From positions 1-52,281 of the forward strand of contig JAFYYU010000013.1 of assembly GCA_017557425.1 (NCBI GenBank): DNA of 52,281 nt, written 5' to 3'. This DNA is from Muribaculaceae bacterium (GTDB lineage: Bacteria; Bacteroidota; Bacteroidia; Bacteroidales; Muribaculaceae). Below are positions 1 through 52,281 of the stretch, one piece after another. Positions within the stretch are counted from its first letter, which is position 1; each line of letters opens with the position of its first letter. The translations under genes and the position numbers were made by a program. The notes below the pieces were generated by a model. That model ran no database searches, had not been told where the DNA came from, and saw nothing but the letters and a program-made list of their open reading frames with translations.

Positions 1-399
1 GAATATGAGGGTCAGCAGGGTAAGATCGCCATCCGCCACTACAACATCTACGACATGTTCCGCCTGAACGTTGACGACATTCAGATTGGCACTCCCAGCG
101 ATACCGAGGAGGCTGAGTGGATCTATGTATATGACCTGACCTCTACCGACTATCTCATCGAGGGTCTTGATCCCGAGACCACCTACGAGGTTCAGGTACA
201 GGCTTACAACGACTTCAACGAGAGCCCCTGGAGCGAGTCTGTCATCTTCACCACGACCCAGAAGACCTCTATCCAGGAGATCAGCGCCGAGGTTAAGGGT
301 GACAACCGCTACTACAACATGATGGGTCAAGAGGTTGACGGCAATAACCTGCCCGCTGGCATCTACATCCACAACGGCAAGAAGATCCTTGTGAAGTAA
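1..399 (+). CDS. Choice-of-anchor J / FN3 secreted protein, C-terminal part (5' end outside window)
   Basis: The frame is open from base 1 and ends at TAA 397-399, so this is the C-terminal 132 residues of a larger protein. It contains the end of a choice-of-anchor J (cleaved-adhesin-like) module (IRHYN...FRLNVDDIQIG), an FN3-like stretch (TTYEVQVQAYN...SVIFTT) and a C-terminal module YYNMMGQEV...LPAGIYI...KKILVK that looks like a type IX secretion sorting domain. By family knowledge such proteins cross the outer membrane by T9SS and are anchored or released outside. Its last 150 bases differ from the end of the next gene at only six positions, so the two are recent tandem paralogues or share sequence by gene conversion. 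Followed by a hairpin at 442-474. Confidence 0.85.
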   Translation, partial: EYEGQQGKIAIRHYNIYDMFRLNVDDIQIGTPSDTEEAEWIYVYDLTSTDYLIEGLDPETTYEVQVQAYNDFNESPWSESVIFTTTQKTSIQEISAEVKGDNRYYNMMGQEVDGNNLPAGIYIHNGKKILVK

Positions 400-441
400 G
401 ACATCCGCTCTTAGATTTACGATAATCTAGCAATACAACGA

Positions 442-474
442 CTGCACATGACCCAACGGCCATGTGCAGTTTTT
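442..474 (+). terminator. Intrinsic terminator
   Basis: Nine-base perfect stem CTGCACATG (442-450) / CATGTGCAG (461-469) with a 10-base loop, followed by TTTTT. It lies 43 bases after the stop codon of the partial surface protein. Confidence 0.85.
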
Positions 475-544
475 AATATAGTCTGCCTCTCCATATTATT
501 TTTTTTATATTTTAGTGTGGTTGACCTATTTTTCCTATCATTTT

Positions 545-576
545 TTTGGCTTTCTAAATATTAATTTGTAACTTTG
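545..576 (+). promoter_or_regulatory. Bacteroidetes-type promoter for the 628 gene
   Basis: TTTG at 545-548, 20-base spacer, TAACTTTG at 569-576. This matches the known Bacteroides primary-sigma consensus TTTG-N19-21-TAnnTTTG. The start codon is about 45 bases after the expected transcription start. Confidence 0.75.
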
Positions 577-627
577 TGGCCTAAGAGGATTTTTTACTTT
601 TTGTTTAACTATTTAATTTTCAAGCTT

Positions 628-2184
628 ATGAAGAAATTCGTTTTACTTTTGATGGCTGCTCTGGCACTGCCAGTTATGGCCCAAATGACTACTACCACTA
701 AGGCCGAGGCCTTGAAGTTGCAAGACCGCGACAACATGGAAGTTTTTGCTCCGGTAAAGGCTTTTGACGCAAGTGCCATCACTGTTGCCGACAAGACCCG
801 TGGCGGCTATCTTTGGGACTTCGAGACCGATGAATCACTTGAAGGCTGGCTGACCTACGATGCTGACGGTGACGGCTACGCCTGGGAAATTGACAACTAC
901 TACAGCTACAATGGCGGCACTTACTGCTTGACCTCGCGCAGCTACTATGGCGGTGCTCTGTCTCCTGACAACTGGCTGATTTCTCCAGCAGTATCCCTCG
1001 ATGGCATTCTGTCGATTTTCACCGAGAACTACATGTCTACTTATCCTGACAAGTTCATGGTTTATGTTCTTGTTGGTGAGATGACCGATAACACAACTTT
1101 TGATGAATTCGTGCCTATTTCGGATTTCATCCAGCCCGGTACCACATGGGAAGAGCACACCTTCGACCTGAGCGAGTATGCAGGTGCAACTGGTCACTTC
1201 GCACTCCGTCACTATGACTGCTACGATGAATTCCGTATTCTCGTTGACTACATCTCCCTTGGCTACACCCCCGAGCCCGAACCCACTACTCCCGAAGATG
1301 TAACTGTTGAGCCCGGCACGAATGATGCTGCTGTGATGTGGACCGACGATGACGATGCTATGTGGAACCTGCGCTATCGCGTTTACACCGAGCCTACTGG
1401 CTACTTCTGGGACTTCGAGGAGACTGCTGCTGATGACTACTCACTGCCCGGTGGCTGGACCTGCATCGATGCTGACGGCGACGGCTACGAGTGGTATCAC
1501 CTGAACCAGAGTGGCGGCTTCCAGACCCACAGCGGCTATGGCCACCTGACCTCGGCAAGCTATGCTAACTACACTGGTCTCAATCCCGACAACTGGCTGG
1601 TATCACCCGAGGTAACCCTCACCGGCAACCTGTCGTTCTGGGCTTGCGGCCAGGATCCCAGCTATGCTGCTGAGCACTTCACCGTATATGTTACCACTGG
1701 CGATCCTAATGATGTCGACAGCTATGTAGCTATCTCTGACGAGATCATTGCTAATGGTGAAATTACTGAGTATGTATTTGACCTGAGCGAGTATGAGGGC
1801 CAGACCGGTCATGTTGCTATCCGTCACCACAACTGCTACGACCAGTTCCGCCTTAACGTTGACGATGTTCAGATCGGTGAACCCAACGAGGAAGCTGAGT
1901 GGATCTATGTTTATGGCTTGACCGACACCAACTACTTCATTGAGGGTCTCGATGAGAACACCACCTATGAGGTACAGGTACAGGCATTCAACGAGAACCA
2001 GCATGAGAGCGAGTGGACCGAGTCTGTCCTCTTCACCACGACCCAGAAGACCTCTATCCAGGAGATCAGTACCGAGGTTAAGGGCGACAACCGCTACTAC
2101 AACATGATGGGTCAAGAGGTTGACGGCAATAACCTGCCCGCCGGCATCTACATCCACAACGGCAAGAAGATTCTCGTGAAGTAA
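628..2184 (+). CDS. Secreted protein with two choice-of-anchor J modules, FN3 and T9SS sorting domain
   Basis: 518 residues from ATG 628, chosen because it begins a clear signal peptide (MKKFVLLLMAALALPVMAQ); an upstream in-frame start would put extra residues before it and lies on the promoter -7 box. After the signal peptide come two homologous modules (about residues 60-210 and 260-415), each with a WDFE...GW...DADGDGY...W start, a DNWLISP/DNWLVSP core and a FDLSEY...GHFALRHYDCYD / GHVAIRHHNCYD end. An FN3-like segment and a C-terminal sorting module (YYNMMGQEV...LPAGIYI) follow. The family is typically extracellular adhesin/binding modules carried by T9SS. Ligand unknown. Paralogue of the preceding partial gene. 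Confidence 0.85.
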   Translation: MKKFVLLLMAALALPVMAQMTTTTKAEALKLQDRDNMEVFAPVKAFDASAITVADKTRGGYLWDFETDESLEGWLTYDADGDGYAWEIDNYYSYNGGTYCLTSRSYYGGALSPDNWLISPAVSLDGILSIFTENYMSTYPDKFMVYVLVGEMTDNTTFDEFVPISDFIQPGTTWEEHTFDLSEYAGATGHFALRHYDCYDEFRILVDYISLGYTPEPEPTTPEDVTVEPGTNDAAVMWTDDDDAMWNLRYRVYTEPTGYFWDFEETAADDYSLPGGWTCIDADGDGYEWYHLNQSGGFQTHSGYGHLTSASYANYTGLNPDNWLVSPEVTLTGNLSFWACGQDPSYAAEHFTVYVTTGDPNDVDSYVAISDEIIANGEITEYVFDLSEYEGQTGHVAIRHHNCYDQFRLNVDDVQIGEPNEEAEWIYVYGLTDTNYFIEGLDENTTYEVQVQAFNENQHESEWTESVLFTTTQKTSIQEISTEVKGDNRYYNMMGQEVDGNNLPAGIYIHNGKKILVK

Positions 2185-2224
2185 AAACAACCCTCCCCTC
2201 AAGGGAGAATTGAACACCTATAGT

Positions 2225-2270
2225 TTGAGGGTGTGCTCTGGGAAATCCCGGGCACACCCTCAACTCTTTT
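2225..2270. terminator. Bidirectional terminator between convergent genes
   Basis: Twelve-base perfect stem TTGAGGGTGTGC (2225-2236) / GCACACCCTCAA (2252-2263), T run after it on the + strand. It sits between the surface protein (+) and the end of the long - strand peptidoglycan operon. Confidence 0.8.
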
Positions 2271-2296
2271 TCCAACTCTGTCGCCTCGGCGTCAGA

Positions 2297-2950
2297 CTAT
2301 TTGATATAGGGTTTGATGGCGTCGCGCCAGATGAGATAGCCTTTGCCCATCAGATGGAGGCCGTCGTTGGTCAGGTCTTCCCGCAGGCGTCCCTGGTCGT
2401 CAACAAACAGTGGATAAAGATTGATCCAAGTCACTCCCTGGCGTCGGGCCACCTGTTCGAGCAGCACGTTGGCCTCGACAACGACATGGTCACGCCCCTT
2501 GAGCAGTTTCCACTCGTGCACGTCGTTATTGAACGGCAACAGGCTCTGCAGGTAGATTTTGGTCCTGGGGGAGCCCTGCTTGACCATGACGATGAGTTTC
2601 TCCATCGCGCGGGCGATGCTATCGGCACTCACATCGTGCGAAATGTCGTTCACACCGCTCAGGATGAACAGCTTCTTGGGCTGGCCCTTGATAATGGGAT
2701 CCACACGGTCGATGAGACCCTGCACGATGTCACCCACGATGCCGCGGTTCTTGATGTGCTTGTTATTGAGCAGCTCATTGAACTCGCAGCCGTCGGTCAA
2801 GCTGTTGCCCAGCATGACGATGTCCTTCTTGCCGATGGGCAACTCGTCAAAAAGCGTCGCCCGTCGCGCGTAGTACGGGTCCTGATTGGCCTGAGCCATC
2901 GCCGTGATGCCCACCAGGGCCATCACGGTCCACAATAGCAATTTCTTCAT
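2297..2950 (-). CDS. SGNH/GDSL-family hydrolase, secreted
   Basis: 217 residues from the ATG at 2950, chosen over a longer reading because it starts a signal peptide (MKKLLLWTVMALVGITAMAQ). SGNH blocks are visible: GNSLTDG with the nucleophile Ser (block I), the Gly of NRGIVGD (II), the Asn of SGVND (III) and DGLHL with the Asp-His pair (V). It resembles sialate/PAF-acetylhydrolase-type esterases that act on acetyl esters of sugars. It is the last gene of the peptidoglycan-scavenging operon, 25 bases after murQ. A plausible role, by inference only, is periplasmic removal of O-acetyl groups from MurNAc. The acyl substrate cannot be read from sequence. Confidence 0.85.
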   Translation of the reverse strand: MKKLLLWTVMALVGITAMAQANQDPYYARRATLFDELPIGKKDIVMLGNSLTDGCEFNELLNNKHIKNRGIVGDIVQGLIDRVDPIIKGQPKKLFILSGVNDISHDVSADSIARAMEKLIVMVKQGSPRTKIYLQSLLPFNNDVHEWKLLKGRDHVVVEANVLLEQVARRQGVTWINLYPLFVDDQGRLREDLTNDGLHLMGKGYLIWRDAIKPYIK

Positions 2951-2975
2951 CACTAGATTCTGAATTACTTGTACC

Positions 2976-3794
2976 TTAATTATCTGACCTGTAGGCATCG
3001 ATGGCCTTTTTTACCGAGCCGTGGAGCAGCAACAGGCGCTTGGCGTCCTCATAGGGGAGTTTCAATTCCTCTACAAGCCAGCGCGTGCCACGGTCCACAA
3101 GCTTTTGGTTGGTGAGCTGCATGTTCACCATCTTGTTGCCCTTGACACGTCCCATCTGTATCATCACGCTGGTCGAGATCATGTTGCAGATGAGTTTCTG
3201 GCCCGTTCCGCTCTTCATGCGCGAGCTGCCCGTGACATACTCGGGGCCTACGATCATCTCGATAGCTATCTCGGCAGCCTCGCTCACGGGGGCATCAGGG
3301 TTGCTGGTGATAGCGGCGGTGAGGCAACCATTGGCACGAGCGTCGCGCAGGGCACCGATGACATAGGGGGTGGTCCCCGATGCGGCGATGCCGATGACCG
3401 TGTCGAGTGGCGTCACCTTGTATTCCTGCAGGTCTTTCCAGCCCTGCTTGGTATCGTCCTCGGCATTCTCGACGGCATTGCGCAGGGCGGTATCTCCACC
3501 GGCGATGAGACCGATAATCCACCCCGGGGACATGCCGAAGGTGGGTGGAATCTCGCTGGCGTCAAGCACGCCCAGTCGTCCGCTGGTGCCTGCACCCATA
3601 TAGAAGATGCGTCCGCCCTTCTTCATGCGCTCGACGATGCCTGTCACCAGGCGTTCGATCTGCGGAATTGCTTTTTGTACAGCATCGGCCACCTTGTGGT
3701 CTTCCTGGTTGATCTCGGTGAGGATTTCATGCACCGATTTCTTCTCCAGGTTATCGTATAGCGACGGTTGTTCGCTAATTTTCACAAAAGCCAT
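2976..3794 (-). CDS. murQ: N-acetylmuramic acid 6-phosphate etherase
   Basis: 272 residues, close to the usual length for the Bacteroidetes form. MurQ cleaves the lactyl ether of MurNAc-6-phosphate to give GlcNAc-6-phosphate and D-lactate in the cytoplasm. The SIS-domain signature GAGTSGRLGVLDASEIPPTFG is present near residues 67-87, with Glu81 and Glu112 (NAVENAEDD) at the places of the two catalytic glutamates known in E. coli MurQ. The later VTGSSRMKSGTGQK motif is also intact. It lies 46 bases after the MurK-like kinase, which would make its substrate. The order kinase-etherase next to an AmpG-like transporter is as in the Tannerella MurTKQ system. Confidence 0.96.
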   Translation of the reverse strand: MAFVKISEQPSLYDNLEKKSVHEILTEINQEDHKVADAVQKAIPQIERLVTGIVERMKKGGRIFYMGAGTSGRLGVLDASEIPPTFGMSPGWIIGLIAGGDTALRNAVENAEDDTKQGWKDLQEYKVTPLDTVIGIAASGTTPYVIGALRDARANGCLTAAITSNPDAPVSEAAEIAIEMIVGPEYVTGSSRMKSGTGQKLICNMISTSVMIQMGRVKGNKMVNMQLTNQKLVDRGTRWLVEELKLPYEDAKRLLLLHGSVKKAIDAYRSDN

Positions 3795-3840
3795 AATTAT
3801 TTCAAATTATCATTTACTATCATTCTATTGCGGTCTTGCC

Positions 3841-4692
3841 TCACACATCGGCCGAGTGGTACTTCACCAATCCCTCCATCGGGTCTTTGATGACGGTTCC
3901 GATAGTGATGCCCAAAGCCTGGGCGGCCTCTTGCAGCACCGCCTTCTCACAGAAAGCAATCGAACCCACAAAGTTGCAGGGCAATTCCTTGTAATTGGGA
4001 TAGCTGGCCACGTTGCGGGTAAAGAAATCGGTGAACGAGCGCAACACGATGTTATGGATCGACGGCTCGTTGATGTTATGCTCCAGGAAGGGGGCAAACT
4101 GGGCCAGGAAACGATTGGCGGCAGGCTTGCGGTAAACCGACGTGATAATCGTCGTGTAGTCCAGGTTGTATTCCTTCATGAACTTGTCGCACAGGTGCTG
4201 CGGCAGCTGTTTCTTGAGGACATCGCCCACGAGCAGCTTGCCCAGGACGGCACCGCTGCCCTCATCGCCCAGGATATAGCCCAGGGGAGACACGTTCATC
4301 ACCACATTCTCGCCATCGTAGTAGCAGGAGTTGCTGCCCGTGCCCATGATGCAGGCGATGCCCGGCTCGCGGCCACAAACGGCACGCGCGGCTGCCAGCA
4401 GGTCACTGGCCACCTCGATCTTGCCTGCACTGGCGAAGTTAGCGCGCAGGGCGTTGACCACCTGTTGCTTGATCTCGTCCGAGATAATGCCGGCACCATA
4501 ATAATGGATCTCGTCCACCTTGTAGTTGGTCAGGTGGGGCATCAACTCGCGTTTAATCTGTTCCTTCATTTCCTCCTCGGTGAGAAGGAGGGCATTCATT
4601 CCGGTAGTGAAAATCTGCGCTACCTTTTCCTTTCCGTTGAGCAGCGTCCAGTTGATCTTAGTGGAGCCGCAATCAGCAATAAGAATCATCAT
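3841..4692 (-). CDS. murK: MurNAc kinase of the BadF/BadG/BcrA/BcrD family (MurK-like)
   Basis: 283 residues, ASKHA-fold sugar kinase. The phosphate-1 motif LIADCGSTK (Asp7) at the N-terminus and the phosphate-2/adenosine motif IMGTGSNSCYYDG in the middle are intact, as is the GDEGSGA motif. Family members phosphorylate GlcNAc, GlcN or MurNAc. Position directly before murQ and after a NamZ/MurT-like set makes MurNAc the likely substrate (inference from context; T. forsythia MurK is the precedent). The start could be either of two adjacent ATGs (4692 or 4689). The 46-base gap to the upstream membrane gene contains two TTAGTTN heptamers (4705-4718) related to repeats elsewhere in the window. 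Confidence 0.9.
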   Translation of the reverse strand: MMILIADCGSTKINWTLLNGKEKVAQIFTTGMNALLLTEEEMKEQIKRELMPHLTNYKVDEIHYYGAGIISDEIKQQVVNALRANFASAGKIEVASDLLAAARAVCGREPGIACIMGTGSNSCYYDGENVVMNVSPLGYILGDEGSGAVLGKLLVGDVLKKQLPQHLCDKFMKEYNLDYTTIITSVYRKPAANRFLAQFAPFLEHNINEPSIHNIVLRSFTDFFTRNVASYPNYKELPCNFVGSIAFCEKAVLQEAAQALGITIGTVIKDPMEGLVKYHSADV

Positions 4693-4738
4693 AATATTTG
4701 GTTGTTAGTTCTTAGTTGTATATTTGTTAGTTTGATTT

Positions 4739-5899
4739 CTAGATCTTGATGTAGATTTTCTTCTTGTAAAGGATGTGGCCAATCACCCAGTTGAGCAGCA
4801 CAAAGGCGATGGCATACAAGGCCGATGCCGTGTACTCGTTGCAGAACGAAGTGAAGAACCTGTAAACCGCACTGTGGATGGAGATGTTGCCGCCATCGGC
4901 ATCCTGGCCGACAGGGATGGCACCAAACAGGATGGCCAACACGGTACCCAGCACGTACAACGCCAACGGATTGACGCCGAAGGACTCAAAGAACCGCGTC
5001 CAGCCGCCTTTCTTGCCCTTGATATCGACAAAGTGGATGAGCATCGCCTGGATACACATCGCCATGCCACAGGTAATCATCACAAACGTCGAGGACCACA
5101 TCTTCTTGCCGCAGGGGATGCCATATTGCAGCAACCAGCCGGCCAATACCAATACACTGCCCCACAAGAGCAGTTTTGTGACACGCTCGGTGTTGTTATA
5201 GGTCGTCAGTATCATCCTTCCGGCAAGGAAGCCGATGAGCACATGGGCAATACACGGCAAAGTGCTCAAGATGCCCTCAGGGTCAAACGAAATCTGCTCG
5301 CCATAGGCACTCTCGTGGTACATGTGGTCGGTGCCCAGGATGCTATTGTCAATCTGGGCGATAATGTTATCAAGCGAGAACTCATAGCCATTGCCGAAGC
5401 CCAAAATCAGGGCATAAGCCACGAGAATGATACCGATGAGCCACGGGATGAACTTGCGCTTGAACAGCACAGCGCACAATGAGCCGAAGAAATAAACCAG
5501 CGCAAGGCGTTGGAACACGCCCAGGTAGCGCAAAGTGTCCAGGTTATTGACCGCCTCGCTAAAGGGCTCACCCTTGAACAGGCCGCGCACCAGGTGGCCG
5601 AACCACTGAACGGCCCAGCCGATGAGGAACAGGACAACAGTGCGAATCACGATTTTCTTCAGCAGCGGGCCCGACATCTTGTAATTGAATTTCTTCAGCG
5701 AGAATGCCATCGACACACCCATGCAGAAGACAAAGAACGGGAATACCAGGTCTGTTGGTGACAGCCCGATCCAGTCGGCATGCTCCAGCGGTTTATAGAT
5801 GTAGCTCCATGTGCCGGGGTTATTCACCAGCAGCATGCCCGCGATGGTGATACCGCGCAGGATGTCTAGCGACAGCAATCGTTTATTGTCTTTAGCCAT
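4739..5899 (-). CDS. NagX/HGSNAT-like membrane acyltransferase (DUF5009)
   Basis: 386 residues with about ten hydrophobic membrane segments. The N-terminal SLDILRGITIAGM segment and the loop HADWIGLSPTDLVFPFFVFCMG (about residue 40) match the heparan-alpha-glucosaminide N-acetyltransferase family; the His in that loop aligns with the active-site His of the human enzyme. Those enzymes pass acetyl groups from cytoplasmic acetyl-CoA to amino sugars across a membrane. Sixteen bases separate it from namZ upstream, and murK follows. Inference: it may re-acetylate glucosamine or muramic acid residues during peptidoglycan salvage. Bacterial homologues called NagX sit in GlcNAc-use operons, but their activity is not settled. 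Confidence 0.85.
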   Translation of the reverse strand: MAKDNKRLLSLDILRGITIAGMLLVNNPGTWSYIYKPLEHADWIGLSPTDLVFPFFVFCMGVSMAFSLKKFNYKMSGPLLKKIVIRTVVLFLIGWAVQWFGHLVRGLFKGEPFSEAVNNLDTLRYLGVFQRLALVYFFGSLCAVLFKRKFIPWLIGIILVAYALILGFGNGYEFSLDNIIAQIDNSILGTDHMYHESAYGEQISFDPEGILSTLPCIAHVLIGFLAGRMILTTYNNTERVTKLLLWGSVLVLAGWLLQYGIPCGKKMWSSTFVMITCGMAMCIQAMLIHFVDIKGKKGGWTRFFESFGVNPLALYVLGTVLAILFGAIPVGQDADGGNISIHSAVYRFFTSFCNEYTASALYAIAFVLLNWVIGHILYKKKIYIKI

Positions 5900-5915
5900 A
5901 ATTCTTCAGTTAGGA

Positions 5916-7172
5916 TTAGTGATAAAGGTAATACTTTGCCGAACGGATCTTGAAGACCTCAACGTCCTTGTTCCAGTAGTCGGCGATATCCTCGACACGG
6001 TAGCGCTTAATGAAGCGCTCACGGATCTCCTTGGTACCGCACACCTTGTCGAACATGTTGTAACGCTTGGCGTTCTGCTCGAACAGTTCGACCTGGGGAT
6101 ACATCTCATGGATAACCTGCAGGAAATAGAACTGCGTCAGGCACAGGTCGGCTGCATCGGGGTCTGTGATGTAGGTCTGCACGCCGTGCACCTCCTGCAG
6201 TGACTTGTCCACAGCCACGCTCAAGGCAAAGAACGGCTTGTAGTTGATTGGCCTAAAGTGCATGCCAGGCAGGTTGAGGGCATTCATGTTTATCGCCAGC
6301 GAGTCAGCGTTGATCCACGAGGCGGCAAACGTCTGGAAAGGCAATGTATAGCCGATGCCGGTGTTGAAGATGTACAACTCGCCCAGGATGCCCGAAACGG
6401 GATAGAAAAAAGCGCTCTCGGGGGTAGGAATCTGCGGCGAGGGAGCCACCCAAGGCATACCCGTGTCGCGGAACTTCATGTCGCGCGTCCAACCCTCCAT
6501 CGGGATGACGGTCAACTTGCACTTGCGGTCGGTCTTGGACTCCTGGCCGATAATGCCCTCCTCGTTAAGGAAGATAGCCAGTTCACCAGGGGTGAGGCCA
6601 TAGATATAGGGGATGGCATACTTGCTCACAAACGAGAAATAGCCCGGCTCGACGAGGTTGCCCTCTATCTTGTTGCCTCCCAGCGGATTGGGACGGTCCA
6701 GCACCATGAATTCGGTGTTATACTTGGCACACGCCTGCATACACACGCCCATGGTGGCATAGAAGGTGTAGCTGCGGCATCCCACGTCCTGGATGTCATA
6801 CACCAGCACGTCGATGTCCTTGAGCATCTCTTCGGTGGGCTCATGCGTCTTGCCGAAGAGCGAATACATCTTAATACCCGTCAAGGGGTCAACAGCATCA
6901 CCTACGGCATCACCCGCATGGGCATTGCCGCGCACGCCGTGCTCGGGGCCGAACAGAGCCACAAGCTGCACGCCCGGGGCCTCGTTGAGGATGTCAACGG
7001 TGCTCTTGAGGTTGTTGTCGATACCGCTGGGATTGGTCACCAGCCCCACGCGCTTGCCCTGCAACTCAGCGAACCCGCCGTCACGCAGCACCTCGACACC
7101 CGGCTTGACAACCGCTCCAGCCGTCACCACCGCCATCACACACACAATCAAAAACAATATCTTTCTCATCAT
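5916..7172 (-). CDS. namZ: Exo-beta-N-acetylmuramidase (DUF1343), NamZ-like
   Basis: 418 residues with a signal peptide (MRKILFLIVCVMAVVTAGA). DUF1343 enzymes such as Bacillus NamZ release MurNAc from the non-reducing end of peptide-free glycan chains. Visible conserved parts are RVGLVTNPSG (about 41-50), FGPEHGVRG (about 74-82, with a Glu-His pair expected at the active site), VYDIQDVGCRSYTF and LDRPNPLGG. The enzyme should act in the periplasm on glycan first stripped of peptides by the operon's amidase. The start may be either of two adjacent ATGs (7172 or 7169). Gap of 40 bases to the transporter upstream, containing AATTCGCG repeats. Confidence 0.92.
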   Translation of the reverse strand: MMRKILFLIVCVMAVVTAGAVVKPGVEVLRDGGFAELQGKRVGLVTNPSGIDNNLKSTVDILNEAPGVQLVALFGPEHGVRGNAHAGDAVGDAVDPLTGIKMYSLFGKTHEPTEEMLKDIDVLVYDIQDVGCRSYTFYATMGVCMQACAKYNTEFMVLDRPNPLGGNKIEGNLVEPGYFSFVSKYAIPYIYGLTPGELAIFLNEEGIIGQESKTDRKCKLTVIPMEGWTRDMKFRDTGMPWVAPSPQIPTPESAFFYPVSGILGELYIFNTGIGYTLPFQTFAASWINADSLAINMNALNLPGMHFRPINYKPFFALSVAVDKSLQEVHGVQTYITDPDAADLCLTQFYFLQVIHEMYPQVELFEQNAKRYNMFDKVCGTKEIRERFIKRYRVEDIADYWNKDVEVFKIRSAKYYLYH

Positions 7173-7212
7173 CGTGAAATTCGTATTAATTCGCGAAATT
7201 CGCGTTAAAAAA

Positions 7213-8553
7213 TCAGTCGGTTTTTTTGCCGTAGTTGGGGTCGATGGTTTTATCCACGAAGTAGGTCACAATCAGCGTGGCAAAGCAGCAGGCCATTACC
7301 ATCCAGAAGAAGTTCACATAACCGATGGCTTCCTGGATGTAACCGGCGACGAAGCCCGGCAGCATCATGCTCAACGCCATGAAGGCGGTGCAAATGGCAT
7401 AATGCGACGTCTTGAACTCGCCCTCGCTGAAGTACATCATATAAAGCATATAGGCAGTGAAGCCAAAGCCGTAGCCGAACTGCTCAATACACAGCGCAAT
7501 CGTGATAATCACGACGTTAGTGGGCTGTGCAATAGCCAGATAGACGAACGTCAGGCACGGCAGCGTCATACATGCAGCCATCACCCATAACGATTTCTTC
7601 AGACCCACACGCGAGGAGTAGATACCTCCCAGAATACCGCCCAGCAACAGGGCAATCACACCAAACACGCCATAGACGGTACCCACCATCTCGGTACTCA
7701 GGCCCAAGCCGCCCTGCTCGGTGCTATGCACAAGGAAAGGCTGGCATAGCTTGATGAGGAAGCCCTCGGGCAAACGGTACAACAACATGAAGGCAATCGC
7801 CAGCAGGAATCCGGGCTTCTTGACAAAAGTCACAAACGAGTTACCCAACTCCGCCAGATTATTCTTAGCAGCACCATCGGCGCCCTCGTTGCGGGGCTTG
7901 TCGTCGGCCGAGCGCGGCAGGGCAAAGGTGTGGTACAACGTGATCAGGAAGAAGACGGCAGCCGACACACCCAGCGTGATTTGCCACGACATGGGGATGT
8001 TGCCCGTCTTGCTCTCGATGAGGCCGGCAATGAACACCAGTCCACCCTGACCGAAGACCGAAGCCACACGGTAGAACACGCTGCGGATGCCGATGAAAGC
8101 GGCCTGACTGCTCGGGCTGTGTGCCAGCATGTAGAAGCCGTCGGCAGCGATGTCATGTGTTGCACTGGCGAACGCAGCGATGATGAACAGTACCAGCGTG
8201 AACCAGAAGATGCTGATCGACGTGTTGCCGCCCGCAATGGTCGCAGCATCGGGATGCGGCAGCGTCAGCGTCAACAGGATGAGCATGGCGGTCATGATGA
8301 CCTGCATGGCGACAATCCACCAGCGCTTGGTCTTCACTACATCCACAATGGGACTCCAGATGCCCTTGAGGAACCACGGGAAATACAACAAAGTCGTGAA
8401 GAACGACATGTCGCCGTTGGGGACACCCATCTTGGTGAACATCATCACCGAGATGTTATTGACCACAAAGTAGGGCACGCCCTCGGCAAAATAGAGGGTC
8501 GGCACCCACCACCATGGGGTCTTTTGTCTTTGATCAATCTGAACTTCTTTCAT
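7213..8553 (-). CDS. AmpG/MurT-like major facilitator transporter
   Basis: 446 residues, about twelve membrane segments, beginning WWWVPTLYFAEGVPYFVVNNISVMMF, the start typical of the AmpG branch of the MFS. AmpG imports anhydromuropeptides in proteobacteria; the Bacteroidetes homologue MurT of Tannerella forsythia imports MurNAc. Other AmpG-like traits are GIWSPIVDVVKTKRWW (about 65-80) and the ATHDIAADGFY stretch. Being followed by namZ and murK/murQ, MurNAc or a MurNAc-bearing disaccharide is the likely cargo (inference). Located in the inner membrane. Confidence 0.9.
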   Translation of the reverse strand: MKEVQIDQRQKTPWWWVPTLYFAEGVPYFVVNNISVMMFTKMGVPNGDMSFFTTLLYFPWFLKGIWSPIVDVVKTKRWWIVAMQVIMTAMLILLTLTLPHPDAATIAGGNTSISIFWFTLVLFIIAAFASATHDIAADGFYMLAHSPSSQAAFIGIRSVFYRVASVFGQGGLVFIAGLIESKTGNIPMSWQITLGVSAAVFFLITLYHTFALPRSADDKPRNEGADGAAKNNLAELGNSFVTFVKKPGFLLAIAFMLLYRLPEGFLIKLCQPFLVHSTEQGGLGLSTEMVGTVYGVFGVIALLLGGILGGIYSSRVGLKKSLWVMAACMTLPCLTFVYLAIAQPTNVVIITIALCIEQFGYGFGFTAYMLYMMYFSEGEFKTSHYAICTAFMALSMMLPGFVAGYIQEAIGYVNFFWMVMACCFATLIVTYFVDKTIDPNYGKKTD

Positions 8554-8574
8554 AATCTATATCATTTTTATCAG

Positions 8575-9909
8575 TTAGTATCTCTTTTCAATCGAGGCGC
8601 CCACAAAGTAGTGCAACAGAATCTGTTTGTAGTCATAGCCCTTGGCGCCCATCACGGCAGCGCCAATCTGGCACAGGCCAGCGCCATGGCCCCAGCCTGC
8701 CCCGCGCAGCACGAACTTGCCGGGATAGCCGTCCTCGCCCATGTCGTGCTTCTCGACAACAAATGCCGAACTATAGAGGCACGAGGGTGACAAGGCATAA
8801 CGGATGGTCAGTTCCTTGCCGATGATGCGTTCACGCTTCTCGCCAACGATGCGCAGGCGGTACAATCTGCCGCTGGTGCCGCGGGCAACGGGCTGCAGGT
8901 CACGGATGCGGCCGTAGTCGATACCCGTGCGCTCTTTGATCAGTGCTGCGAGTTCGTCTTGGGTATATTCCACCTTCCAACGGTAAAAATCCTTGGTCTC
9001 CTGGTCATAGTCATTGAGGACCTGGGAGAGAATTTCGGGGTCGGTGGTGTTGCAGAAAGCACTGGGGCTCGACAAAATCCACTCGGCGGCATTGTCCTCG
9101 CGAGTGAGATCGGGAAAGTCCTCCTCGTTCTCGCCATCGCGACGTGCCTCCAGATAATCGTGGTGATGTGGCTCCCAGCAGTTCTCAAATTCCTCCATCA
9201 CGCCGCCGCACGACTTGGAAAAGCGGGCGTCACACAACGCGCCGCCATGCATGAGCACCTGGCCCCACGTGGCGCGAACGGCCTGCTCAACCTTCTGGGT
9301 CGTGGCACGAGTGATACCTTGATAACGCTGGCAGTGGTCGTCGGCGCACACGTCAAAGTTCACGTGGTCATCTCGATCCCACCACTTGACCAGCTCATCA
9401 GGTGTATCCATCATTTCGCCGGGACCTTCAGGATTACGTTCGGTGGCCTTTACCGTCTCCTCGGTGTGGATTTGTGCCAACAGCCAGCTACGGGAGATAA
9501 CGGCATGCGCCTTGAGCAGTTCGAGCGAGGCATGGGCGCTCATCTCGCTGGAGATGACACTCAACAGGTAATCCTCAACACTCAACACGTTGACGGGCGT
9601 CAGCTTGCCGTCCTCGACGATGAGGTGCAGCGCGCCCTTGAACGTCTGGTCCTCCTTCCGTTTCCAGTGGAAGCTCACGCCGATGGTCACCGCCTTCAAG
9701 GTAAACGAGGCTTTCTCGGCATCGACAGGCTCAAAGAGCAGTTCATCGTAGCGGTTACCGCCCCACTCCACCTGTCCATCGACACACCGCGCCATCTGGA
9801 CACCTCCAAAAATGGAGCCATTGACACGATAGTCACCATTGAGCACAAACTCAATCTCGGGCTCGTTCATGATGCCCACCCTCACTTGAGGTATCTGTTT
9901 CTCGTCCAT
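8575..9909 (-). CDS. SpoIID/LytB domain protein
   Basis: 444 residues. The SpoIID core is clear: NVLSVEDYLLSVISSEMSAHASLELLKAHAVISRSWLL (about 107-143), where Glu122 corresponds to the catalytic Glu of SpoIID lytic transglycosylases, then TWGQVLMHGGALCDARFSKSCGG and the C-terminal GAGWGHGAGLCQIGA motif. SpoIID cuts peptide-free glycan strands to anhydro-ended products. Odd point: the protein starts MDEKQIPQVRVGIM with no signal peptide or membrane segment, and no earlier in-frame start is seen, so it would be cytoplasmic unless exported by an unseen route. It lies 21 bases before the transporter gene. Confidence 0.88.
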   Translation of the reverse strand: MDEKQIPQVRVGIMNEPEIEFVLNGDYRVNGSIFGGVQMARCVDGQVEWGGNRYDELLFEPVDAEKASFTLKAVTIGVSFHWKRKEDQTFKGALHLIVEDGKLTPVNVLSVEDYLLSVISSEMSAHASLELLKAHAVISRSWLLAQIHTEETVKATERNPEGPGEMMDTPDELVKWWDRDDHVNFDVCADDHCQRYQGITRATTQKVEQAVRATWGQVLMHGGALCDARFSKSCGGVMEEFENCWEPHHHDYLEARRDGENEEDFPDLTREDNAAEWILSSPSAFCNTTDPEILSQVLNDYDQETKDFYRWKVEYTQDELAALIKERTGIDYGRIRDLQPVARGTSGRLYRLRIVGEKRERIIGKELTIRYALSPSCLYSSAFVVEKHDMGEDGYPGKFVLRGAGWGHGAGLCQIGAAVMGAKGYDYKQILLHYFVGASIEKRY

Positions 9910-9964
9910 ATTCTTTATTATCTATAATGTCTGTTGTTATTTCATCAAAAGAACCGTTCCTACA

Positions 9965-10924
9965 TCAGATCGGCTGAAGGTAGTCCCAGCGCTGGTAAAA
10001 TGCGGTCAATACCGATGCCAAGTCCTGCCGGGGCATGCACAGTTCGTCATAGAGGGCCTGGAGTTGCCCTGCTGTCAAGGATTCAAAGTCCTTCTGCTCA
10101 GAGATGGCCCAGAGGCCTCCCATCTCGGTCGAGGCCGGGCTGACCAACAAGCGTCCTTCCCCTTCGCCATAACAGGCGGGACGGTGCTTACGACGCGGGA
10201 ATACCACAACACGCCAGATGCAGTCGGTGACATCCCACCAGCACAAGACGTTAACCATGGGTTCCTGTGCCCTATCGGGAACAGGCAGCAGATCCAGCAG
10301 GCGCAAGACATAACGCTCGGCGGCACGCTGGGTCGAGGTCTCGATAGTGAAACAGCTGCGTCCCATTGTATCCACATATCCGATGAAGCCTTCATCGCCG
10401 TCGGCAAGCATATGGGTAGTGGCATGAGTCAGCTCACCGCACAGCGGCATCTCGCCTTTGGCACCTGCCTGGAAATGGGCATGGTCGGGAGCCGAAGCCC
10501 CACACTGCGGTCCGTTGTAGAACACGACAAAGTTGGGCAACGCCCTTGCCAGCGACAACATGTCCCCCACTCTATCGGCCAATCGCTGCGGCACATGCTT
10601 CAGATCGGCAATCGTGAGATGACGCTCGAAGATGGGATAAGGATTGACTTGAATCTTGTAACGCTCACCCCACAATATGGCCTTCTGCTTGACAGGCTGG
10701 TTCTCGCAGCACAAGAAACACTTGCGGCTCAAGAGCGACTGCCTGTCGATGGCAGCAGCCGATGAGCGCCGCCTTGCAGGGTTGTATTGCAGCACGATAG
10801 TGGATTCGCCCAATTCCAGACGGCGCATTTCGACCCCAGCGAGAGCCGCATAATTGCGTCCCGCCAGGTCCCAGTCACGCAGTTGCCTGGTTATGAGCCT
10901 ATCTATCGCCCTGCTGTAGTCCAT
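9965..10924 (-). CDS. DUF4922 protein, HIT/GalT-like nucleotidyltransferase or phosphorylase
   Basis: 319 residues, no signal peptide. Features of the HIT/GalT superfamily are visible: CFLC (Cys69, Cys72) as a possible metal site, NPYPIFERHLTI, and NGPQCGASAPDHAHFQAG (137-154) with the His148-x-His150-x-Gln152 arrangement of GalT and Ap4A phosphorylase active sites. Such enzymes move nucleotidyl groups between phosphates or sugar phosphates. The substrate is unknown; position between a glycosyltransferase and a SpoIID protein suggests a sugar nucleotide. Its start codon is only two bases away from a block of heptamer repeats (10927-11000), which occupies the place of a ribosome-binding site. 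Confidence 0.8.
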   Translation of the reverse strand: MDYSRAIDRLITRQLRDWDLAGRNYAALAGVEMRRLELGESTIVLQYNPARRRSSAAAIDRQSLLSRKCFLCCENQPVKQKAILWGERYKIQVNPYPIFERHLTIADLKHVPQRLADRVGDMLSLARALPNFVVFYNGPQCGASAPDHAHFQAGAKGEMPLCGELTHATTHMLADGDEGFIGYVDTMGRSCFTIETSTQRAAERYVLRLLDLLPVPDRAQEPMVNVLCWWDVTDCIWRVVVFPRRKHRPACYGEGEGRLLVSPASTEMGGLWAISEQKDFESLTAGQLQALYDELCMPRQDLASVLTAFYQRWDYLQPI

Positions 10925-10926
10925 AC

Positions 10927-11000
10927 TTAGGCTTTAGGTGTTAGGCTTTAGGTGTTAGGTGGCATCAGCAAAAACCTAATGCCTAACACCTAAAACCTAA
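10927..11000. repeat. Inverted pair of degenerate heptamer arrays
   Basis: Five head-to-tail copies of TTAGGNN at 10927-10961 (TTAGGCT, TTAGGTG, TTAGGCT, TTAGGTG, TTAGGTG) and four copies of NNCCTAA at 10973-11000 (AACCTAA, TGCCTAA, CACCTAA, AACCTAA), separated by 11 bases. The two arms are complementary, so the mRNA between the glycosyltransferase and the DUF4922 gene can fold into a long imperfect hairpin ending two bases before the DUF4922 start codon. Confidence 0.9.
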
Positions 11001-11011
11001 TGCCTCTAAAC

Positions 11012-12496
11012 TTATTTCTTGTTGAGGGCGATGCGTGCCTGCAACTCCCAGGTGCGGATGCGGTCCTTGTACAGGTTGTTGCGGTTCATCTTCTCGACGT
11101 CGAGAGAAGCATCGCTGTTGTCGTCCCAGCGGCGGCAAATATAGACGGGGTCATAAACGCGGCCAATCTGGTAGTAGCGCGAAATGTTCAGACCCAGAGC
11201 ATAGTCCTCGCCATAGCTGGTGTTAGGTATCTTCACATCACGCAGCACGGGTGTGTAGAATGCACGGGGAGCTCCCAGACCGTTGATGCGCAGGGCATTG
11301 TTGCGACCGTTGCTGGGTGACCACTCCCTGTGGTCGATGATGCCGGGAGGAATGGGATTGAGATGGATGTCGGTCATCTGATAGGTACCAACAACCATCG
11401 CCACGTTCTGCTCATAGAAGGCATCAACCATCGTCTGCAGCGTGTGCTCGTCCTTATAGATATCATCGCTGTCGAGCTGCACGATGAACTTGCCCACGTT
11501 ATGACGATGAGCAGCCAAATTCCAGTAACCGCCAATACCCATGTCATAGTAGTCGGCGATGATGTGGATGAGACGGGGATCATTATACTCGGCAATGGCC
11601 TCACGGGTGCCGTCGGTCGAGAAATTGTCCACAACCATCAGGTTGAACTTGAAGTTGCACTCCTGCTTGAGCACCGAGTCGATAGCGTCACGGATGGTGC
11701 GGATGCGGTTGCGCACGGGAATCATCACCGTTGCCTCGACCTCAAAGTCGCCCTGGTCAAACTCGATATGGCGGAAGTTGGGCACCTTTTCGCCATTCTC
11801 CTCGCGTGTGGGTGACAGATAACCGCCAATCTCCTTAAGGTGTTCGGTGCAGGCTTTCTCCATCTCGATCTGGCGGCCACGGTTGCGCGGATCCACATAG
11901 TCAAAGATCTTCTCGCCGCTCTTGCGGGTATCCAGCTCGACATCGCTATAGAGGAACTCGTTGATGTGGGTGATGGCAGCGAACTGCGACAACTTGAGAC
12001 GCAGGTCATAAAGACCGGCAAACTCATATTTCTCCTTCATCGCCTCGACGGCCTTCTTGAAGCACTCGCCACAGAAGAACAGTACCGAGCCGAAATCGAA
12101 GTCGTCCCTGAGGCTACCCATCTGATAGTCGATGACGGGAGCCTTGTCAGCGCCCTTTTCGGTCACGTTGTAGTGGTCGGCATAGAGCATGCCCGACTGG
12201 GTGTCGTCGCCCAGCTTCACGAAGCGCTCCATGGCAAAGGGAGCCATCTTCAGGGTGTCGTACTTGGTGTAGAACAACACATAGTCGGCATCGGCATGCC
12301 CGGCAATTTCCCGCATGGTATCACTCGAGAAAAGCACGTTGACCGGCAGCATTTCGCAGCCCTCGACAGGTTTCGGGTTGTCCACTGTGGCGAGCAGATA
12401 AATCTTGTTCACCAGTTCTTCACTCTTGAGATGTTCAATGGTTTGTGCAGCCTGTTTTTCACTGACAAACGGAATAAAGCAATTAATTCTTCCCAT
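11012..12496 (-). CDS. Family 2-type glycosyltransferase
   Basis: 494 residues, cytoplasmic, no membrane segment. A GT-A domain occupies about 255-480: ATVMIPVRNRIRTIRDAIDSVL, VVDNFSTDGT and LDSDD (342-345, the DXD-type nucleotide-sugar/metal site), followed by GEDYALGL. The N-terminal half (INCFIPFVSEKQAAQTIEHL... and YKYDTLKMAPFAMERF) looks like a second, weaker GT-A-like unit without a clear DXD. Donor and acceptor are unknown. It is second in the peptidoglycan operon, 51 bases after the amidase and 87 bases before DUF4922. A catabolic operon normally needs no glycosyltransferase, so its role here is open. Confidence 0.85.
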   Translation of the reverse strand: MGRINCFIPFVSEKQAAQTIEHLKSEELVNKIYLLATVDNPKPVEGCEMLPVNVLFSSDTMREIAGHADADYVLFYTKYDTLKMAPFAMERFVKLGDDTQSGMLYADHYNVTEKGADKAPVIDYQMGSLRDDFDFGSVLFFCGECFKKAVEAMKEKYEFAGLYDLRLKLSQFAAITHINEFLYSDVELDTRKSGEKIFDYVDPRNRGRQIEMEKACTEHLKEIGGYLSPTREENGEKVPNFRHIEFDQGDFEVEATVMIPVRNRIRTIRDAIDSVLKQECNFKFNLMVVDNFSTDGTREAIAEYNDPRLIHIIADYYDMGIGGYWNLAAHRHNVGKFIVQLDSDDIYKDEHTLQTMVDAFYEQNVAMVVGTYQMTDIHLNPIPPGIIDHREWSPSNGRNNALRINGLGAPRAFYTPVLRDVKIPNTSYGEDYALGLNISRYYQIGRVYDPVYICRRWDDNSDASLDVEKMNRNNLYKDRIRTWELQARIALNKK

Positions 12497-12547
12497 GATT
12501 GATGTTATTATATGTATTGTAATTATTGTTTTGTTCTATAATAGATG

Positions 12548-15500
12548 CTATTTCAGGTATTCCATGATGCGGCTCATCAGGCTGGTGCGCTCTTGGAGGG
12601 TGCTCACAGCCTCGATGGGGAAGCCCATGACCACGGTGCGGTAGTTTCCACGGTCGCTGGCGATAGCGGCAGGAAGGCCGTTCTCGCCGTAGCGCATCCA
12701 CGTGAAACCGTGTTCGTCACTGGCGCGGATGGCATCGGGCGACTCAACGGCATACTGCTTGTCGTTCAACTTGTTCACAAACGTCCATGCGCCAGGAGAA
12801 GACAGCCGGATTTCGGGGCTGTCAACGGCTATGACGGTACCATCGAGCGACGCGCGGCCGTGCAGACCTTCGTAGCCAAGCACTTCCTTGACGAATGACT
12901 TGCCAACCTCGTCATCATTGCCTGCAGCATTGTCCCACAGGTCGCTGCCCACATAGGCACCCGACAACAATACGCTACCGCCGTCCTCGGTGAAGCGGCG
13001 CAAAGCGCTCTTCAGGCCCGAGGTGAAAATCTTGAAACGCGTGGGCACCAGGCCACTGCCAATCTTGATTTCCTTCTGCTTACCCAAGATGAGATCCATC
13101 AGTTTGTAATCTCCCGTATAATAATTGTTCTCCAGGGCCTGTTGGCTGCACGACACGAACGAGTAGCCGATGTTCATGAGCGCCTCGCCATGCATGGCGG
13201 GGTAATCAAAGGTATTGCCTGCCACGTTCATCGTCTCGTGGTCGCTACGGCTGGAACCGAAGCCCGGCGCGTCGTCATCTTTCCACTCGAGGGCGCGGCG
13301 GAACTCGTACTGCGAGCCCAGATAGTTAATCTGCTGGATATAGGGCACACCGTGGTCCTTGTCGTCGTCAAAACCGGCACGCTCGGGGCCGTCAAACCAG
13401 TCGGGCGCGCTCACGCGGGTGAAGCCGTTAACCACGAGCACATCACCCTGGCTGCCTGCCGCTTCACCCAGACTCAGCGTCTCACTGGGGAAGCTGCGTC
13501 CGCCCTCGTTCATGGCGATGATGCGGTAACTATGTATCTTGTTGTCGTTGATTCTCACACTGTACTGCGGACCTTTCACATTGGCAATTTCCTTGAAAGC
13601 GCCATCCAGGCCCACGCGCTCGCACACGATATAGCTCGTTGCGTCGGCATTGTCGCTCAGGTCGTCATGGGTGGAATCCCACGTGAGCAGATAATGATGC
13701 TTGTCCGTCTTGCTAATGGCGAAACTGTTGACAGGCAGCGGCTGCACGACATAGCTGCGGTGGTCACGCTGGGCAATGAATTTCAACATACCTTTATATA
13801 TAGCGCGGCTCACGTCGAAGCGGAACATCGGGTCGAGGCCGTATTTCATGTCGGCGAAATTCTGGTGCGAGAGCAACTCCATGAGCACGGCGGGCACCTC
13901 GGGCACACGAGCCTCATAGTAGCTCTTGTCCCACATGCCGCGGCGCGTCCAGTTGGGCTCCCACTTGGCGCGGATGTCCTTGACAATCTCGGTCGAGAGC
14001 AAGTTACAGTAGCGGCGCGAAAGTTCACGCGGCGTGCCGTTGGCATACTTGCCGAATTTCTTGCCGCCGCTATTGGTGCAGTAGATGAGCAGGGTACCCA
14101 CAATCTCGTCGTCGGGTGTGCTTCCGGCATCGGTGTGCAGGCAGAAGGAGATGTCCACCGGTACCTTCAGGCCGCCGCGGTCGGGCAGCACGTCGCTGCC
14201 GCCAGCCAGGTAGTTCACCCACTCGCCGCGGCTGCGGTAGTCATCGGTATAATCGTTGATGCCATGTGAGGTGGAATAGACGGTATCGGGGAAGCCGGCC
14301 CACTGCAGGTAGTAGCGCGAGCCCAGGTGGAACCAGGGATGGTTGCCGCTACCGATGTAGCTGTATTCGACACCTTCCTTGCCCAGATATTTCTCGTTCT
14401 CCTGCTCGGCGGCGATGCGGCGGTTTTCCTCGGTAGGCAAGGCCACGCGACGAACAATGTTACCCTTGCCGCCGCCAACCTTGACAGCGTCGGCGGTGAT
14501 GACGGCATCCTTGTTTTCGCTGTGGTTTGAGACCTCGACGACGGCCTTATTCATGCCCTTGGCCAACGGGAAGGTTCCCAGATAGACCCACACGCCGCCA
14601 CCCATCGTCTGATCGACACGGAACTGACGCGCACCGCTCAGGCTGTTGACAGTATAGGTCACATCATTGGCGCTGTTGGGCAACGATTTATAGGAAATAT
14701 AAACGGCGAACTCGCCTGCCTCGGGCATATCCACATCCCACGAGGCGGTCGACAGTTTCTTCTTGTCCTTCTCGGCCTTGACCATGCAGTAAGTGCCCTC
14801 GGTGAAGGGATTCTCAAAATCTTTGTACTGAGGTCGCAGGAAAGCGAAGCCGCCATCTGTGCCGTTCTGCCACTTCTGCTTGCCGTTGTACTCGCTGTAG
14901 CCCTGCTGAGCCTCACCACCGTCGTTATCAACCACGGCGCCGATGTTGTGGGTATCGCGCTCGCGCGCGTTCCATACATAAGCCCCTGCATTCTCCAGCA
15001 TGGGAATGAGGAACGGCAGCACATAACTGTGGGTGTACATGTCCTCGACGGTCTGCATCAGGCGGGCACGCTGCCACTCCCAGCGGTTGAGCTTGGGCTC
15101 GAAATACCAGCCGTGGCTGGGCCACATCGCCACAATGTTGCCATCCAGGCCATGCTTGTAGTGGCGGTTGGCGTCCAGCTCGGAGATAAAGGGCTTGTGG
15201 GAGCGCTTATAGGCGGGCTCATAATCAGCAAAGTACTTGTTGATGTCGTTGCCGACGATGGTGATGAGCATGGGGTAATCCTCATACTCGCTACCCAGCG
15301 CCTCACGTATCTCACCGCGCATCTCCTCTACCCCAGCCTGGGTGAACGGCACGTCACCGAAGTTTTCGCTCACGTCCACCTTGACAGTGTCATTCTCAAG
15401 GGTCAACGAACGCACCTTTAACTCGCCCACACCCATGTGTTCAGGCAATTTACTCGCAATAATCCGCTGCACAGCATCTTGCTGCTCCTGGTTGAAAATC

Positions 15501-15571
15501 TGCGCCTGTGCCGGGCATACCACAGCCAGAGCAGTCAACACACTCAACAAAACTTGAGTTGATTTTTTCAT
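12548..15571 (-). CDS. N-acetylmuramoyl-L-alanine amidase with inserted golvesin-like domain and FN3
   Basis: 1007 residues, signal peptide to AQAQ near residue 24. Amidase_3-type zinc site: His153 (WPSHGWY), Glu176 (TVEDMYTH), His479 (FCLHTDAG) and catalytic Glu565 (VLMELLSHQ). The catalytic domain is split: residues about 228-370 (TDGGFAFLRP ... SWDVDMPEAGEFAVYISY ... VEVSN) form a golvesin/xanthan-lyase-like beta-sandwich inserted between the two halves. An FN3 domain follows (about 655-745), then an alpha/beta C-terminal domain (DVLVVNGFTR ... GSVLLSGAYVG) of ThuA/glutaminase-like look. Such proteins are often annotated xanthan lyase; the zinc residues argue for cleavage of the MurNAc-L-Ala bond. 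First gene of the operon, with a promoter at 15610-15640. Confidence 0.88.
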   Translation of the reverse strand: MKKSTQVLLSVLTALAVVCPAQAQIFNQEQQDAVQRIIASKLPEHMGVGELKVRSLTLENDTVKVDVSENFGDVPFTQAGVEEMRGEIREALGSEYEDYPMLITIVGNDINKYFADYEPAYKRSHKPFISELDANRHYKHGLDGNIVAMWPSHGWYFEPKLNRWEWQRARLMQTVEDMYTHSYVLPFLIPMLENAGAYVWNARERDTHNIGAVVDNDGGEAQQGYSEYNGKQKWQNGTDGGFAFLRPQYKDFENPFTEGTYCMVKAEKDKKKLSTASWDVDMPEAGEFAVYISYKSLPNSANDVTYTVNSLSGARQFRVDQTMGGGVWVYLGTFPLAKGMNKAVVEVSNHSENKDAVITADAVKVGGGKGNIVRRVALPTEENRRIAAEQENEKYLGKEGVEYSYIGSGNHPWFHLGSRYYLQWAGFPDTVYSTSHGINDYTDDYRSRGEWVNYLAGGSDVLPDRGGLKVPVDISFCLHTDAGSTPDDEIVGTLLIYCTNSGGKKFGKYANGTPRELSRRYCNLLSTEIVKDIRAKWEPNWTRRGMWDKSYYEARVPEVPAVLMELLSHQNFADMKYGLDPMFRFDVSRAIYKGMLKFIAQRDHRSYVVQPLPVNSFAISKTDKHHYLLTWDSTHDDLSDNADATSYIVCERVGLDGAFKEIANVKGPQYSVRINDNKIHSYRIIAMNEGGRSFPSETLSLGEAAGSQGDVLVVNGFTRVSAPDWFDGPERAGFDDDKDHGVPYIQQINYLGSQYEFRRALEWKDDDAPGFGSSRSDHETMNVAGNTFDYPAMHGEALMNIGYSFVSCSQQALENNYYTGDYKLMDLILGKQKEIKIGSGLVPTRFKIFTSGLKSALRRFTEDGGSVLLSGAYVGSDLWDNAAGNDDEVGKSFVKEVLGYEGLHGRASLDGTVIAVDSPEIRLSSPGAWTFVNKLNDKQYAVESPDAIRASDEHGFTWMRYGENGLPAAIASDRGNYRTVVMGFPIEAVSTLQERTSLMSRIMEYLK

Positions 15572-15609
15572 ATCTTGGTTCTACAATTTATTAGCGATAT
15601 CTAATGCAA

Positions 15610-15640
15610 CAAAAGTAGTAATAACCCATGAAAAGACAAA
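15610..15640 (-). promoter_or_regulatory. Promoter of the peptidoglycan-scavenging operon
   Basis: On the - strand TTTG (15640-15637), 19-base spacer, TACTTTTG (15617-15610), an exact fit to TTTG-N19-TAnnTTTG. Transcription would start near 15604, leaving a leader of about 33 bases before the amidase start. No other equally good match was seen inside the ten-gene run. Confidence 0.75.
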
Positions 15641-15818
15641 GCGGATCCCCCTCAAACCCCCATTTTACAACATTATTTATGATTTAACTACATTTTTTAA
15701 GAATAATTTATCAATATCCTGAAATCTAGAACGTTTCATTCTATGGAAGTGGGTGGTCACACCGCATGAGCATTGAAAAATAATGATAGGCATAAAATGA
15801 TAAATGAAAAGTTTTTTC

Positions 15819-15826
15819 TACCTTTG
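15819..15826 (+). promoter_or_regulatory. -7 box for the amidase cluster on the + strand
   Basis: TACCTTTG at 15819-15826 matches the Bacteroidetes -7 element, 34 bases before the chosen start of the propeller-amidase gene. No convincing TTTG element lies about 20 bases upstream, so this promoter is only half supported. Confidence 0.5.
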
Positions 15827-15859
15827 CCTTTCAGAATGAAGACTCGAAAAAAGATTGTG

Positions 15860-17791
15860 ATGAAAAAGCTTTTACTATTGATAACGGTATCATGCCTGTG
15901 GACGATAAATGCCACGGCAGTAGGCGTAAAACCAGGCAGTGTCAAAACTCTGGTGGACAGCTGCGGTTTCTTCCCGCAATTGAGCCACGATGGCCAATGG
16001 CTGCTTTACTCGCCCACCGAGGGCACCAGCCTGATGCTGAAGAACCTCACGACAGGCGTAGTGACGACTGTCGCCGACAAGGGCTACCCCGGCTTTGACG
16101 CCATTATCGGCAACGACGGCAAGGTGTATTACGTCACCCAGCAGCGCAAGAAGAACGGCCTGGTCTATCGCACGGGGCATTGCTATGACCCCGCTACGGG
16201 CAAGGACAAGGTGGTGCTCAAGGCCCAACACGGCCGCGTGCAGCCCCTGCAGGCCGCTCATGGCGTCGTCATCAACGGCGAGCGGCAAGTGTACCGCAGC
16301 AGCAAGCAGGTGGGTTCATGGGCCTATACGCGCGGCGATGTACTCTACCTGGTGGACGGTCCCGGCACGGTACGCGCCCTGCAACCGGTCAAGGACAGCA
16401 ACGGCTACTTGTGGGCAGCATTGTCGCCCGACGGCACTAAGGTCCTGTTTGAAGCGGCCTCCAAGGGCTTGTTCGTGTGTGACCTTAACGGTGAAATCAT
16501 TGCCGACCTAGGCGAGTTTTTGATGCCTTGCTGGTACAATGACGACTACATCATTGCGATGAGCAACGCGGGCAATCTTCGACTGAACGGATCGCGGATT
16601 TGGCTGCTGTCGGTTAACGGAGAGGTGTACAAGCCCATCAGTGACCAGGACGAGCGCGCCGTGCAACCCATGGTGGCAGGCAACAAAGTGGTCTATAGCG
16701 TCATCTACAGCGGTCAGGTCAAGCAGGTGGAGCTAGATATGCTGCCCGCTGCCCCTCAACTACTGGCCAGCGGCAAAGGAAAGACCGAAAAAGTGAAAAA
16801 TGCCGCAAACAAGCCGGATGCACCGCGTGTTTTCATCAACCCCGGCCACGGCGGCCATGACAGCGACGACCGCCATGTGCCCACGTGGGTCATCGGCGAA
16901 CAGGACACCCTGCACTACTACGAGTCCAACTCTAACCTGACCAAGGGACTTGCCCTGAAAGAGATTTTGGAGAACAAGGGATATGAGACCGCCATCTCAC
17001 GCAAGACAAACACGACCGAGGACGATCTGGACCTGTTTGAGATCGTCTCGCTGGCCGCCAACAGCGGTGCCGACGTTTTCTTTTCCATCCACAGCAACGC
17101 CACGGGCATCGAGAAGCGTGTCAACTTCCCTCTAGGACTGTACCGCGGCTGGGACGGCAAACCCGCCGTTGAGGGCAGCATGAAACTGAGCCAACTGGTG
17201 ATGAAACACCTGTACGGCAATGAGCTCGCCGTATGGACGAATAATCAGCGCAGCAATGGCGACTGGTCGTTCTATGACTGGGGCTACAAGGTGGGACTGG
17301 GTGTATTGCGTTTCAACAAGCTGCCGGGCTTCTTGAGCGAGGGGTCTTTCCATGACTACCTGCCCGAGCGCGAACGTCTGTTGAATGACACCTACTGCTG
17401 GTTGGAAGCGTGGAACCAGTCGCTGGGCTTCGACGAATACTTCGGCCGCAAAAAGCAATTCAAGAATGGCGTTATCGCCGGAACGGTGCGGTGGTCAGAC
17501 ATTCCCCGCTATGACGAAGACACGCGGCAGTTCGCCGAGGACAGGCTGCTCCCCATCAACGGAGCGCTGCTGCGGCTGTACAACGGCCGCGGGGCATTGA
17601 GCCGCGTTTACAAGGTTGATAACCGCGACAACGGCGTTTATGTGTTCACTAATCTGGAACCCGACAAATACAGGCTGGAACTGTATTATGGCGGCGAGAA
17701 CCGCTACATCACCACCAAGGTCAAAGCGAACAAGAACCAGACATCGTACAAGAACCTGAAACTTTCCAAGGACCAGAAACCCAAGAAATAA
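15860..17791 (+). CDS. TolB-like propeller fused to N-acetylmuramoyl-L-alanine amidase
   Basis: 643 residues from ATG 15860, which starts the signal peptide MKKLLLLITVSCLWTINATA; the longer reading adds a charged stretch before it. Residues about 25-295 are TolB/WD40-like propeller repeats (LSHDGQWLLYSP, LSPDGTKVLFEA, MPCWYNDDYI). Residues about 322-545 are an Amidase_3 domain with His330 (NPGHGG), Glu355 (YYESNSN), His411 (SIHSNAT) and Glu494 (GFLSEGSFHDY). A C-terminal CnaB/CarboxypepD-like domain (INGALLRLYN ... LEPDKYRLELYY) ends the protein. It probably cuts stem peptides from glycan in the periplasm or outside. Its two halves correspond to the next two genes. Confidence 0.88.
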   Translation: MKKLLLLITVSCLWTINATAVGVKPGSVKTLVDSCGFFPQLSHDGQWLLYSPTEGTSLMLKNLTTGVVTTVADKGYPGFDAIIGNDGKVYYVTQQRKKNGLVYRTGHCYDPATGKDKVVLKAQHGRVQPLQAAHGVVINGERQVYRSSKQVGSWAYTRGDVLYLVDGPGTVRALQPVKDSNGYLWAALSPDGTKVLFEAASKGLFVCDLNGEIIADLGEFLMPCWYNDDYIIAMSNAGNLRLNGSRIWLLSVNGEVYKPISDQDERAVQPMVAGNKVVYSVIYSGQVKQVELDMLPAAPQLLASGKGKTEKVKNAANKPDAPRVFINPGHGGHDSDDRHVPTWVIGEQDTLHYYESNSNLTKGLALKEILENKGYETAISRKTNTTEDDLDLFEIVSLAANSGADVFFSIHSNATGIEKRVNFPLGLYRGWDGKPAVEGSMKLSQLVMKHLYGNELAVWTNNQRSNGDWSFYDWGYKVGLGVLRFNKLPGFLSEGSFHDYLPERERLLNDTYCWLEAWNQSLGFDEYFGRKKQFKNGVIAGTVRWSDIPRYDEDTRQFAEDRLLPINGALLRLYNGRGALSRVYKVDNRDNGVYVFTNLEPDKYRLELYYGGENRYITTKVKANKNQTSYKNLKLSKDQKPKK

Positions 17792-17830
17792 GGCGTACAA
17801 TATCGATATAATAAACATATAAAACAGAGT

Positions 17831-18733
17831 ATGATGGTAAAAAGGAAATTAATGATGCTGATGATGGCGGCTGCAGCGTTGCTGCCGTCCATGGCACAGG
17901 AGGTGGAAGTGGTCTCGCGCCAACGGCTTCTGCAGGACGTTGAGGGCCCCGCCTACTATCCCGTGCTCAACCAGACCGGAGACCGTCTGTTGTTTTTGAG
18001 CGAAAACGGCTCCCTGAAGTATTATGACCTTACAGACAACGTCACGACTACAGTGGCCGACGGCTATGTCGCTGGCCATGACGCGTGCTGGGGCGGTGAT
18101 GGCAAGGTGTATTTCGTCACACAGGAGGTAGCGGACAATCACCTGATTTACCGCACCGGGAAATCGTTTGACCCCTTGACGCACAAGACAGTGCAGCTCA
18201 CCGAGGCTCAACACGGCGCGGTGTGTGCCGTAGCGGCCTCCCGTGGCGGCGCGTTGAGGGCTCCCGGCGGCAACAGCTATCAATCCCAGGGGGATATCGG
18301 CAGCTCGGCCTGGACCGAGGGCAGCCGCGTGCATATTACCGTGAACGGCGAGGAACGCGTCTTCAGTCCCGTGGATTCGTGGGCCGGCTACCTGTGGGCC
18401 TCGCTCTCACCCGACGGCAAGCGAGTAGCGTTCTTTGCGGCCGGCAAGGGCATCGTTGTCATCGACCTGCGCGGACAGATACTTGCCATGCCGGGCAACT
18501 ACGAGATGCCGTGCTGGTACAACAACGACTATCTGGTGGCACAGAACGCCACCGACGACGGACACCAGTTCACGTCGTCCCAGATTGTGTTGCTTAAGTC
18601 CGACGGCATGTGGAAGGCCGAACTGACCAAACCGGCCTCGATGGCGATGCAGCCCACCTGTGGTGGCGGCAAAATCGTTTACACGACTATCGACGGCCTG
18701 CTTTATGAGATGAAAATCAACATTTACGAATAA
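17831..18733 (+). CDS. Secreted TolB-like beta-propeller protein
   Basis: 300 residues with signal peptide (to PSMAQ). The sequence follows the propeller half of the previous gene along its whole length (YYPVLNQTGDRLLFLSENG, GGDGKVYFVTQE, LIYRTGKSFDP, LWASLSPDGKRVAFFAAGKGI, MPCWYNNDYLV) and stops where the amidase would begin. It carries no catalytic motif. The following amidase gene starts only 14 bases downstream, so propeller and enzyme are likely made together and may form a complex in place of the fusion. Ligand unknown; propellers of this type commonly bind proteins or glycan. Confidence 0.85.
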   Translation: MMVKRKLMMLMMAAAALLPSMAQEVEVVSRQRLLQDVEGPAYYPVLNQTGDRLLFLSENGSLKYYDLTDNVTTTVADGYVAGHDACWGGDGKVYFVTQEVADNHLIYRTGKSFDPLTHKTVQLTEAQHGAVCAVAASRGGALRAPGGNSYQSQGDIGSSAWTEGSRVHITVNGEERVFSPVDSWAGYLWASLSPDGKRVAFFAAGKGIVVIDLRGQILAMPGNYEMPCWYNNDYLVAQNATDDGHQFTSSQIVLLKSDGMWKAELTKPASMAMQPTCGGGKIVYTTIDGLLYEMKINIYE

Positions 18734-18747
18734 ATAGCCGGCAAGTC

Positions 18748-21141
18748 ATGAAAAAGTTACTACTCCAATCATCAATTATGGCGCTGCTGGCGATTTTTGC
18801 CGTAAACATCGCTAATGCGCAGCAACCACACGTGTACATTAACCCGGGCCATGGCGGTTACGACAGCGACGACCGCAATATGGTCATCTATCCTTTCCAG
18901 CAGGGCGACAGCGCCGGCTCCTGGGAGTCGAAATCCAACCTGAGGAAAGGCCTCGCACTGCGTGACATCCTTCAGAAGAAAGGATACCGAACCAGCATCT
19001 CGCGCGTGACCAACACCACCGCCGACGACCTGGCGCTCTCGACCATCGTCGCCCTGTGCAACCAGAGCGGCGCTGACGTTTTCTACTCGATCCACAGCAA
19101 CGCCACGGGCACCAGTTCGCGAACCAATTTCCCGATGGTGTTCTATCGCGGTTATACGGGCAGTCCTCAGATTGCCAATGCCGACGTGTTGGCAGCCGAC
19201 CTGGAACCGTACCTGTATGCCAGCGAGACCACCGTATGGACCCACAATTACCAGATCTGGGGCGACTGGTCGTTCCGTCCCGAATGGGGCACTCAGGGCT
19301 ATGGTGTGCTGCGCGGCAACCGCGCCGTCGCCAACCTGAGCGAGGGATCGTTCCATGACTACATCCCCGAGGCCTACCGCCTGCTGGGACTCCAGTATTG
19401 CTGGATGGAAGGCTGGAACATCTCGCTGGGTGCCGACAAATACTTCGACCGCTTGGGCTATTTCAGTCAGGGCGCGATCACTGGCAACGTGCGCGACGAC
19501 CGCATCAAGCGTCTGCAAGAGTGCGCTCAGCCGTTCCTCGTCTATGACGATGACAACCTAATGCCCATCCACAGCGCCACTGTGCGCCTGCTGGACGATA
19601 ACGGCACCGAGGTGCAGCGCACCCAGACCGACACCCTGAGGAACGGCATCTACACCTTCAAGTATGTCAACCCAGGCATTTATACCGTCGAGGTGACCGA
19701 GCCGTCGCACTTTACCCAAACAGCGACAGTGACAGTCAATGCCAACGGTTCTACCTACCAGAACTTCTACCTCAAGCGCGTGCGCGACACGCCGCCTGTT
19801 GTCGTGGACTACACTCCCGTGTGGCAAGAGGGCGACCCTGCAGTGAAGTGCAGCACGTCAATTGTTCTCTCCTTCAACTGGGACATGGACAGTGTGACGA
19901 CATGCGACGCGTTCACGCTCGACCCGCCTCTGGAGGGCGACTTCAGCTGGGAGGATTCTTATTATCGGTTGATTTTTACCCCCAAGGACGCCTTTGACGT
20001 GAACACCCTCTACACCCTCACGCTCAAGAAGACCGCCGAACATGGTGGCGGCACGCCCATGGACGAGGACTTCACGCTGCAGTTCTATACCCAACCGCGC
20101 AACCACTTGTCTGAGTTGGCCGTCTTCCCCTATGAGAAAGCCCCCGTGCACTTCAAGACGCCCAACGTAGAGCTGCGTGTGGATTCGCTGCTCGACAGCT
20201 ATAACCTGTTCCAGAAACTGCGTGTACTCGACAGCGAGGGCAACGAGCTGGCATGGAACAAGCGAAGCATCAAGTACAACAAGCGTGGCGATGACTACGG
20301 TTATGTACGCATCCCGCTCACCAAGGACATCGAGGTCGGAAAGGACTATCACCTCATCCTTGATGTGGACATCGCCGACACAGCAGGTATCCATCTGCCC
20401 GCCGCCCGTGACATCGTCTTCCACGGCGTTGACGCCGGTGCCGAGAAACCCGACATGGAGGTGCTTGATGATTTTGAGAGCGTGACCGGTTATAACTGCT
20501 CGAATAATACGATTACTGCATCGAGCGACAGGCTCTTCGGCAGCAAGTCGATGCAGGTGACTTACGACTTGACTGATTATGATGGTTATTGGACCCGAAT
20601 CTCGGCTCCGGGATATCTCGAATCGTTGCCCCATAAATTTGTCGAAGGAGACACGCTGGGTGTCCATGTGTGGGGAGATATGAGTTGTAACGACTTGTGG
20701 GCTGTGCTTTGGGCCGACGATGAGGCGTGTGAGAAATTGATCTCTTTGGGCAAAATTGATTATCACGGGTGGCGCTATATATCCGTGCCTGTGAAAAACC
20801 TGCCTGAAGGTGACTTCAAGTTTGCGGCCTTTGAGATCAGGAGCGAAGGTTCACCGATGTGTAAGAGCGGAACGATTCGCTTCGACAACCTGTTGCGCAA
20901 ACGTGGCACTGGCGGTATTGACGAGGTGAAGCTGGCCAACATGCAGCTGAATGTTGCCGACGACTACATCGTCGTGAGCGCCGACACGTGGGTGCAGGGC
21001 ATCGAGCTGGTTGACGTGAATGGCCGCACTGTCAAGGCCTCCGGCAACAACTGCCTGAACATCTCTCAGGTTGAACCGGGCGTATATCTCGTGCGCGTCC
21101 ACATCAACGGCCGCACCGCCACCCAAAAGGTGAAACTCTAG
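18748..21141 (+). CDS. N-acetylmuramoyl-L-alanine amidase with CnaB, Ig-like and T9SS sorting domains
   Basis: 797 residues, signal peptide to about NANAQQ (residue 26). Amidase_3 domain: His35 (NPGHGG), Glu60 (SWESKSN), His116 (SIHSNAT), Glu199 (NLSEGSFHDY). Then a CnaB/CarboxypepD-like domain (about 270-345), a Big_5-like Ig domain (VVVDYTPVWQEGD ... LTLKKTAE), a beta-rich region with DDFESVTGYN, and a C-terminal module (VVSADTWVQGIELVDVNGRTV ... VEPGVYLVRVHINGR ... KVKL) with the form of a type IX sorting domain. It should be delivered to the cell surface or medium by T9SS, unlike its fused paralogue, which has no such tail. Stop codon TAG runs straight into a nonamer repeat. Confidence 0.9.
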   Translation: MKKLLLQSSIMALLAIFAVNIANAQQPHVYINPGHGGYDSDDRNMVIYPFQQGDSAGSWESKSNLRKGLALRDILQKKGYRTSISRVTNTTADDLALSTIVALCNQSGADVFYSIHSNATGTSSRTNFPMVFYRGYTGSPQIANADVLAADLEPYLYASETTVWTHNYQIWGDWSFRPEWGTQGYGVLRGNRAVANLSEGSFHDYIPEAYRLLGLQYCWMEGWNISLGADKYFDRLGYFSQGAITGNVRDDRIKRLQECAQPFLVYDDDNLMPIHSATVRLLDDNGTEVQRTQTDTLRNGIYTFKYVNPGIYTVEVTEPSHFTQTATVTVNANGSTYQNFYLKRVRDTPPVVVDYTPVWQEGDPAVKCSTSIVLSFNWDMDSVTTCDAFTLDPPLEGDFSWEDSYYRLIFTPKDAFDVNTLYTLTLKKTAEHGGGTPMDEDFTLQFYTQPRNHLSELAVFPYEKAPVHFKTPNVELRVDSLLDSYNLFQKLRVLDSEGNELAWNKRSIKYNKRGDDYGYVRIPLTKDIEVGKDYHLILDVDIADTAGIHLPAARDIVFHGVDAGAEKPDMEVLDDFESVTGYNCSNNTITASSDRLFGSKSMQVTYDLTDYDGYWTRISAPGYLESLPHKFVEGDTLGVHVWGDMSCNDLWAVLWADDEACEKLISLGKIDYHGWRYISVPVKNLPEGDFKFAAFEIRSEGSPMCKSGTIRFDNLLRKRGTGGIDEVKLANMQLNVADDYIVVSADTWVQGIELVDVNGRTVKASGNNCLNISQVEPGVYLVRVHINGRTATQKVKL

Positions 21142-21185
21142 TCTTTAACGACCTTAAAGTCCTTAATGACCTTAAAGACTTTAAC
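21141..21185 (+). repeat. Five-copy nonamer repeat GWCYTTAAN
   Basis: GTCTTTAAC, GACCTTAAA, GTCCTTAAT, GACCTTAAA, GACTTTAAC lie head to tail, starting on the last base of the amidase stop codon. The unit is nearly self-complementary, so neighbouring units can pair. A related 9-base pattern forms the hairpin at 32402-32447. Confidence 0.85.
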
Positions 21186-21198
21186 GCGTGATTCAAAA

Positions 21199-21228
21199 CA
21201 ATAGGGCCGAATCGGCCCTATTGTTTTT
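21199..21228. terminator. Intrinsic terminator after the amidase cluster
   Basis: Stem CAATAGGGCCGA (21199-21210) / TCGGCCCTATTG (21212-21223), 12 perfect pairs as DNA with the apex at 21211, followed by TTTTT. Confidence 0.85.
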
Positions 21229-21233
21229 GTTAG

Positions 21234-21256
21234 AAAACTGACATTTTGTCAGTTTT
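21234..21256. promoter_or_regulatory. Operator-like perfect palindrome upstream of hsp20
   Basis: AAAACTGACA (21234-21243), TTT, TGTCAGTTTT (21247-21256): a perfect 10-3-10 inverted repeat. A second copy of its core lies with its centre 41 bases downstream, about four helical turns, which fits two dimers of one regulator on the same DNA face. The regulator is not identified. Confidence 0.75.
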
Positions 21257-21278
21257 TGGTTTAAAATAGTTTAAAAAC

Positions 21279-21293
21279 CTGACACGGTGTCTT
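21279..21293. promoter_or_regulatory. Second, imperfect operator copy upstream of hsp20
   Basis: CTGACA (21279-21284), CGG, TGTCTT (21288-21293): same 6-3-6 layout as the core of the upstream palindrome, with the last two bases changed. Confidence 0.6.
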
Positions 21294-21351
21294 TGATTTT
21301 TAACAGTAGTTATACAATGCGGCTTTGGCACCAGGTTTGCTTTATCTGGAA

Positions 21352-21381
21352 GCGCGAGCAGGACGCAAGTCCGGCAAGCGC
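21352..21381 (+). other. Stem-loop in the hsp20 leader
   Basis: GCGC (21352-21355), GAGCA, GGAC (21361-21364), GCAA, GTCC (21369-21372), GGCAA, GCGC (21378-21381). A GNRA-type GCAA tetraloop closes a GGAC/GTCC stem, with a symmetrical internal loop. It ends about 60 bases before the start codon and does not cover the ribosome-binding site. A role as an RNA thermosensor is possible but unproven. Confidence 0.5.
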
Positions 21382-21441
21382 AAAAGAGCAAACAAACAAT
21401 TATAGACTCATAAAAATAAATAGAAATTGGAGGTAAAAACT

Positions 21442-21894
21442 ATGTATTTTCCTGTAATCCGCAACAACCGCAACAACTGGTTAGACACCGCGTTCAATGA
21501 CTTCTTTGACATGGATTGGGCTCCGCGCCACACCACTACCGCTCCCGCTGTTAACGTCAAGGAGAGCGAGAAGGCTTTCACGATGGAGATTGCCGCTCCC
21601 GGCCTGAAGAAGGAGTTCTGCAAGGTGAACATCAACAACGAGGGCAACCTGGTCGTAAAGATCGAGAAAAAGGCCGAGCACGAGGACAAGCCCTGCAAGG
21701 GCGAGTGCGAGAGGTTCCACTATGTGCGCCGCGAGTTCTCTTACACCAACTATGAGCAGACCTATATCCTGCCCGACGAGGTGGACAAGGAGCACATCAG
21801 CGCCAAGGTCGAGGACGGCATCCTGTTCATTGAACTGCCCAAACTCGCTCCCGAGCCCGAGAAGAAGATGGATCGCGTGATCGACATCGCCTAA
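21442..21894 (+). CDS. Small heat-shock protein, Hsp20/alpha-crystallin family
   Basis: 150 residues from ATG 21442, chosen because GGAGG (21429-21433) lies eight bases before it. The alpha-crystallin domain runs from about residue 30 (APAVNVKESEKAFTMEIAAPGLKKEFCKVNI) through YVRREFSYTNYEQTYILPDEVDKEHISAKVEDGILFIELPK, and the tail ends RVIDIA, an I-x-I-type motif used for oligomer assembly. Function: ATP-independent holdase in the cytoplasm. It stands alone between terminators, with two palindromic operator-like sites and a leader hairpin upstream, so it is probably under its own stress control. Confidence 0.95.
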   Translation: MYFPVIRNNRNNWLDTAFNDFFDMDWAPRHTTTAPAVNVKESEKAFTMEIAAPGLKKEFCKVNINNEGNLVVKIEKKAEHEDKPCKGECERFHYVRREFSYTNYEQTYILPDEVDKEHISAKVEDGILFIELPKLAPEPEKKMDRVIDIA

Positions 21895-21935
21895 CAAGAC
21901 ACACCACGATTGATTACGTCCAATAGGACAGCACG

Positions 21936-21966
21936 CACCCGCGGCACAATTGGCCGCGGGTGTTTT
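21936..21966 (+). terminator. Intrinsic terminator of hsp20
   Basis: Ten-base perfect stem CACCCGCGGC (21936-21945) / GCCGCGGGTG (21953-21962) with a 7-base loop, then TTTT. Confidence 0.9.
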
Positions 21967-22072
21967 ATTATGAGAGCCAGATTTATACTTAAAAAATATT
22001 GTTTTGTGTTAATTATTGTTTATTTGAGTGGAATTTTGTTGGAAATAGTTAACGTAAAACAGGAATTATGCA

Positions 22073-22080
22073 TAACTTTG
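22073..22080 (+). promoter_or_regulatory. -7 box upstream of the second kinase
   Basis: TAACTTTG matches the Bacteroidetes -7 element about 70 bases before the 22150 start. No good TTTG partner at the expected distance. Confidence 0.5.
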
Positions 22081-22149
22081 CCGTCTCAAGCAGAGGCTTG
22101 ATGCTTGATTTAACAATTCATTAACGCAATTATACACCTATTAACCAAG

Positions 22150-23016
22150 ATGGGCGTTATTAAAGGTCAAAATATCACTCTCATAGCCGAGAGTAGCACA
22201 ACACGCACCGAGTGGTCACTGATAGAGGGCGGCGAGGTGCTGGCTCACGCTTTCACGTCGGGCTTGAACCCGTTTTTCATGACGCGTCGCGAGATTAGCC
22301 ACATCATACGCCTGGAACTCCCCCCAGAGTTCTTCAAGCGCCGTTGGAGCCACGTCTATTTCTATGGCGCGGGTTGTTCGGGTCCCGAGAAAAACAAGAT
22401 TATCGAGGGCTCACTGGTTGCACAGTTCAAGACGCCGGTAACGGTAATGAGCGACCTGCTGGGTGCCGCACGCGGCCTGCTGGTGCGAGAGCAAGGACTG
22501 GCGTGCATTTTGGGCACGGGCAGCAACTCATGCTTCTACGACGGCAACGAGATTGTCAAGAATGTGCCCGCCCTAGGATTCATCCTGGGTGACGAGGGCA
22601 GCGGCGCGGCATTGGGACGCGTGTTCCTGGGCGACGCCCTCAAGGGGCTCGCACCCCAAGACTTGACCGAGGCATTCTTTGACAAATACAAGGTGACGCG
22701 TGCCGAGGTGCTCGACGCTGTGCTCAACAATCCCGCCGCAACGCGCAACCTGCGCACCTACTCGTTCTTCCTGAGCGACCATCTTGACAACCCCTACGTC
22801 CACGACCTGATCGCGGGAGAGTTCAAGCGCTTCTTTGAGCGAAACGTTTCCCAATATGACTACAAGAGCTATCCGGTGAATTTTGTCGGCTCCATTGCCA
22901 CGACCTACAGCGAGATCCTGCTTGAGGTGGCCAACGACTTCGGCGCCACGGTAAGGAAAATCCTCCTCAGCTCCATGCCGGGCCTTGTCGCCTACCACAG
23001 CGACCAGAGCGCATAA
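22150..23016 (+). CDS. Second BadF/BadG-family sugar kinase paralogue with altered phosphate-1 motif
   Basis: 288 residues, clearly homologous over its full length to the MurK-like kinase at 3841-4692 (shared YFYGAG/YYGAG, SDLLGAARG/SDLLAAARA, GTGSNSCFYDG, GFILGDEGSGAALG, NFVGSIA, GLVAYHS). The phosphate-1 loop, D-x-G-x-T in the family and ADCGSTK in the paralogue, reads AESSTTR here: the Asp is Glu and the Gly is Ser. The phosphate-2/adenosine motif is intact. It may therefore be a weak or specialised kinase, or a sugar-sensing protein. Single gene with its own -7 box and terminator, next to the hsp20 and amidase genes rather than in the murQ operon. Confidence 0.88.
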   Translation: MGVIKGQNITLIAESSTTRTEWSLIEGGEVLAHAFTSGLNPFFMTRREISHIIRLELPPEFFKRRWSHVYFYGAGCSGPEKNKIIEGSLVAQFKTPVTVMSDLLGAARGLLVREQGLACILGTGSNSCFYDGNEIVKNVPALGFILGDEGSGAALGRVFLGDALKGLAPQDLTEAFFDKYKVTRAEVLDAVLNNPAATRNLRTYSFFLSDHLDNPYVHDLIAGEFKRFFERNVSQYDYKSYPVNFVGSIATTYSEILLEVANDFGATVRKILLSSMPGLVAYHSDQSA

Positions 23017-23041
23017 GACTTTAATTGGTTAATAATAACAA

Positions 23042-23081
23042 TTATCCCGCGACTTGCTGTTGAAGCGATGTCGCGGGATAA
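23042..23081. terminator. Bidirectional terminator between convergent genes
   Basis: Twelve-base perfect stem TTATCCCGCGAC (23042-23053) / GTCGCGGGATAA (23070-23081). It lies between the kinase (+) and the Spy-like gene (-). Confidence 0.8.
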
Positions 23082-23108
23082 TGTTCTATTAACTTCTAAA
23101 CATAACGA

Positions 23109-23546
23109 TTATTTCTTGCGTTTCTTGGAAAGCATCTCCTGGGTAAACTTGCGCTCGGCTTGCTTGAGCTGGAAGAGCTGCTTTTTAGAGAGAATCTTGG
23201 AGAACTTCTCAAAGTACTTGGCTTCGATATCGCCTTCCTGAACCCGCGTGTTGGACAAGGCCGATGCGGCTGCCTCATAGTCACGGTCGCTGGGGTTCTT
23301 TTTCTTCTCCACCTCGCTGGCCAGAGCACGTGCATTGCGGTTCACTTGATAGATCTCGCGTTCCATCTGCTCGTACAGGGGCATGAACTGCTTTTGCTGG
23401 GTGGGAGTAAGCCCCAACTCCTCGATAATCATCTCATGCTTGGCCTGGTACATGTCGGTCGCAAACTTGGAGCGCCCCTTATTCTGGGCTGTCACCGCTC
23501 CGGCGAAGACAAGCAAGGCAATCAGTATCGAAACAAGTCTTTTCAT
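23109..23546 (-). CDS. Spy/CpxP-like periplasmic protein
   Basis: 145 residues with signal peptide (MKRLVSILIALLVFAGAVTAQ). The rest is charged and helical with LGLTPTQQKQFMPLYEQM (an LTxxQ-type motif) and KILSKKQLFQLKQAERKF, as in Spy/CpxP-type envelope stress chaperones and heavy-metal-resistance-like small proteins. It is third in the order sigma factor - membrane protein - Spy-like, common in Bacteroidetes, 10 bases after the preceding gene. It probably reports or buffers envelope protein damage; the exact role is inferred. Confidence 0.8.
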   Translation of the reverse strand: MKRLVSILIALLVFAGAVTAQNKGRSKFATDMYQAKHEMIIEELGLTPTQQKQFMPLYEQMEREIYQVNRNARALASEVEKKKNPSDRDYEAAASALSNTRVQEGDIEAKYFEKFSKILSKKQLFQLKQAERKFTQEMLSKKRKK

Positions 23547-23556
23547 CGTTTAGTCT

Positions 23557-23952
23557 TTATTCATTTGAGAGAGGTTCCTCGTTGCTCATGGCCACCGAGT
23601 CCTCGTAGTTGAGAATGTCGTAGTCGCTCACCGAGCCACTCATGAGGAAATCCTCAACATTCTTATTGTCTTCCGTCATCCTCTCGGCCACGACACTCAC
23701 GCCCAGGTTGCTTGAACCATTAAAATAGTTGAACACCGACATCATGCACCACACACCGGCAAACATCGCAGCCAGATAGACCAGCGGCCTAACGCGCTGC
23801 CACATCGTGGGCTTGACATCTACTGGGGTGATCTCAACGTCGGGCAGCATGGCCACCATATTTTTATTGAAATCCTCAAAGTAATTCTCCGGCACTTTGA
23901 AGCCCGGGTCCTTACCGTATTTATTCCGTATTGTGGAGTCGTCTATTTTCAT
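23557..23952 (-). CDS. Single-span membrane protein next to ECF sigma factor (possible anti-sigma)
   Basis: 131 residues from the ATG at 23952 (MKIDDSTIRNKYG); a longer reading would need a TTG start. A cytoplasmic N-terminal part with PENYFEDFNKNMVAMLP is followed by one membrane segment (about residues 70-87, VYLAAMFAGVWCMMSVF) and an acidic, Ser-rich tail. The position right after the sigma gene suggests regulation of that sigma factor, but no recognised anti-sigma fold is visible. Small proteins with this layout are common in the Bacteroidales sigma/Spy operons. Confidence 0.75.
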   Translation of the reverse strand: MKIDDSTIRNKYGKDPGFKVPENYFEDFNKNMVAMLPDVEITPVDVKPTMWQRVRPLVYLAAMFAGVWCMMSVFNYFNGSSNLGVSVVAERMTEDNKNVEDFLMSGSVSDYDILNYEDSVAMSNEEPLSNE

Positions 23953-24003
23953 AACGCTTGTTTGACTTGTTTCTGTCAAAAAAGTTTAATGGATGTAGAA
24001 AAA

Positions 24004-24564
24004 TTATTCTATTTCGTCCAAGAATTGTTCTATCTTCTTCACCGCGTGATGATAAGAAGCCTTGAGGGCGCCTTCGCTGGTGCCCAATATCTCGCTCATC
24101 TCATCATATTTCATCTCATCGTAGTAGCGCAGGTTGAACACCAGGCGCTGCTTCTCGGGCAGCTTGGCGATAGCCTTTTGCAGGTTGATTTGGGCCTCAT
24201 CGCCGTCAAACCACTCGTCGCTCTCGAGCTGATTGACAAGGAAACTCTCGTCGTCATCGATCGACACCTGGTTCATCACCTTCTTCTTGTTGACAAAGGT
24301 GATGGACTCGTTGATGGCAATCTTATAGAGCCACGTCGAGAGCTTGGCATCGCCGCGGAAGTTGTCGATGCTCGTCCAGGCCTTCAGAAAAGTGTTCTGC
24401 AGCACGTCGTTAGCGTCGTCATGGTCAATAACCATGCGACGTATCTGCCAGTAAAGCTGCGAGCTGTAGTGCTCTATCACCTTACCGAATGCGGCCTTGC
24501 ACAACTTGGGGTCGTGCAGTTGCTCGACCACCTGTGCCTCGTCATATTTCTCGCGGGCTGCCAT
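24004..24564 (-). CDS. ECF-type RNA polymerase sigma factor
   Basis: 186 residues. Region 2 (FGKVIEHYSSQLYWQIRRMVIDHDDANDVLQNTFLKAWTSIDNF, about 27-70, including the DANDVLQNTFLKAW core) and region 4 (AIAKLPEKQRLVFNLRYYDEMKYDEMSEILGTSEGALKASYHHAVKKI, about 130-180) are complete. It heads a three-gene operon with a membrane protein and a Spy-like protein and probably controls an envelope stress response. Upstream on the - strand, TATCTTTA at 24594-24587 is one base off the -7 consensus. Confidence 0.95.
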   Translation of the reverse strand: MAAREKYDEAQVVEQLHDPKLCKAAFGKVIEHYSSQLYWQIRRMVIDHDDANDVLQNTFLKAWTSIDNFRGDAKLSTWLYKIAINESITFVNKKKVMNQVSIDDDESFLVNQLESDEWFDGDEAQINLQKAIAKLPEKQRLVFNLRYYDEMKYDEMSEILGTSEGALKASYHHAVKKIEQFLDEIE

Positions 24565-24687
24565 GCCGTTTCTTGCTTTGACGGTGTAAAGATAACAAAA
24601 ATTTCGCCAACGAGCGCCAATCCCGTCTCTTTTTATGCTTTTTTTAGCATTTTACCATCTGAAAAGAAACCTTCAGCGAATGTAACC

Positions 24688-24769
24688 CCACGCCAAGCCG
24701 CTAAGGCGCTAAGATATTAAATTGCAAACAACTTTTTAAAAAACTTAGCGTCTTTGCGCCTTAGCGTGG
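24688..24769. repeat. Inverted octamer-repeat element
   Basis: Left arm: CGCCAAGC, CGCTAAGG, CGCTAAGA (24691-24714). Right arm: CTTAGCGT, CTTTGCGC, CTTAGCGT (24744-24767), reverse-complementary to the left. Flanking CCA / TGG extends the pairing. It sits in the 297-base gap between the sigma operon and the lipoprotein genes, which holds no gene. Similar CGCTAAGG-type intergenic hairpins occur in many bacterial genomes (recollection, not searched). Confidence 0.85.
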
Positions 24770-24808
24770 TGCGTAACAGAAGTCGTTTGGCTGAATCGGT
24801 ACCAACGA

Positions 24809-24845
24809 ATAATGCACCAGAAGGACAATCCCTCTGGTGCATTAT
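24809..24845. terminator. Hairpin downstream of the lipoprotein operon
   Basis: Thirteen-base perfect stem ATAATGCACCAGA (24809-24821) / TCTGGTGCATTAT (24833-24845). No strong T run follows on the - strand. The stem core AATGCACCAG / CTGGTGCATT is shared with the terminator at 49932-49967. Confidence 0.7.
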
Positions 24846-24861
24846 CTGTATGTTCGGGTTA

Positions 24862-25662
24862 TCAATTGACGGGGAAGAGAGTACCAGATACGGTGTATTC
24901 CAAACCGTTGCACTTAAACGAGCCGTTAAGGACTTTACATTGGTTATTGAGAACGAAGTGCACGTCGGTAAGGGTGTAATAGCCTTTATAATTTGACTCC
25001 ACCTCATCAGCAGTGACGATGTAACCCGTTGCGGTGGGTGTCAGAGTAAGATCGAGATCTTTGTACTGCACTTCAGTGGCATCTACAGCACCGTTCATGT
25101 TAGACATGAAGTTACTGATGCTCATGATGCAGGTCTCTCCCTTGCTGTCAAGGGCAAACAGGTAAGCCGACTGCTCGTGGCTGCCATGATTTCCGTTGTC
25201 GGGGTTCGTCATCGTAGTGGTTGCGTAGGCATACAACAGATGAGTCGTGGTAATCACCTGCATCGAGCCGGTATTGAGGGTGTACCACATCACTCCGGTG
25301 GTCAGGTCAATGTAGCCGGCAAGCGACTCACCAACATTGCTACCCATCTGGCTGCCAGAGTTGGAAACAAATTCATAAAGCGAAGAAGTAGCAACTCGAT
25401 TCATCTTCATGTCGGGAGTGGTGATCGTGTGGGAAACGCCGTCAACGTCCTTGTAGTCGGCAGTGAACTTAATCAGCATGTCAGTGTAGTTCAATTCGAC
25501 CTTGGCGCTACCCTGGGAGAACACAACTTGTTCGCCATCAATAGCGCGGCTGTTGATGACCATGTTGACGATCTGCTTGTTCTCGGGTTCGTCACTCTTG
25601 TTGCAGGCGGTGAACACTGTCAAGGCCAGCAGGGATAAAAGCAAAAATGATAATTTCTTCAT
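24862..25662 (-). CDS. Lipoprotein of unknown function (copy 1)
   Basis: 266 residues with a lipoprotein signal (MKKLSFLLLSLLALTVFTAC, lipobox Cys20). The body is beta-rich with GYIDLTTGVMWYTLNTGSMQVITTTHLLYAY and a C-terminal TDVHFVLNNQCKVLNGSFKCNGLEYTVSGTLFPV. It resembles the next gene upstream (GYVDFNEGCMRYIYTTESGLQVIST...), so the two are distant paralogues with the same internal layout. Last gene of a two-gene unit, 50 bases after copy 2. A role at the outer membrane with the nearby TonB receptor is possible but not shown. Confidence 0.8.
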   Translation of the reverse strand: MKKLSFLLLSLLALTVFTACNKSDEPENKQIVNMVINSRAIDGEQVVFSQGSAKVELNYTDMLIKFTADYKDVDGVSHTITTPDMKMNRVATSSLYEFVSNSGSQMGSNVGESLAGYIDLTTGVMWYTLNTGSMQVITTTHLLYAYATTTMTNPDNGNHGSHEQSAYLFALDSKGETCIMSISNFMSNMNGAVDATEVQYKDLDLTLTPTATGYIVTADEVESNYKGYYTLTDVHFVLNNQCKVLNGSFKCNGLEYTVSGTLFPVN

Positions 25663-25712
25663 TGTCTTTATATTGAATTAGTTATTTGATTTTCAATTAT
25701 TTTTTCAAGCGA

Positions 25713-26552
25713 TTAATAACTCGTGTAGTCAGGATAAGTCCTTCCCGTGGCCACCACCGTGGCACTGCTGCCCATCATATAGACGGCGTCGAGATTATCA
25801 TTGATCAGGTCAATGGTAGCGTCGAACGTCTTGAACGGGTAGTCGGTCGTTGTCTTGACAGTCGTGTAAGTGCTGTCGATGGTGGATTTGTATTGGGCCG
25901 AAGTGGGTATATTCTGCCCGGATAATACATATCCGTTGGGGGTGACGGTGTAGGGCACGCTCATGGCAGTGATGTAATTAAAATACTTCACATCCTTGGC
26001 ATGGACGATGCCCATGACCTTAACGATGGCATTATCCATGCTGGGCGTGAATGTGAACACGTACATAACGTCCGACATATCGGTAGTCGTGGTCGTATCG
26101 TTATACGAGATTTTATTATTAGTCTTGAGGAAAAACACTTCGGAGTTAGTCGAGATGACCTGGAGGCCGCTTTCGGTAGTATAAATGTAACGCATGCAGC
26201 CCTCATTAAAATCGACATACCCGCTAAACTGCGCGTTACTGGGCGAGCTCAGCTCGTAAAAGCGCGGACGCTTGGGCTTAGCAATAACGTCCTTAAGGAC
26301 CAACGTTTGGTCACTGCCATCATTATTATATACGAGTTCTAAAGCCGCAGTGTGCTTGCCGGTATCGATAGTAAGCTTGTTGTGCGTGTTGCTCAAGCCC
26401 AGGACTTCGCCAGTAATCGTGTTGTACACGTGGTTAATCATCGGCGTATTGACTGTAAACACGCCATTGCCGCGCGGATCATCGTCATCGCTACATGAAA
26501 CCACAACGCTAAGCATAGCGATTGCCGCGATCAGTAAAAGTATCTTCTTCAT
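25713..26552 (-). CDS. Lipoprotein of unknown function (copy 2)
   Basis: 279 residues from the ATG at 26552, which starts the lipoprotein signal MKKILLLIAAIAMLSVVVSC followed by an acidic SDDDD stretch typical of surface-exposed Bacteroidales lipoproteins. Beta-rich; it shares the GYVDFNEGCMRYIY...GLQVIS block with copy 1 and ends with NLDAVYMMGSSATVVATGRTYP. It has its own promoter-like site just after the terminator of the receptor operon. Function unknown. Confidence 0.8.
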   Translation of the reverse strand: MKKILLLIAAIAMLSVVVSCSDDDDPRGNGVFTVNTPMINHVYNTITGEVLGLSNTHNKLTIDTGKHTAALELVYNNDGSDQTLVLKDVIAKPKRPRFYELSSPSNAQFSGYVDFNEGCMRYIYTTESGLQVISTNSEVFFLKTNNKISYNDTTTTTDMSDVMYVFTFTPSMDNAIVKVMGIVHAKDVKYFNYITAMSVPYTVTPNGYVLSGQNIPTSAQYKSTIDSTYTTVKTTTDYPFKTFDATIDLINDNLDAVYMMGSSATVVATGRTYPDYTSY

Positions 26553-26589
26553 AATATCACTCGTTTGTGCTCTGTCTTTTTTAGCGCTG

Positions 26590-26619
26590 CAAAGATATAC
26601 AAAAAACAAATGATGCAAC
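26590..26619 (-). promoter_or_regulatory. Promoter of the two-lipoprotein unit
   Basis: On the - strand GTTG (26619-26616), 18-base spacer, TATCTTTG (26597-26590). The -7 box is exact, the upstream element one base off. It overlaps the preceding terminator stem. Confidence 0.6.
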
Positions 26620-26637
26620 CAATCTTGCATCATTTGT
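26599..26637 (-). terminator. Terminator of the receptor-lipoprotein operon
   Basis: Thirteen-base perfect stem ACAAATGATGCAA (26606-26618) / TTGCATCATTTGT (26625-26637), followed on the - strand by a T run (26605-26599). Confidence 0.85.
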
Positions 26638-26671
26638 AATGTTTTTTATATTAAATGACGTTAAAACCGCT

Positions 26672-27151
26672 CTACTTGAGCTTGCCATTCTTATCATAGT
26701 GACCATCAATTTCTTTACCCATGACAACACCTTGGCAGTCAAAGGAAATGGAATAGGTCTTGTTTTCAACGTCAACAACACTGTTCAAATTATTGACACT
26801 CAATGTGGGAACGGGGACAGGAGTACCACGCATCAGATAGGGCGTAATGCCGGTGCCCGAGAACCTGTACACCTTGCCTGACTTGTCAACCGTGCAGGGC
26901 GCATCGACGCGGACTGTGAGCGCGGGAGATGTCGTTTCGCCCATTCTGAACACCGCATTGTAAACATAGATTGTGCTGGAGTCCTTGCTCAAGTCAATGT
27001 CATAAACCAGATAGGTGTCGTTGGCCTCGCCGTGCTCGCTCTCCAACTGCTGCTTCTCAACAACCGGTTCATCGGGGTCATCTTTACCGCACGAGGTAAT
27101 CACCAGGCCGAAAATTGCGGCCACAAACAACCAAGAAACTAATTTTTTCAT
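26672..27151 (-). CDS. Small lipoprotein of unknown function downstream of TonB receptor
   Basis: 159 residues, lipoprotein signal ending VITSCGKDD (Cys21). The rest is beta-rich with PCTVDKSGKVYRFSGTGITPYLMRGTPVPVPTLSVNNLNSVVDVENKTYSISFDCQGVVMGKEIDGHYDKNG; its last third resembles the end of copy 1 (LNNQCKVLNGSFKCNGLEYTVSG). It begins 23 bases after the TonB-dependent receptor stop and is followed by a strong terminator, so the two form an operon. By analogy it may be a surface partner of the receptor; ligand unknown. Confidence 0.8.
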   Translation of the reverse strand: MKKLVSWLFVAAIFGLVITSCGKDDPDEPVVEKQQLESEHGEANDTYLVYDIDLSKDSSTIYVYNAVFRMGETTSPALTVRVDAPCTVDKSGKVYRFSGTGITPYLMRGTPVPVPTLSVNNLNSVVDVENKTYSISFDCQGVVMGKEIDGHYDKNGKLK

Positions 27152-27174
27152 TTTTCTTCTTTAAATAGTATCAT

Positions 27175-29394
27175 TTATAACTCTAATCTCAATGTGGCAC
27201 CAATCGAGCGGCCATGGCCTCGCTGCAGGAACGGGTGCTGAATCGATACGAAGTAAAACGTCTTGTACTGGGTATCAGTCAGATTCTTGCCCCACAGCTG
27301 CAGGCTGTAGCGCTCTTGCTTCCAAGTGATGGAAGCGCCCACCAGGGCATAAAGCGGCTGCTTCAGCATGTTGGCCTCATCCCAATAGATGTCGCCTGTG
27401 GCGCGCACATTGGCCGCAAAGGTAAGCAATTTATTCCAATCACCACCAATTCTTACCGAATGTTTTGCCTCGGCAAACAAGGTATGCATCGGGGCATAGG
27501 GTACTCGGTTGCCGCTATGATCGACCTTGCCGTCGTTATAATCCTTGAAAACAGCATGGGTGAAACCATAGCTCACGTTGAATCGCGTCAGCTCGGTTGG
27601 CGACACACTCATGGCCAACTCGGCGCCCCAACTGTGGGTCTTGCCGGCATTGGTCATCATTCGGCCTGTGGTAGTACCCGGCGGGAATACGGTCAGTTGG
27701 CGGTCGCGGCAGTCCATAAAGAATGCGCCCAGGTCGCTCTGCACCCTACCCTGCCAACACTCGAAGTGGCCTCCCAGTTCATAATTCCACGCCTTCTCAG
27801 GCTTATAACCCACCATCTTGTCCACATCATACAGGGCTCCGATACCCATCATCTTCATCAGACGCTGTTGAAGCACGTCACTGAACATCTGGGTATTGAA
27901 ACCGCCGGCCTTGCTGCCACGCGAAACAGCGACATAGACAGTATGGTTTTTACCTACCCACGGGTTCCATGAAAGGCTCACGTTGGGCAGGACATCAAAG
28001 AAGTCCTTGTCGAGTGTCCCATGCTCGTCAATGTCGATTGCATCGTGGGAATAGACTTCGCCTGTAGCCAATACATAGGTCGTATAGCCCGTGTGCGTCA
28101 CGCTGCGGTAGTTGAGGCGGGCATGCTCGTAATCCAGACGCAAGCCGGCCTGCAGGGTCCACTGTCCCCAGCGGTAGGTACTCTCATGGTAGAGCGCTCC
28201 GCCCCAACAGGGACTGGTGAAATGGCTACCCAGTATAAATGAGCGGGTGTCCCACGCGATGGGATATTCGGGGATGGCGCTATTGACGTGATTCTCGATA
28301 AACTGCTCGATGCCGTAGTCGTAAAAGATCACCGGCGCATACATCTTGTAACGACGGAAAAAGCCGCTCGCGCCGAGGAGCCAGTTGTAGCCCTCGGCCT
28401 TCTCGTTGCTGCGGGCGATGAAATCCTGGGTAATGGCGTGCTCACGGCGCCCCTGCGTCAGCGTGAAATAGTCGTGCTCAGTGAAGTCCTGGTCCAACGT
28501 CATGTTGTCATCCAAGTACTGGTAACTGGTAATGCTCGACAAGGTGAAGCGGTCGAGAGACTTAAGCACCGTCAAGCCATCCAAAACGGAGGTGCGGCGG
28601 TAAAAGCACGTGTCGTTATAGGCAATCCGGCCCGTTTCGACCCATTCGTACGGATAACCGCCCTGACGGCCCGCCGACAATGAAGCCACATTAGAGATAT
28701 ACCACCCATCGGCGTTGCGCCACTCCAGCTTCATGCGGGCACCAAACTGAAGTTCCCAGTCGCAGCGCTTGCCATTGTGCTGGTTGGTAAACTCACCCTT
28801 AGTGGAGTTGTACTGTGCCGAGAGCGACAAACCGAGATTCTCGTTGAGCAGGCTATATTGGCTCGCCCCCACCCTCCACGTGCCGTGGCTCGCGCCTTCC
28901 ACAATGGCGCGGGTTCCCTGGTAATTGAGCGGCGACAAAGTATAGATGTTCATCAGTCCCCCCAACGTGTTGCGGCCGTAAAGGGTGTTCTGCGGACCTC
29001 TCAACGCCTCAAACCGGGCAACATCCATGATGTCAATGTCATAATTCTCTTTGGTCATCACCGGCACGTTGTCGATGGTCAGGCCCACGGCGGGCTGGTC
29101 GATGCGGGTGCCGATACCGCGGACATACACCGTCGAGGTCATGCGGCTGCCATAGTCAGGGATAAACAGGTTGGGCACCAGGTCGGCAGCGGTCTTCATC
29201 GAAACCGCCTGATTGCGCTCGGCTTCCTGACGGTCGATGACCGTCAAGGCTGTCGCCTGGGTGCGCAGGTCGGTGCTCTGCTTGATGGCTGTGACGGTCA
29301 CCTCGCCCAGCGACAACGTGTCGCCCAACTCATGAGGAGCGCCCGCCGCAACCAGCGATACAACACCTATTAAAAACAGCATTATCCTTTTCAT
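27175..29394 (-). CDS. TonB-dependent outer-membrane receptor
   Basis: 739 residues from the ATG at 29394 (signal peptide MKRIMLFLIGVVSLVAAGA). TonB-box-like LGEVTVTA (about 29-36), plug domain with YVRGIGTRIDQPAVGLTIDNVPV and RFEALRGPQNTLYGRNTLGG, then a 22-strand-type barrel ending in an aromatic-hydrophobic C-terminus (GRSIGATLRLEL). It lacks the N-terminal CarboxypepD domain of SusC proteins and has no SusD partner, so it belongs to the siderophore/cobalamin/other small-ligand type. Substrate unknown. The -7 box TACCTTTG (29407-29400, - strand) lies so close to the start that the mRNA would be nearly leaderless, or translation starts at Met5. Confidence 0.92.
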   Translation of the reverse strand: MKRIMLFLIGVVSLVAAGAPHELGDTLSLGEVTVTAIKQSTDLRTQATALTVIDRQEAERNQAVSMKTAADLVPNLFIPDYGSRMTSTVYVRGIGTRIDQPAVGLTIDNVPVMTKENYDIDIMDVARFEALRGPQNTLYGRNTLGGLMNIYTLSPLNYQGTRAIVEGASHGTWRVGASQYSLLNENLGLSLSAQYNSTKGEFTNQHNGKRCDWELQFGARMKLEWRNADGWYISNVASLSAGRQGGYPYEWVETGRIAYNDTCFYRRTSVLDGLTVLKSLDRFTLSSITSYQYLDDNMTLDQDFTEHDYFTLTQGRREHAITQDFIARSNEKAEGYNWLLGASGFFRRYKMYAPVIFYDYGIEQFIENHVNSAIPEYPIAWDTRSFILGSHFTSPCWGGALYHESTYRWGQWTLQAGLRLDYEHARLNYRSVTHTGYTTYVLATGEVYSHDAIDIDEHGTLDKDFFDVLPNVSLSWNPWVGKNHTVYVAVSRGSKAGGFNTQMFSDVLQQRLMKMMGIGALYDVDKMVGYKPEKAWNYELGGHFECWQGRVQSDLGAFFMDCRDRQLTVFPPGTTTGRMMTNAGKTHSWGAELAMSVSPTELTRFNVSYGFTHAVFKDYNDGKVDHSGNRVPYAPMHTLFAEAKHSVRIGGDWNKLLTFAANVRATGDIYWDEANMLKQPLYALVGASITWKQERYSLQLWGKNLTDTQYKTFYFVSIQHPFLQRGHGRSIGATLRLEL

Positions 29395-29399
29395 TGTGG

Positions 29400-29436
29400 C
29401 AAAGGTAGTCATTTTTCAAATAATTTACTACCTTTG
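29400..29436. promoter_or_regulatory. Divergent -7 boxes forming an inverted repeat
   Basis: CAAAGGTAGT (29400-29409) and ACTACCTTTG (29427-29436) are perfect inverted copies 17 bases apart. Each contains a TACCTTTG -7 box, one facing the TonB receptor (-), the other the M16 peptidase (+). No good -33 elements accompany them. Confidence 0.6.
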
Positions 29437-29481
29437 CCCACAACTAACAACTTTACATCTTTAATTAATTGACTAATTCTA

Positions 29482-32385
29482 ATGAGACCTAAATTTTTGA
29501 TTTCATTGCTGGCGGCCCTCGCATGCTTGAGCATGGCCGCCCAAAAGCCCGTGGTTACCACAGTCCCTGGTGACCCGATGGCTACACAGTGTTACACCCT
29601 GAGTAACGGCCTTAAGGTCTTCCTCAGCGAGAACCACCAGAGTCCGCGCATCACGGCTCATATTGCCGTGCGCACCGGCTCGCGCAACGATCCTGCCGAG
29701 ACCACCGGCCTTGCCCACTACCTGGAGCACTTGATGTTCAAGGGCACCCAGCAGTACGGCACAAGCAACTATGCCGCCGAGAAGGCCCTTCTCGACACCA
29801 TCGAGGCACGCTACGAACAGTACAGGCTTGTCAAAGACCCCGAGCGTCGCCGCGTGCTCTATCACGAGATCGACAGCATCTCGCAGCTGGCAGCCCAGTA
29901 CAACATCCCCAACGAGTATGACAAACTGATGGCAGGCATCGGCGGTCAAGGCACCAACGCCTACACCAGCACCGACGTCACCTGCTATACCGAGGACATC
30001 CCCGCCAACGAGGTAGACCGCTGGGCCCGCATCCAGGCCGACCGCTTCCAGAACATGGTCATCCGCGGTTTCCACACCGAGTTGGAGGCCGTCTATGAGG
30101 AGTACAACATCGGCATCGCCCAGGACCAGCGCAAACTGTTCGAGGCCATGAATGCCAAGATGTTCCCGACGCACCCCTACGGCACCCAGACGACCATCGG
30201 CACGCAGGAGCACCTCAAGAACCCGTCAATCACCAATATCAAGAACTATTTCCACAATTACTACTGCCCCAACAACGTGGCCATCTGTATGGCCGGTGAC
30301 TTTGACCCCAACGAGGTCATCACCATACTGGAACGCTACTTCGGCGGCTGGGAGCCCAATTACAGCCTGACCCGTCCCGAATTTCCTGCACTTGCGCCCA
30401 TTACCGCGCCCGTCGACACCACGATTATAGGCCAAGAGGCTGAATTCATTGCCCTGGGCTGGCGATTTGACGCCGCCAAGTCGTTGCAGAACGACACCGT
30501 GGATGTCATCGGTGAGATGCTCTCCAACGGCACGGCAGGTCTGTTGGACCTCAACCTGAACCAGCCCCTCAAGGTGATGGCGAGCGGTGCTTTCACCGAT
30601 CCCATGACCGACTACTCGATGCTGATGCTCTATGGCTATCCTAACGAGGGCCAGACGCTGGAAGAAGTGCGTGACCTGTTGCTTGGCGAGATGGCCAAGC
30701 TGCGCGCCGGCGACTTCGACGATGACCTGCTCGTGAGCGTAATCAACAACAATAAGCTCCAATACCTGCGCGCTCTCGACAACAATAGGGCCCGCACCAG
30801 TCAGCTGGTCAATGCCTTCATCAACCACGTGGATTGGGCACAGGAGGTCGGCAAACTCGACCGCAAGGCAGGCATGACCAAGCAGCAGATTGTGGACTTT
30901 GCCAACCGTAACCTGAACAACAACTACGTATGCGTCTATAAGCGCATGGGCGTGGACACCACCGAAAAGAAGATTGACAAGCCCGCCATCACCCCCATCC
31001 CCACCAACCGCGACAACCAGAGCGACTTTGTGCGCAACATCCTCGGTGAGATCGTCGAGCCCATCCAGCCGCAGTTTGTGGACTACAGCAAGGAAATGAC
31101 CGTAGGCAAGACAGGCAAGAACCTGCCCCTGCTCTACAAACAGAACACCCTGGACGACCTGTTCACGCTGACTTATAAGTATGACTTCGGCAATACCGCC
31201 GACAACCGCTACGAGACTGCTCTCAACTACCTGGATTTCCTGGGCACCAAGAAGCTCACGCCCCAGCAGTTCAAGCAGCGCCTCTACAAGCTGGCCTGTG
31301 ACGTGAGATTCAATGTGGGCGACAACGAGACATACCTCACCTTGACCGGCCTGAGCGAGAACATGCCCGAGGCATTGAAACTGTGTGAGGACCTGATGCA
31401 GAACGCCAAGGTTGACGAAGAGGCCTACAGGAATATGGTAGAAACCATCATCAAAGCCCGCAACGATGCCAAGAGCAACCAGGATGAGTGCTTCAGCCGT
31501 TTGAACGAGTACGGCATGTACGGTCCCCGCAACGCCTACACCAACATCATGAGCGCCCAACAGCTGCGTGACACCAAGCCCGCCGAACTGCTCAACCTGG
31601 TCAAGGGGATGAAGGACATGCAGCACACCGTGGTGTATTACGGCCCCATGACCCAGCAGGAGCTGAGCAAATGCCTGAACAAGGTTCACAAGACCAAAAA
31701 GAACCTTGCCGCCGTGCCTGTCGGCGTTGATTACATGGAACAGCAAACGCCGCAAACCGAGATCCTGATTGCTCCCTACGACGCCAAGAACATCTACATG
31801 GTGCAGTACCACAACGAGGGCACCCAGTGGGCTCCCGAGCATGCTGCTACCATCAACCTGTTCAACGAATATTTTGGCGGCGGTATGAACGGCATCGTCT
31901 TCCAGGAGCTGCGCGAGGCTCGCGGTCTTGCCTACTCGGCAGCCGCCTACTACCGCCAGCCCAACAGGCTGAACCATCCCGAGTATGCCATGACCTACAT
32001 CATCACCCAGAACGACAAGATGATGGACTGCGTCAACGAGTTCAACAACATCGTCGGCACCATTCCTCAGAGCGAGGCAGCCTTCGCCCTCGCCAAGGAG
32101 TCACTGATGAAGAAACTGGCATCGCGTCGCACTGTGCGCGGTAATGTCCTGAACAGCTACATGCAGGCACAGCGCATGGGTCTGGACTATGACATCAACG
32201 CCAAGGTCTTCGAGATGCTGCCCAACCTCAAGCTGAACGACATCGTGAAGTTTGAGCAGCAGTCGATGGCAGGCAAGCCCTACCGCTACCTCATCCTGGG
32301 TGACGAGAAGGAGCTCGACATCAAGTCACTTGAGAAGATCGCTCCCATCCACCGCCTCACCCTCGAGGACATCTTCGGTTATTAA
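29482..32385 (+). CDS. M16-family zinc metallopeptidase, periplasmic
   Basis: 967 residues with signal peptide (to LSMAAQ). Inverted zinc motif HYLEH (His79, Glu82, His83) in the first domain, with a downstream Glu in TELEAVYEEYN near residue 200. The length covers four M16 subdomains; the second half (NTLDDLFTLTYKYDFG ... FGGGMNGIVFQELREARGLAYSA) lacks the zinc motif, as usual for the non-catalytic half that forms the peptide chamber. Its function is degradation of peptides, probably in the periplasm. It stands alone, divergent from the TonB receptor and closed by a strong hairpin. Confidence 0.95.
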   Translation: MRPKFLISLLAALACLSMAAQKPVVTTVPGDPMATQCYTLSNGLKVFLSENHQSPRITAHIAVRTGSRNDPAETTGLAHYLEHLMFKGTQQYGTSNYAAEKALLDTIEARYEQYRLVKDPERRRVLYHEIDSISQLAAQYNIPNEYDKLMAGIGGQGTNAYTSTDVTCYTEDIPANEVDRWARIQADRFQNMVIRGFHTELEAVYEEYNIGIAQDQRKLFEAMNAKMFPTHPYGTQTTIGTQEHLKNPSITNIKNYFHNYYCPNNVAICMAGDFDPNEVITILERYFGGWEPNYSLTRPEFPALAPITAPVDTTIIGQEAEFIALGWRFDAAKSLQNDTVDVIGEMLSNGTAGLLDLNLNQPLKVMASGAFTDPMTDYSMLMLYGYPNEGQTLEEVRDLLLGEMAKLRAGDFDDDLLVSVINNNKLQYLRALDNNRARTSQLVNAFINHVDWAQEVGKLDRKAGMTKQQIVDFANRNLNNNYVCVYKRMGVDTTEKKIDKPAITPIPTNRDNQSDFVRNILGEIVEPIQPQFVDYSKEMTVGKTGKNLPLLYKQNTLDDLFTLTYKYDFGNTADNRYETALNYLDFLGTKKLTPQQFKQRLYKLACDVRFNVGDNETYLTLTGLSENMPEALKLCEDLMQNAKVDEEAYRNMVETIIKARNDAKSNQDECFSRLNEYGMYGPRNAYTNIMSAQQLRDTKPAELLNLVKGMKDMQHTVVYYGPMTQQELSKCLNKVHKTKKNLAAVPVGVDYMEQQTPQTEILIAPYDAKNIYMVQYHNEGTQWAPEHAATINLFNEYFGGGMNGIVFQELREARGLAYSAAAYYRQPNRLNHPEYAMTYIITQNDKMMDCVNEFNNIVGTIPQSEAAFALAKESLMKKLASRRTVRGNVLNSYMQAQRMGLDYDINAKVFEMLPNLKLNDIVKFEQQSMAGKPYRYLILGDEKELDIKSLEKIAPIHRLTLEDIFGY

Positions 32386-32401
32386 ACTGATAACTATATG
32401 A

Positions 32402-32447
32402 TTTTTAGGGTCCCTAAGGTCGTAAACGACCTTAGGGACCCTAAAAA
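32402..32447. terminator. Bidirectional terminator built from nonamers
   Basis: Perfect 21-base stem (32402-32422 with 32427-32447) and loop TAAA. The stem starts with TTTTT and ends with AAAAA, so it can end both the M16 (+) and the phosphatidyltransferase (-) transcripts. The same bases read as 9-base units GTCCCTAAG, GTCGTAAAC, GACCTTAGG, GACCCTAAA, akin to the repeat at 21141-21185. Confidence 0.9.
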
Positions 32448-32466
32448 TTAGGTGTCATTTCTGACT

Positions 32467-33417
32467 TTATTCTCCTAACTTGCTGAGCGCTTTCTTGCAG
32501 ATACCCTCGTGGCGCAGCACCATGTAGATGAGCAAGAGATTAAGCACCACAATCTCAAACACGAAGTACAACCAGGGCACATCACAGATGACCGCGATAA
32601 AGCAGGCAATTATGCGCGTGTTAAAGGTGAGGATGTTGGTATATTTCATCAACGGCAGGCTCAACTGGCGGAAGTAGTCACGGAATTCCTGACTGGGCAC
32701 ACCGTCCTCGCCGTAACGCTCGTTCAACGCAGCGCGCAGGCGTTGCATGTTGGGCGTCAAGCGCTCCTGGTTGGCCGTGTAGCCGCGATAGAAGAACAGC
32801 GGCAGTTTGCTCCAGAAGTTTCTGCCCCACTCCAAGCGTCGGTACTGCTCGGTGAGTTTGGCGGCGCTGTCCAGTTCACTGCCCTGCTGTCCCTTGAGGA
32901 AGAACAGGTGGAACTGACGGTAGCAATCGGCCATCGCGGCCTGCAGTGCATGGCTAAAGCCCGAGCCGAAGCCCAGCACCCAAATCAGCCACTGATGATG
33001 ATAGAAGTAATTGCCCAGCAGGCTGTCCCCGAAGTCCAGCTCCCTGAACACCAAGGCAAAGCCGATGGCGGCAAACCACAGGTCGCCGCTCACGCCGTCC
33101 AGGATGCGGCCCATGCGGGAATACTGCTGAGTGAGGCGTGCCAACTGGCCGTCGGCGCTGTCAAAGGTGTCAGCCCATGTGATGAGCAACATACCCACCC
33201 AGTTGAGCCACGCCAGATGAGGCTGGCCAAAATACAACAAGATGCCGCCCAGCACGCCCATAAAAATGCTGGCGATGGTGATTGCATTGGGGCTAACGCC
33301 CAGTTTCTCGAACAGCTTGGCCCACAAGAAACCCAACGGACGGTGGAAATGAAGGTCGAACCACTCCTCGGTGTCCGTCGATTTGAGCGATGCCTGATAT
33401 TCTTCTTTTAATGTCAT
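32467..33417 (-). CDS. CDP-alcohol phosphatidyltransferase family protein
   Basis: 316 residues with several membrane segments. The family motif D-x2-D-G-x2-A-R-x8-G-x3-D is exact: DSADGQLAR (86-94), then GRILD (103-107). The last Asp, normally four residues after this (D-x3-D), is five residues on (DGVSGD, Asp112), one residue more than the consensus. Such enzymes transfer a phosphatidyl or other phospho-alcohol group from a CDP-linked donor to an alcohol in the inner membrane. The long cytoplasmic C-terminal part and size fit a Bacteroidales subgroup of unknown product. Paired with the ATP-grasp gene 27 bases upstream. Confidence 0.88.
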   Translation of the reverse strand: MTLKEEYQASLKSTDTEEWFDLHFHRPLGFLWAKLFEKLGVSPNAITIASIFMGVLGGILLYFGQPHLAWLNWVGMLLITWADTFDSADGQLARLTQQYSRMGRILDGVSGDLWFAAIGFALVFRELDFGDSLLGNYFYHHQWLIWVLGFGSGFSHALQAAMADCYRQFHLFFLKGQQGSELDSAAKLTEQYRRLEWGRNFWSKLPLFFYRGYTANQERLTPNMQRLRAALNERYGEDGVPSQEFRDYFRQLSLPLMKYTNILTFNTRIIACFIAVICDVPWLYFVFEIVVLNLLLIYMVLRHEGICKKALSKLGE

Positions 33418-33444
33418 GCTTAGTGTGGTTTTAGATAATCGGTG

Positions 33445-34314
33445 TTAGAGTCCCAGGTGAGCTTTGGCAAGCGCCAGGACAGCCTTAGCGATGTGGGGAG
33501 CCGACTCGTTGCGGCACGGCGCGAAGCTGGGCCAGTCGTTGAAGTCGATGATGCGGATCGTACCGTCGGGATCGACGATGCAGTCACCGCCGTATATGAC
33601 GACGTTCAACTCCTCAGCAGCTCGAGAGCAGATGTCCTTCAACTCCTTCAGGTCGATGTCGATGCCCTGGCTGTGGCCGTTAACCTCTTCCCAGCCATAC
33701 TTGCTGTGCCCCTCGTCAAAGGGGTAGAACCAATAGAAGAACTGCGAGCCTTTCACGCCGTAGAACTTCACCAGGTCGCCCACCAGGTGCACGTTGATCA
33801 CGGCACGGGTGATGCCGCGGTAGAAGTACTCCTGCAGCACCTCCTGAGCCTCCTCGGGGTGACGCACGTAGCTCACATCCTCCTTATGCATGGCATGAAA
33901 ATCGCCGCGCTTGATCCAGCACGACTTGAAACCTGCCTTCTTCAGCTGGCCCTTAATGTTCTCGTTAGTGTTCACAATCAGGCTCTCCGGATAGGGAATG
34001 CCGTTACCCAGCAGGATGCGCGTCATGCGCTCACGCGTGCAGTTCTCAATGCCGTAGCCAGAGTTGATGACCAACTTGCCCTCGTCCTCCAGCTTCTGCA
34101 GCTTGGCAATGCTGGCGCGTTCACGGCACATAGCCAGCACCACAGGCTCTTCAATCTCCTGCTTGTTGAACTGCTCCTCGCTGTACACATTCACCTGGCA
34201 GCCGCGTTTGCGCAGCTGCTCGGCCACCAGATTAAAGATGGCGGTGTCGTTGCCTATATGGTTGGGCGAATAGGCCCCCGCGCGCATCACGCCCGCAATA
34301 GTAATATCTGCCAT
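33445..34314 (-). CDS. ATP-grasp ligase-like protein
   Basis: 289 residues, no signal peptide. An ATP-grasp fold of the RimK/glutathione-synthetase type is suggested by CWIKRGDFHAMHKEDV (nucleotide-binding strand with Lys), YGVKGSQFFYW, and the metal-binding end GGDCIVDPDGTIRIIDFNDWPSF with Asp-x-Asn. Such enzymes join a carboxylate to an amine using ATP. The substrate is unknown. It is first of a two-gene unit with the phosphatidyltransferase, suggesting, without proof, a shared lipid or head-group pathway. The -7 box TATCTTTG is at 34378-34371 on the - strand. Confidence 0.8.
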   Translation of the reverse strand: MADITIAGVMRAGAYSPNHIGNDTAIFNLVAEQLRKRGCQVNVYSEEQFNKQEIEEPVVLAMCRERASIAKLQKLEDEGKLVINSGYGIENCTRERMTRILLGNGIPYPESLIVNTNENIKGQLKKAGFKSCWIKRGDFHAMHKEDVSYVRHPEEAQEVLQEYFYRGITRAVINVHLVGDLVKFYGVKGSQFFYWFYPFDEGHSKYGWEEVNGHSQGIDIDLKELKDICSRAAEELNVVIYGGDCIVDPDGTIRIIDFNDWPSFAPCRNESAPHIAKAVLALAKAHLGL

Positions 34315-34338
34315 GATCTATTCGTATTATTTACTGGC

Positions 34339-34378
34339 GCGGACAAACCCCGTCCGCTCTTAACAAACTGCAAAGATA
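34339..34378 (-). promoter_or_regulatory. -7 box and leader hairpin of the ATP-grasp gene
   Basis: TATCTTTG (34378-34371, - strand) is an exact -7 element; the -33 match is weak. The leader then contains GCGGAC/GTCCGC (34339-34344 with 34352-34357), a six-base stem with a 7-base loop. Confidence 0.55.
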
Positions 34379-34469
34379 CAAAAAATTGGGAAAGCATGGC
34401 CTAAAACGCAAGAAAAAACCCTTTCACAACTCCCTTGCAGTATTTTTTCGAAAAAAATCGCCCAAAATC

Positions 34470-34500
34470 CTTGCAGGTATCAAAAAAAGCAGTACCTTTG
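34470..34500 (+). promoter_or_regulatory. Promoter of tRNA-Ser
   Basis: CTTG (34470-34473), 19-base spacer, TACCTTTG (34493-34500). One mismatch to the Bacteroidetes consensus; starts about 30 bases before the mature tRNA. Confidence 0.7.
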
Positions 34501-34536
34501 CACTCGCTATTGAAAATAGTTTTTCAGCTAGCTTCC

Positions 34537-34626
34537 GGAGAGGTGGGTGAGTGGCTGAAACCAGCAGTTTGCTAAACTGCCGTAGGGGTAACTCTACCGC
34601 AAGTTCGAATCTTGTCCTCTCCGCCA
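34537..34626 (+). tRNA. tRNA-Ser, anticodon GCU
   Basis: Acceptor stem GGAGAGG (34537-34543) / CCTCTCC (34616-34622), discriminator G and encoded CCA (34624-34626). The anticodon arm GCAGT-TTGCTAA-ACTGC gives anticodon GCU, reading AGC/AGU. The long variable arm (GTAGGGG...CTCTAC) and T arm with GTTCGAATC are as expected for class II tRNA-Ser. Confidence 0.96.
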
Positions 34627-34753
34627 AGCCGAGAAACGGTTGTGACGACTGTCGCAATCGTTTTTTTGTTAATGCCCATGGCAAGCTCGCTTGCTGATGG
34701 GCACCAACGGAAAAACGATAAAGCGCCCCGTCAGGGCGCAGTTTCTCGGCTTG
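34625..34753 (+). other. Highly structured element directly after tRNA-Ser
   Basis: A 13-base perfect outer stem, CAAGCCGAGAAAC (34625-34637) with GTTTCTCGGCTTG (34741-34753), encloses three hairpins: GGTTGTGAC/GTCGCAATC (34638-34646 with 34651-34659, two G-U pairs, followed by seven T), TGCCCAT/ATGGGCA with an inner GCAAG-CTCG-CTTGC (34673-34703), and GCGCCC/GGGCGC with loop CGTCA (34723-34739). The first hairpin alone can act as a terminator for the tRNA. The outer stem begins within the CCA end. The 378-base gap 34627-35005 holds no convincing gene; the part after 34754 has only short GC-rich stems and then the ATPase control region. Confidence 0.6.
34635..34667 (+). terminator. Probable terminator of tRNA-Ser
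   Basis: AACGGTTGTGAC (34635-34646) / GTCGCAATCGTT (34651-34662) with two wobble pairs and loop GACT, running into TTTTTTT. Confidence 0.8.
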
Positions 34754-34928
34754 ACAGCGGCCCCGCGGGAACGCACAAGATGGTCGAGCACTAGCGAGCC
34801 ACTCTTGCAGCCCCCGCTTCTCACGCACTCCCCTTCTAATCCCGAATCCCACACACTCCAAATACACCTCTTGCTAAATCACAAAACAGAATATGCTTGG
34901 AAAAAACAACCATGTTAATTGATAAATT

Positions 34929-34957
34929 ACGCAAGTTTGCGTTACGCAAGTTTGCGT
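34929..34957. promoter_or_regulatory. Two tandem palindromic operators
   Basis: The 14-base palindrome ACGCAAGTTTGCGT occurs at 34929-34942 and again at 34944-34957, one base apart. The TTTG of the second copy (34951-34954) is also the -33 element of the downstream promoter, so a protein bound here would block transcription. Confidence 0.75.
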
Positions 34958-34982
34958 AATTTAAAATAATGTATTACTTTTG
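34951..34982 (+). promoter_or_regulatory. Promoter of the AAA ATPase gene
   Basis: TTTG (34951-34954), 20-base spacer, TACTTTTG (34975-34982): exact match to the Bacteroidetes consensus, with the -33 element inside the second operator palindrome. Start codon 24 bases further. Confidence 0.8.
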
Positions 34983-35005
34983 CACCAAAACAAAAACATC
35001 TTGTT

Positions 35006-36124
35006 ATGAAGAATCCATTCCTGACTTACGGCTATGGGGGTCCCGAATACTTTTGTGACCGTATAGAAGAAACAAAACGGTTGACCACTCTATTGGAGAA
35101 TGGCAACCATGTCGCATTGATGTCCCCTCGACGCATGGGCAAGACGGGCCTGCTAAAACATTGCTTTTCACAGAAAAGACTTCAAGATGAGTACTATTTG
35201 TTTATCGTTGACATTTATGCCACGAGGTCTTTAGCTGAGTTTACCTATGAATTGGGCAGGGAGATCTTATCGGTGCTCAAGTCCAAGGAGCGGAGGGCAT
35301 GGGAACGCTTCATTCAGGTCGCAAGTTCTTTCCGTACAGGCATTACGATAGATGAATTTGGCAAACCCAGTTGGAACATTCAAGTTGGAGACATTCATAT
35401 GCCCCAGATGTCCCTCAACGAGATTTTCCAATATTTATCGGCGGCAGATAAGCCGTGTTTAGTGGCTATAGATGAATTTCAAAGCATTATGGACTATGCT
35501 GAGAAGAATGTTGAAGCGCTATTGCGCACACACATTCAGTCTTGCAACAATGCTTGGTTCGTATTCTCGGGCTCGAAGCGCCACATGATGGGAGAGATGT
35601 TCTCTTCCCCGGCAAGACCCTTTTATCAGAGCGCAACCACCATTTCGTTAAAACCGATTGCGCTGAAGTCTTATGCGGAATTCATCACCCGTCATTTTGA
35701 GCAAAATAATCGCCACATTAAGCCCGAGGCCATCCAATATCTCTATGAGCGATTTGAAGGGACTACCTGGTATATTCAGAAAGTGTGCAACGAACTTTTT
35801 GCGGCGAGCGATCAAGGAGATGTCAGCGATATTGGTGATGTCGACAATGCCATCAGAAATGCTGTACTTGAGAAAGAGGACACCTATCTGGATCTAATGT
35901 CACGCCTAACCTCAAACCAAAAGGCTGTGCTCACAGGCTTGACTCAATCCACAGATGATATCCAGCCGACTAGTGGTAAATTTATCAAGAAGTACCACCT
36001 TGCATCATCAAGTGTTGTGCAAAGGTGTCTCGCAGCTCTTCAAGATAAAGATATCGTCACAAATGATCGAGGACGGTATTATATTTACGATTATTTCTTC
36101 CTGTATTGGTTGAGGATGAGATAA
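35006..36124 (+). CDS. AAA-type ATPase (archaeal-ATPase-like) with C-terminal winged helix
   Basis: 372 residues. Walker A SPRRMGKTG (Lys46), Walker B LVAIDEFQS (Asp156, Glu157), sensor-like FVFSGSKRHMM, and a C-terminal winged-helix-like region (LTSNQKAVLTGL ... SGKFIKKYHLASSSVVQRCLAALQDKDIV). This belongs to the STAND-related ATPases often annotated 'ATP-binding protein' in Bacteroidales; cellular role not established. The gene is isolated, slightly more AT-rich than its neighbours by eye, and sits behind two palindromes overlapping its promoter, suggesting tight or self-regulation. It may be an acquired gene or part of a defence/toxin-like system, but no partner gene is seen. Confidence 0.85.
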   Translation: MKNPFLTYGYGGPEYFCDRIEETKRLTTLLENGNHVALMSPRRMGKTGLLKHCFSQKRLQDEYYLFIVDIYATRSLAEFTYELGREILSVLKSKERRAWERFIQVASSFRTGITIDEFGKPSWNIQVGDIHMPQMSLNEIFQYLSAADKPCLVAIDEFQSIMDYAEKNVEALLRTHIQSCNNAWFVFSGSKRHMMGEMFSSPARPFYQSATTISLKPIALKSYAEFITRHFEQNNRHIKPEAIQYLYERFEGTTWYIQKVCNELFAASDQGDVSDIGDVDNAIRNAVLEKEDTYLDLMSRLTSNQKAVLTGLTQSTDDIQPTSGKFIKKYHLASSSVVQRCLAALQDKDIVTNDRGRYYIYDYFFLYWLRMR

Positions 36125-36201
36125 AAAGTTTATTCCTGCCAAACAGAACAGATGAGAATACAGAGAAAAAGAGGAAAGAATTAAGCTTCTCAAATCGTTT
36201 T

Positions 36202-36816
36202 TCAGAAGGTAAACTTCTTGCCGTTCCACTTCAGCGCCTTTTCCTCCTTATTGCCGTTTTCATCCCACGTCGTGACAATGATGTCTTTACCGGTACGCGG
36301 CAGCGCATAAGACGTGTCAAAATACTTCACGTCGAATCCCGGTGGATCACAATAGCTCATCTTCTTCGTGGCATTGTCGTAGCGATAGAATGTGATGCCG
36401 TCGAATTGGCCCAGACTGGGCTTGCCATTGGTAAAGCACCACACGCTATAGGCAAACAGCTTGTGTTTCCCGTCAGTCTCGTTCCAGTAGCACATCTCCA
36501 TCCTTACTACGTTTTCTGTCGATTCATACTCCGACCTGGTCTCATAAACCACGTAGCCGTTCTTCTCGTCGACAGTGAGGGTCTGACCTTCTTCCAGTGG
36601 TATGCCCTTCTGGTACCGTTCCCAGGCATAGGCCACGCCGTTGAATGCCTCGTCGGCGCAATCATCTTCTTCGGCATCATCGTGCGAAGAGACGAAGGCC
36701 GATACAAAGTCACAGATAGTGGGCTGTGCTCCTTTAAAGTGCACTCTAATGCCATCCTGAGCCATCAACGCCAGCGCAAAGCAGGCAAAGATGAGGGCAA
36801 TTGATTCTCTTTTCAT
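36202..36816 (-). CDS. Secreted hypothetical protein
   Basis: 204 residues with a signal peptide (MKRESIALIFACFALALMAQ). Not recognised. The mature part is rich in Asp/Glu and aromatic residues with several Cys and a C-terminal TTWDENGNKEEKALKWNGKKFTF, a pattern seen in small Bacteroidales periplasmic proteins. It lies 45 bases after the SH3-like gene upstream, with the same orientation, so both may be co-transcribed. Confidence 0.7.
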   Translation of the reverse strand: MKRESIALIFACFALALMAQDGIRVHFKGAQPTICDFVSAFVSSHDDAEEDDCADEAFNGVAYAWERYQKGIPLEEGQTLTVDEKNGYVVYETRSEYESTENVVRMEMCYWNETDGKHKLFAYSVWCFTNGKPSLGQFDGITFYRYDNATKKMSYCDPPGFDVKYFDTSYALPRTGKDIIVTTWDENGNKEEKALKWNGKKFTF

Positions 36817-36861
36817 ATTCTTAGGTTTCAGATAAACAACAATTTGGAAAACTTCACGGTG

Positions 36862-37371
36862 TCAGCAGCAGTTGGTCAGCGGATTGCTGCAGAGCCACTC
36901 GGCCTCTATCCAACCCTCAATGCCGCTGCCGTCCATCTTCAGCTTCACCCAGTCACCCTTAATGTCTATGGGTCTGAACATCAACTCCTGGGTAAACGAG
37001 AAAACGACACCCGCATCTTCATCGGGAGCATCACGCAAGCAGAGTTCCTGCCCGCCATAATTTCTGGTGCTCACAACAAGAACCGAGTAATGAATCCAGT
37101 ACTCGCCCGTGTCGGAATTCGCCAATATTGTCGGGTCCAAATCATCCGCGGCATTCCAGAGGTCGAGGACTCTCCACCAGCCGTTCTGAGGAGTAGTGAG
37201 GTTCAAGACGTAGGGGTTTTCAGCCGATAACGTCATGACCACTGCCCCACTAGGCTTGTTGCGGATGTTGGTCTTCGCATCGGAATCCCAGAGTATGGCA
37301 GTCATTGTGTCTTGGGCACTGGCTCCCAGGGCCACCACACACAGGACAAAGAATAATAAAACCTTTTTCAT
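36862..37371 (-). CDS. Secreted SH3-like domain protein
   Basis: 169 residues, signal peptide to GASAQ (about 20). Two bacterial-SH3-like repeats can be traced: TNIRNKPSGAVVMTLSAENPYVL...NGWWRVLDLW and ELCLRDAPDEDAGVVFSFTQELMF...DWVKLKMDGSGIEGWIEAEWL. Such domains bind cell-wall or protein ligands. Ends NPLTNCC. Function unknown beyond that; upstream of the hypothetical gene at 36202 and downstream of porQ. Confidence 0.75.
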   Translation of the reverse strand: MKKVLLFFVLCVVALGASAQDTMTAILWDSDAKTNIRNKPSGAVVMTLSAENPYVLNLTTPQNGWWRVLDLWNAADDLDPTILANSDTGEYWIHYSVLVVSTRNYGGQELCLRDAPDEDAGVVFSFTQELMFRPIDIKGDWVKLKMDGSGIEGWIEAEWLCSNPLTNCC

Positions 37372-37454
37372 ATCATTAAAAATTGATTAATCCTTCAACT
37401 ATTTCTTGAAGAGCAAATCCACAACGGCCTTGAGGTATGCGCCTCTACATCGTT

Positions 37455-38486
37455 TTATTTCATGAGTTCACCTATCGAAGTGGTAAGATTGAACATGAAG
37501 GTCGATGCGCCGGTATGTGGACGCGCAAAGGCGGCTCCGAAGCCAAAGGCCCTCACCTTCAAGCCGCCGCACACCGAGAGACCCGACATGAAGTCCCGCT
37601 TGTAAGTTGCCATGTCAGAGCGTGTGCGGTAGTTGTAACCCAAGCCCAGGTAGATGTTGTCTGTGGGCAGGATGTCGGCACCGAAGACCAGGTGACGCAT
37701 CAGATTGCTGCCGAAGGACTCTTTCTTCACGAGGTCGCTGTTGGGGTTGTTAACGTCCTCGATCTTGTAATAAGGAGAGCTCCAACGTGCCAACTCATAG
37801 GCCGTTACATGCAACCTGATGGGTGCCATGCCCAGCATCTTGCTCATACCCACCTGGATATCCCACGGCAGGTTGTCCTTGTATTCGTTGAACTTCTTCA
37901 CCTGGCCGCCCAGGTTCTTGGCAACGAGCGAAGCCGAGAAATCATGGTCCGGATCATAGAAATTGATACCCAGGTCGGCGGCAACGGCACCGGCTGTGTA
38001 ATCCTCATATTTGGAGTACAGGTACTTGAGCGTGATGCCGCCACGCAGTCTCTCGCTGATGTCATGGCTATAGGTCAGGCTGAAAGCCATGTCGCTGGCG
38101 CTGAACGTGCCTGTCCTGGTGCCGTCAATGTCAGCTCCCTGGATGTCGCCGTAGCCAAAGTACTGTATGCCGGCGGCAATCGCCCCGTGCTCGCTCACGC
38201 CCTGTCCGTAGCGCAGACCGGCAAAATTGGTCTCGCCGATGTAGCGCATGTAGTTCAAGCCCACCTGGTGGTCATATTCAGGCCCCAGCAATGCAGGGTT
38301 CTGCTCAACTAGGTTGATGTCATCGTCGATGATGGTCAGGTTGTGGCCTCCCAAGCCATAGACATGGCTCGAAGCGGGAACACTCAGGAAGTTATAGGCC
38401 GTGGTGGTGGGGCCGTCATCAGCCATGGCGACAAAAGCCACTGCTGCGGCAGCCAGCAATATCATGTGACGCAAATAGGTTGTCAT
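37455..38486 (-). CDS. porQ: Type IX secretion system protein PorQ
   Basis: 343 residues, signal peptide to about AFVAMAD. The PorQ/PorV-like outer-membrane barrel pattern is seen at the N-terminus (NFLSVPASSHVYGLGGHNLTIIDDDINLVEQNPALLGPE) and in alternating amphipathic strands such as YSHDISERLRGGITLKYLYSKYEDY. In Porphyromonas, PorQ is an outer-membrane part of the T9SS attachment complex. Its presence agrees with T9SS-type C-termini on the surface proteins at 1-2184 and the amidase at 18748. Confidence 0.9.
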   Translation of the reverse strand: MTTYLRHMILLAAAAVAFVAMADDGPTTTAYNFLSVPASSHVYGLGGHNLTIIDDDINLVEQNPALLGPEYDHQVGLNYMRYIGETNFAGLRYGQGVSEHGAIAAGIQYFGYGDIQGADIDGTRTGTFSASDMAFSLTYSHDISERLRGGITLKYLYSKYEDYTAGAVAADLGINFYDPDHDFSASLVAKNLGGQVKKFNEYKDNLPWDIQVGMSKMLGMAPIRLHVTAYELARWSSPYYKIEDVNNPNSDLVKKESFGSNLMRHLVFGADILPTDNIYLGLGYNYRTRSDMATYKRDFMSGLSVCGGLKVRAFGFGAAFARPHTGASTFMFNLTTSIGELMK

Positions 38487-38548
38487 ATTAATCGTTATCC
38501 AATTTAACTACAATGATATAACGAAAAAACGCCCTTTTTAGTATATCA

Positions 38549-38785
38549 TCACTCCTCGCTTTCAGGTTCGGTCTCGTCGGTCTCGCTGATCACCTTCTTG
38601 GCCAGCTCCAGGTCGCGCTCAAAGACGACGACCCTGACGGGTGCCATCCAGATGGCATTGGCGGTACTGTCAACTATCACTCCGGCGGGAATGCCGCTGG
38701 CTTCGAGCGCGCCCTTGACGATGTTGGCGTCAACGGCGTTGGAGTACTTCTCCAGCACGACGATTTTATCATCTTTGTCCATCAT
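38549..38785 (-). CDS. DUF2007 small protein
   Basis: 78 residues, cytoplasmic. The sequence IVVLEKYSNAVDANIVKGALEASGIPAGVIVD...VRVVVFERDLELAKKVI matches the DUF2007 'putative prokaryotic signal transducing' family. No known biochemical role. Lies 27 bases after mltG and before porQ; the start could be either of two adjacent Met codons. Confidence 0.85.
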   Translation of the reverse strand: MMDKDDKIVVLEKYSNAVDANIVKGALEASGIPAGVIVDSTANAIWMAPVRVVVFERDLELAKKVISETDETEPESEE

Positions 38786-38812
38786 ATCTCAATTTTTTCG
38801 GTTGTTGATTCA

Positions 38813-39820
38813 CTACTTGATGCCGCGGTTGTTGAGGGCCGCCTGGTAGCGGTGGGCATTGTCGAGGTGGCTGTCATAGTCACGCGTGAAATCGTGATAG
38901 CCGCTGAAGTCAGCACGCGCGCACATGTACAGGTAGTCGTGCTGCGGAGCATTGAGCACGGCATCGATGGTCGATTTCTCGGGCAGACGGATGGGACCGG
39001 GCGGCAGGCCGTTCACCCGATAGGTGTTGTAAGGCGAGTTGATCTGCGTCATGGGCACCGTGATGCGCTTGATCGAGAAGTCGCCGATGGCAAACTTCAC
39101 CGTCGGGTCGGCCTGCAGGCGCATGCCCTCGTGATAGCGGTTCAGGTACAGGCGTGCCACCTTACCGCGCTCGTCGGCCTTGCTAGTCTCCTCCTCGACA
39201 ATCGAGGCGACGGTAGCCACCTCGTCTGGCGTGAGGCCCAGCTGTTTTGCCTTGGCCTTGCGGTCATTGTTCCAGAAGTCCTTATAGTATTCATACAAGC
39301 GATCGAGCGTCTTCTCGGGCGTGATATCCCAATAGAACTCGTAGGTGTCGGGCATCAGCAGGCAGGCGATGGTCTGTGGCGTCTTTTCATACTTGGCACA
39401 CAGGGCACTGTCATTCAACGCCTTGTGAATATCGTCGGCGCTGCCCATGAACGTGTCGCCCCAGCGCTGGGCCCACTCGTCAAGCGTGCGAACGTTATTG
39501 AAGGTGAAGCGCACTCCGCTCTGGGCACCGTTCTTGATGTAACGGGCAGCGGTGAAAGGAGACATCCCCTTGGTGATGCGGAAGGCGCCTTCACGGTTCT
39601 CCACTTTAGCGCCCATGAGCGAGAGCATCCTTGCCACGCGCTTACCGTAGTTCACCTCCACGTTGGCCTGGATGCTGTCACGGATCGACTCGATGGTGCT
39701 GCCCTTGCGCATCTTGATAAGCCCGTCGGCAGGAGCACCAGAGAACAGATAAGGTGCAGCACAGGCCGCGAGAACAACCACTACTGCGGCAATAGCGCCG
39801 ATAATCCATTTCTTTTTCAT
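38813..39820 (-). CDS. mltG: Endolytic murein transglycosylase MltG
   Basis: 335 residues with an N-terminal membrane anchor (about 5-22, WIIGAIAAVVVVLAACAAPYLF). YceG-like domain with TVASIVEEETSKADERG (about 203-219); Glu209 corresponds to the catalytic Glu in E. coli MltG (ASIVEKET). RLQADPTVKFAIGD and INSPYNTYRVNGLPPGPIRLPE are also typical. It cuts nascent glycan strands in the periplasm and sets their length. Just upstream of the start lies a four-copy heptamer repeat (39826-39853), which replaces any recognisable ribosome-binding site. Confidence 0.95.
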   Translation of the reverse strand: MKKKWIIGAIAAVVVVLAACAAPYLFSGAPADGLIKMRKGSTIESIRDSIQANVEVNYGKRVARMLSLMGAKVENREGAFRITKGMSPFTAARYIKNGAQSGVRFTFNNVRTLDEWAQRWGDTFMGSADDIHKALNDSALCAKYEKTPQTIACLLMPDTYEFYWDITPEKTLDRLYEYYKDFWNNDRKAKAKQLGLTPDEVATVASIVEEETSKADERGKVARLYLNRYHEGMRLQADPTVKFAIGDFSIKRITVPMTQINSPYNTYRVNGLPPGPIRLPEKSTIDAVLNAPQHDYLYMCARADFSGYHDFTRDYDSHLDNAHRYQAALNNRGIK

Positions 39821-39825
39821 ATTTC

Positions 39826-39853
39826 TCTCTAATCTCTAATCACTAACCTCTAA
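39826..39853 (-). repeat. Four-copy heptamer repeat TNNCTAA before mltG
   Basis: On the + strand TCTCTAA, TCTCTAA, TCACTAA, CCTCTAA (39826-39853), then a degraded TCAGTGA. As mRNA (- strand) it reads as TTAG-containing heptamers ending six bases before the mltG start codon. Same unit family as 45033-45060. Confidence 0.85.
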
Positions 39854-39881
39854 TCAGTGAGCAAGTTACAACTTGCGAAAC

Positions 39882-40862
39882 TTAAATCATTGTCTTACTT
39901 GGCACTGTGGCAAGGAGCATACGGGCCGCTCCGCTCATCTCTACCCTATCGGCGACGGCAGGAATCAGCGCCGTCTCGCCTTGACGCAGGGTAACTGCAG
40001 GCATTCCCTTCACTTGCAGGGTGGTCTCACCCTGGATACATACCATGGCCACAAAGGTGTGACAGCCGGGATTCTCCAGGCAGTAACCGTCATCAAACTC
40101 CAGATGTCGCACGACAAATTCGGGACTGTCCACGAGCAGGGTCATCCCGGGAGCGATGCAAGGCCTGTCGTTCACCTTTCCTCCACCGGGAGTGAAGTCA
40201 AGAGCCTCACGGGCTTCCTGGACATGGAGCTGGCGATGCTTGCCGTCAACGTCAAAGCGCTTGTAGTCCCACACGCGATAGGTGATATCGCTCGACTGCT
40301 GTATCTCGACCAGCATATTGCCGGCGCCGATGGAGTGGATCTGGCCCGATGGGATATAGAACGCGTCACCGGGCTTGGAATACATGGCATTGACGATATC
40401 GAGAATGGAGCCATCGTCCAGGCTGTGGTCAAATTCCTCAACCGACACGGAGCGGTTGAAGCCCGTGCGAATCAATGAATGTTCGTCGGCCTGGAGAATG
40501 TACCACATCTCATTCTTGCCCATACAGCCGTGCCGCTGCCGAGCCATTTTCTCGTCAGGATGCACCTGGATGGACAGATCACGATGGGCATCAATGAACT
40601 TGATGAGCAGTGGGAAGTTGTCACCATAACGGTGGTATACATCATCGCCCACAAGTTCCACCCCGTGGTGGCGTACAAGCTGGGGAAGCGTCATGCCGGT
40701 TTCCATACCCTCGGCCACAACCGACTCACGGCCAGGCATAGCCGACAATTCCCAAGTCTCGCCGATGAGTTCATCACGTGCTGGCAATCCCTTGAACTCC
40801 AACAGTTTGCTACCGCCCCACAGGACGGGTCTGAATACGGTATTGAATTTATAAATCTGCAT
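39882..40862 (-). CDS. manA: Mannose-6-phosphate isomerase, class I
   Basis: 326 residues from the ATG at 40862 (MQIYKFNTVFRPVLWGGSKL); the longer frame adds residues that overlap the promoter. Zinc-site segments LSIQVHPDE (Gln, His), GKNEMWYIL (Glu) and IPSGQIHSIG (His) are intact. It interconverts mannose-6- and fructose-6-phosphate in the cytoplasm for GDP-sugar synthesis or mannose use. A -7 box TAATTTTG lies at 40888-40881 (- strand). Transcribed towards mltG. Confidence 0.93.
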   Translation of the reverse strand: MQIYKFNTVFRPVLWGGSKLLEFKGLPARDELIGETWELSAMPGRESVVAEGMETGMTLPQLVRHHGVELVGDDVYHRYGDNFPLLIKFIDAHRDLSIQVHPDEKMARQRHGCMGKNEMWYILQADEHSLIRTGFNRSVSVEEFDHSLDDGSILDIVNAMYSKPGDAFYIPSGQIHSIGAGNMLVEIQQSSDITYRVWDYKRFDVDGKHRQLHVQEAREALDFTPGGGKVNDRPCIAPGMTLLVDSPEFVVRHLEFDDGYCLENPGCHTFVAMVCIQGETTLQVKGMPAVTLRQGETALIPAVADRVEMSGAARMLLATVPSKTMI

Positions 40863-40880
40863 GGTCTTAAGTTTAAACCA

Positions 40881-40888
40881 CAAAATTA
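40881..40888 (-). promoter_or_regulatory. -7 box of the manA gene
   Basis: TAATTTTG on the - strand, 18 bases before the start codon; no clear -33 partner. The 301-base gap 40863-41163 otherwise holds only the divergent promoter at 41084-41115 and AT-rich sequence. Confidence 0.5.
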
Positions 40889-41083
40889 GTAAAAATTTGT
40901 GCAAGCCGAACACAAAACCTATTTAATTTGAGTTTTGTTAAGGCGCCACCAAATTTATTTAAAAACTTTTATAAATCAGTACGACTAACGTTTCTTGGGC
41001 GACCGCACCAAAATTGAAAACTAACGCCTAAAAACGACACCGGGATTTCACCCGAGAAATCAAACATAATTTTTTAGTCTTTT

Positions 41084-41115
41084 ATTGTGTTTTGTGTTTT
41101 TTTGAGGTATATTTG
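41084..41115 (+). promoter_or_regulatory. Promoter of the BspA-like gene
   Basis: ATTG (41084-41087), 20-base spacer, TATATTTG (41108-41115). The -7 box is exact; the upstream element has one mismatch. Confidence 0.65.
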
Positions 41116-41163
41116 CAGGAAAATCTATTAACTCGAATTTATTAACATAAAAATATTAGAATT

Positions 41164-42393
41164 ATGAAGAAACCTCTATTACTCAAACTATTCCTCTTGG
41201 TGGCGTGCCTGATGTCCTCGTTGAGTGCCGTGGCTGCCGAGGCATATGCCTGCTACACGTCGTCTAACACGACGCTGACGTTCTACTACGACAACTACCG
41301 CAGTTCCCGCACGGGCACGACTTTTGACCTGAACACGGGAGATGATGGCCCAGGCTGGTATGACGAAGCAACATCCTATAACAACGACATCACACGGGTG
41401 GTCTTTAACTCGTCTTTTGCCAATGCCCGTCCCACAACAACCTATATGTGGTTTTTTGAGGCGGCAAACCTTACAACGATTACAGGCCTGAATTACCTCA
41501 ACACTTCTGAGGTGACAAACATGAGTAGCATGTTCGCGGGCTGCCATGGCTTGACCAACCTTAACCTGAGCAGTTTCATCACCGCCAAGGTGACAGATAT
41601 GCGCAGCATGTTCAACGAATGCAGCGGCTTAAAGAGCCTGAATTTGAGCGGCTTCGAAACCGATAATGTAACAGACATGCGATGGATGTTCAATAGCTGC
41701 ACAGGATTGACAAGCCTTGACTTGAGCAGCTTCAGAACCTATAATGTGAAAGACATGGGTTGGATGTTTGCTTTCTGCACCAGTTTGACGAACCTTGACC
41801 TGAACAACTTCTCCACCTATAATGTAACGGACATGTCCGGCATGTTCGCTTTTTGCACCGCATTGACAAGTCTTGGTGTGAGCAACTTCGACACCTATAA
41901 CGTGAAAGACATGAATGCCATGTTCGGTCTGTGCAGCAGCTTGACGAGCCTTGACCTGAGCAGTTTCAACCCCAAGAAGGTGACAAATATGCAGAATATG
42001 TTTAATGGCTGCTCCAAACTGACTACCATCATAGCCAGCAACAAATGGAATACGGCTAGTGTCACCCAATCTGAAAACATGTTCACCGACTGCTCCAAGC
42101 TTGTGGGCGGCAGGGGCACAGCCTACAATGCCACCCACACAGACAAGGCCTATGCCCACATAGACGGCGGCACGAGCAACCCGGGCTACTTCACACTCTT
42201 TATTCGTGGCGACGTGAACGCTGATGGAGCCGTGAATATCGCTGATGTGACGACGCTGATCGACTATCTGCTGAGCGAAGCCATAGCCCCTGCTACAGCC
42301 AACTGCAATAATGACGGCGTGGAGAACATCGCCGACGTAACTGTCCTGATCGATTTCTTGCTCACCCCCCCACACCTGATTATTACATTGTAG
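41164..42393 (+). CDS. BspA-like leucine-rich repeat protein with dockerin (frameshifted 3' end)
   Basis: 409 residues, signal peptide to AVAAEA (about 25). From about residue 110 there are seven or more BspA/DUF285-type repeats of the form NVTDMRWMFNSCTGLTSLDLSSF, a surface-exposed, often adhesive solenoid. Residues about 350-403 form a dockerin with two calcium loops (DVNADGAVNIADVTTLIDYLL and NNDGVENIADVTVLIDFLL). The frame then runs into CCCCCCC (42365-42371) and ends a few residues later (TPPHLIITL). One extra C would join it to the open frame that continues to 42761, so this is probably an interrupted gene, a phase-variable gene or an assembly error. Confidence 0.85.
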   Translation: MKKPLLLKLFLLVACLMSSLSAVAAEAYACYTSSNTTLTFYYDNYRSSRTGTTFDLNTGDDGPGWYDEATSYNNDITRVVFNSSFANARPTTTYMWFFEAANLTTITGLNYLNTSEVTNMSSMFAGCHGLTNLNLSSFITAKVTDMRSMFNECSGLKSLNLSGFETDNVTDMRWMFNSCTGLTSLDLSSFRTYNVKDMGWMFAFCTSLTNLDLNNFSTYNVTDMSGMFAFCTALTSLGVSNFDTYNVKDMNAMFGLCSSLTSLDLSSFNPKKVTNMQNMFNGCSKLTTIIASNKWNTASVTQSENMFTDCSKLVGGRGTAYNATHTDKAYAHIDGGTSNPGYFTLFIRGDVNADGAVNIADVTTLIDYLLSEAIAPATANCNNDGVENIADVTVLIDFLLTPPHLIITL

Positions 42394-42761
42394 GCAATGA
42401 CCCGTTTGGTGGTTGGAATCCGGCGGCAGGTGTCAAGATGACGAGGAATGCTGACGGCAGCTACAGTTACACGGCCACAATCAATGGTTCGGTATGGTTT
42501 GTTTTCGCTTCAGGCCTTTCCAGTAGTTGGGAAGTATTCAATTCCAATTACCGTTTCGGGCCCAGCGGCGGCCAAGATGAAACCGTTCATGCCGATACTT
42601 GGGTAAATACCCTACTTCAAAACAATGGCAATGGTGCATACAAGTTTGTTGGATCAGGCGAAGAATACGTCTTCACGTTCATTCCCAGCCCTGGCATTTG
42701 GCCCATCGCAGGAAAGTTCATGATAGAAAGCAATGTTGTAGTGTGCGAGCACAATAACTAG
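42372..42761 (+). pseudogene. Out-of-frame C-terminal domain of the BspA-like protein
   Basis: In the frame reached by adding one C to the run at 42365-42371 the reading continues TPDYYIVGNDPFGGWNPAAG...MTRNADGSYSYTATI...WFVFASGL...FGPSGGQDETVHADTW...YKFVGSGEEYVFTF to TAG at 42759-42761. This is a compact domain (about 128 residues) of the 'YYIVG...GGWN' type found at the C-terminus of Bacteroidales secreted proteins. It has no start codon of its own before 42438 and no ribosome-binding site, so it belongs to the upstream gene. Confidence 0.75.
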
Positions 42762-42780
42762 GCAGCCCAGTAACATTAAT

Positions 42781-42822
42781 AATTTGCATCCGTGCTCGAG
42801 ACATTGAGCGCGGATGCAAATT
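42781..42822. terminator. Bidirectional terminator between convergent genes
   Basis: AATTTGCATCCG (42781-42792) pairs with CGGATGCAAATT (42811-42822); GCTC/GAGC extends the stem inward. It separates the BspA-like gene (+) and the glycan-uptake locus (-). Confidence 0.8.
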
Positions 42823-42830
42823 AATGAACC

Positions 42831-44051
42831 CTATTGAACCACCTTGTTGTTGTCGTCCTTGATCCACTTGATGTACTGGCTGTAGTCGTGGGCCACTAGG
42901 ACACCGTTCTCGCGGTCGTCACGCCACGTGTCGGTCCAGTCCATGTCGTAGCCGTGGCCCGTGGCGTCGTGGAAGATATGGCCCTCGCCCTCGTTCATCT
43001 TCCAGTAGGCAACGAGGCCGTCGCTATGGGCATTCACCCCGGCAAAGCCCATGGAAATCTCACTGGCCGTCAAGGCGCGGTTCCACACGCGCACCTCGCA
43101 CAGCCGGCCCTGGAAGAACTGGCTGTTGCGGTAATTGCCCCACGACATACCCAACTCGAAGCGTTGGAAAGGCGTTGACTTACCTGAACCGCTCGCCTGG
43201 GCATCCTCCACGCCATCGACATACATCTTGAAAGTCGAGCCGTCATAGGTGCAGGAGACCAGATACCAGCGGTTGGTCTTGAAATGGGTGTTGGAGAAAC
43301 AGCGTCCGCCAGGCAGCACCCACTGCAGGATGTCGCCGCCCGCCGAGCCGTTTTCGCCGAAGCGGAACATATTGGCCTCTTCCTCGTTCTTGCCCTCGAT
43401 GGATAACACACGCTTGATATTGCCCACGTTGCCGAACTTGTAGGAATAGACCTTGAACTCGATGGTGTAGTTGGTCAGATTGACCATCTTGTCGTCAGGG
43501 AAGATGTAGTTGGACGAGGCATTCTGGTTGTTCTCCAGCGAGTAGAACGAGATGATGCGCGAAATCTGCAGGAACAACGTGCGGGAGCTCTCGATGACTT
43601 CCCCACCCTCGCCAGTAACCTGCTGCATCGTCACGGGGATGACATAGGTGGCGCCCTCGATAAACCCATCGGTGTCGATGACACGCACCTGGGCAGCCGT
43701 GGAGAGGGCCTCGCCCTGCTGAATAGTCACCTCGCTGTCGTCGAGCGTGACACAGGCAGGAGGCACGGGATAGTAAGCCGTGCCGTGCTTGGCATTGTAA
43801 GCCCTCACCAGCGTGGAATCGATGGCGAGATGAATGGTGACAGGCTGCTCGCAGCGGCGCGTGGCCTTGACGGTCACGGCATAGGTTGCCGGCAGCTCAT
43901 CAACGGTGAATCGCTGCACCGGCAGCTGCTCGGTGCCCGAAATGAGCAATCCCACCTTCTCGTAATCAAACTTGTCGCCCTCACTGTCACAAGCCGCCAT
44001 CAACAACCCGACAGCCACCAGCCATAGTATATTTAAAATCGTCTTTTTCAT
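42831..44051 (-). CDS. Surface lipoprotein with DUF1735 and LamG domains
   Basis: 406 residues, lipoprotein signal ending LLMAACDSEG (Cys21). Residues about 30-165 are a DUF1735 domain (VTIHLAIDSTLVRAYNAKHGTAYYPVPP...) and about 175-400 a LamG/concanavalin-like domain (NYTIEFKVYSY ... WYLVSCTYDGSTFKMYVDGV ... RLCEVRVWNRALTASEI). This architecture is common for surface glycan-binding proteins next to GH18 enzymes in Bacteroides N-glycan loci. Last gene of the SusC-SusD-GH18 set; the gap before it contains six heptamers. Confidence 0.88.
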   Translation of the reverse strand: MKKTILNILWLVAVGLLMAACDSEGDKFDYEKVGLLISGTEQLPVQRFTVDELPATYAVTVKATRRCEQPVTIHLAIDSTLVRAYNAKHGTAYYPVPPACVTLDDSEVTIQQGEALSTAAQVRVIDTDGFIEGATYVIPVTMQQVTGEGGEVIESSRTLFLQISRIISFYSLENNQNASSNYIFPDDKMVNLTNYTIEFKVYSYKFGNVGNIKRVLSIEGKNEEEANMFRFGENGSAGGDILQWVLPGGRCFSNTHFKTNRWYLVSCTYDGSTFKMYVDGVEDAQASGSGKSTPFQRFELGMSWGNYRNSQFFQGRLCEVRVWNRALTASEISMGFAGVNAHSDGLVAYWKMNEGEGHIFHDATGHGYDMDWTDTWRDDRENGVLVAHDYSQYIKWIKDDNNKVVQ

Positions 44052-44064
44052 TGTTTCGTAAAGA

Positions 44065-44106
44065 TTACTAAAGCCTAAAGCCTAAAACCTAATGCCTAAA
44101 ACCTAT
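44065..44106 (-). repeat. Six-copy heptamer repeat NNCCTAA spanning a stop codon
   Basis: On the + strand TTACTAA, AGCCTAA, AGCCTAA, AACCTAA, TGCCTAA, AACCTAT (44065-44106). The last unit contains the GH18 stop codon (complement of CTA at 44103-44105). Same unit as the right arm of 10927-11000. Confidence 0.85.
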
Positions 44107-45029
44107 TTTGCCGGGTTCATGATCTGGATGGCACGGCGGATGGCACCATAGGGCACGCCATCGCTCGTGTTGTAGTAGTTGCGCTCCACATAGAAGGCTC
44201 CGCAGCCGCCCTTGTGGGCCGTAGCGGGTTCCCAAGCGGCATAGTTGAAGATTTCGCCGCCTGTGGGCTTATGGCCGAAGGATTCACAATAAACGGTCTT
44301 CTCGTCGGGGTGTCCCATCGCTCCCACGCCAGCGCCCTGCTGGCTGTAGGCCTGTTTGATGTAATAATCCACATAGGGATCACATTCGACAGGCGGTGAC
44401 ACCGAGAAATAGTCCACAATAAGCAGTTTATCGGAATGGCCGCCGTTGGGACCGAAAATCTTGTCACACTCTTCGATGGCCCAGATGAGATGCTGCTTGT
44501 TCCAGCCTTCATAGTCAAAATCCACGCCGTCAAGGCCTGTCTCAATCACTGTGTCGCAGACCCAACGGGCGTAAGCACGTATGGTTTCCTCGCTGCGGCC
44601 GGTCGAGAGGTCATAATACTGTCCGTCAATGGTAAAACGGTGGTTATAGTTTGACGCATCGGCATGGAAGACAAAGCGGGTGCCTTTCTTGTCACGCGTT
44701 TCGATCATGTCCTGATAGGCGACGGGATGCGCCTCGGGCGTGGGAATGCCCATCCACAGGTTCACGATGTCGATGCTGTCGGGCAGGCCGATGATGCGCT
44801 CGCCCCACGATGCGGGGTCCTTGTAGCCGCTGGCACCCTCGATAGGCGCCCAGTCGGCATAATACACGTAACAAATCTCGTGGTCGCTCGCTTTATACTC
44901 CCGCAACGCCTGATAATACTCCTCGCTGTACTCCCGCATGGGCTGCAGGTCCAACGCCTCAGGCTCAGTGTCACAGGACATGACAACAAGCAGAAGCAAA
45001 GCAGCCGATATATATCTTGTCAGTTTCAT
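44103..45029 (-). CDS. GH18 family glycosidase, probable endo-beta-N-acetylglucosaminidase, lipoprotein
   Basis: 308 residues, lipoprotein signal ending VVMSCDTE (Cys19). The GH18 active-site motif is intact: GLDGVDFDYEGW with Asp167, Asp170, Asp172 and the acid Glu174 (D-x2-D-x-D-x-E). The C-terminal FNYAAWEP and YYIKQAY stretches fit the barrel strands lining the site. Many SusCD-linked GH18 proteins have lost the Glu and only bind; this one should be active. With SusC, SusD and a DUF1735/LamG protein it resembles loci that cut N-glycans at the chitobiose core. N-glycan specificity is inference. Confidence 0.88.
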   Translation of the reverse strand: MKLTRYISAALLLLVVMSCDTEPEALDLQPMREYSEEYYQALREYKASDHEICYVYYADWAPIEGASGYKDPASWGERIIGLPDSIDIVNLWMGIPTPEAHPVAYQDMIETRDKKGTRFVFHADASNYNHRFTIDGQYYDLSTGRSEETIRAYARWVCDTVIETGLDGVDFDYEGWNKQHLIWAIEECDKIFGPNGGHSDKLLIVDYFSVSPPVECDPYVDYYIKQAYSQQGAGVGAMGHPDEKTVYCESFGHKPTGGEIFNYAAWEPATAHKGGCGAFYVERNYYNTSDGVPYGAIRRAIQIMNPAK

Positions 45030-45032
45030 ATC

Positions 45033-45060
45033 TCCCTAATCACTAATCTCTAATCACTAA
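45033..45060 (-). repeat. Four-copy heptamer repeat TCNCTAA at the SusD/GH18 junction
   Basis: On the + strand TCCCTAA, TCACTAA, TCTCTAA, TCACTAA (45033-45060). It encodes the last residues and the stop codon of SusD (complement of CTA at 45050-45052) and runs to within four bases of the GH18 start codon. Same family as 39826-39853. Confidence 0.88.
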
Positions 45061-46678
45061 TCACTCTCCTATCCCACCACAGGCGGGTACCGCCATTGTC
45101 CTGGCCGCCGCCAAGCGCCTCGCTATCCAGCAACTGGACAGCGGCCTGGACGGCAGCCTCGTTGGTGTTGTACTCCTGCACGGGGAAGGGGCAGCGGCGC
45201 ACCTGCATATCGGTGTCAATCAGCCCCTGGCTGTCGTTGTTCACCACAGGCAGCAGGCGCGGATAGCCCGTGCGGCGGAATTCGGCCCAGCCCTCACAGC
45301 CGTCAGGGTACATGGCAATCCACTTCTGCGTGATGATGCGTTCCAGATTGCTCTCGAAGTCGGCCTCCTCATCCCAGGCGATGGTGATGTCGCTGGGCGC
45401 ATTAGCGGCATTTCCGCCGTTGGTGCGGTCCACATAACGGGTTGGCTTCAACGACGTATTGGTTATGTAGGCGTCCTCGCCGCTCACGCCGTTCTCGCTG
45501 AACGAGGCACGGATTCCCGCCTCATAGAACGCTCTTGCCGTTCCACCCATGTTCCAGCCGCGCAAGGCCGCCTCGGCGCGCAGGAAGTAGCTCTCGGCAG
45601 CCGTCATCCACACAATAGGCGTGGTGGCACGGTCGATATTCAGGTTAGAGGTGTAAACGCCCGCATAACGTGTGGGATTCATGTTGTGAACGCCCAACCG
45701 CACGCCATGATACTTGTTGTCGTTGCTGGCGGGAACAAAATAGGCCGCAAGGCGCGGATCGCTGTAGCCGTTCATGTAGCAGTCCATCGTCGCACCCATG
45801 CGCACCTCGCCCGCATTGAAGTTGTAGGCGATGTCATAGTTGGGATGGAAGTAGGTCAAGCGGCCATGCAGCAGTTGGGCACGCTCCGCGGCCGTCTCGA
45901 TAAAGCCCAGCGGGCAGGCGGCCGACTTCTCGGCCTCATGTTGGGCCAAAGCGGCATCAGCATATACGACCCTTAAGGCCAGACGCAGGCGCAACGTGTT
46001 GGCAAACTTGACCCAACGGGCCACATTGCCTTCAAACACGTTGTCATAGTCGGGCAAGAGCGTGCCACCCGACTCGGCTAGCGGCGTGAGCACCTCGATG
46101 GCACTGTCCAGTTCGGCAAAAAAGCGGCTATAAACCTCCTGTTGGCGGTCATAGGACGTGCCTAGCGCTCCGCTGCCAAAATTGTTATAGGGAATAGGGC
46201 CGTACATATCGGTCACGCGATGCAATGCCTCAACCTTGACAATGGTCGCTAAAGCCGCCACAGCAGGCTGACCCATCGCAGTAGCAGCGCGGGTTATGCG
46301 TTGCCAAGCCGGCATCACCTCGCTAAAGGCGCGCGTGAACATCTGGTCATACCATCCGCTCACAAAACTGTAAGAGCCGTTATGCACACCGTTGCGCCAA
46401 GTGCCCGTCGGGGCAAGATAGCCCGAAAAGGCGTCGGCACTCAAGCCCTGGGCCACTTGATAGTCTGACGACAGGCAATTACCCGACCCGTCGTCGAATA
46501 GGACGACGCGGTTGACCATCTGGGAGAAAAAGGCGCCCACATTCTGGTAATCACGGGCCAATTCCTCGTCGGTAAGCTGGTGCGGATTGGTGTTGATATC
46601 CTCAAACGACTTGGTACATGCCGCAAGCGACATCACTATACACGTCAATATCAATATTTTTGTCTTCATAGCCGTCAT
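45050..46678 (-). CDS. SusD/RagB-like nutrient-binding lipoprotein
   Basis: 542 residues, lipoprotein signal (MKTKILILTCIVMSLAAC from an internal Met, or three residues earlier). SusD-like_2 type: FEDINTNPHQLTDEELARDYQNVGAFFSQMVNRV, PAWQRITRAAT, VEALHRVTDMYGPIPYNNFG and WMTAAESYFLRAEAALRGW are typical. It forms the lid of the SusC channel and binds glycan at the cell surface. Start codon and SusC stop overlap as TGATG, so the two are translated together. The last codons lie inside a heptamer repeat. Confidence 0.93.
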   Translation of the reverse strand: MTAMKTKILILTCIVMSLAACTKSFEDINTNPHQLTDEELARDYQNVGAFFSQMVNRVVLFDDGSGNCLSSDYQVAQGLSADAFSGYLAPTGTWRNGVHNGSYSFVSGWYDQMFTRAFSEVMPAWQRITRAATAMGQPAVAALATIVKVEALHRVTDMYGPIPYNNFGSGALGTSYDRQQEVYSRFFAELDSAIEVLTPLAESGGTLLPDYDNVFEGNVARWVKFANTLRLRLALRVVYADAALAQHEAEKSAACPLGFIETAAERAQLLHGRLTYFHPNYDIAYNFNAGEVRMGATMDCYMNGYSDPRLAAYFVPASNDNKYHGVRLGVHNMNPTRYAGVYTSNLNIDRATTPIVWMTAAESYFLRAEAALRGWNMGGTARAFYEAGIRASFSENGVSGEDAYITNTSLKPTRYVDRTNGGNAANAPSDITIAWDEEADFESNLERIITQKWIAMYPDGCEGWAEFRRTGYPRLLPVVNNDSQGLIDTDMQVRRCPFPVQEYNTNEAAVQAAVQLLDSEALGGGQDNGGTRLWWDRRVISD

Positions 46679-49600
46679 CAGAATTTGAGTTTCACATTAA
46701 ATCCCATCGATCGCAGGCTGGGCTGCATGAAGTAGTCGATGCCCTGATAGTAGGTGCCTGTGTTAGAGGTCGCCTCAGGGTCATAAGGGGCCTTGTTGTA
46801 AATCATGCACAGGTTGTGCGCCACAAAGGCGACATTCATGCCCTTGACCCACTTCACCCAGCGGTAAATCGGCACGTCATAGCCGATACTCAACTCGGCG
46901 AGCCTGAGATTGGTCGCGCTATAAACATAACGGGAGTCCACCGTGCCGTTGGGATTGCCCACGGTCTGGTAATAGCCCTGGGCATTGATTTTCTTGCCGT
47001 TGATGACCACACCGCCGTCGTTGCGGGCGTTCTGGGTGGCCTCAGAGGCACCGTAATAGTCCAAAATGGCCTGCGTTTCGCTCACGACGATACCGCCGTT
47101 GCGGTAAGCCAACAGCGCCGAAGCGGTAATACCTTTGAATGACAGTGAGTTGCCCCATGAGAGGTTATAGCGGGGCGCCGCCTGCCCAGCATAGATGTAA
47201 TAGGCATTGTTGTTGGGATTGGCCTCGACGGTCTGGCGCTCGGGATTGACGTAGATGGCTCCGTGCTCGTCGGTCTTGAGCGTGGACACGTACACGTCGC
47301 TCAACGTGCCGCCCTCGGTCAGCCTGATCTGATAACCCGATGTGCCGCCCATGTAGAGTTCGTCAAGATTATAAATCTCGCCGTCGATGGGATTGCGCCA
47401 ATTCCTGAGCAGCTCCTTGACCTTGTTGCGGTTAAGTGTCCAAGTCAGATAGGTCTCCCAAGTAACTGGGCCAATAGGCTGGGTATAACGCGCAGTAAGT
47501 TCCACACCCTTGTTATCCACACGGCCGCCGTTGACGACGGCACTGGTATAGCCCGACGAGGCAGGTAGCGTGGGATAGAAGAACTGGTTGCGTGTGCTGG
47601 ACTGGTAAAGCGTAGCATTCACGCGCAGGCGGTGGAGGAACATGTACAAGTCGATTCCTGCCTCCCACGAGTCGGTGCGCTCGGGCTTGAGGTCGGTAAG
47701 CATACGTGTCGAGGTCTCGGCCAGGCCCGTCGAGGGGTTGATGGCGTAGGTCTCATGCGTCAGGAACGGCTCGTTGGGCTCGTTACCCACCTGGGAGTAG
47801 CCCAAACGCGTCTTGAAGTAGTTGAGCAAACCGTTGCCCTTGAGAGCGGGAATGATGTCCGTCCAGATGGCCGACACGCCTGCGGACCAGTAAAAATAGC
47901 TCTTTTCGAGTTTTGAGGACCAGTCGTTGCGGGCGGTGACATCCACGTATGCCATGCTGCTGTAGCCCAGTTGGGCTGTAGCATAGACGCTTTGCAACTG
48001 GGTGCGGTAGCCGCTCTGCACGGGTTTGAAAGTAGAATTGGTGGTCTCGACGTTGGCCAGGGTAAACTTGTTGGCCGTGCCTTTCAAGTGGCCACTGAAG
48101 CCCTCGATGGCATTGTCGCGCTGGTCAAAGCTGGCGCCTAAAACGCCGCTGATGTTCCAGCGGTCATAGGCAAAGTACTTGTTGAACTTGGCGAAGGCCT
48201 CGGCATACAACTGGCGGTTGCTCACATTGCGCAGGCCGTAGTGGCCGTATTTGGAGGCATAAAGCGTATTGGTCGAGGCGAAAAACTTCTCCTCGTACTT
48301 GTCACTGCTCTTGTCATACTTCACGCGGCCCGTGACGTCCACCCACGGGGCGATGCGCCAGTTGAGCGAGACGGTGGCCTGGTGGCGTTCCTTGTGATTA
48401 ACAAAACGCTCGCGCTCGGTTTCCCAGTAGGGATTCTCCATCGAGATGTCGTAATTGTAGGGCCAGTACTGCACTGGGAAATTGCGGCCCGTATCGTAGC
48501 GCTCATAGTAGCCCAACTTGGAGAAGTCATCCCCGGTAGGGAACAGATAGACGGGCACCAGCGGATTGTGGTACTGGCCCTGACTGATCATGTTCTGCTC
48601 CTTGACAACGGTGAGCATGTAGCCCAGGTCGAGTGTCATGCGGTCGTCGAGGAAGTCGGTGGTGTTGCGCACGCTCACGTTGTAGCGGTCGTAGTTATTG
48701 CTGTGGATGATGCCCTGGGCGTTGGTGGTACCTAGCGACAAATAGGTCTGGTTCTCGTCGGTACCGGTGCTCAGGCTCACCGAGTTGGCGATGTTGGTGC
48801 CCGTCTGAAAGAAGTCAGCGGGGTTGTAACTGCTCGGGGTCGCCAGTTTCTCACCCCAACTGAAATAACTGCCCGTCTCGCTCGGACCGTACTGGTTCTG
48901 GAATCGTGGCAAGACAAAGGGCTTGGAGAACTGGAAACTGCCGTTATAGGTCACGTCCACCCTACCCGCGCGCCCGCGCTTGGTGTTGATTATGATGACA
49001 CCGTTGGCGGCATTGGCACCATACAGGGCTGCAGCCGAGGGTCCCGTCAAGGCGCTGATGCTCTCGATGTCGTCAGGATTGATGTTACTGGTGGCGTCAC
49101 CCGTCTGACCCGCGCCGGCAAAGATGCCCTCGGGCTGCTCGCTGCTCAGGTTCTGCATGGGGATTCCGTCAACGACGTAAAGCACATTATTATTGCCATT
49201 GATACTCTTGGCACCACGCATCACCACGCGGCTGCTGCCACCGGCTCCCGCTGCGCTGCTGTTGATGGTCACACCGGCCACCTTACCTGCAAGCGAGTTG
49301 ACGAAATTGGCGTCCTGCACCGTCATCAAGGCGTCGCTATTCACCTGCTGCACATTGTAGGACAACGATTTCGCTTCCTTCTTGATACCCAGGGCAGTCA
49401 CAACGAGCTCACCCAAATCATAATTTTGGGCAGGCTCCAGATTAGCGGTCAAAACAGTGCCGTCAACACGCACTTCGCGCGTGTTATAGCCCACATAACT
49501 CACCCTGAGGGTTGCTCCTCGCGGAGCCTTAAGGGTATAACGGCCATCGATGTCGGTGGCGGTGCCCACATTGGTGCCCTTGATAATCACACTCGCCCCG

Positions 49601-49767
49601 ATGAGGGGTTCGCCATTCTCGTCAAGCACCTGCCCCGTCACAACCTTTACCGTACTGTTCTGCGCTTGTGGTACTGCGGCAGCATCCGGCACACCAGCGC
49701 CCACAGCGAGAGCAAGCAGCAAAAGTAGCCTCAAAATAACGGGGCACTTAAATCTCGTTTTTATCAT
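46678..49767 (-). CDS. SusC/RagA-like TonB-linked outer-membrane transporter
   Basis: 1029 residues with signal peptide. An N-terminal CarboxypepD_reg domain (VTGQVLDENGEPLIGASVIIKGTNVGTATDIDGRYTL, about 43-80), plug with LSYNVQQVNSDAL, GGSSRVVMRGAKSINGNNNVLYVVDGIPM and SISALTGPSAAALYGANAANGVIIINTKRG, then a long barrel. It imports oligosaccharides into the periplasm together with SusD downstream. First gene of the locus with a good promoter; no anti-sigma, hybrid two-component or AraC-type regulator is visible in the window. Confidence 0.95.
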   Translation of the reverse strand: MIKTRFKCPVILRLLLLLALAVGAGVPDAAAVPQAQNSTVKVVTGQVLDENGEPLIGASVIIKGTNVGTATDIDGRYTLKAPRGATLRVSYVGYNTREVRVDGTVLTANLEPAQNYDLGELVVTALGIKKEAKSLSYNVQQVNSDALMTVQDANFVNSLAGKVAGVTINSSAAGAGGSSRVVMRGAKSINGNNNVLYVVDGIPMQNLSSEQPEGIFAGAGQTGDATSNINPDDIESISALTGPSAAALYGANAANGVIIINTKRGRAGRVDVTYNGSFQFSKPFVLPRFQNQYGPSETGSYFSWGEKLATPSSYNPADFFQTGTNIANSVSLSTGTDENQTYLSLGTTNAQGIIHSNNYDRYNVSVRNTTDFLDDRMTLDLGYMLTVVKEQNMISQGQYHNPLVPVYLFPTGDDFSKLGYYERYDTGRNFPVQYWPYNYDISMENPYWETERERFVNHKERHQATVSLNWRIAPWVDVTGRVKYDKSSDKYEEKFFASTNTLYASKYGHYGLRNVSNRQLYAEAFAKFNKYFAYDRWNISGVLGASFDQRDNAIEGFSGHLKGTANKFTLANVETTNSTFKPVQSGYRTQLQSVYATAQLGYSSMAYVDVTARNDWSSKLEKSYFYWSAGVSAIWTDIIPALKGNGLLNYFKTRLGYSQVGNEPNEPFLTHETYAINPSTGLAETSTRMLTDLKPERTDSWEAGIDLYMFLHRLRVNATLYQSSTRNQFFYPTLPASSGYTSAVVNGGRVDNKGVELTARYTQPIGPVTWETYLTWTLNRNKVKELLRNWRNPIDGEIYNLDELYMGGTSGYQIRLTEGGTLSDVYVSTLKTDEHGAIYVNPERQTVEANPNNNAYYIYAGQAAPRYNLSWGNSLSFKGITASALLAYRNGGIVVSETQAILDYYGASEATQNARNDGGVVINGKKINAQGYYQTVGNPNGTVDSRYVYSATNLRLAELSIGYDVPIYRWVKWVKGMNVAFVAHNLCMIYNKAPYDPEATSNTGTYYQGIDYFMQPSLRSMGFNVKLKF

Positions 49768-49798
49768 TATTCTTACTTGTTAGTTGATGTTTTGGTGG

Positions 49799-49829
49799 CA
49801 AAGATAGCGCAAGCCGAGTGGAGAACAAA
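49799..49829 (-). promoter_or_regulatory. Promoter of the SusC/SusD/GH18 locus
   Basis: On the - strand TTTG (49829-49826), 19-base spacer, TATCTTTG (49806-49799). Exact match; leader about 25-30 bases. Confidence 0.75.
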
Positions 49830-49928
49830 ACGAAAAACGCAGTTTTTTGTTTTTTATCCCGAAGCGCCACCTATCTTGCCCGAGGGCGCGAAGTGCCCGA
49901 AGGGAAAGTTAATTAAATATTCCCATTC

Positions 49929-49967
49929 AAAAAAATGCACCAGAGGATGGTTCCCCTGGTGCATTTT
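49929..49967 (-). terminator. Terminator after the CarboxypepD_reg gene
   Basis: Twelve-base perfect stem AAAATGCACCAG (49932-49943) / CTGGTGCATTTT (49956-49967), with a T run on the - strand. Its stem core is the same as in the hairpin at 24809-24845. Confidence 0.85.
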
Positions 49968-49974
49968 GATACTT

Positions 49975-50592
49975 TTAGTCACAGATAATGACATTTGGAT
50001 TTGGTTTCATCTTGATTTTCATCGGTTTCTTGATCGAGACTTTTTTAGTTTGGCTCAAATATCCAATATAACTAATCTCGAGGACAGCCCCTTTTTGGGC
50101 AGATATCTTGAATTCGCCATTGATATCGGTCCCGACAGCCACTTTTGTATCCTTTATTCTTATGACTGCACCGATGAGAGGTTCCCCTTTTTCGTCAAGC
50201 ACGACTCCTGAAACTGGATACTGTACAATTGTAGGACAACCAAAAACCACTGACGGGTCATCCTCCATTCTCACAAGAATGGGGTCATCCGATGGCAAGA
50301 TTTTTTTAGTTTTGTAGCCAATCAACTGAACCATCAGAGTGTCTTCAAGAATAAAGTCCAATTCAAAACGCCCGTCATAATCTGAGACTGTCTTAGGCAC
50401 ATACTTACCATTGGAATCGTCCCTATAAGAAACCGTTGCCCCAACAATCGGCTGACCATCGGTTGCACTAACGACCTTGCCGCTTACTGTGATGAGTGGC
50501 TTGTTGCCCTTATAAGATTGGGCCGTTGCGACTCCAACTCCGAGCAGCAGCAAGATGAGAATGTATGATAAATGCTTAATAAAAGTAATCAT
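49975..50592 (-). CDS. Secreted protein of two CarboxypepD_reg-like domains
   Basis: 205 residues, signal peptide to VATAQ (about 25). Two repeats of the domain that precedes SusC plugs: ITVSGKVVSATDGQPIVGATVSYRDD...YDGRFELDF and YPVSGVVLDEKGEPLIGAVIRIKDTKVAVGTDINGEFKISAQKGAVLEISYIGY. No barrel or enzyme domain follows, so it is a free-standing pair. Its ATG overlaps the stop of the calcium ATPase by four bases (ATGA), implying coupled translation. Function unknown. Confidence 0.82.
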   Translation of the reverse strand: MITFIKHLSYILILLLLGVGVATAQSYKGNKPLITVSGKVVSATDGQPIVGATVSYRDDSNGKYVPKTVSDYDGRFELDFILEDTLMVQLIGYKTKKILPSDDPILVRMEDDPSVVFGCPTIVQYPVSGVVLDEKGEPLIGAVIRIKDTKVAVGTDINGEFKISAQKGAVLEISYIGYLSQTKKVSIKKPMKIKMKPNPNVIICD

Positions 50593-52281
50593 ACGTTACT
50601 CCATCTGTTCTTGATACGGGCTACCATTTGTCCAATTATGAAGACTGGCATGGTACCAAAAATAATCCACAACCAGGTATTGATGTCGAGCGGTGCACAG
50701 TTGAAGAACGGGTAGAAATATTGCACGAGCACAATCTGACCCACAAAGATGACTGCAGCAACCGCCCAGAAGACCTTGCTGTCCTCCATATTGTTGAACG
50801 CCCACTTACCCGTCATAAACGACCTTGCATTCAGCATATTCCAGAACTGCAGGAAGACGAAGACGCTGAAGAAAATGCCCATTTCGTGCGGGTTGATATT
50901 GGGATTGATGCCGCGAGCAAAGACGGGGCCTCCGTTGGCTTCGCGCACGAAATAATAGTACAATCCTATCATAAGAACGGCAAATACCACACCGCTGGCC
51001 GCAATGAACTTCATCATCAACGAAGTGATAATGCTCGACTGCGAGTTGCGGGGTTTCTGCTTCATGAGCACGCTGTTGGGCGGCAGCGATGCCAACGCCA
51101 GAGCAGCAAAGGTGTCCATGATAAGGTTGACCCACAGCATCTGAGTCACCGTCAACGCCGGCTGCTTGCTGAAGAACGAACAGATGGCAACTACCAGGCA
51201 GGCGCATACGTTGACCGCCAGTTGGAACAGGATAAAACGCTGAATGTTGCTATACAGCGAACGTCCCCACAGCACGGCCTTGTTGATGCTCATAAACGAG
51301 TTGTCCAGGATGGTGATGTCGCTGGCTTCCTTGGCCACAGCGGTGCCATCGCCCATCGAGAGGCCCACCTGGGCGGCATTGAGGGCGGGAGCGTCGTTGG
51401 TGCCGTCGCCAGTGACAGCCACTACCTCGCCCTGCTGTTGCAGCAGACGTACGAGGCGGGCCTTGTCATCGGGACGGGCGCGAGCCATGATTTTGATAGA
51501 CTGTGCCCGCTTGGCGGCCTCATCGTCATCCAGGGCAGCAAAGTCTGGACCTGTGATAACGGCATCCTCGGTGTCTTCATCGGTCCACAGGCCCACCTGA
51601 CGGCCGATCTCGCGGGCCGTGGCGCTGGTATCACCTGTGACGATTTTCACCTTCACGCCGGCATTACGGCAATCCTGTATTGCGGCGGGCACATCAGGAC
51701 GCACCGGGTCACTGATGGCCACGATGCCAACGAAAGTCAACAGCGGCTGATTCTTAGCCTTGAGACGGTTGAGGGCGGCATCGGCATTCTCGTGATCGTC
51801 CAGTTCACAGTAGCCGAATGCCAGCGTTCGCATCGCCTTGGCCTGGTAATGCGTCAGCTCATCGGTTATCTGTTGGAACGAAACATCGCCTGCTACCGCG
51901 CCGCTCATGTGCATAACCACCTCGGGCGCGCCCTTGACGAGCAGCAAACGCTTGCCCGTGGCACTGTTGATGACCGTTGCCATATATTTGGTCATGGTCG
52001 AGAAAGACAACTGTGCCAGCGGCTCACTGTTGTCGCGCACGGTCATATAGTCGATACCCGAATCACGTAGCCACAGCAACAGGGCGCCCTCGGTGGGATT
52101 GCCCAGAGCCACAACGTGCTCTGGATCACTCTCATCGAGGAATGCGGTGCTGTTGCAGGCTATACTCTCGGCGATAATCACGCTCATCGGGTCATTGCCC
52201 AATTGGCCTGTCGTGTCCGTTCCATAGAATCGGGCTTGATAGACCTGCATCTTGTTCTGGGTGAGCGTGCCCGTCTTGTCG
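50589..52281 (-). CDS. P-type calcium-transporting ATPase, C-terminal part (N-terminus outside window)
   Basis: 564 residues visible. The first codons in the window read DKTGTLTQNK, the phosphorylation motif, so the cut is exactly at the catalytic Asp. Then KGAPEVV (nucleotide binding), DPVRPDVPAAI, VTGD, TGDGTNDAPAL hinge motif and six C-terminal membrane segments. The segment LTVTQMLWVNLIMDTFAALALAS matches calcium-site segment 6 of the PMCA/SERCA (type II) pumps. It would export Ca2+ (or a similar ion) from the cytoplasm. Overlaps the next gene by four bases. Confidence 0.94.
   Translation of the reverse strand, partial: DKTGTLTQNKMQVYQARFYGTDTTGQLGNDPMSVIIAESIACNSTAFLDESDPEHVVALGNPTEGALLLWLRDSGIDYMTVRDNSEPLAQLSFSTMTKYMATVINSATGKRLLLVKGAPEVVMHMSGAVAGDVSFQQITDELTHYQAKAMRTLAFGYCELDDHENADAALNRLKAKNQPLLTFVGIVAISDPVRPDVPAAIQDCRNAGVKVKIVTGDTSATAREIGRQVGLWTDEDTEDAVITGPDFAALDDDEAAKRAQSIKIMARARPDDKARLVRLLQQQGEVVAVTGDGTNDAPALNAAQVGLSMGDGTAVAKEASDITILDNSFMSINKAVLWGRSLYSNIQRFILFQLAVNVCACLVVAICSFFSKQPALTVTQMLWVNLIMDTFAALALASLPPNSVLMKQKPRNSQSSIITSLMMKFIAASGVVFAVLMIGLYYYFVREANGGPVFARGINPNINPHEMGIFFSVFVFLQFWNMLNARSFMTGKWAFNNMEDSKVFWAVAAVIFVGQIVLVQYFYPFFNCAPLDINTWLWIIFGTMPVFIIGQMVARIKNRWSNV

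Follow-up and report, generated by a model that had tools for sequence, protein, structure and literature searches.

A Tannerella forsythia-type MurNAc-salvage operon in a Muribaculaceae genome apparently lacking murA and murB

What purpose does an operon for MurNAc salvage serve in a bacterium whose genome apparently lacks murA and murB? The question is raised by a 52,281-nt stretch of DNA from a Muribaculaceae genome (hereafter the window, meaning this whole stretch), which carries on its minus strand, between 2297 and 15571, ten genes with a promoter at their start and a terminator-like hairpin at their end. Our reading, which we hold with good confidence, is that this is a MurNAc-salvage operon of the type with which the oral bacterium Tannerella forsythia obtains cell-wall sugar from neighbouring cells, here in a gut species that apparently came to be without MurA and MurB through loss. 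Most likely, the operon would feed wall synthesis in MurNAc auxotrophs, beyond nutrition alone.

The first-pass annotation had proposed ten minus-strand genes read from one promoter, and profile searches recovered all ten open reading frames at their coordinates and with their families. Genes, families and promoter stood, whereas AmpG and MurT, given as a single AmpG/MurT-like transporter, are two separate genes and the Amidase_3 match of the first gene stayed below its gathering score (20.3 vs 27 bits). The genes are separated by gaps of 51, 87, 55, 21, 40, 16, 46, and 46 nt. For the last one, the listed ATG produces a 23-nt overlap with murQ, while a start at residue 17 (~2950), which precedes a signal-like stretch of the protein, leaves a gap of ~25 nt. 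The prediction that the ten genes make up one operon for peptidoglycan salvage has good support.

The signals bordering the operon point in the same direction. Its promoter, TTTG-N19-TACTTTTG (15610-15640, minus strand), which we take to be of the Bacteroidetes -33/-7 type, is among the five places at which the window fits TTTG-N17-23-TANNTTTG, against an expectation of 0.61, and an identical spacing was found before the same gene in all seven relatives reaching that far, the other four of the 11 loci compared beginning inside the first gene. No further exact match to the motif occurs on the operon's own strand in its interior; a single relaxed match lies inside the GT2 gene, and one exact match on the opposite strand (4697-4726) falls in the gap between murT and murK. 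Sigma-70-type matches, some of them inside the operon, came to 22 over 20 kb, where 13.9 would be expected. About 85 nt past the last stop, an intrinsic terminator-like hairpin followed by a T run (2188-2212, minus strand) has 11 pairs, while the terminator-like sites found within the operon on the minus strand, all of them in coding sequence, have stems of 5 or 6; as a class, such sites are at chance level (18 vs 17.2 expected). A hairpin between the GT2 and DUF4922 genes was considered as a conserved attenuator and rejected, as a similar repeat was present in just one (L172) of 11 relatives examined.

The functions given here for the window's organism are predictions from sequence. The first gene (12548-15571) would encode a secreted amidase-like protein in which Amidase_3 parts (6e-4) flank a Golvesin_C domain (7e-23), and the residues at four sites, which we read as H, E, H, and E, are each at least 90% conserved among 36 sequences. 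It is followed by a GT2 protein (11012-12496) with two GT-A domains, in which no signal peptide was seen on inspection by eye. Its predicted structure (mean pLDDT 87; alignment of 31 of 49 listed relatives plus the window, mean column identity 70% in 32 sequences) matches the chondroitin polymerase K4CP best in the PDB. The DUF4922 protein (9965-10924) has an invariant HxHxQ and a predicted Ap4A-phosphorylase/GalT-like fold, modelled from the window's sequence together with those of 28 among the 38 listed relatives. The SpoIID/LytB family member (8575-9909; TIGR02669, 161.3 bits, cut-off 83.3), in which an SSEM stretch is conserved, is a predicted lytic transglycosylase for peptide-free glycan. 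The putative AmpG-type muropeptide/disaccharide permease (7213-8553; TIGR00901, 3.7e-51) misses all curated cut-offs (TIGR00901 174.1 vs 350, PRK11010 71.4 vs 756, PRK11902 85 vs 656 bits); the AmpG of T. forsythia, for its part, has just 24-27% identity to that of E. coli (PMC5388701). NamZ (5916-7172), a predicted exo-beta-N-acetylmuramidase, has both Pfam domains above the gathering score (NamZ_N 6e-84, NamZ_C 2e-35). After the MurT-place protein, discussed below, come the candidate MurNAc 6-kinase MurK (3841-4692; PDB 8oqw, E 2e-92), which keeps the S-P-L specificity residues and, read by eye, has S at the published T94, and the candidate MurNAc-6P etherase MurQ (2976-3794; TIGR00274, 309.9 bits, passing the cut-off of 302). 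The tenth gene (2297-2998, probable start near 2950) belongs to the SGNH/GDSL esterase family. Of 91 scoreable loci, 61 have it after murQ and 30 do not, four further loci not being scoreable; these 95 loci include some genomes twice (e.g., L113 and L205).

Divergent from the operon, on the plus strand, lie the two further amidases and the second kinase that had been announced for this neighbourhood. An Amidase_3 protein (15773-17791), whose listed TTG probably precedes the true start, is followed by a protein of unknown family with a signal-like start (17831-18733; no Pfam or PDB match), a second Amidase_3 protein carrying a secretion-system C-terminal sorting domain (Por_Secre_tail; 18748-21141), and a K1058-type second MurNAc kinase (22150-23016), which matches 8oqk (E 1e-99) better than the MurK structure 8oqw (2e-68). 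The protein at 17831-18733 was itself considered as the second kinase and rejected, having no match.

Which protein would take up MurNAc? The product of 4739-5899, a NagX/HGSNAT-type membrane protein, had been set down as an additional NagX-like acyltransferase; this did not hold, as the protein stands in the place of MurT and AmpG is a gene of its own. Its identity as MurT, and with it a role in MurNAc uptake, is probable from position and family. NagX is related to the MurT of T. forsythia and has been proposed to transfer acetyl groups (PMC9007349), and one might picture MurT, rather than as the carrier, as a transmembrane N-acetyltransferase that puts the acetyl group back on muramic acid or glucosamine, which a different carrier would then take up. 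A profile of 21 of the 27 counted MurT sequences matches human HGSNAT (2.5e-34); H40, present in 21/21 of them, lines up with the histidine that carries the acetyl group in HGSNAT, and DUF5009 proteins have been argued to work as HGSNAT does (PMC12423673), with MurT's own DUF5009 score lying below the cut-off. MurT thus shares family and histidine with NagX and HGSNAT; unlike NagX, it sits in a MurNAc operon and scores far below the NagX equivalog cut-off (NF046061, 123.9 vs 480 bits). Moreover, T. forsythia MurT together with MurK is reported to enable an E. coli murP mutant to use MurNAc (PMC5790795). We regard the acetyltransferase as a tentative possibility and retain MurT as the probable importer.

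The genome around the operon gives it its particular meaning. In the assembly, which is 85% complete with 4.5% contamination, the best match to murA reached 27 bits against a cut-off of 392.7, which at this completeness is not final, and murB had no match, while murC and its neighbouring wall genes are present. Because the assembly is incomplete and murA and murB are adjacent in relatives, the double absence could be one gap. An empty-site comparison was uninformative, since the surroundings of the pair differ even within the genus. Shared genes were seen near the pair in G375 and G417. Elsewhere in the genome, an AmgK-like and a MurU-like gene lie side by side, the latter matching at 135 bits, below the cut-off of 250; MurU was dropped as a discriminating marker, a MurU-like match being present in 59/59 genomes and above the cut-off in none.

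The relatives bear on whether the absence is real. It could be argued that the operon serves nutrition only, turning peptidoglycan into GlcNAc-6-P for carbon and nitrogen, with murA and murB present and simply missed by an assembly of such completeness; MurK and MurQ are indeed catabolic, and a MurT ortholog occurs in 38/176 murA-bearing genomes of the family, so that the operon can coexist with MurA and MurB and does not require murA loss. However, in the window's genus both genes are absent in 29/40 genomes and MurT is present in 40/40; the 28 relatives without the pair are listed at 89-100% completeness and include one single-contig genome (G368). Furthermore, among good genomes (completeness of 90% or more and contamination of 5% or less), murA is found in 161/166 of the order sample vs 125/204 of the family. 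Nutrition alone is, in our view, quite unlikely.

Across 297 Muribaculaceae genomes, murA was detected in 176, murB in 173, both in 171, and neither in 119, while among other Bacteroidales 10/195 showed no murA. A MurT ortholog accompanies 102/121 murA-less genomes against the 38/176 given above; murB is present in two of the 19 murA-less genomes without it (G438, G448), and completeness values covered only a few of these 19. Of two kinship-aware tests of the link between murA loss and MurT, one is in its favour and the other falls short of significance. In the first, each of the ten inferred murA losses maps to a branch whose reconstructed state includes MurT (P 0.004); this binomial estimate takes losses to scale with branch length, places the root at the midpoint, allows no regain, and leaves MurT unscored in G240 (contig end) and G243 (81% complete). 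In the second, an independent-pairs test that scored these two as lacking MurT, 3.3 pairs favoured the link, 1.0 opposed it and 4.7 showed no difference (median p 0.63). Neither test tells loss from regain.

The anatomy of the operon was compared in the window, in nine order-sample loci and, G233 excepted, in every other family genome with an AmpG match (51 of 52). In the 59-genome sample, AmpG is present in 22/23 murA-less genomes, of which 17 carry the amidase-to-MurQ block, DUF4922 going unmatched in one of them, and five show as much as their contigs hold, whereas 19/36 murA-bearing genomes have a short form with no adjoining MurT or MurQ. In other bacteria, AmpG and the wall enzymes of the periplasm take part in recycling, and this common short form would fit an operon whose main job is to recycle turnover of the cell's own wall, uptake of foreign fragments being secondary. 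Yet recycling alone could not supply net MurNAc for growth if murA and murB are truly gone, and the presence of two additional amidases, one of which carries a secretion sorting tail, hints at peptidoglycan outside the cell as a substrate. We consider recycling as the main function rather unlikely, and return to the supply of MurNAc for wall synthesis.

How could this supply operate? Outside the cytoplasm, amidases would remove the stem peptides of foreign peptidoglycan, and of the cell's own, SpoIID would cut the bare glycan and NamZ would release MurNAc, while the SGNH esterase may take off ester groups such as O-acetyl. Disaccharides would then be imported by AmpG and MurNAc by MurT, and in the cytoplasm MurK and MurQ would convert surplus MurNAc into GlcNAc-6-P. 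With neither murA nor murB in the genome, MurNAc would also need conversion to UDP-MurNAc, which the AmgK-like/MurU-like pair could make for MurC. The "complete route from intact sacculus to GlcNAc-6-phosphate" suggested in the first-pass annotation survives in that most parts fit, but it overlooks the absent murA and murB, and GT2 and DUF4922, whose models resemble two-domain GT-A glycosyltransferases and Ap4A-phosphorylase/GalT-like enzymes, lack an evident place in degradation.

It is the host context, rather than the already known operon, that carries the importance. We think it reasonably likely that MurNAc auxotrophy is recurrent in Muribaculaceae, a large gut family, and not a Tannerella curiosity. 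On this reading, ~40% of sampled species (119/297) would have lost the murA-murB pair, the tree showing at least nine changes of state, in lineages with the full MurT-MurK-MurQ operon, and would build their walls from neighbours' sugar. A dependence on foreign MurNAc stated for Muribaculaceae was not found among the literature matches listed. If true, it would help to explain why many Muribaculaceae resist pure culture and predicts growth with added MurNAc or peptidoglycan, a cheap medium supplement that would serve as a direct test for uncultured members. Likewise, fosfomycin, whose target is MurA, should leave such species untouched, and peptidoglycan exchange would be a growth-limiting link in gut communities if many Muribaculaceae need foreign MurNAc.

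Among known systems, the short ampG form of murA-bearing Muribaculaceae resembles the window in gene order and in having SpoIID and AmpG, mostly GT2, and frequently amidase, DUF4922, NamZ, and MurK, but neither MurT nor MurQ stands alongside. Proteiniphilum, Petrimonas, Fermentimonas, and their kin (L199, L200, L203, L204, L206, L211, L212) share amidase-GT2-SpoIID-AmpG-(NamZ)-MurT-MurK-MurQ in one direction, with NamZ not detected in L200 and L212; unlike the window, these loci show no SGNH gene and no DUF4922 match above 50 bits. No Tannerella record was among the best 80 of at least 527 related loci, and T. forsythia was compared by published annotation, not by DNA. In PMC5388701, from 2017, Tanf_08345-08385 is a nine-gene operon with a mapped start site, transcribed as one unit by RT-PCR, in the order xanthan lyase, gtf, gtf, lytB, ampG, ybbC, murT, murK, murQ; AmpG function, MurK function and the MurNAc requirement were shown for T. 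forsythia by others. Nine of the window's ten genes are the same, in the same order on one strand, so the claim of a set larger than the known MurTKQ genes falls. The amidase-like protein occupies the "xanthan lyase" position and that of the second "gtf" is taken by DUF4922, with its predicted GalT/Ap4A-phosphorylase-like fold. Both hosts lack murA and murB, the window's as far as its assembly shows, and have a K1058-type kinase nearby, directly upstream of the cluster in T. forsythia (PMC10465942), but on the other strand in the window, with two amidases and one unknown gene in between. The operon itself is of an already known type, and only the terminal SGNH esterase lies beyond it, following murQ, the gene that closes the published T. 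forsythia transcript.

The ORF listing of the window places ten genes at 2297-15571, all on the minus strand, encoding, in transcription order, a large secreted protein that combines a Golvesin_C domain with amidase-like parts, a GT2 protein, a DUF4922 protein, SpoIID, AmpG, NamZ, a NagX/HGSNAT-type membrane protein, a kinase close to MurK, MurQ, and an SGNH esterase. Gaps among the first nine amount to 16-87 nt. The promoter at 15640-15610 fits the Bacteroidetes type, for which the window contains 5 matches versus 0.61 expected, and a promoter with identical 19-nt spacing precedes the same gene in 7/7 relatives whose DNA extends there (11 loci were examined, 4 of which begin inside the first gene). 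Furthermore, the last gene is followed by a hairpin with a T run. The operon proposed in the first-pass annotation was right as to its genes, families, short gaps, and promoter. As sigma-70-like hits are present inside the operon as well, and other terminator-like sites in the region are no more frequent than expected by chance, transcription of all ten genes as a single unit is, judged from sequence, no more than likely. A Cleaved_Adhesin (gingipain-type adhesin) protein (574-2184) converges on the terminator-like hairpin. The GT2-DUF4922 gap (10925-11011) resembles a hot spot for insertions: in the window and one relative (L172), short repeats within it form a long hairpin, other repeats are found elsewhere, and in two further loci (L169 and L196) it reaches ~500 nt and, by eye, seemingly holds a small ORF.

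An amidase lies beside GT2 in 32/32 scoreable loci (50 more had no room and were left unscored), and SGNH follows MurQ in 61 of the 91 scoreable loci having MurT and MurQ together (4 more had no room); thus, the amidase belongs to the set, with SGNH as an optional terminal gene. In three loci (L156, L237, L239), an amidase instead follows MurQ. SGNH is present in 14/14 of the closest named relatives among the matches listed (L161-L172, L184, L196), whose MurT is 84-91 % identical, and ruminant gut is the stated source of several close named relatives.

With regard to individual proteins, the first gene scores below the Pfam cut-off for Amidase_3; H, E, H, and E positions flanking Golvesin_C on both sides are at least 90 % conserved across 36 sequences, and, matched by eye, these are presumably the positions needed by an amidase of that fold. 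The strongly conserved GT2 protein (70 % mean column identity, 32 sequences) is modelled as two GT-A domains, its best full-length match being chondroitin polymerase with poor superposition (TM about 0.39). In a structure search, the good-quality model of DUF4922 (pLDDT 90.8) matched GalT-like enzymes and yeast Ap4A phosphorylase, and H148, H150, and Q152 are invariant in 29 sequences; rather than a glycosyltransferase, the protein is probably a phosphorylase or nucleotidyl transferase. The single "AmpG/MurT-like transporter" of the earlier annotation merged two genes: AmpG is separate, and the NagX-like gene occupies the MurT place, NagX being distantly related to TfMurT according to PMC9007349. 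Because MurT retains the acetyl-bearing histidine of HGSNAT, acyl transfer must be considered seriously as an alternative to transport. Of the 53 family genomes in which AmpG was matched, 13 (e.g. G227, G219, and G210) have it in a longer frame (526-679 aa), the extra stretch lying between two halves corresponding to the window's AmpG. In three genomes of the window's genus (G368, G422, G484), the MurT match lies in open frames of 582-587 aa but is confined to roughly the first 338 positions; these frames may be fusions. Elsewhere in the window, a YceG-like (MltG) protein (38813-39820) is another possible lytic transglycosylase, and a SusD-like protein, a TonB-dependent receptor, and a GH18 BT1044-like protein (44103-49767) likely form a glycan-use locus.

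Loss of MurNAc synthesis looks common in Muribaculaceae. The window's genome yielded no murB match and only a 27-bit murA match, perhaps EPSP synthase; murC was found, and on contig C12 an AmgK-like kinase (APH plus RapZ C-terminal domain) adjoins a MurU-like nucleotidyltransferase. Among 59 family genomes, murA was above cut-off in 36 and murB in 32; murC was matched in all 59 (above cut-off in 13), the best match in G222 (3.5e-22) being possibly another ligase and those in G211, G223, and G244 fragments. Of 297 family genomes, 176 had murA, 173 murB, 171 both, and 119 neither. In the order sample, which includes three family members (among them the window's genome, without murA), murA was found in 187/198, and 10/195 genomes outside the family had no match; one of the order genomes outside the family, G168, listed as 100 % complete, had no murA match at E 1e-60. 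Among the titles listed by searches of open-licence papers, none dealt with a loss of murA/murB or a requirement for MurNAc in Muribaculaceae, which is weak evidence of novelty. In seven genomes (L261-L267), murB and murA are adjacent, but the genes around them vary, also between members of the window's genus; this would be compatible with low synteny and likewise with movement or regain of the pair.

The block from amidase to MurQ is present in 17 of the 23 murA-less genomes among the 59 (one, G219, has no DUF4922 match above 50 bits); five show it only as far as their contigs hold, and AmpG was not matched in G243, which is 81 % complete. Among the 36 murA-bearing genomes, six have the full block, three are cut by contig ends, 19 carry a short form with neither MurT nor MurQ beside it, two have AmpG alone, and six have no close AmpG, two of which (G200 and G211) bear a MurT ortholog elsewhere. 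Across the 297 genomes, MurT orthologs, scored at E < about 1e-149 with the addition of one match truncated at a contig end, occur in 102/121 murA-less versus 38/176 murA-bearing genomes (Fisher p 3e-27, computed with 101/121 and ignoring kinship); in the window's genus, MurT is present in 40/40 and murA missing from 29. A 54-genome tree built from five wall-cluster proteins requires a minimum of 9 changes in murA state, with gains indistinguishable from losses, and independent pairs, with G240 and G243 scored as MurT-lacking, numbered 3.3 for the link versus 1.0 against (not significant). Assuming losses only, and treating MurT as unknown in these two genomes, 10 murA losses are needed, and 10/10 map to branches for which MurT was reconstructed as present, these branches accounting for 57.8 % of the total tree length (P 0.004). 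Taking both results as valid, we regard the link as clear from uncorrected counts but moderate when kinship is allowed for.

The operon is not new, contrary to what was first claimed: compared by published annotation, the order of its first nine genes is identical to that of the T. forsythia xanthan lyase-gtf-gtf-lytB-ampG-ybbC-murT-murK-murQ cluster, which PMC5388701 and PMC7670621 describe as one transcript by RT-PCR across junctions, starting 17 nt upstream of the first gene and stopping at murQ. The second kinase noticed near the operon is indeed present and is closer to K1058 (8oqk, 1e-99) than to MurK (2e-68), K1058 being, according to PMC10465942, a slower MurNAc kinase upstream of the T. 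forsythia cluster. T. forsythia is itself reported, in PMC7670621, to be without murA and murB, and our most useful result is the presence of this known operon in a family where MurNAc-synthesis loss is seemingly common.
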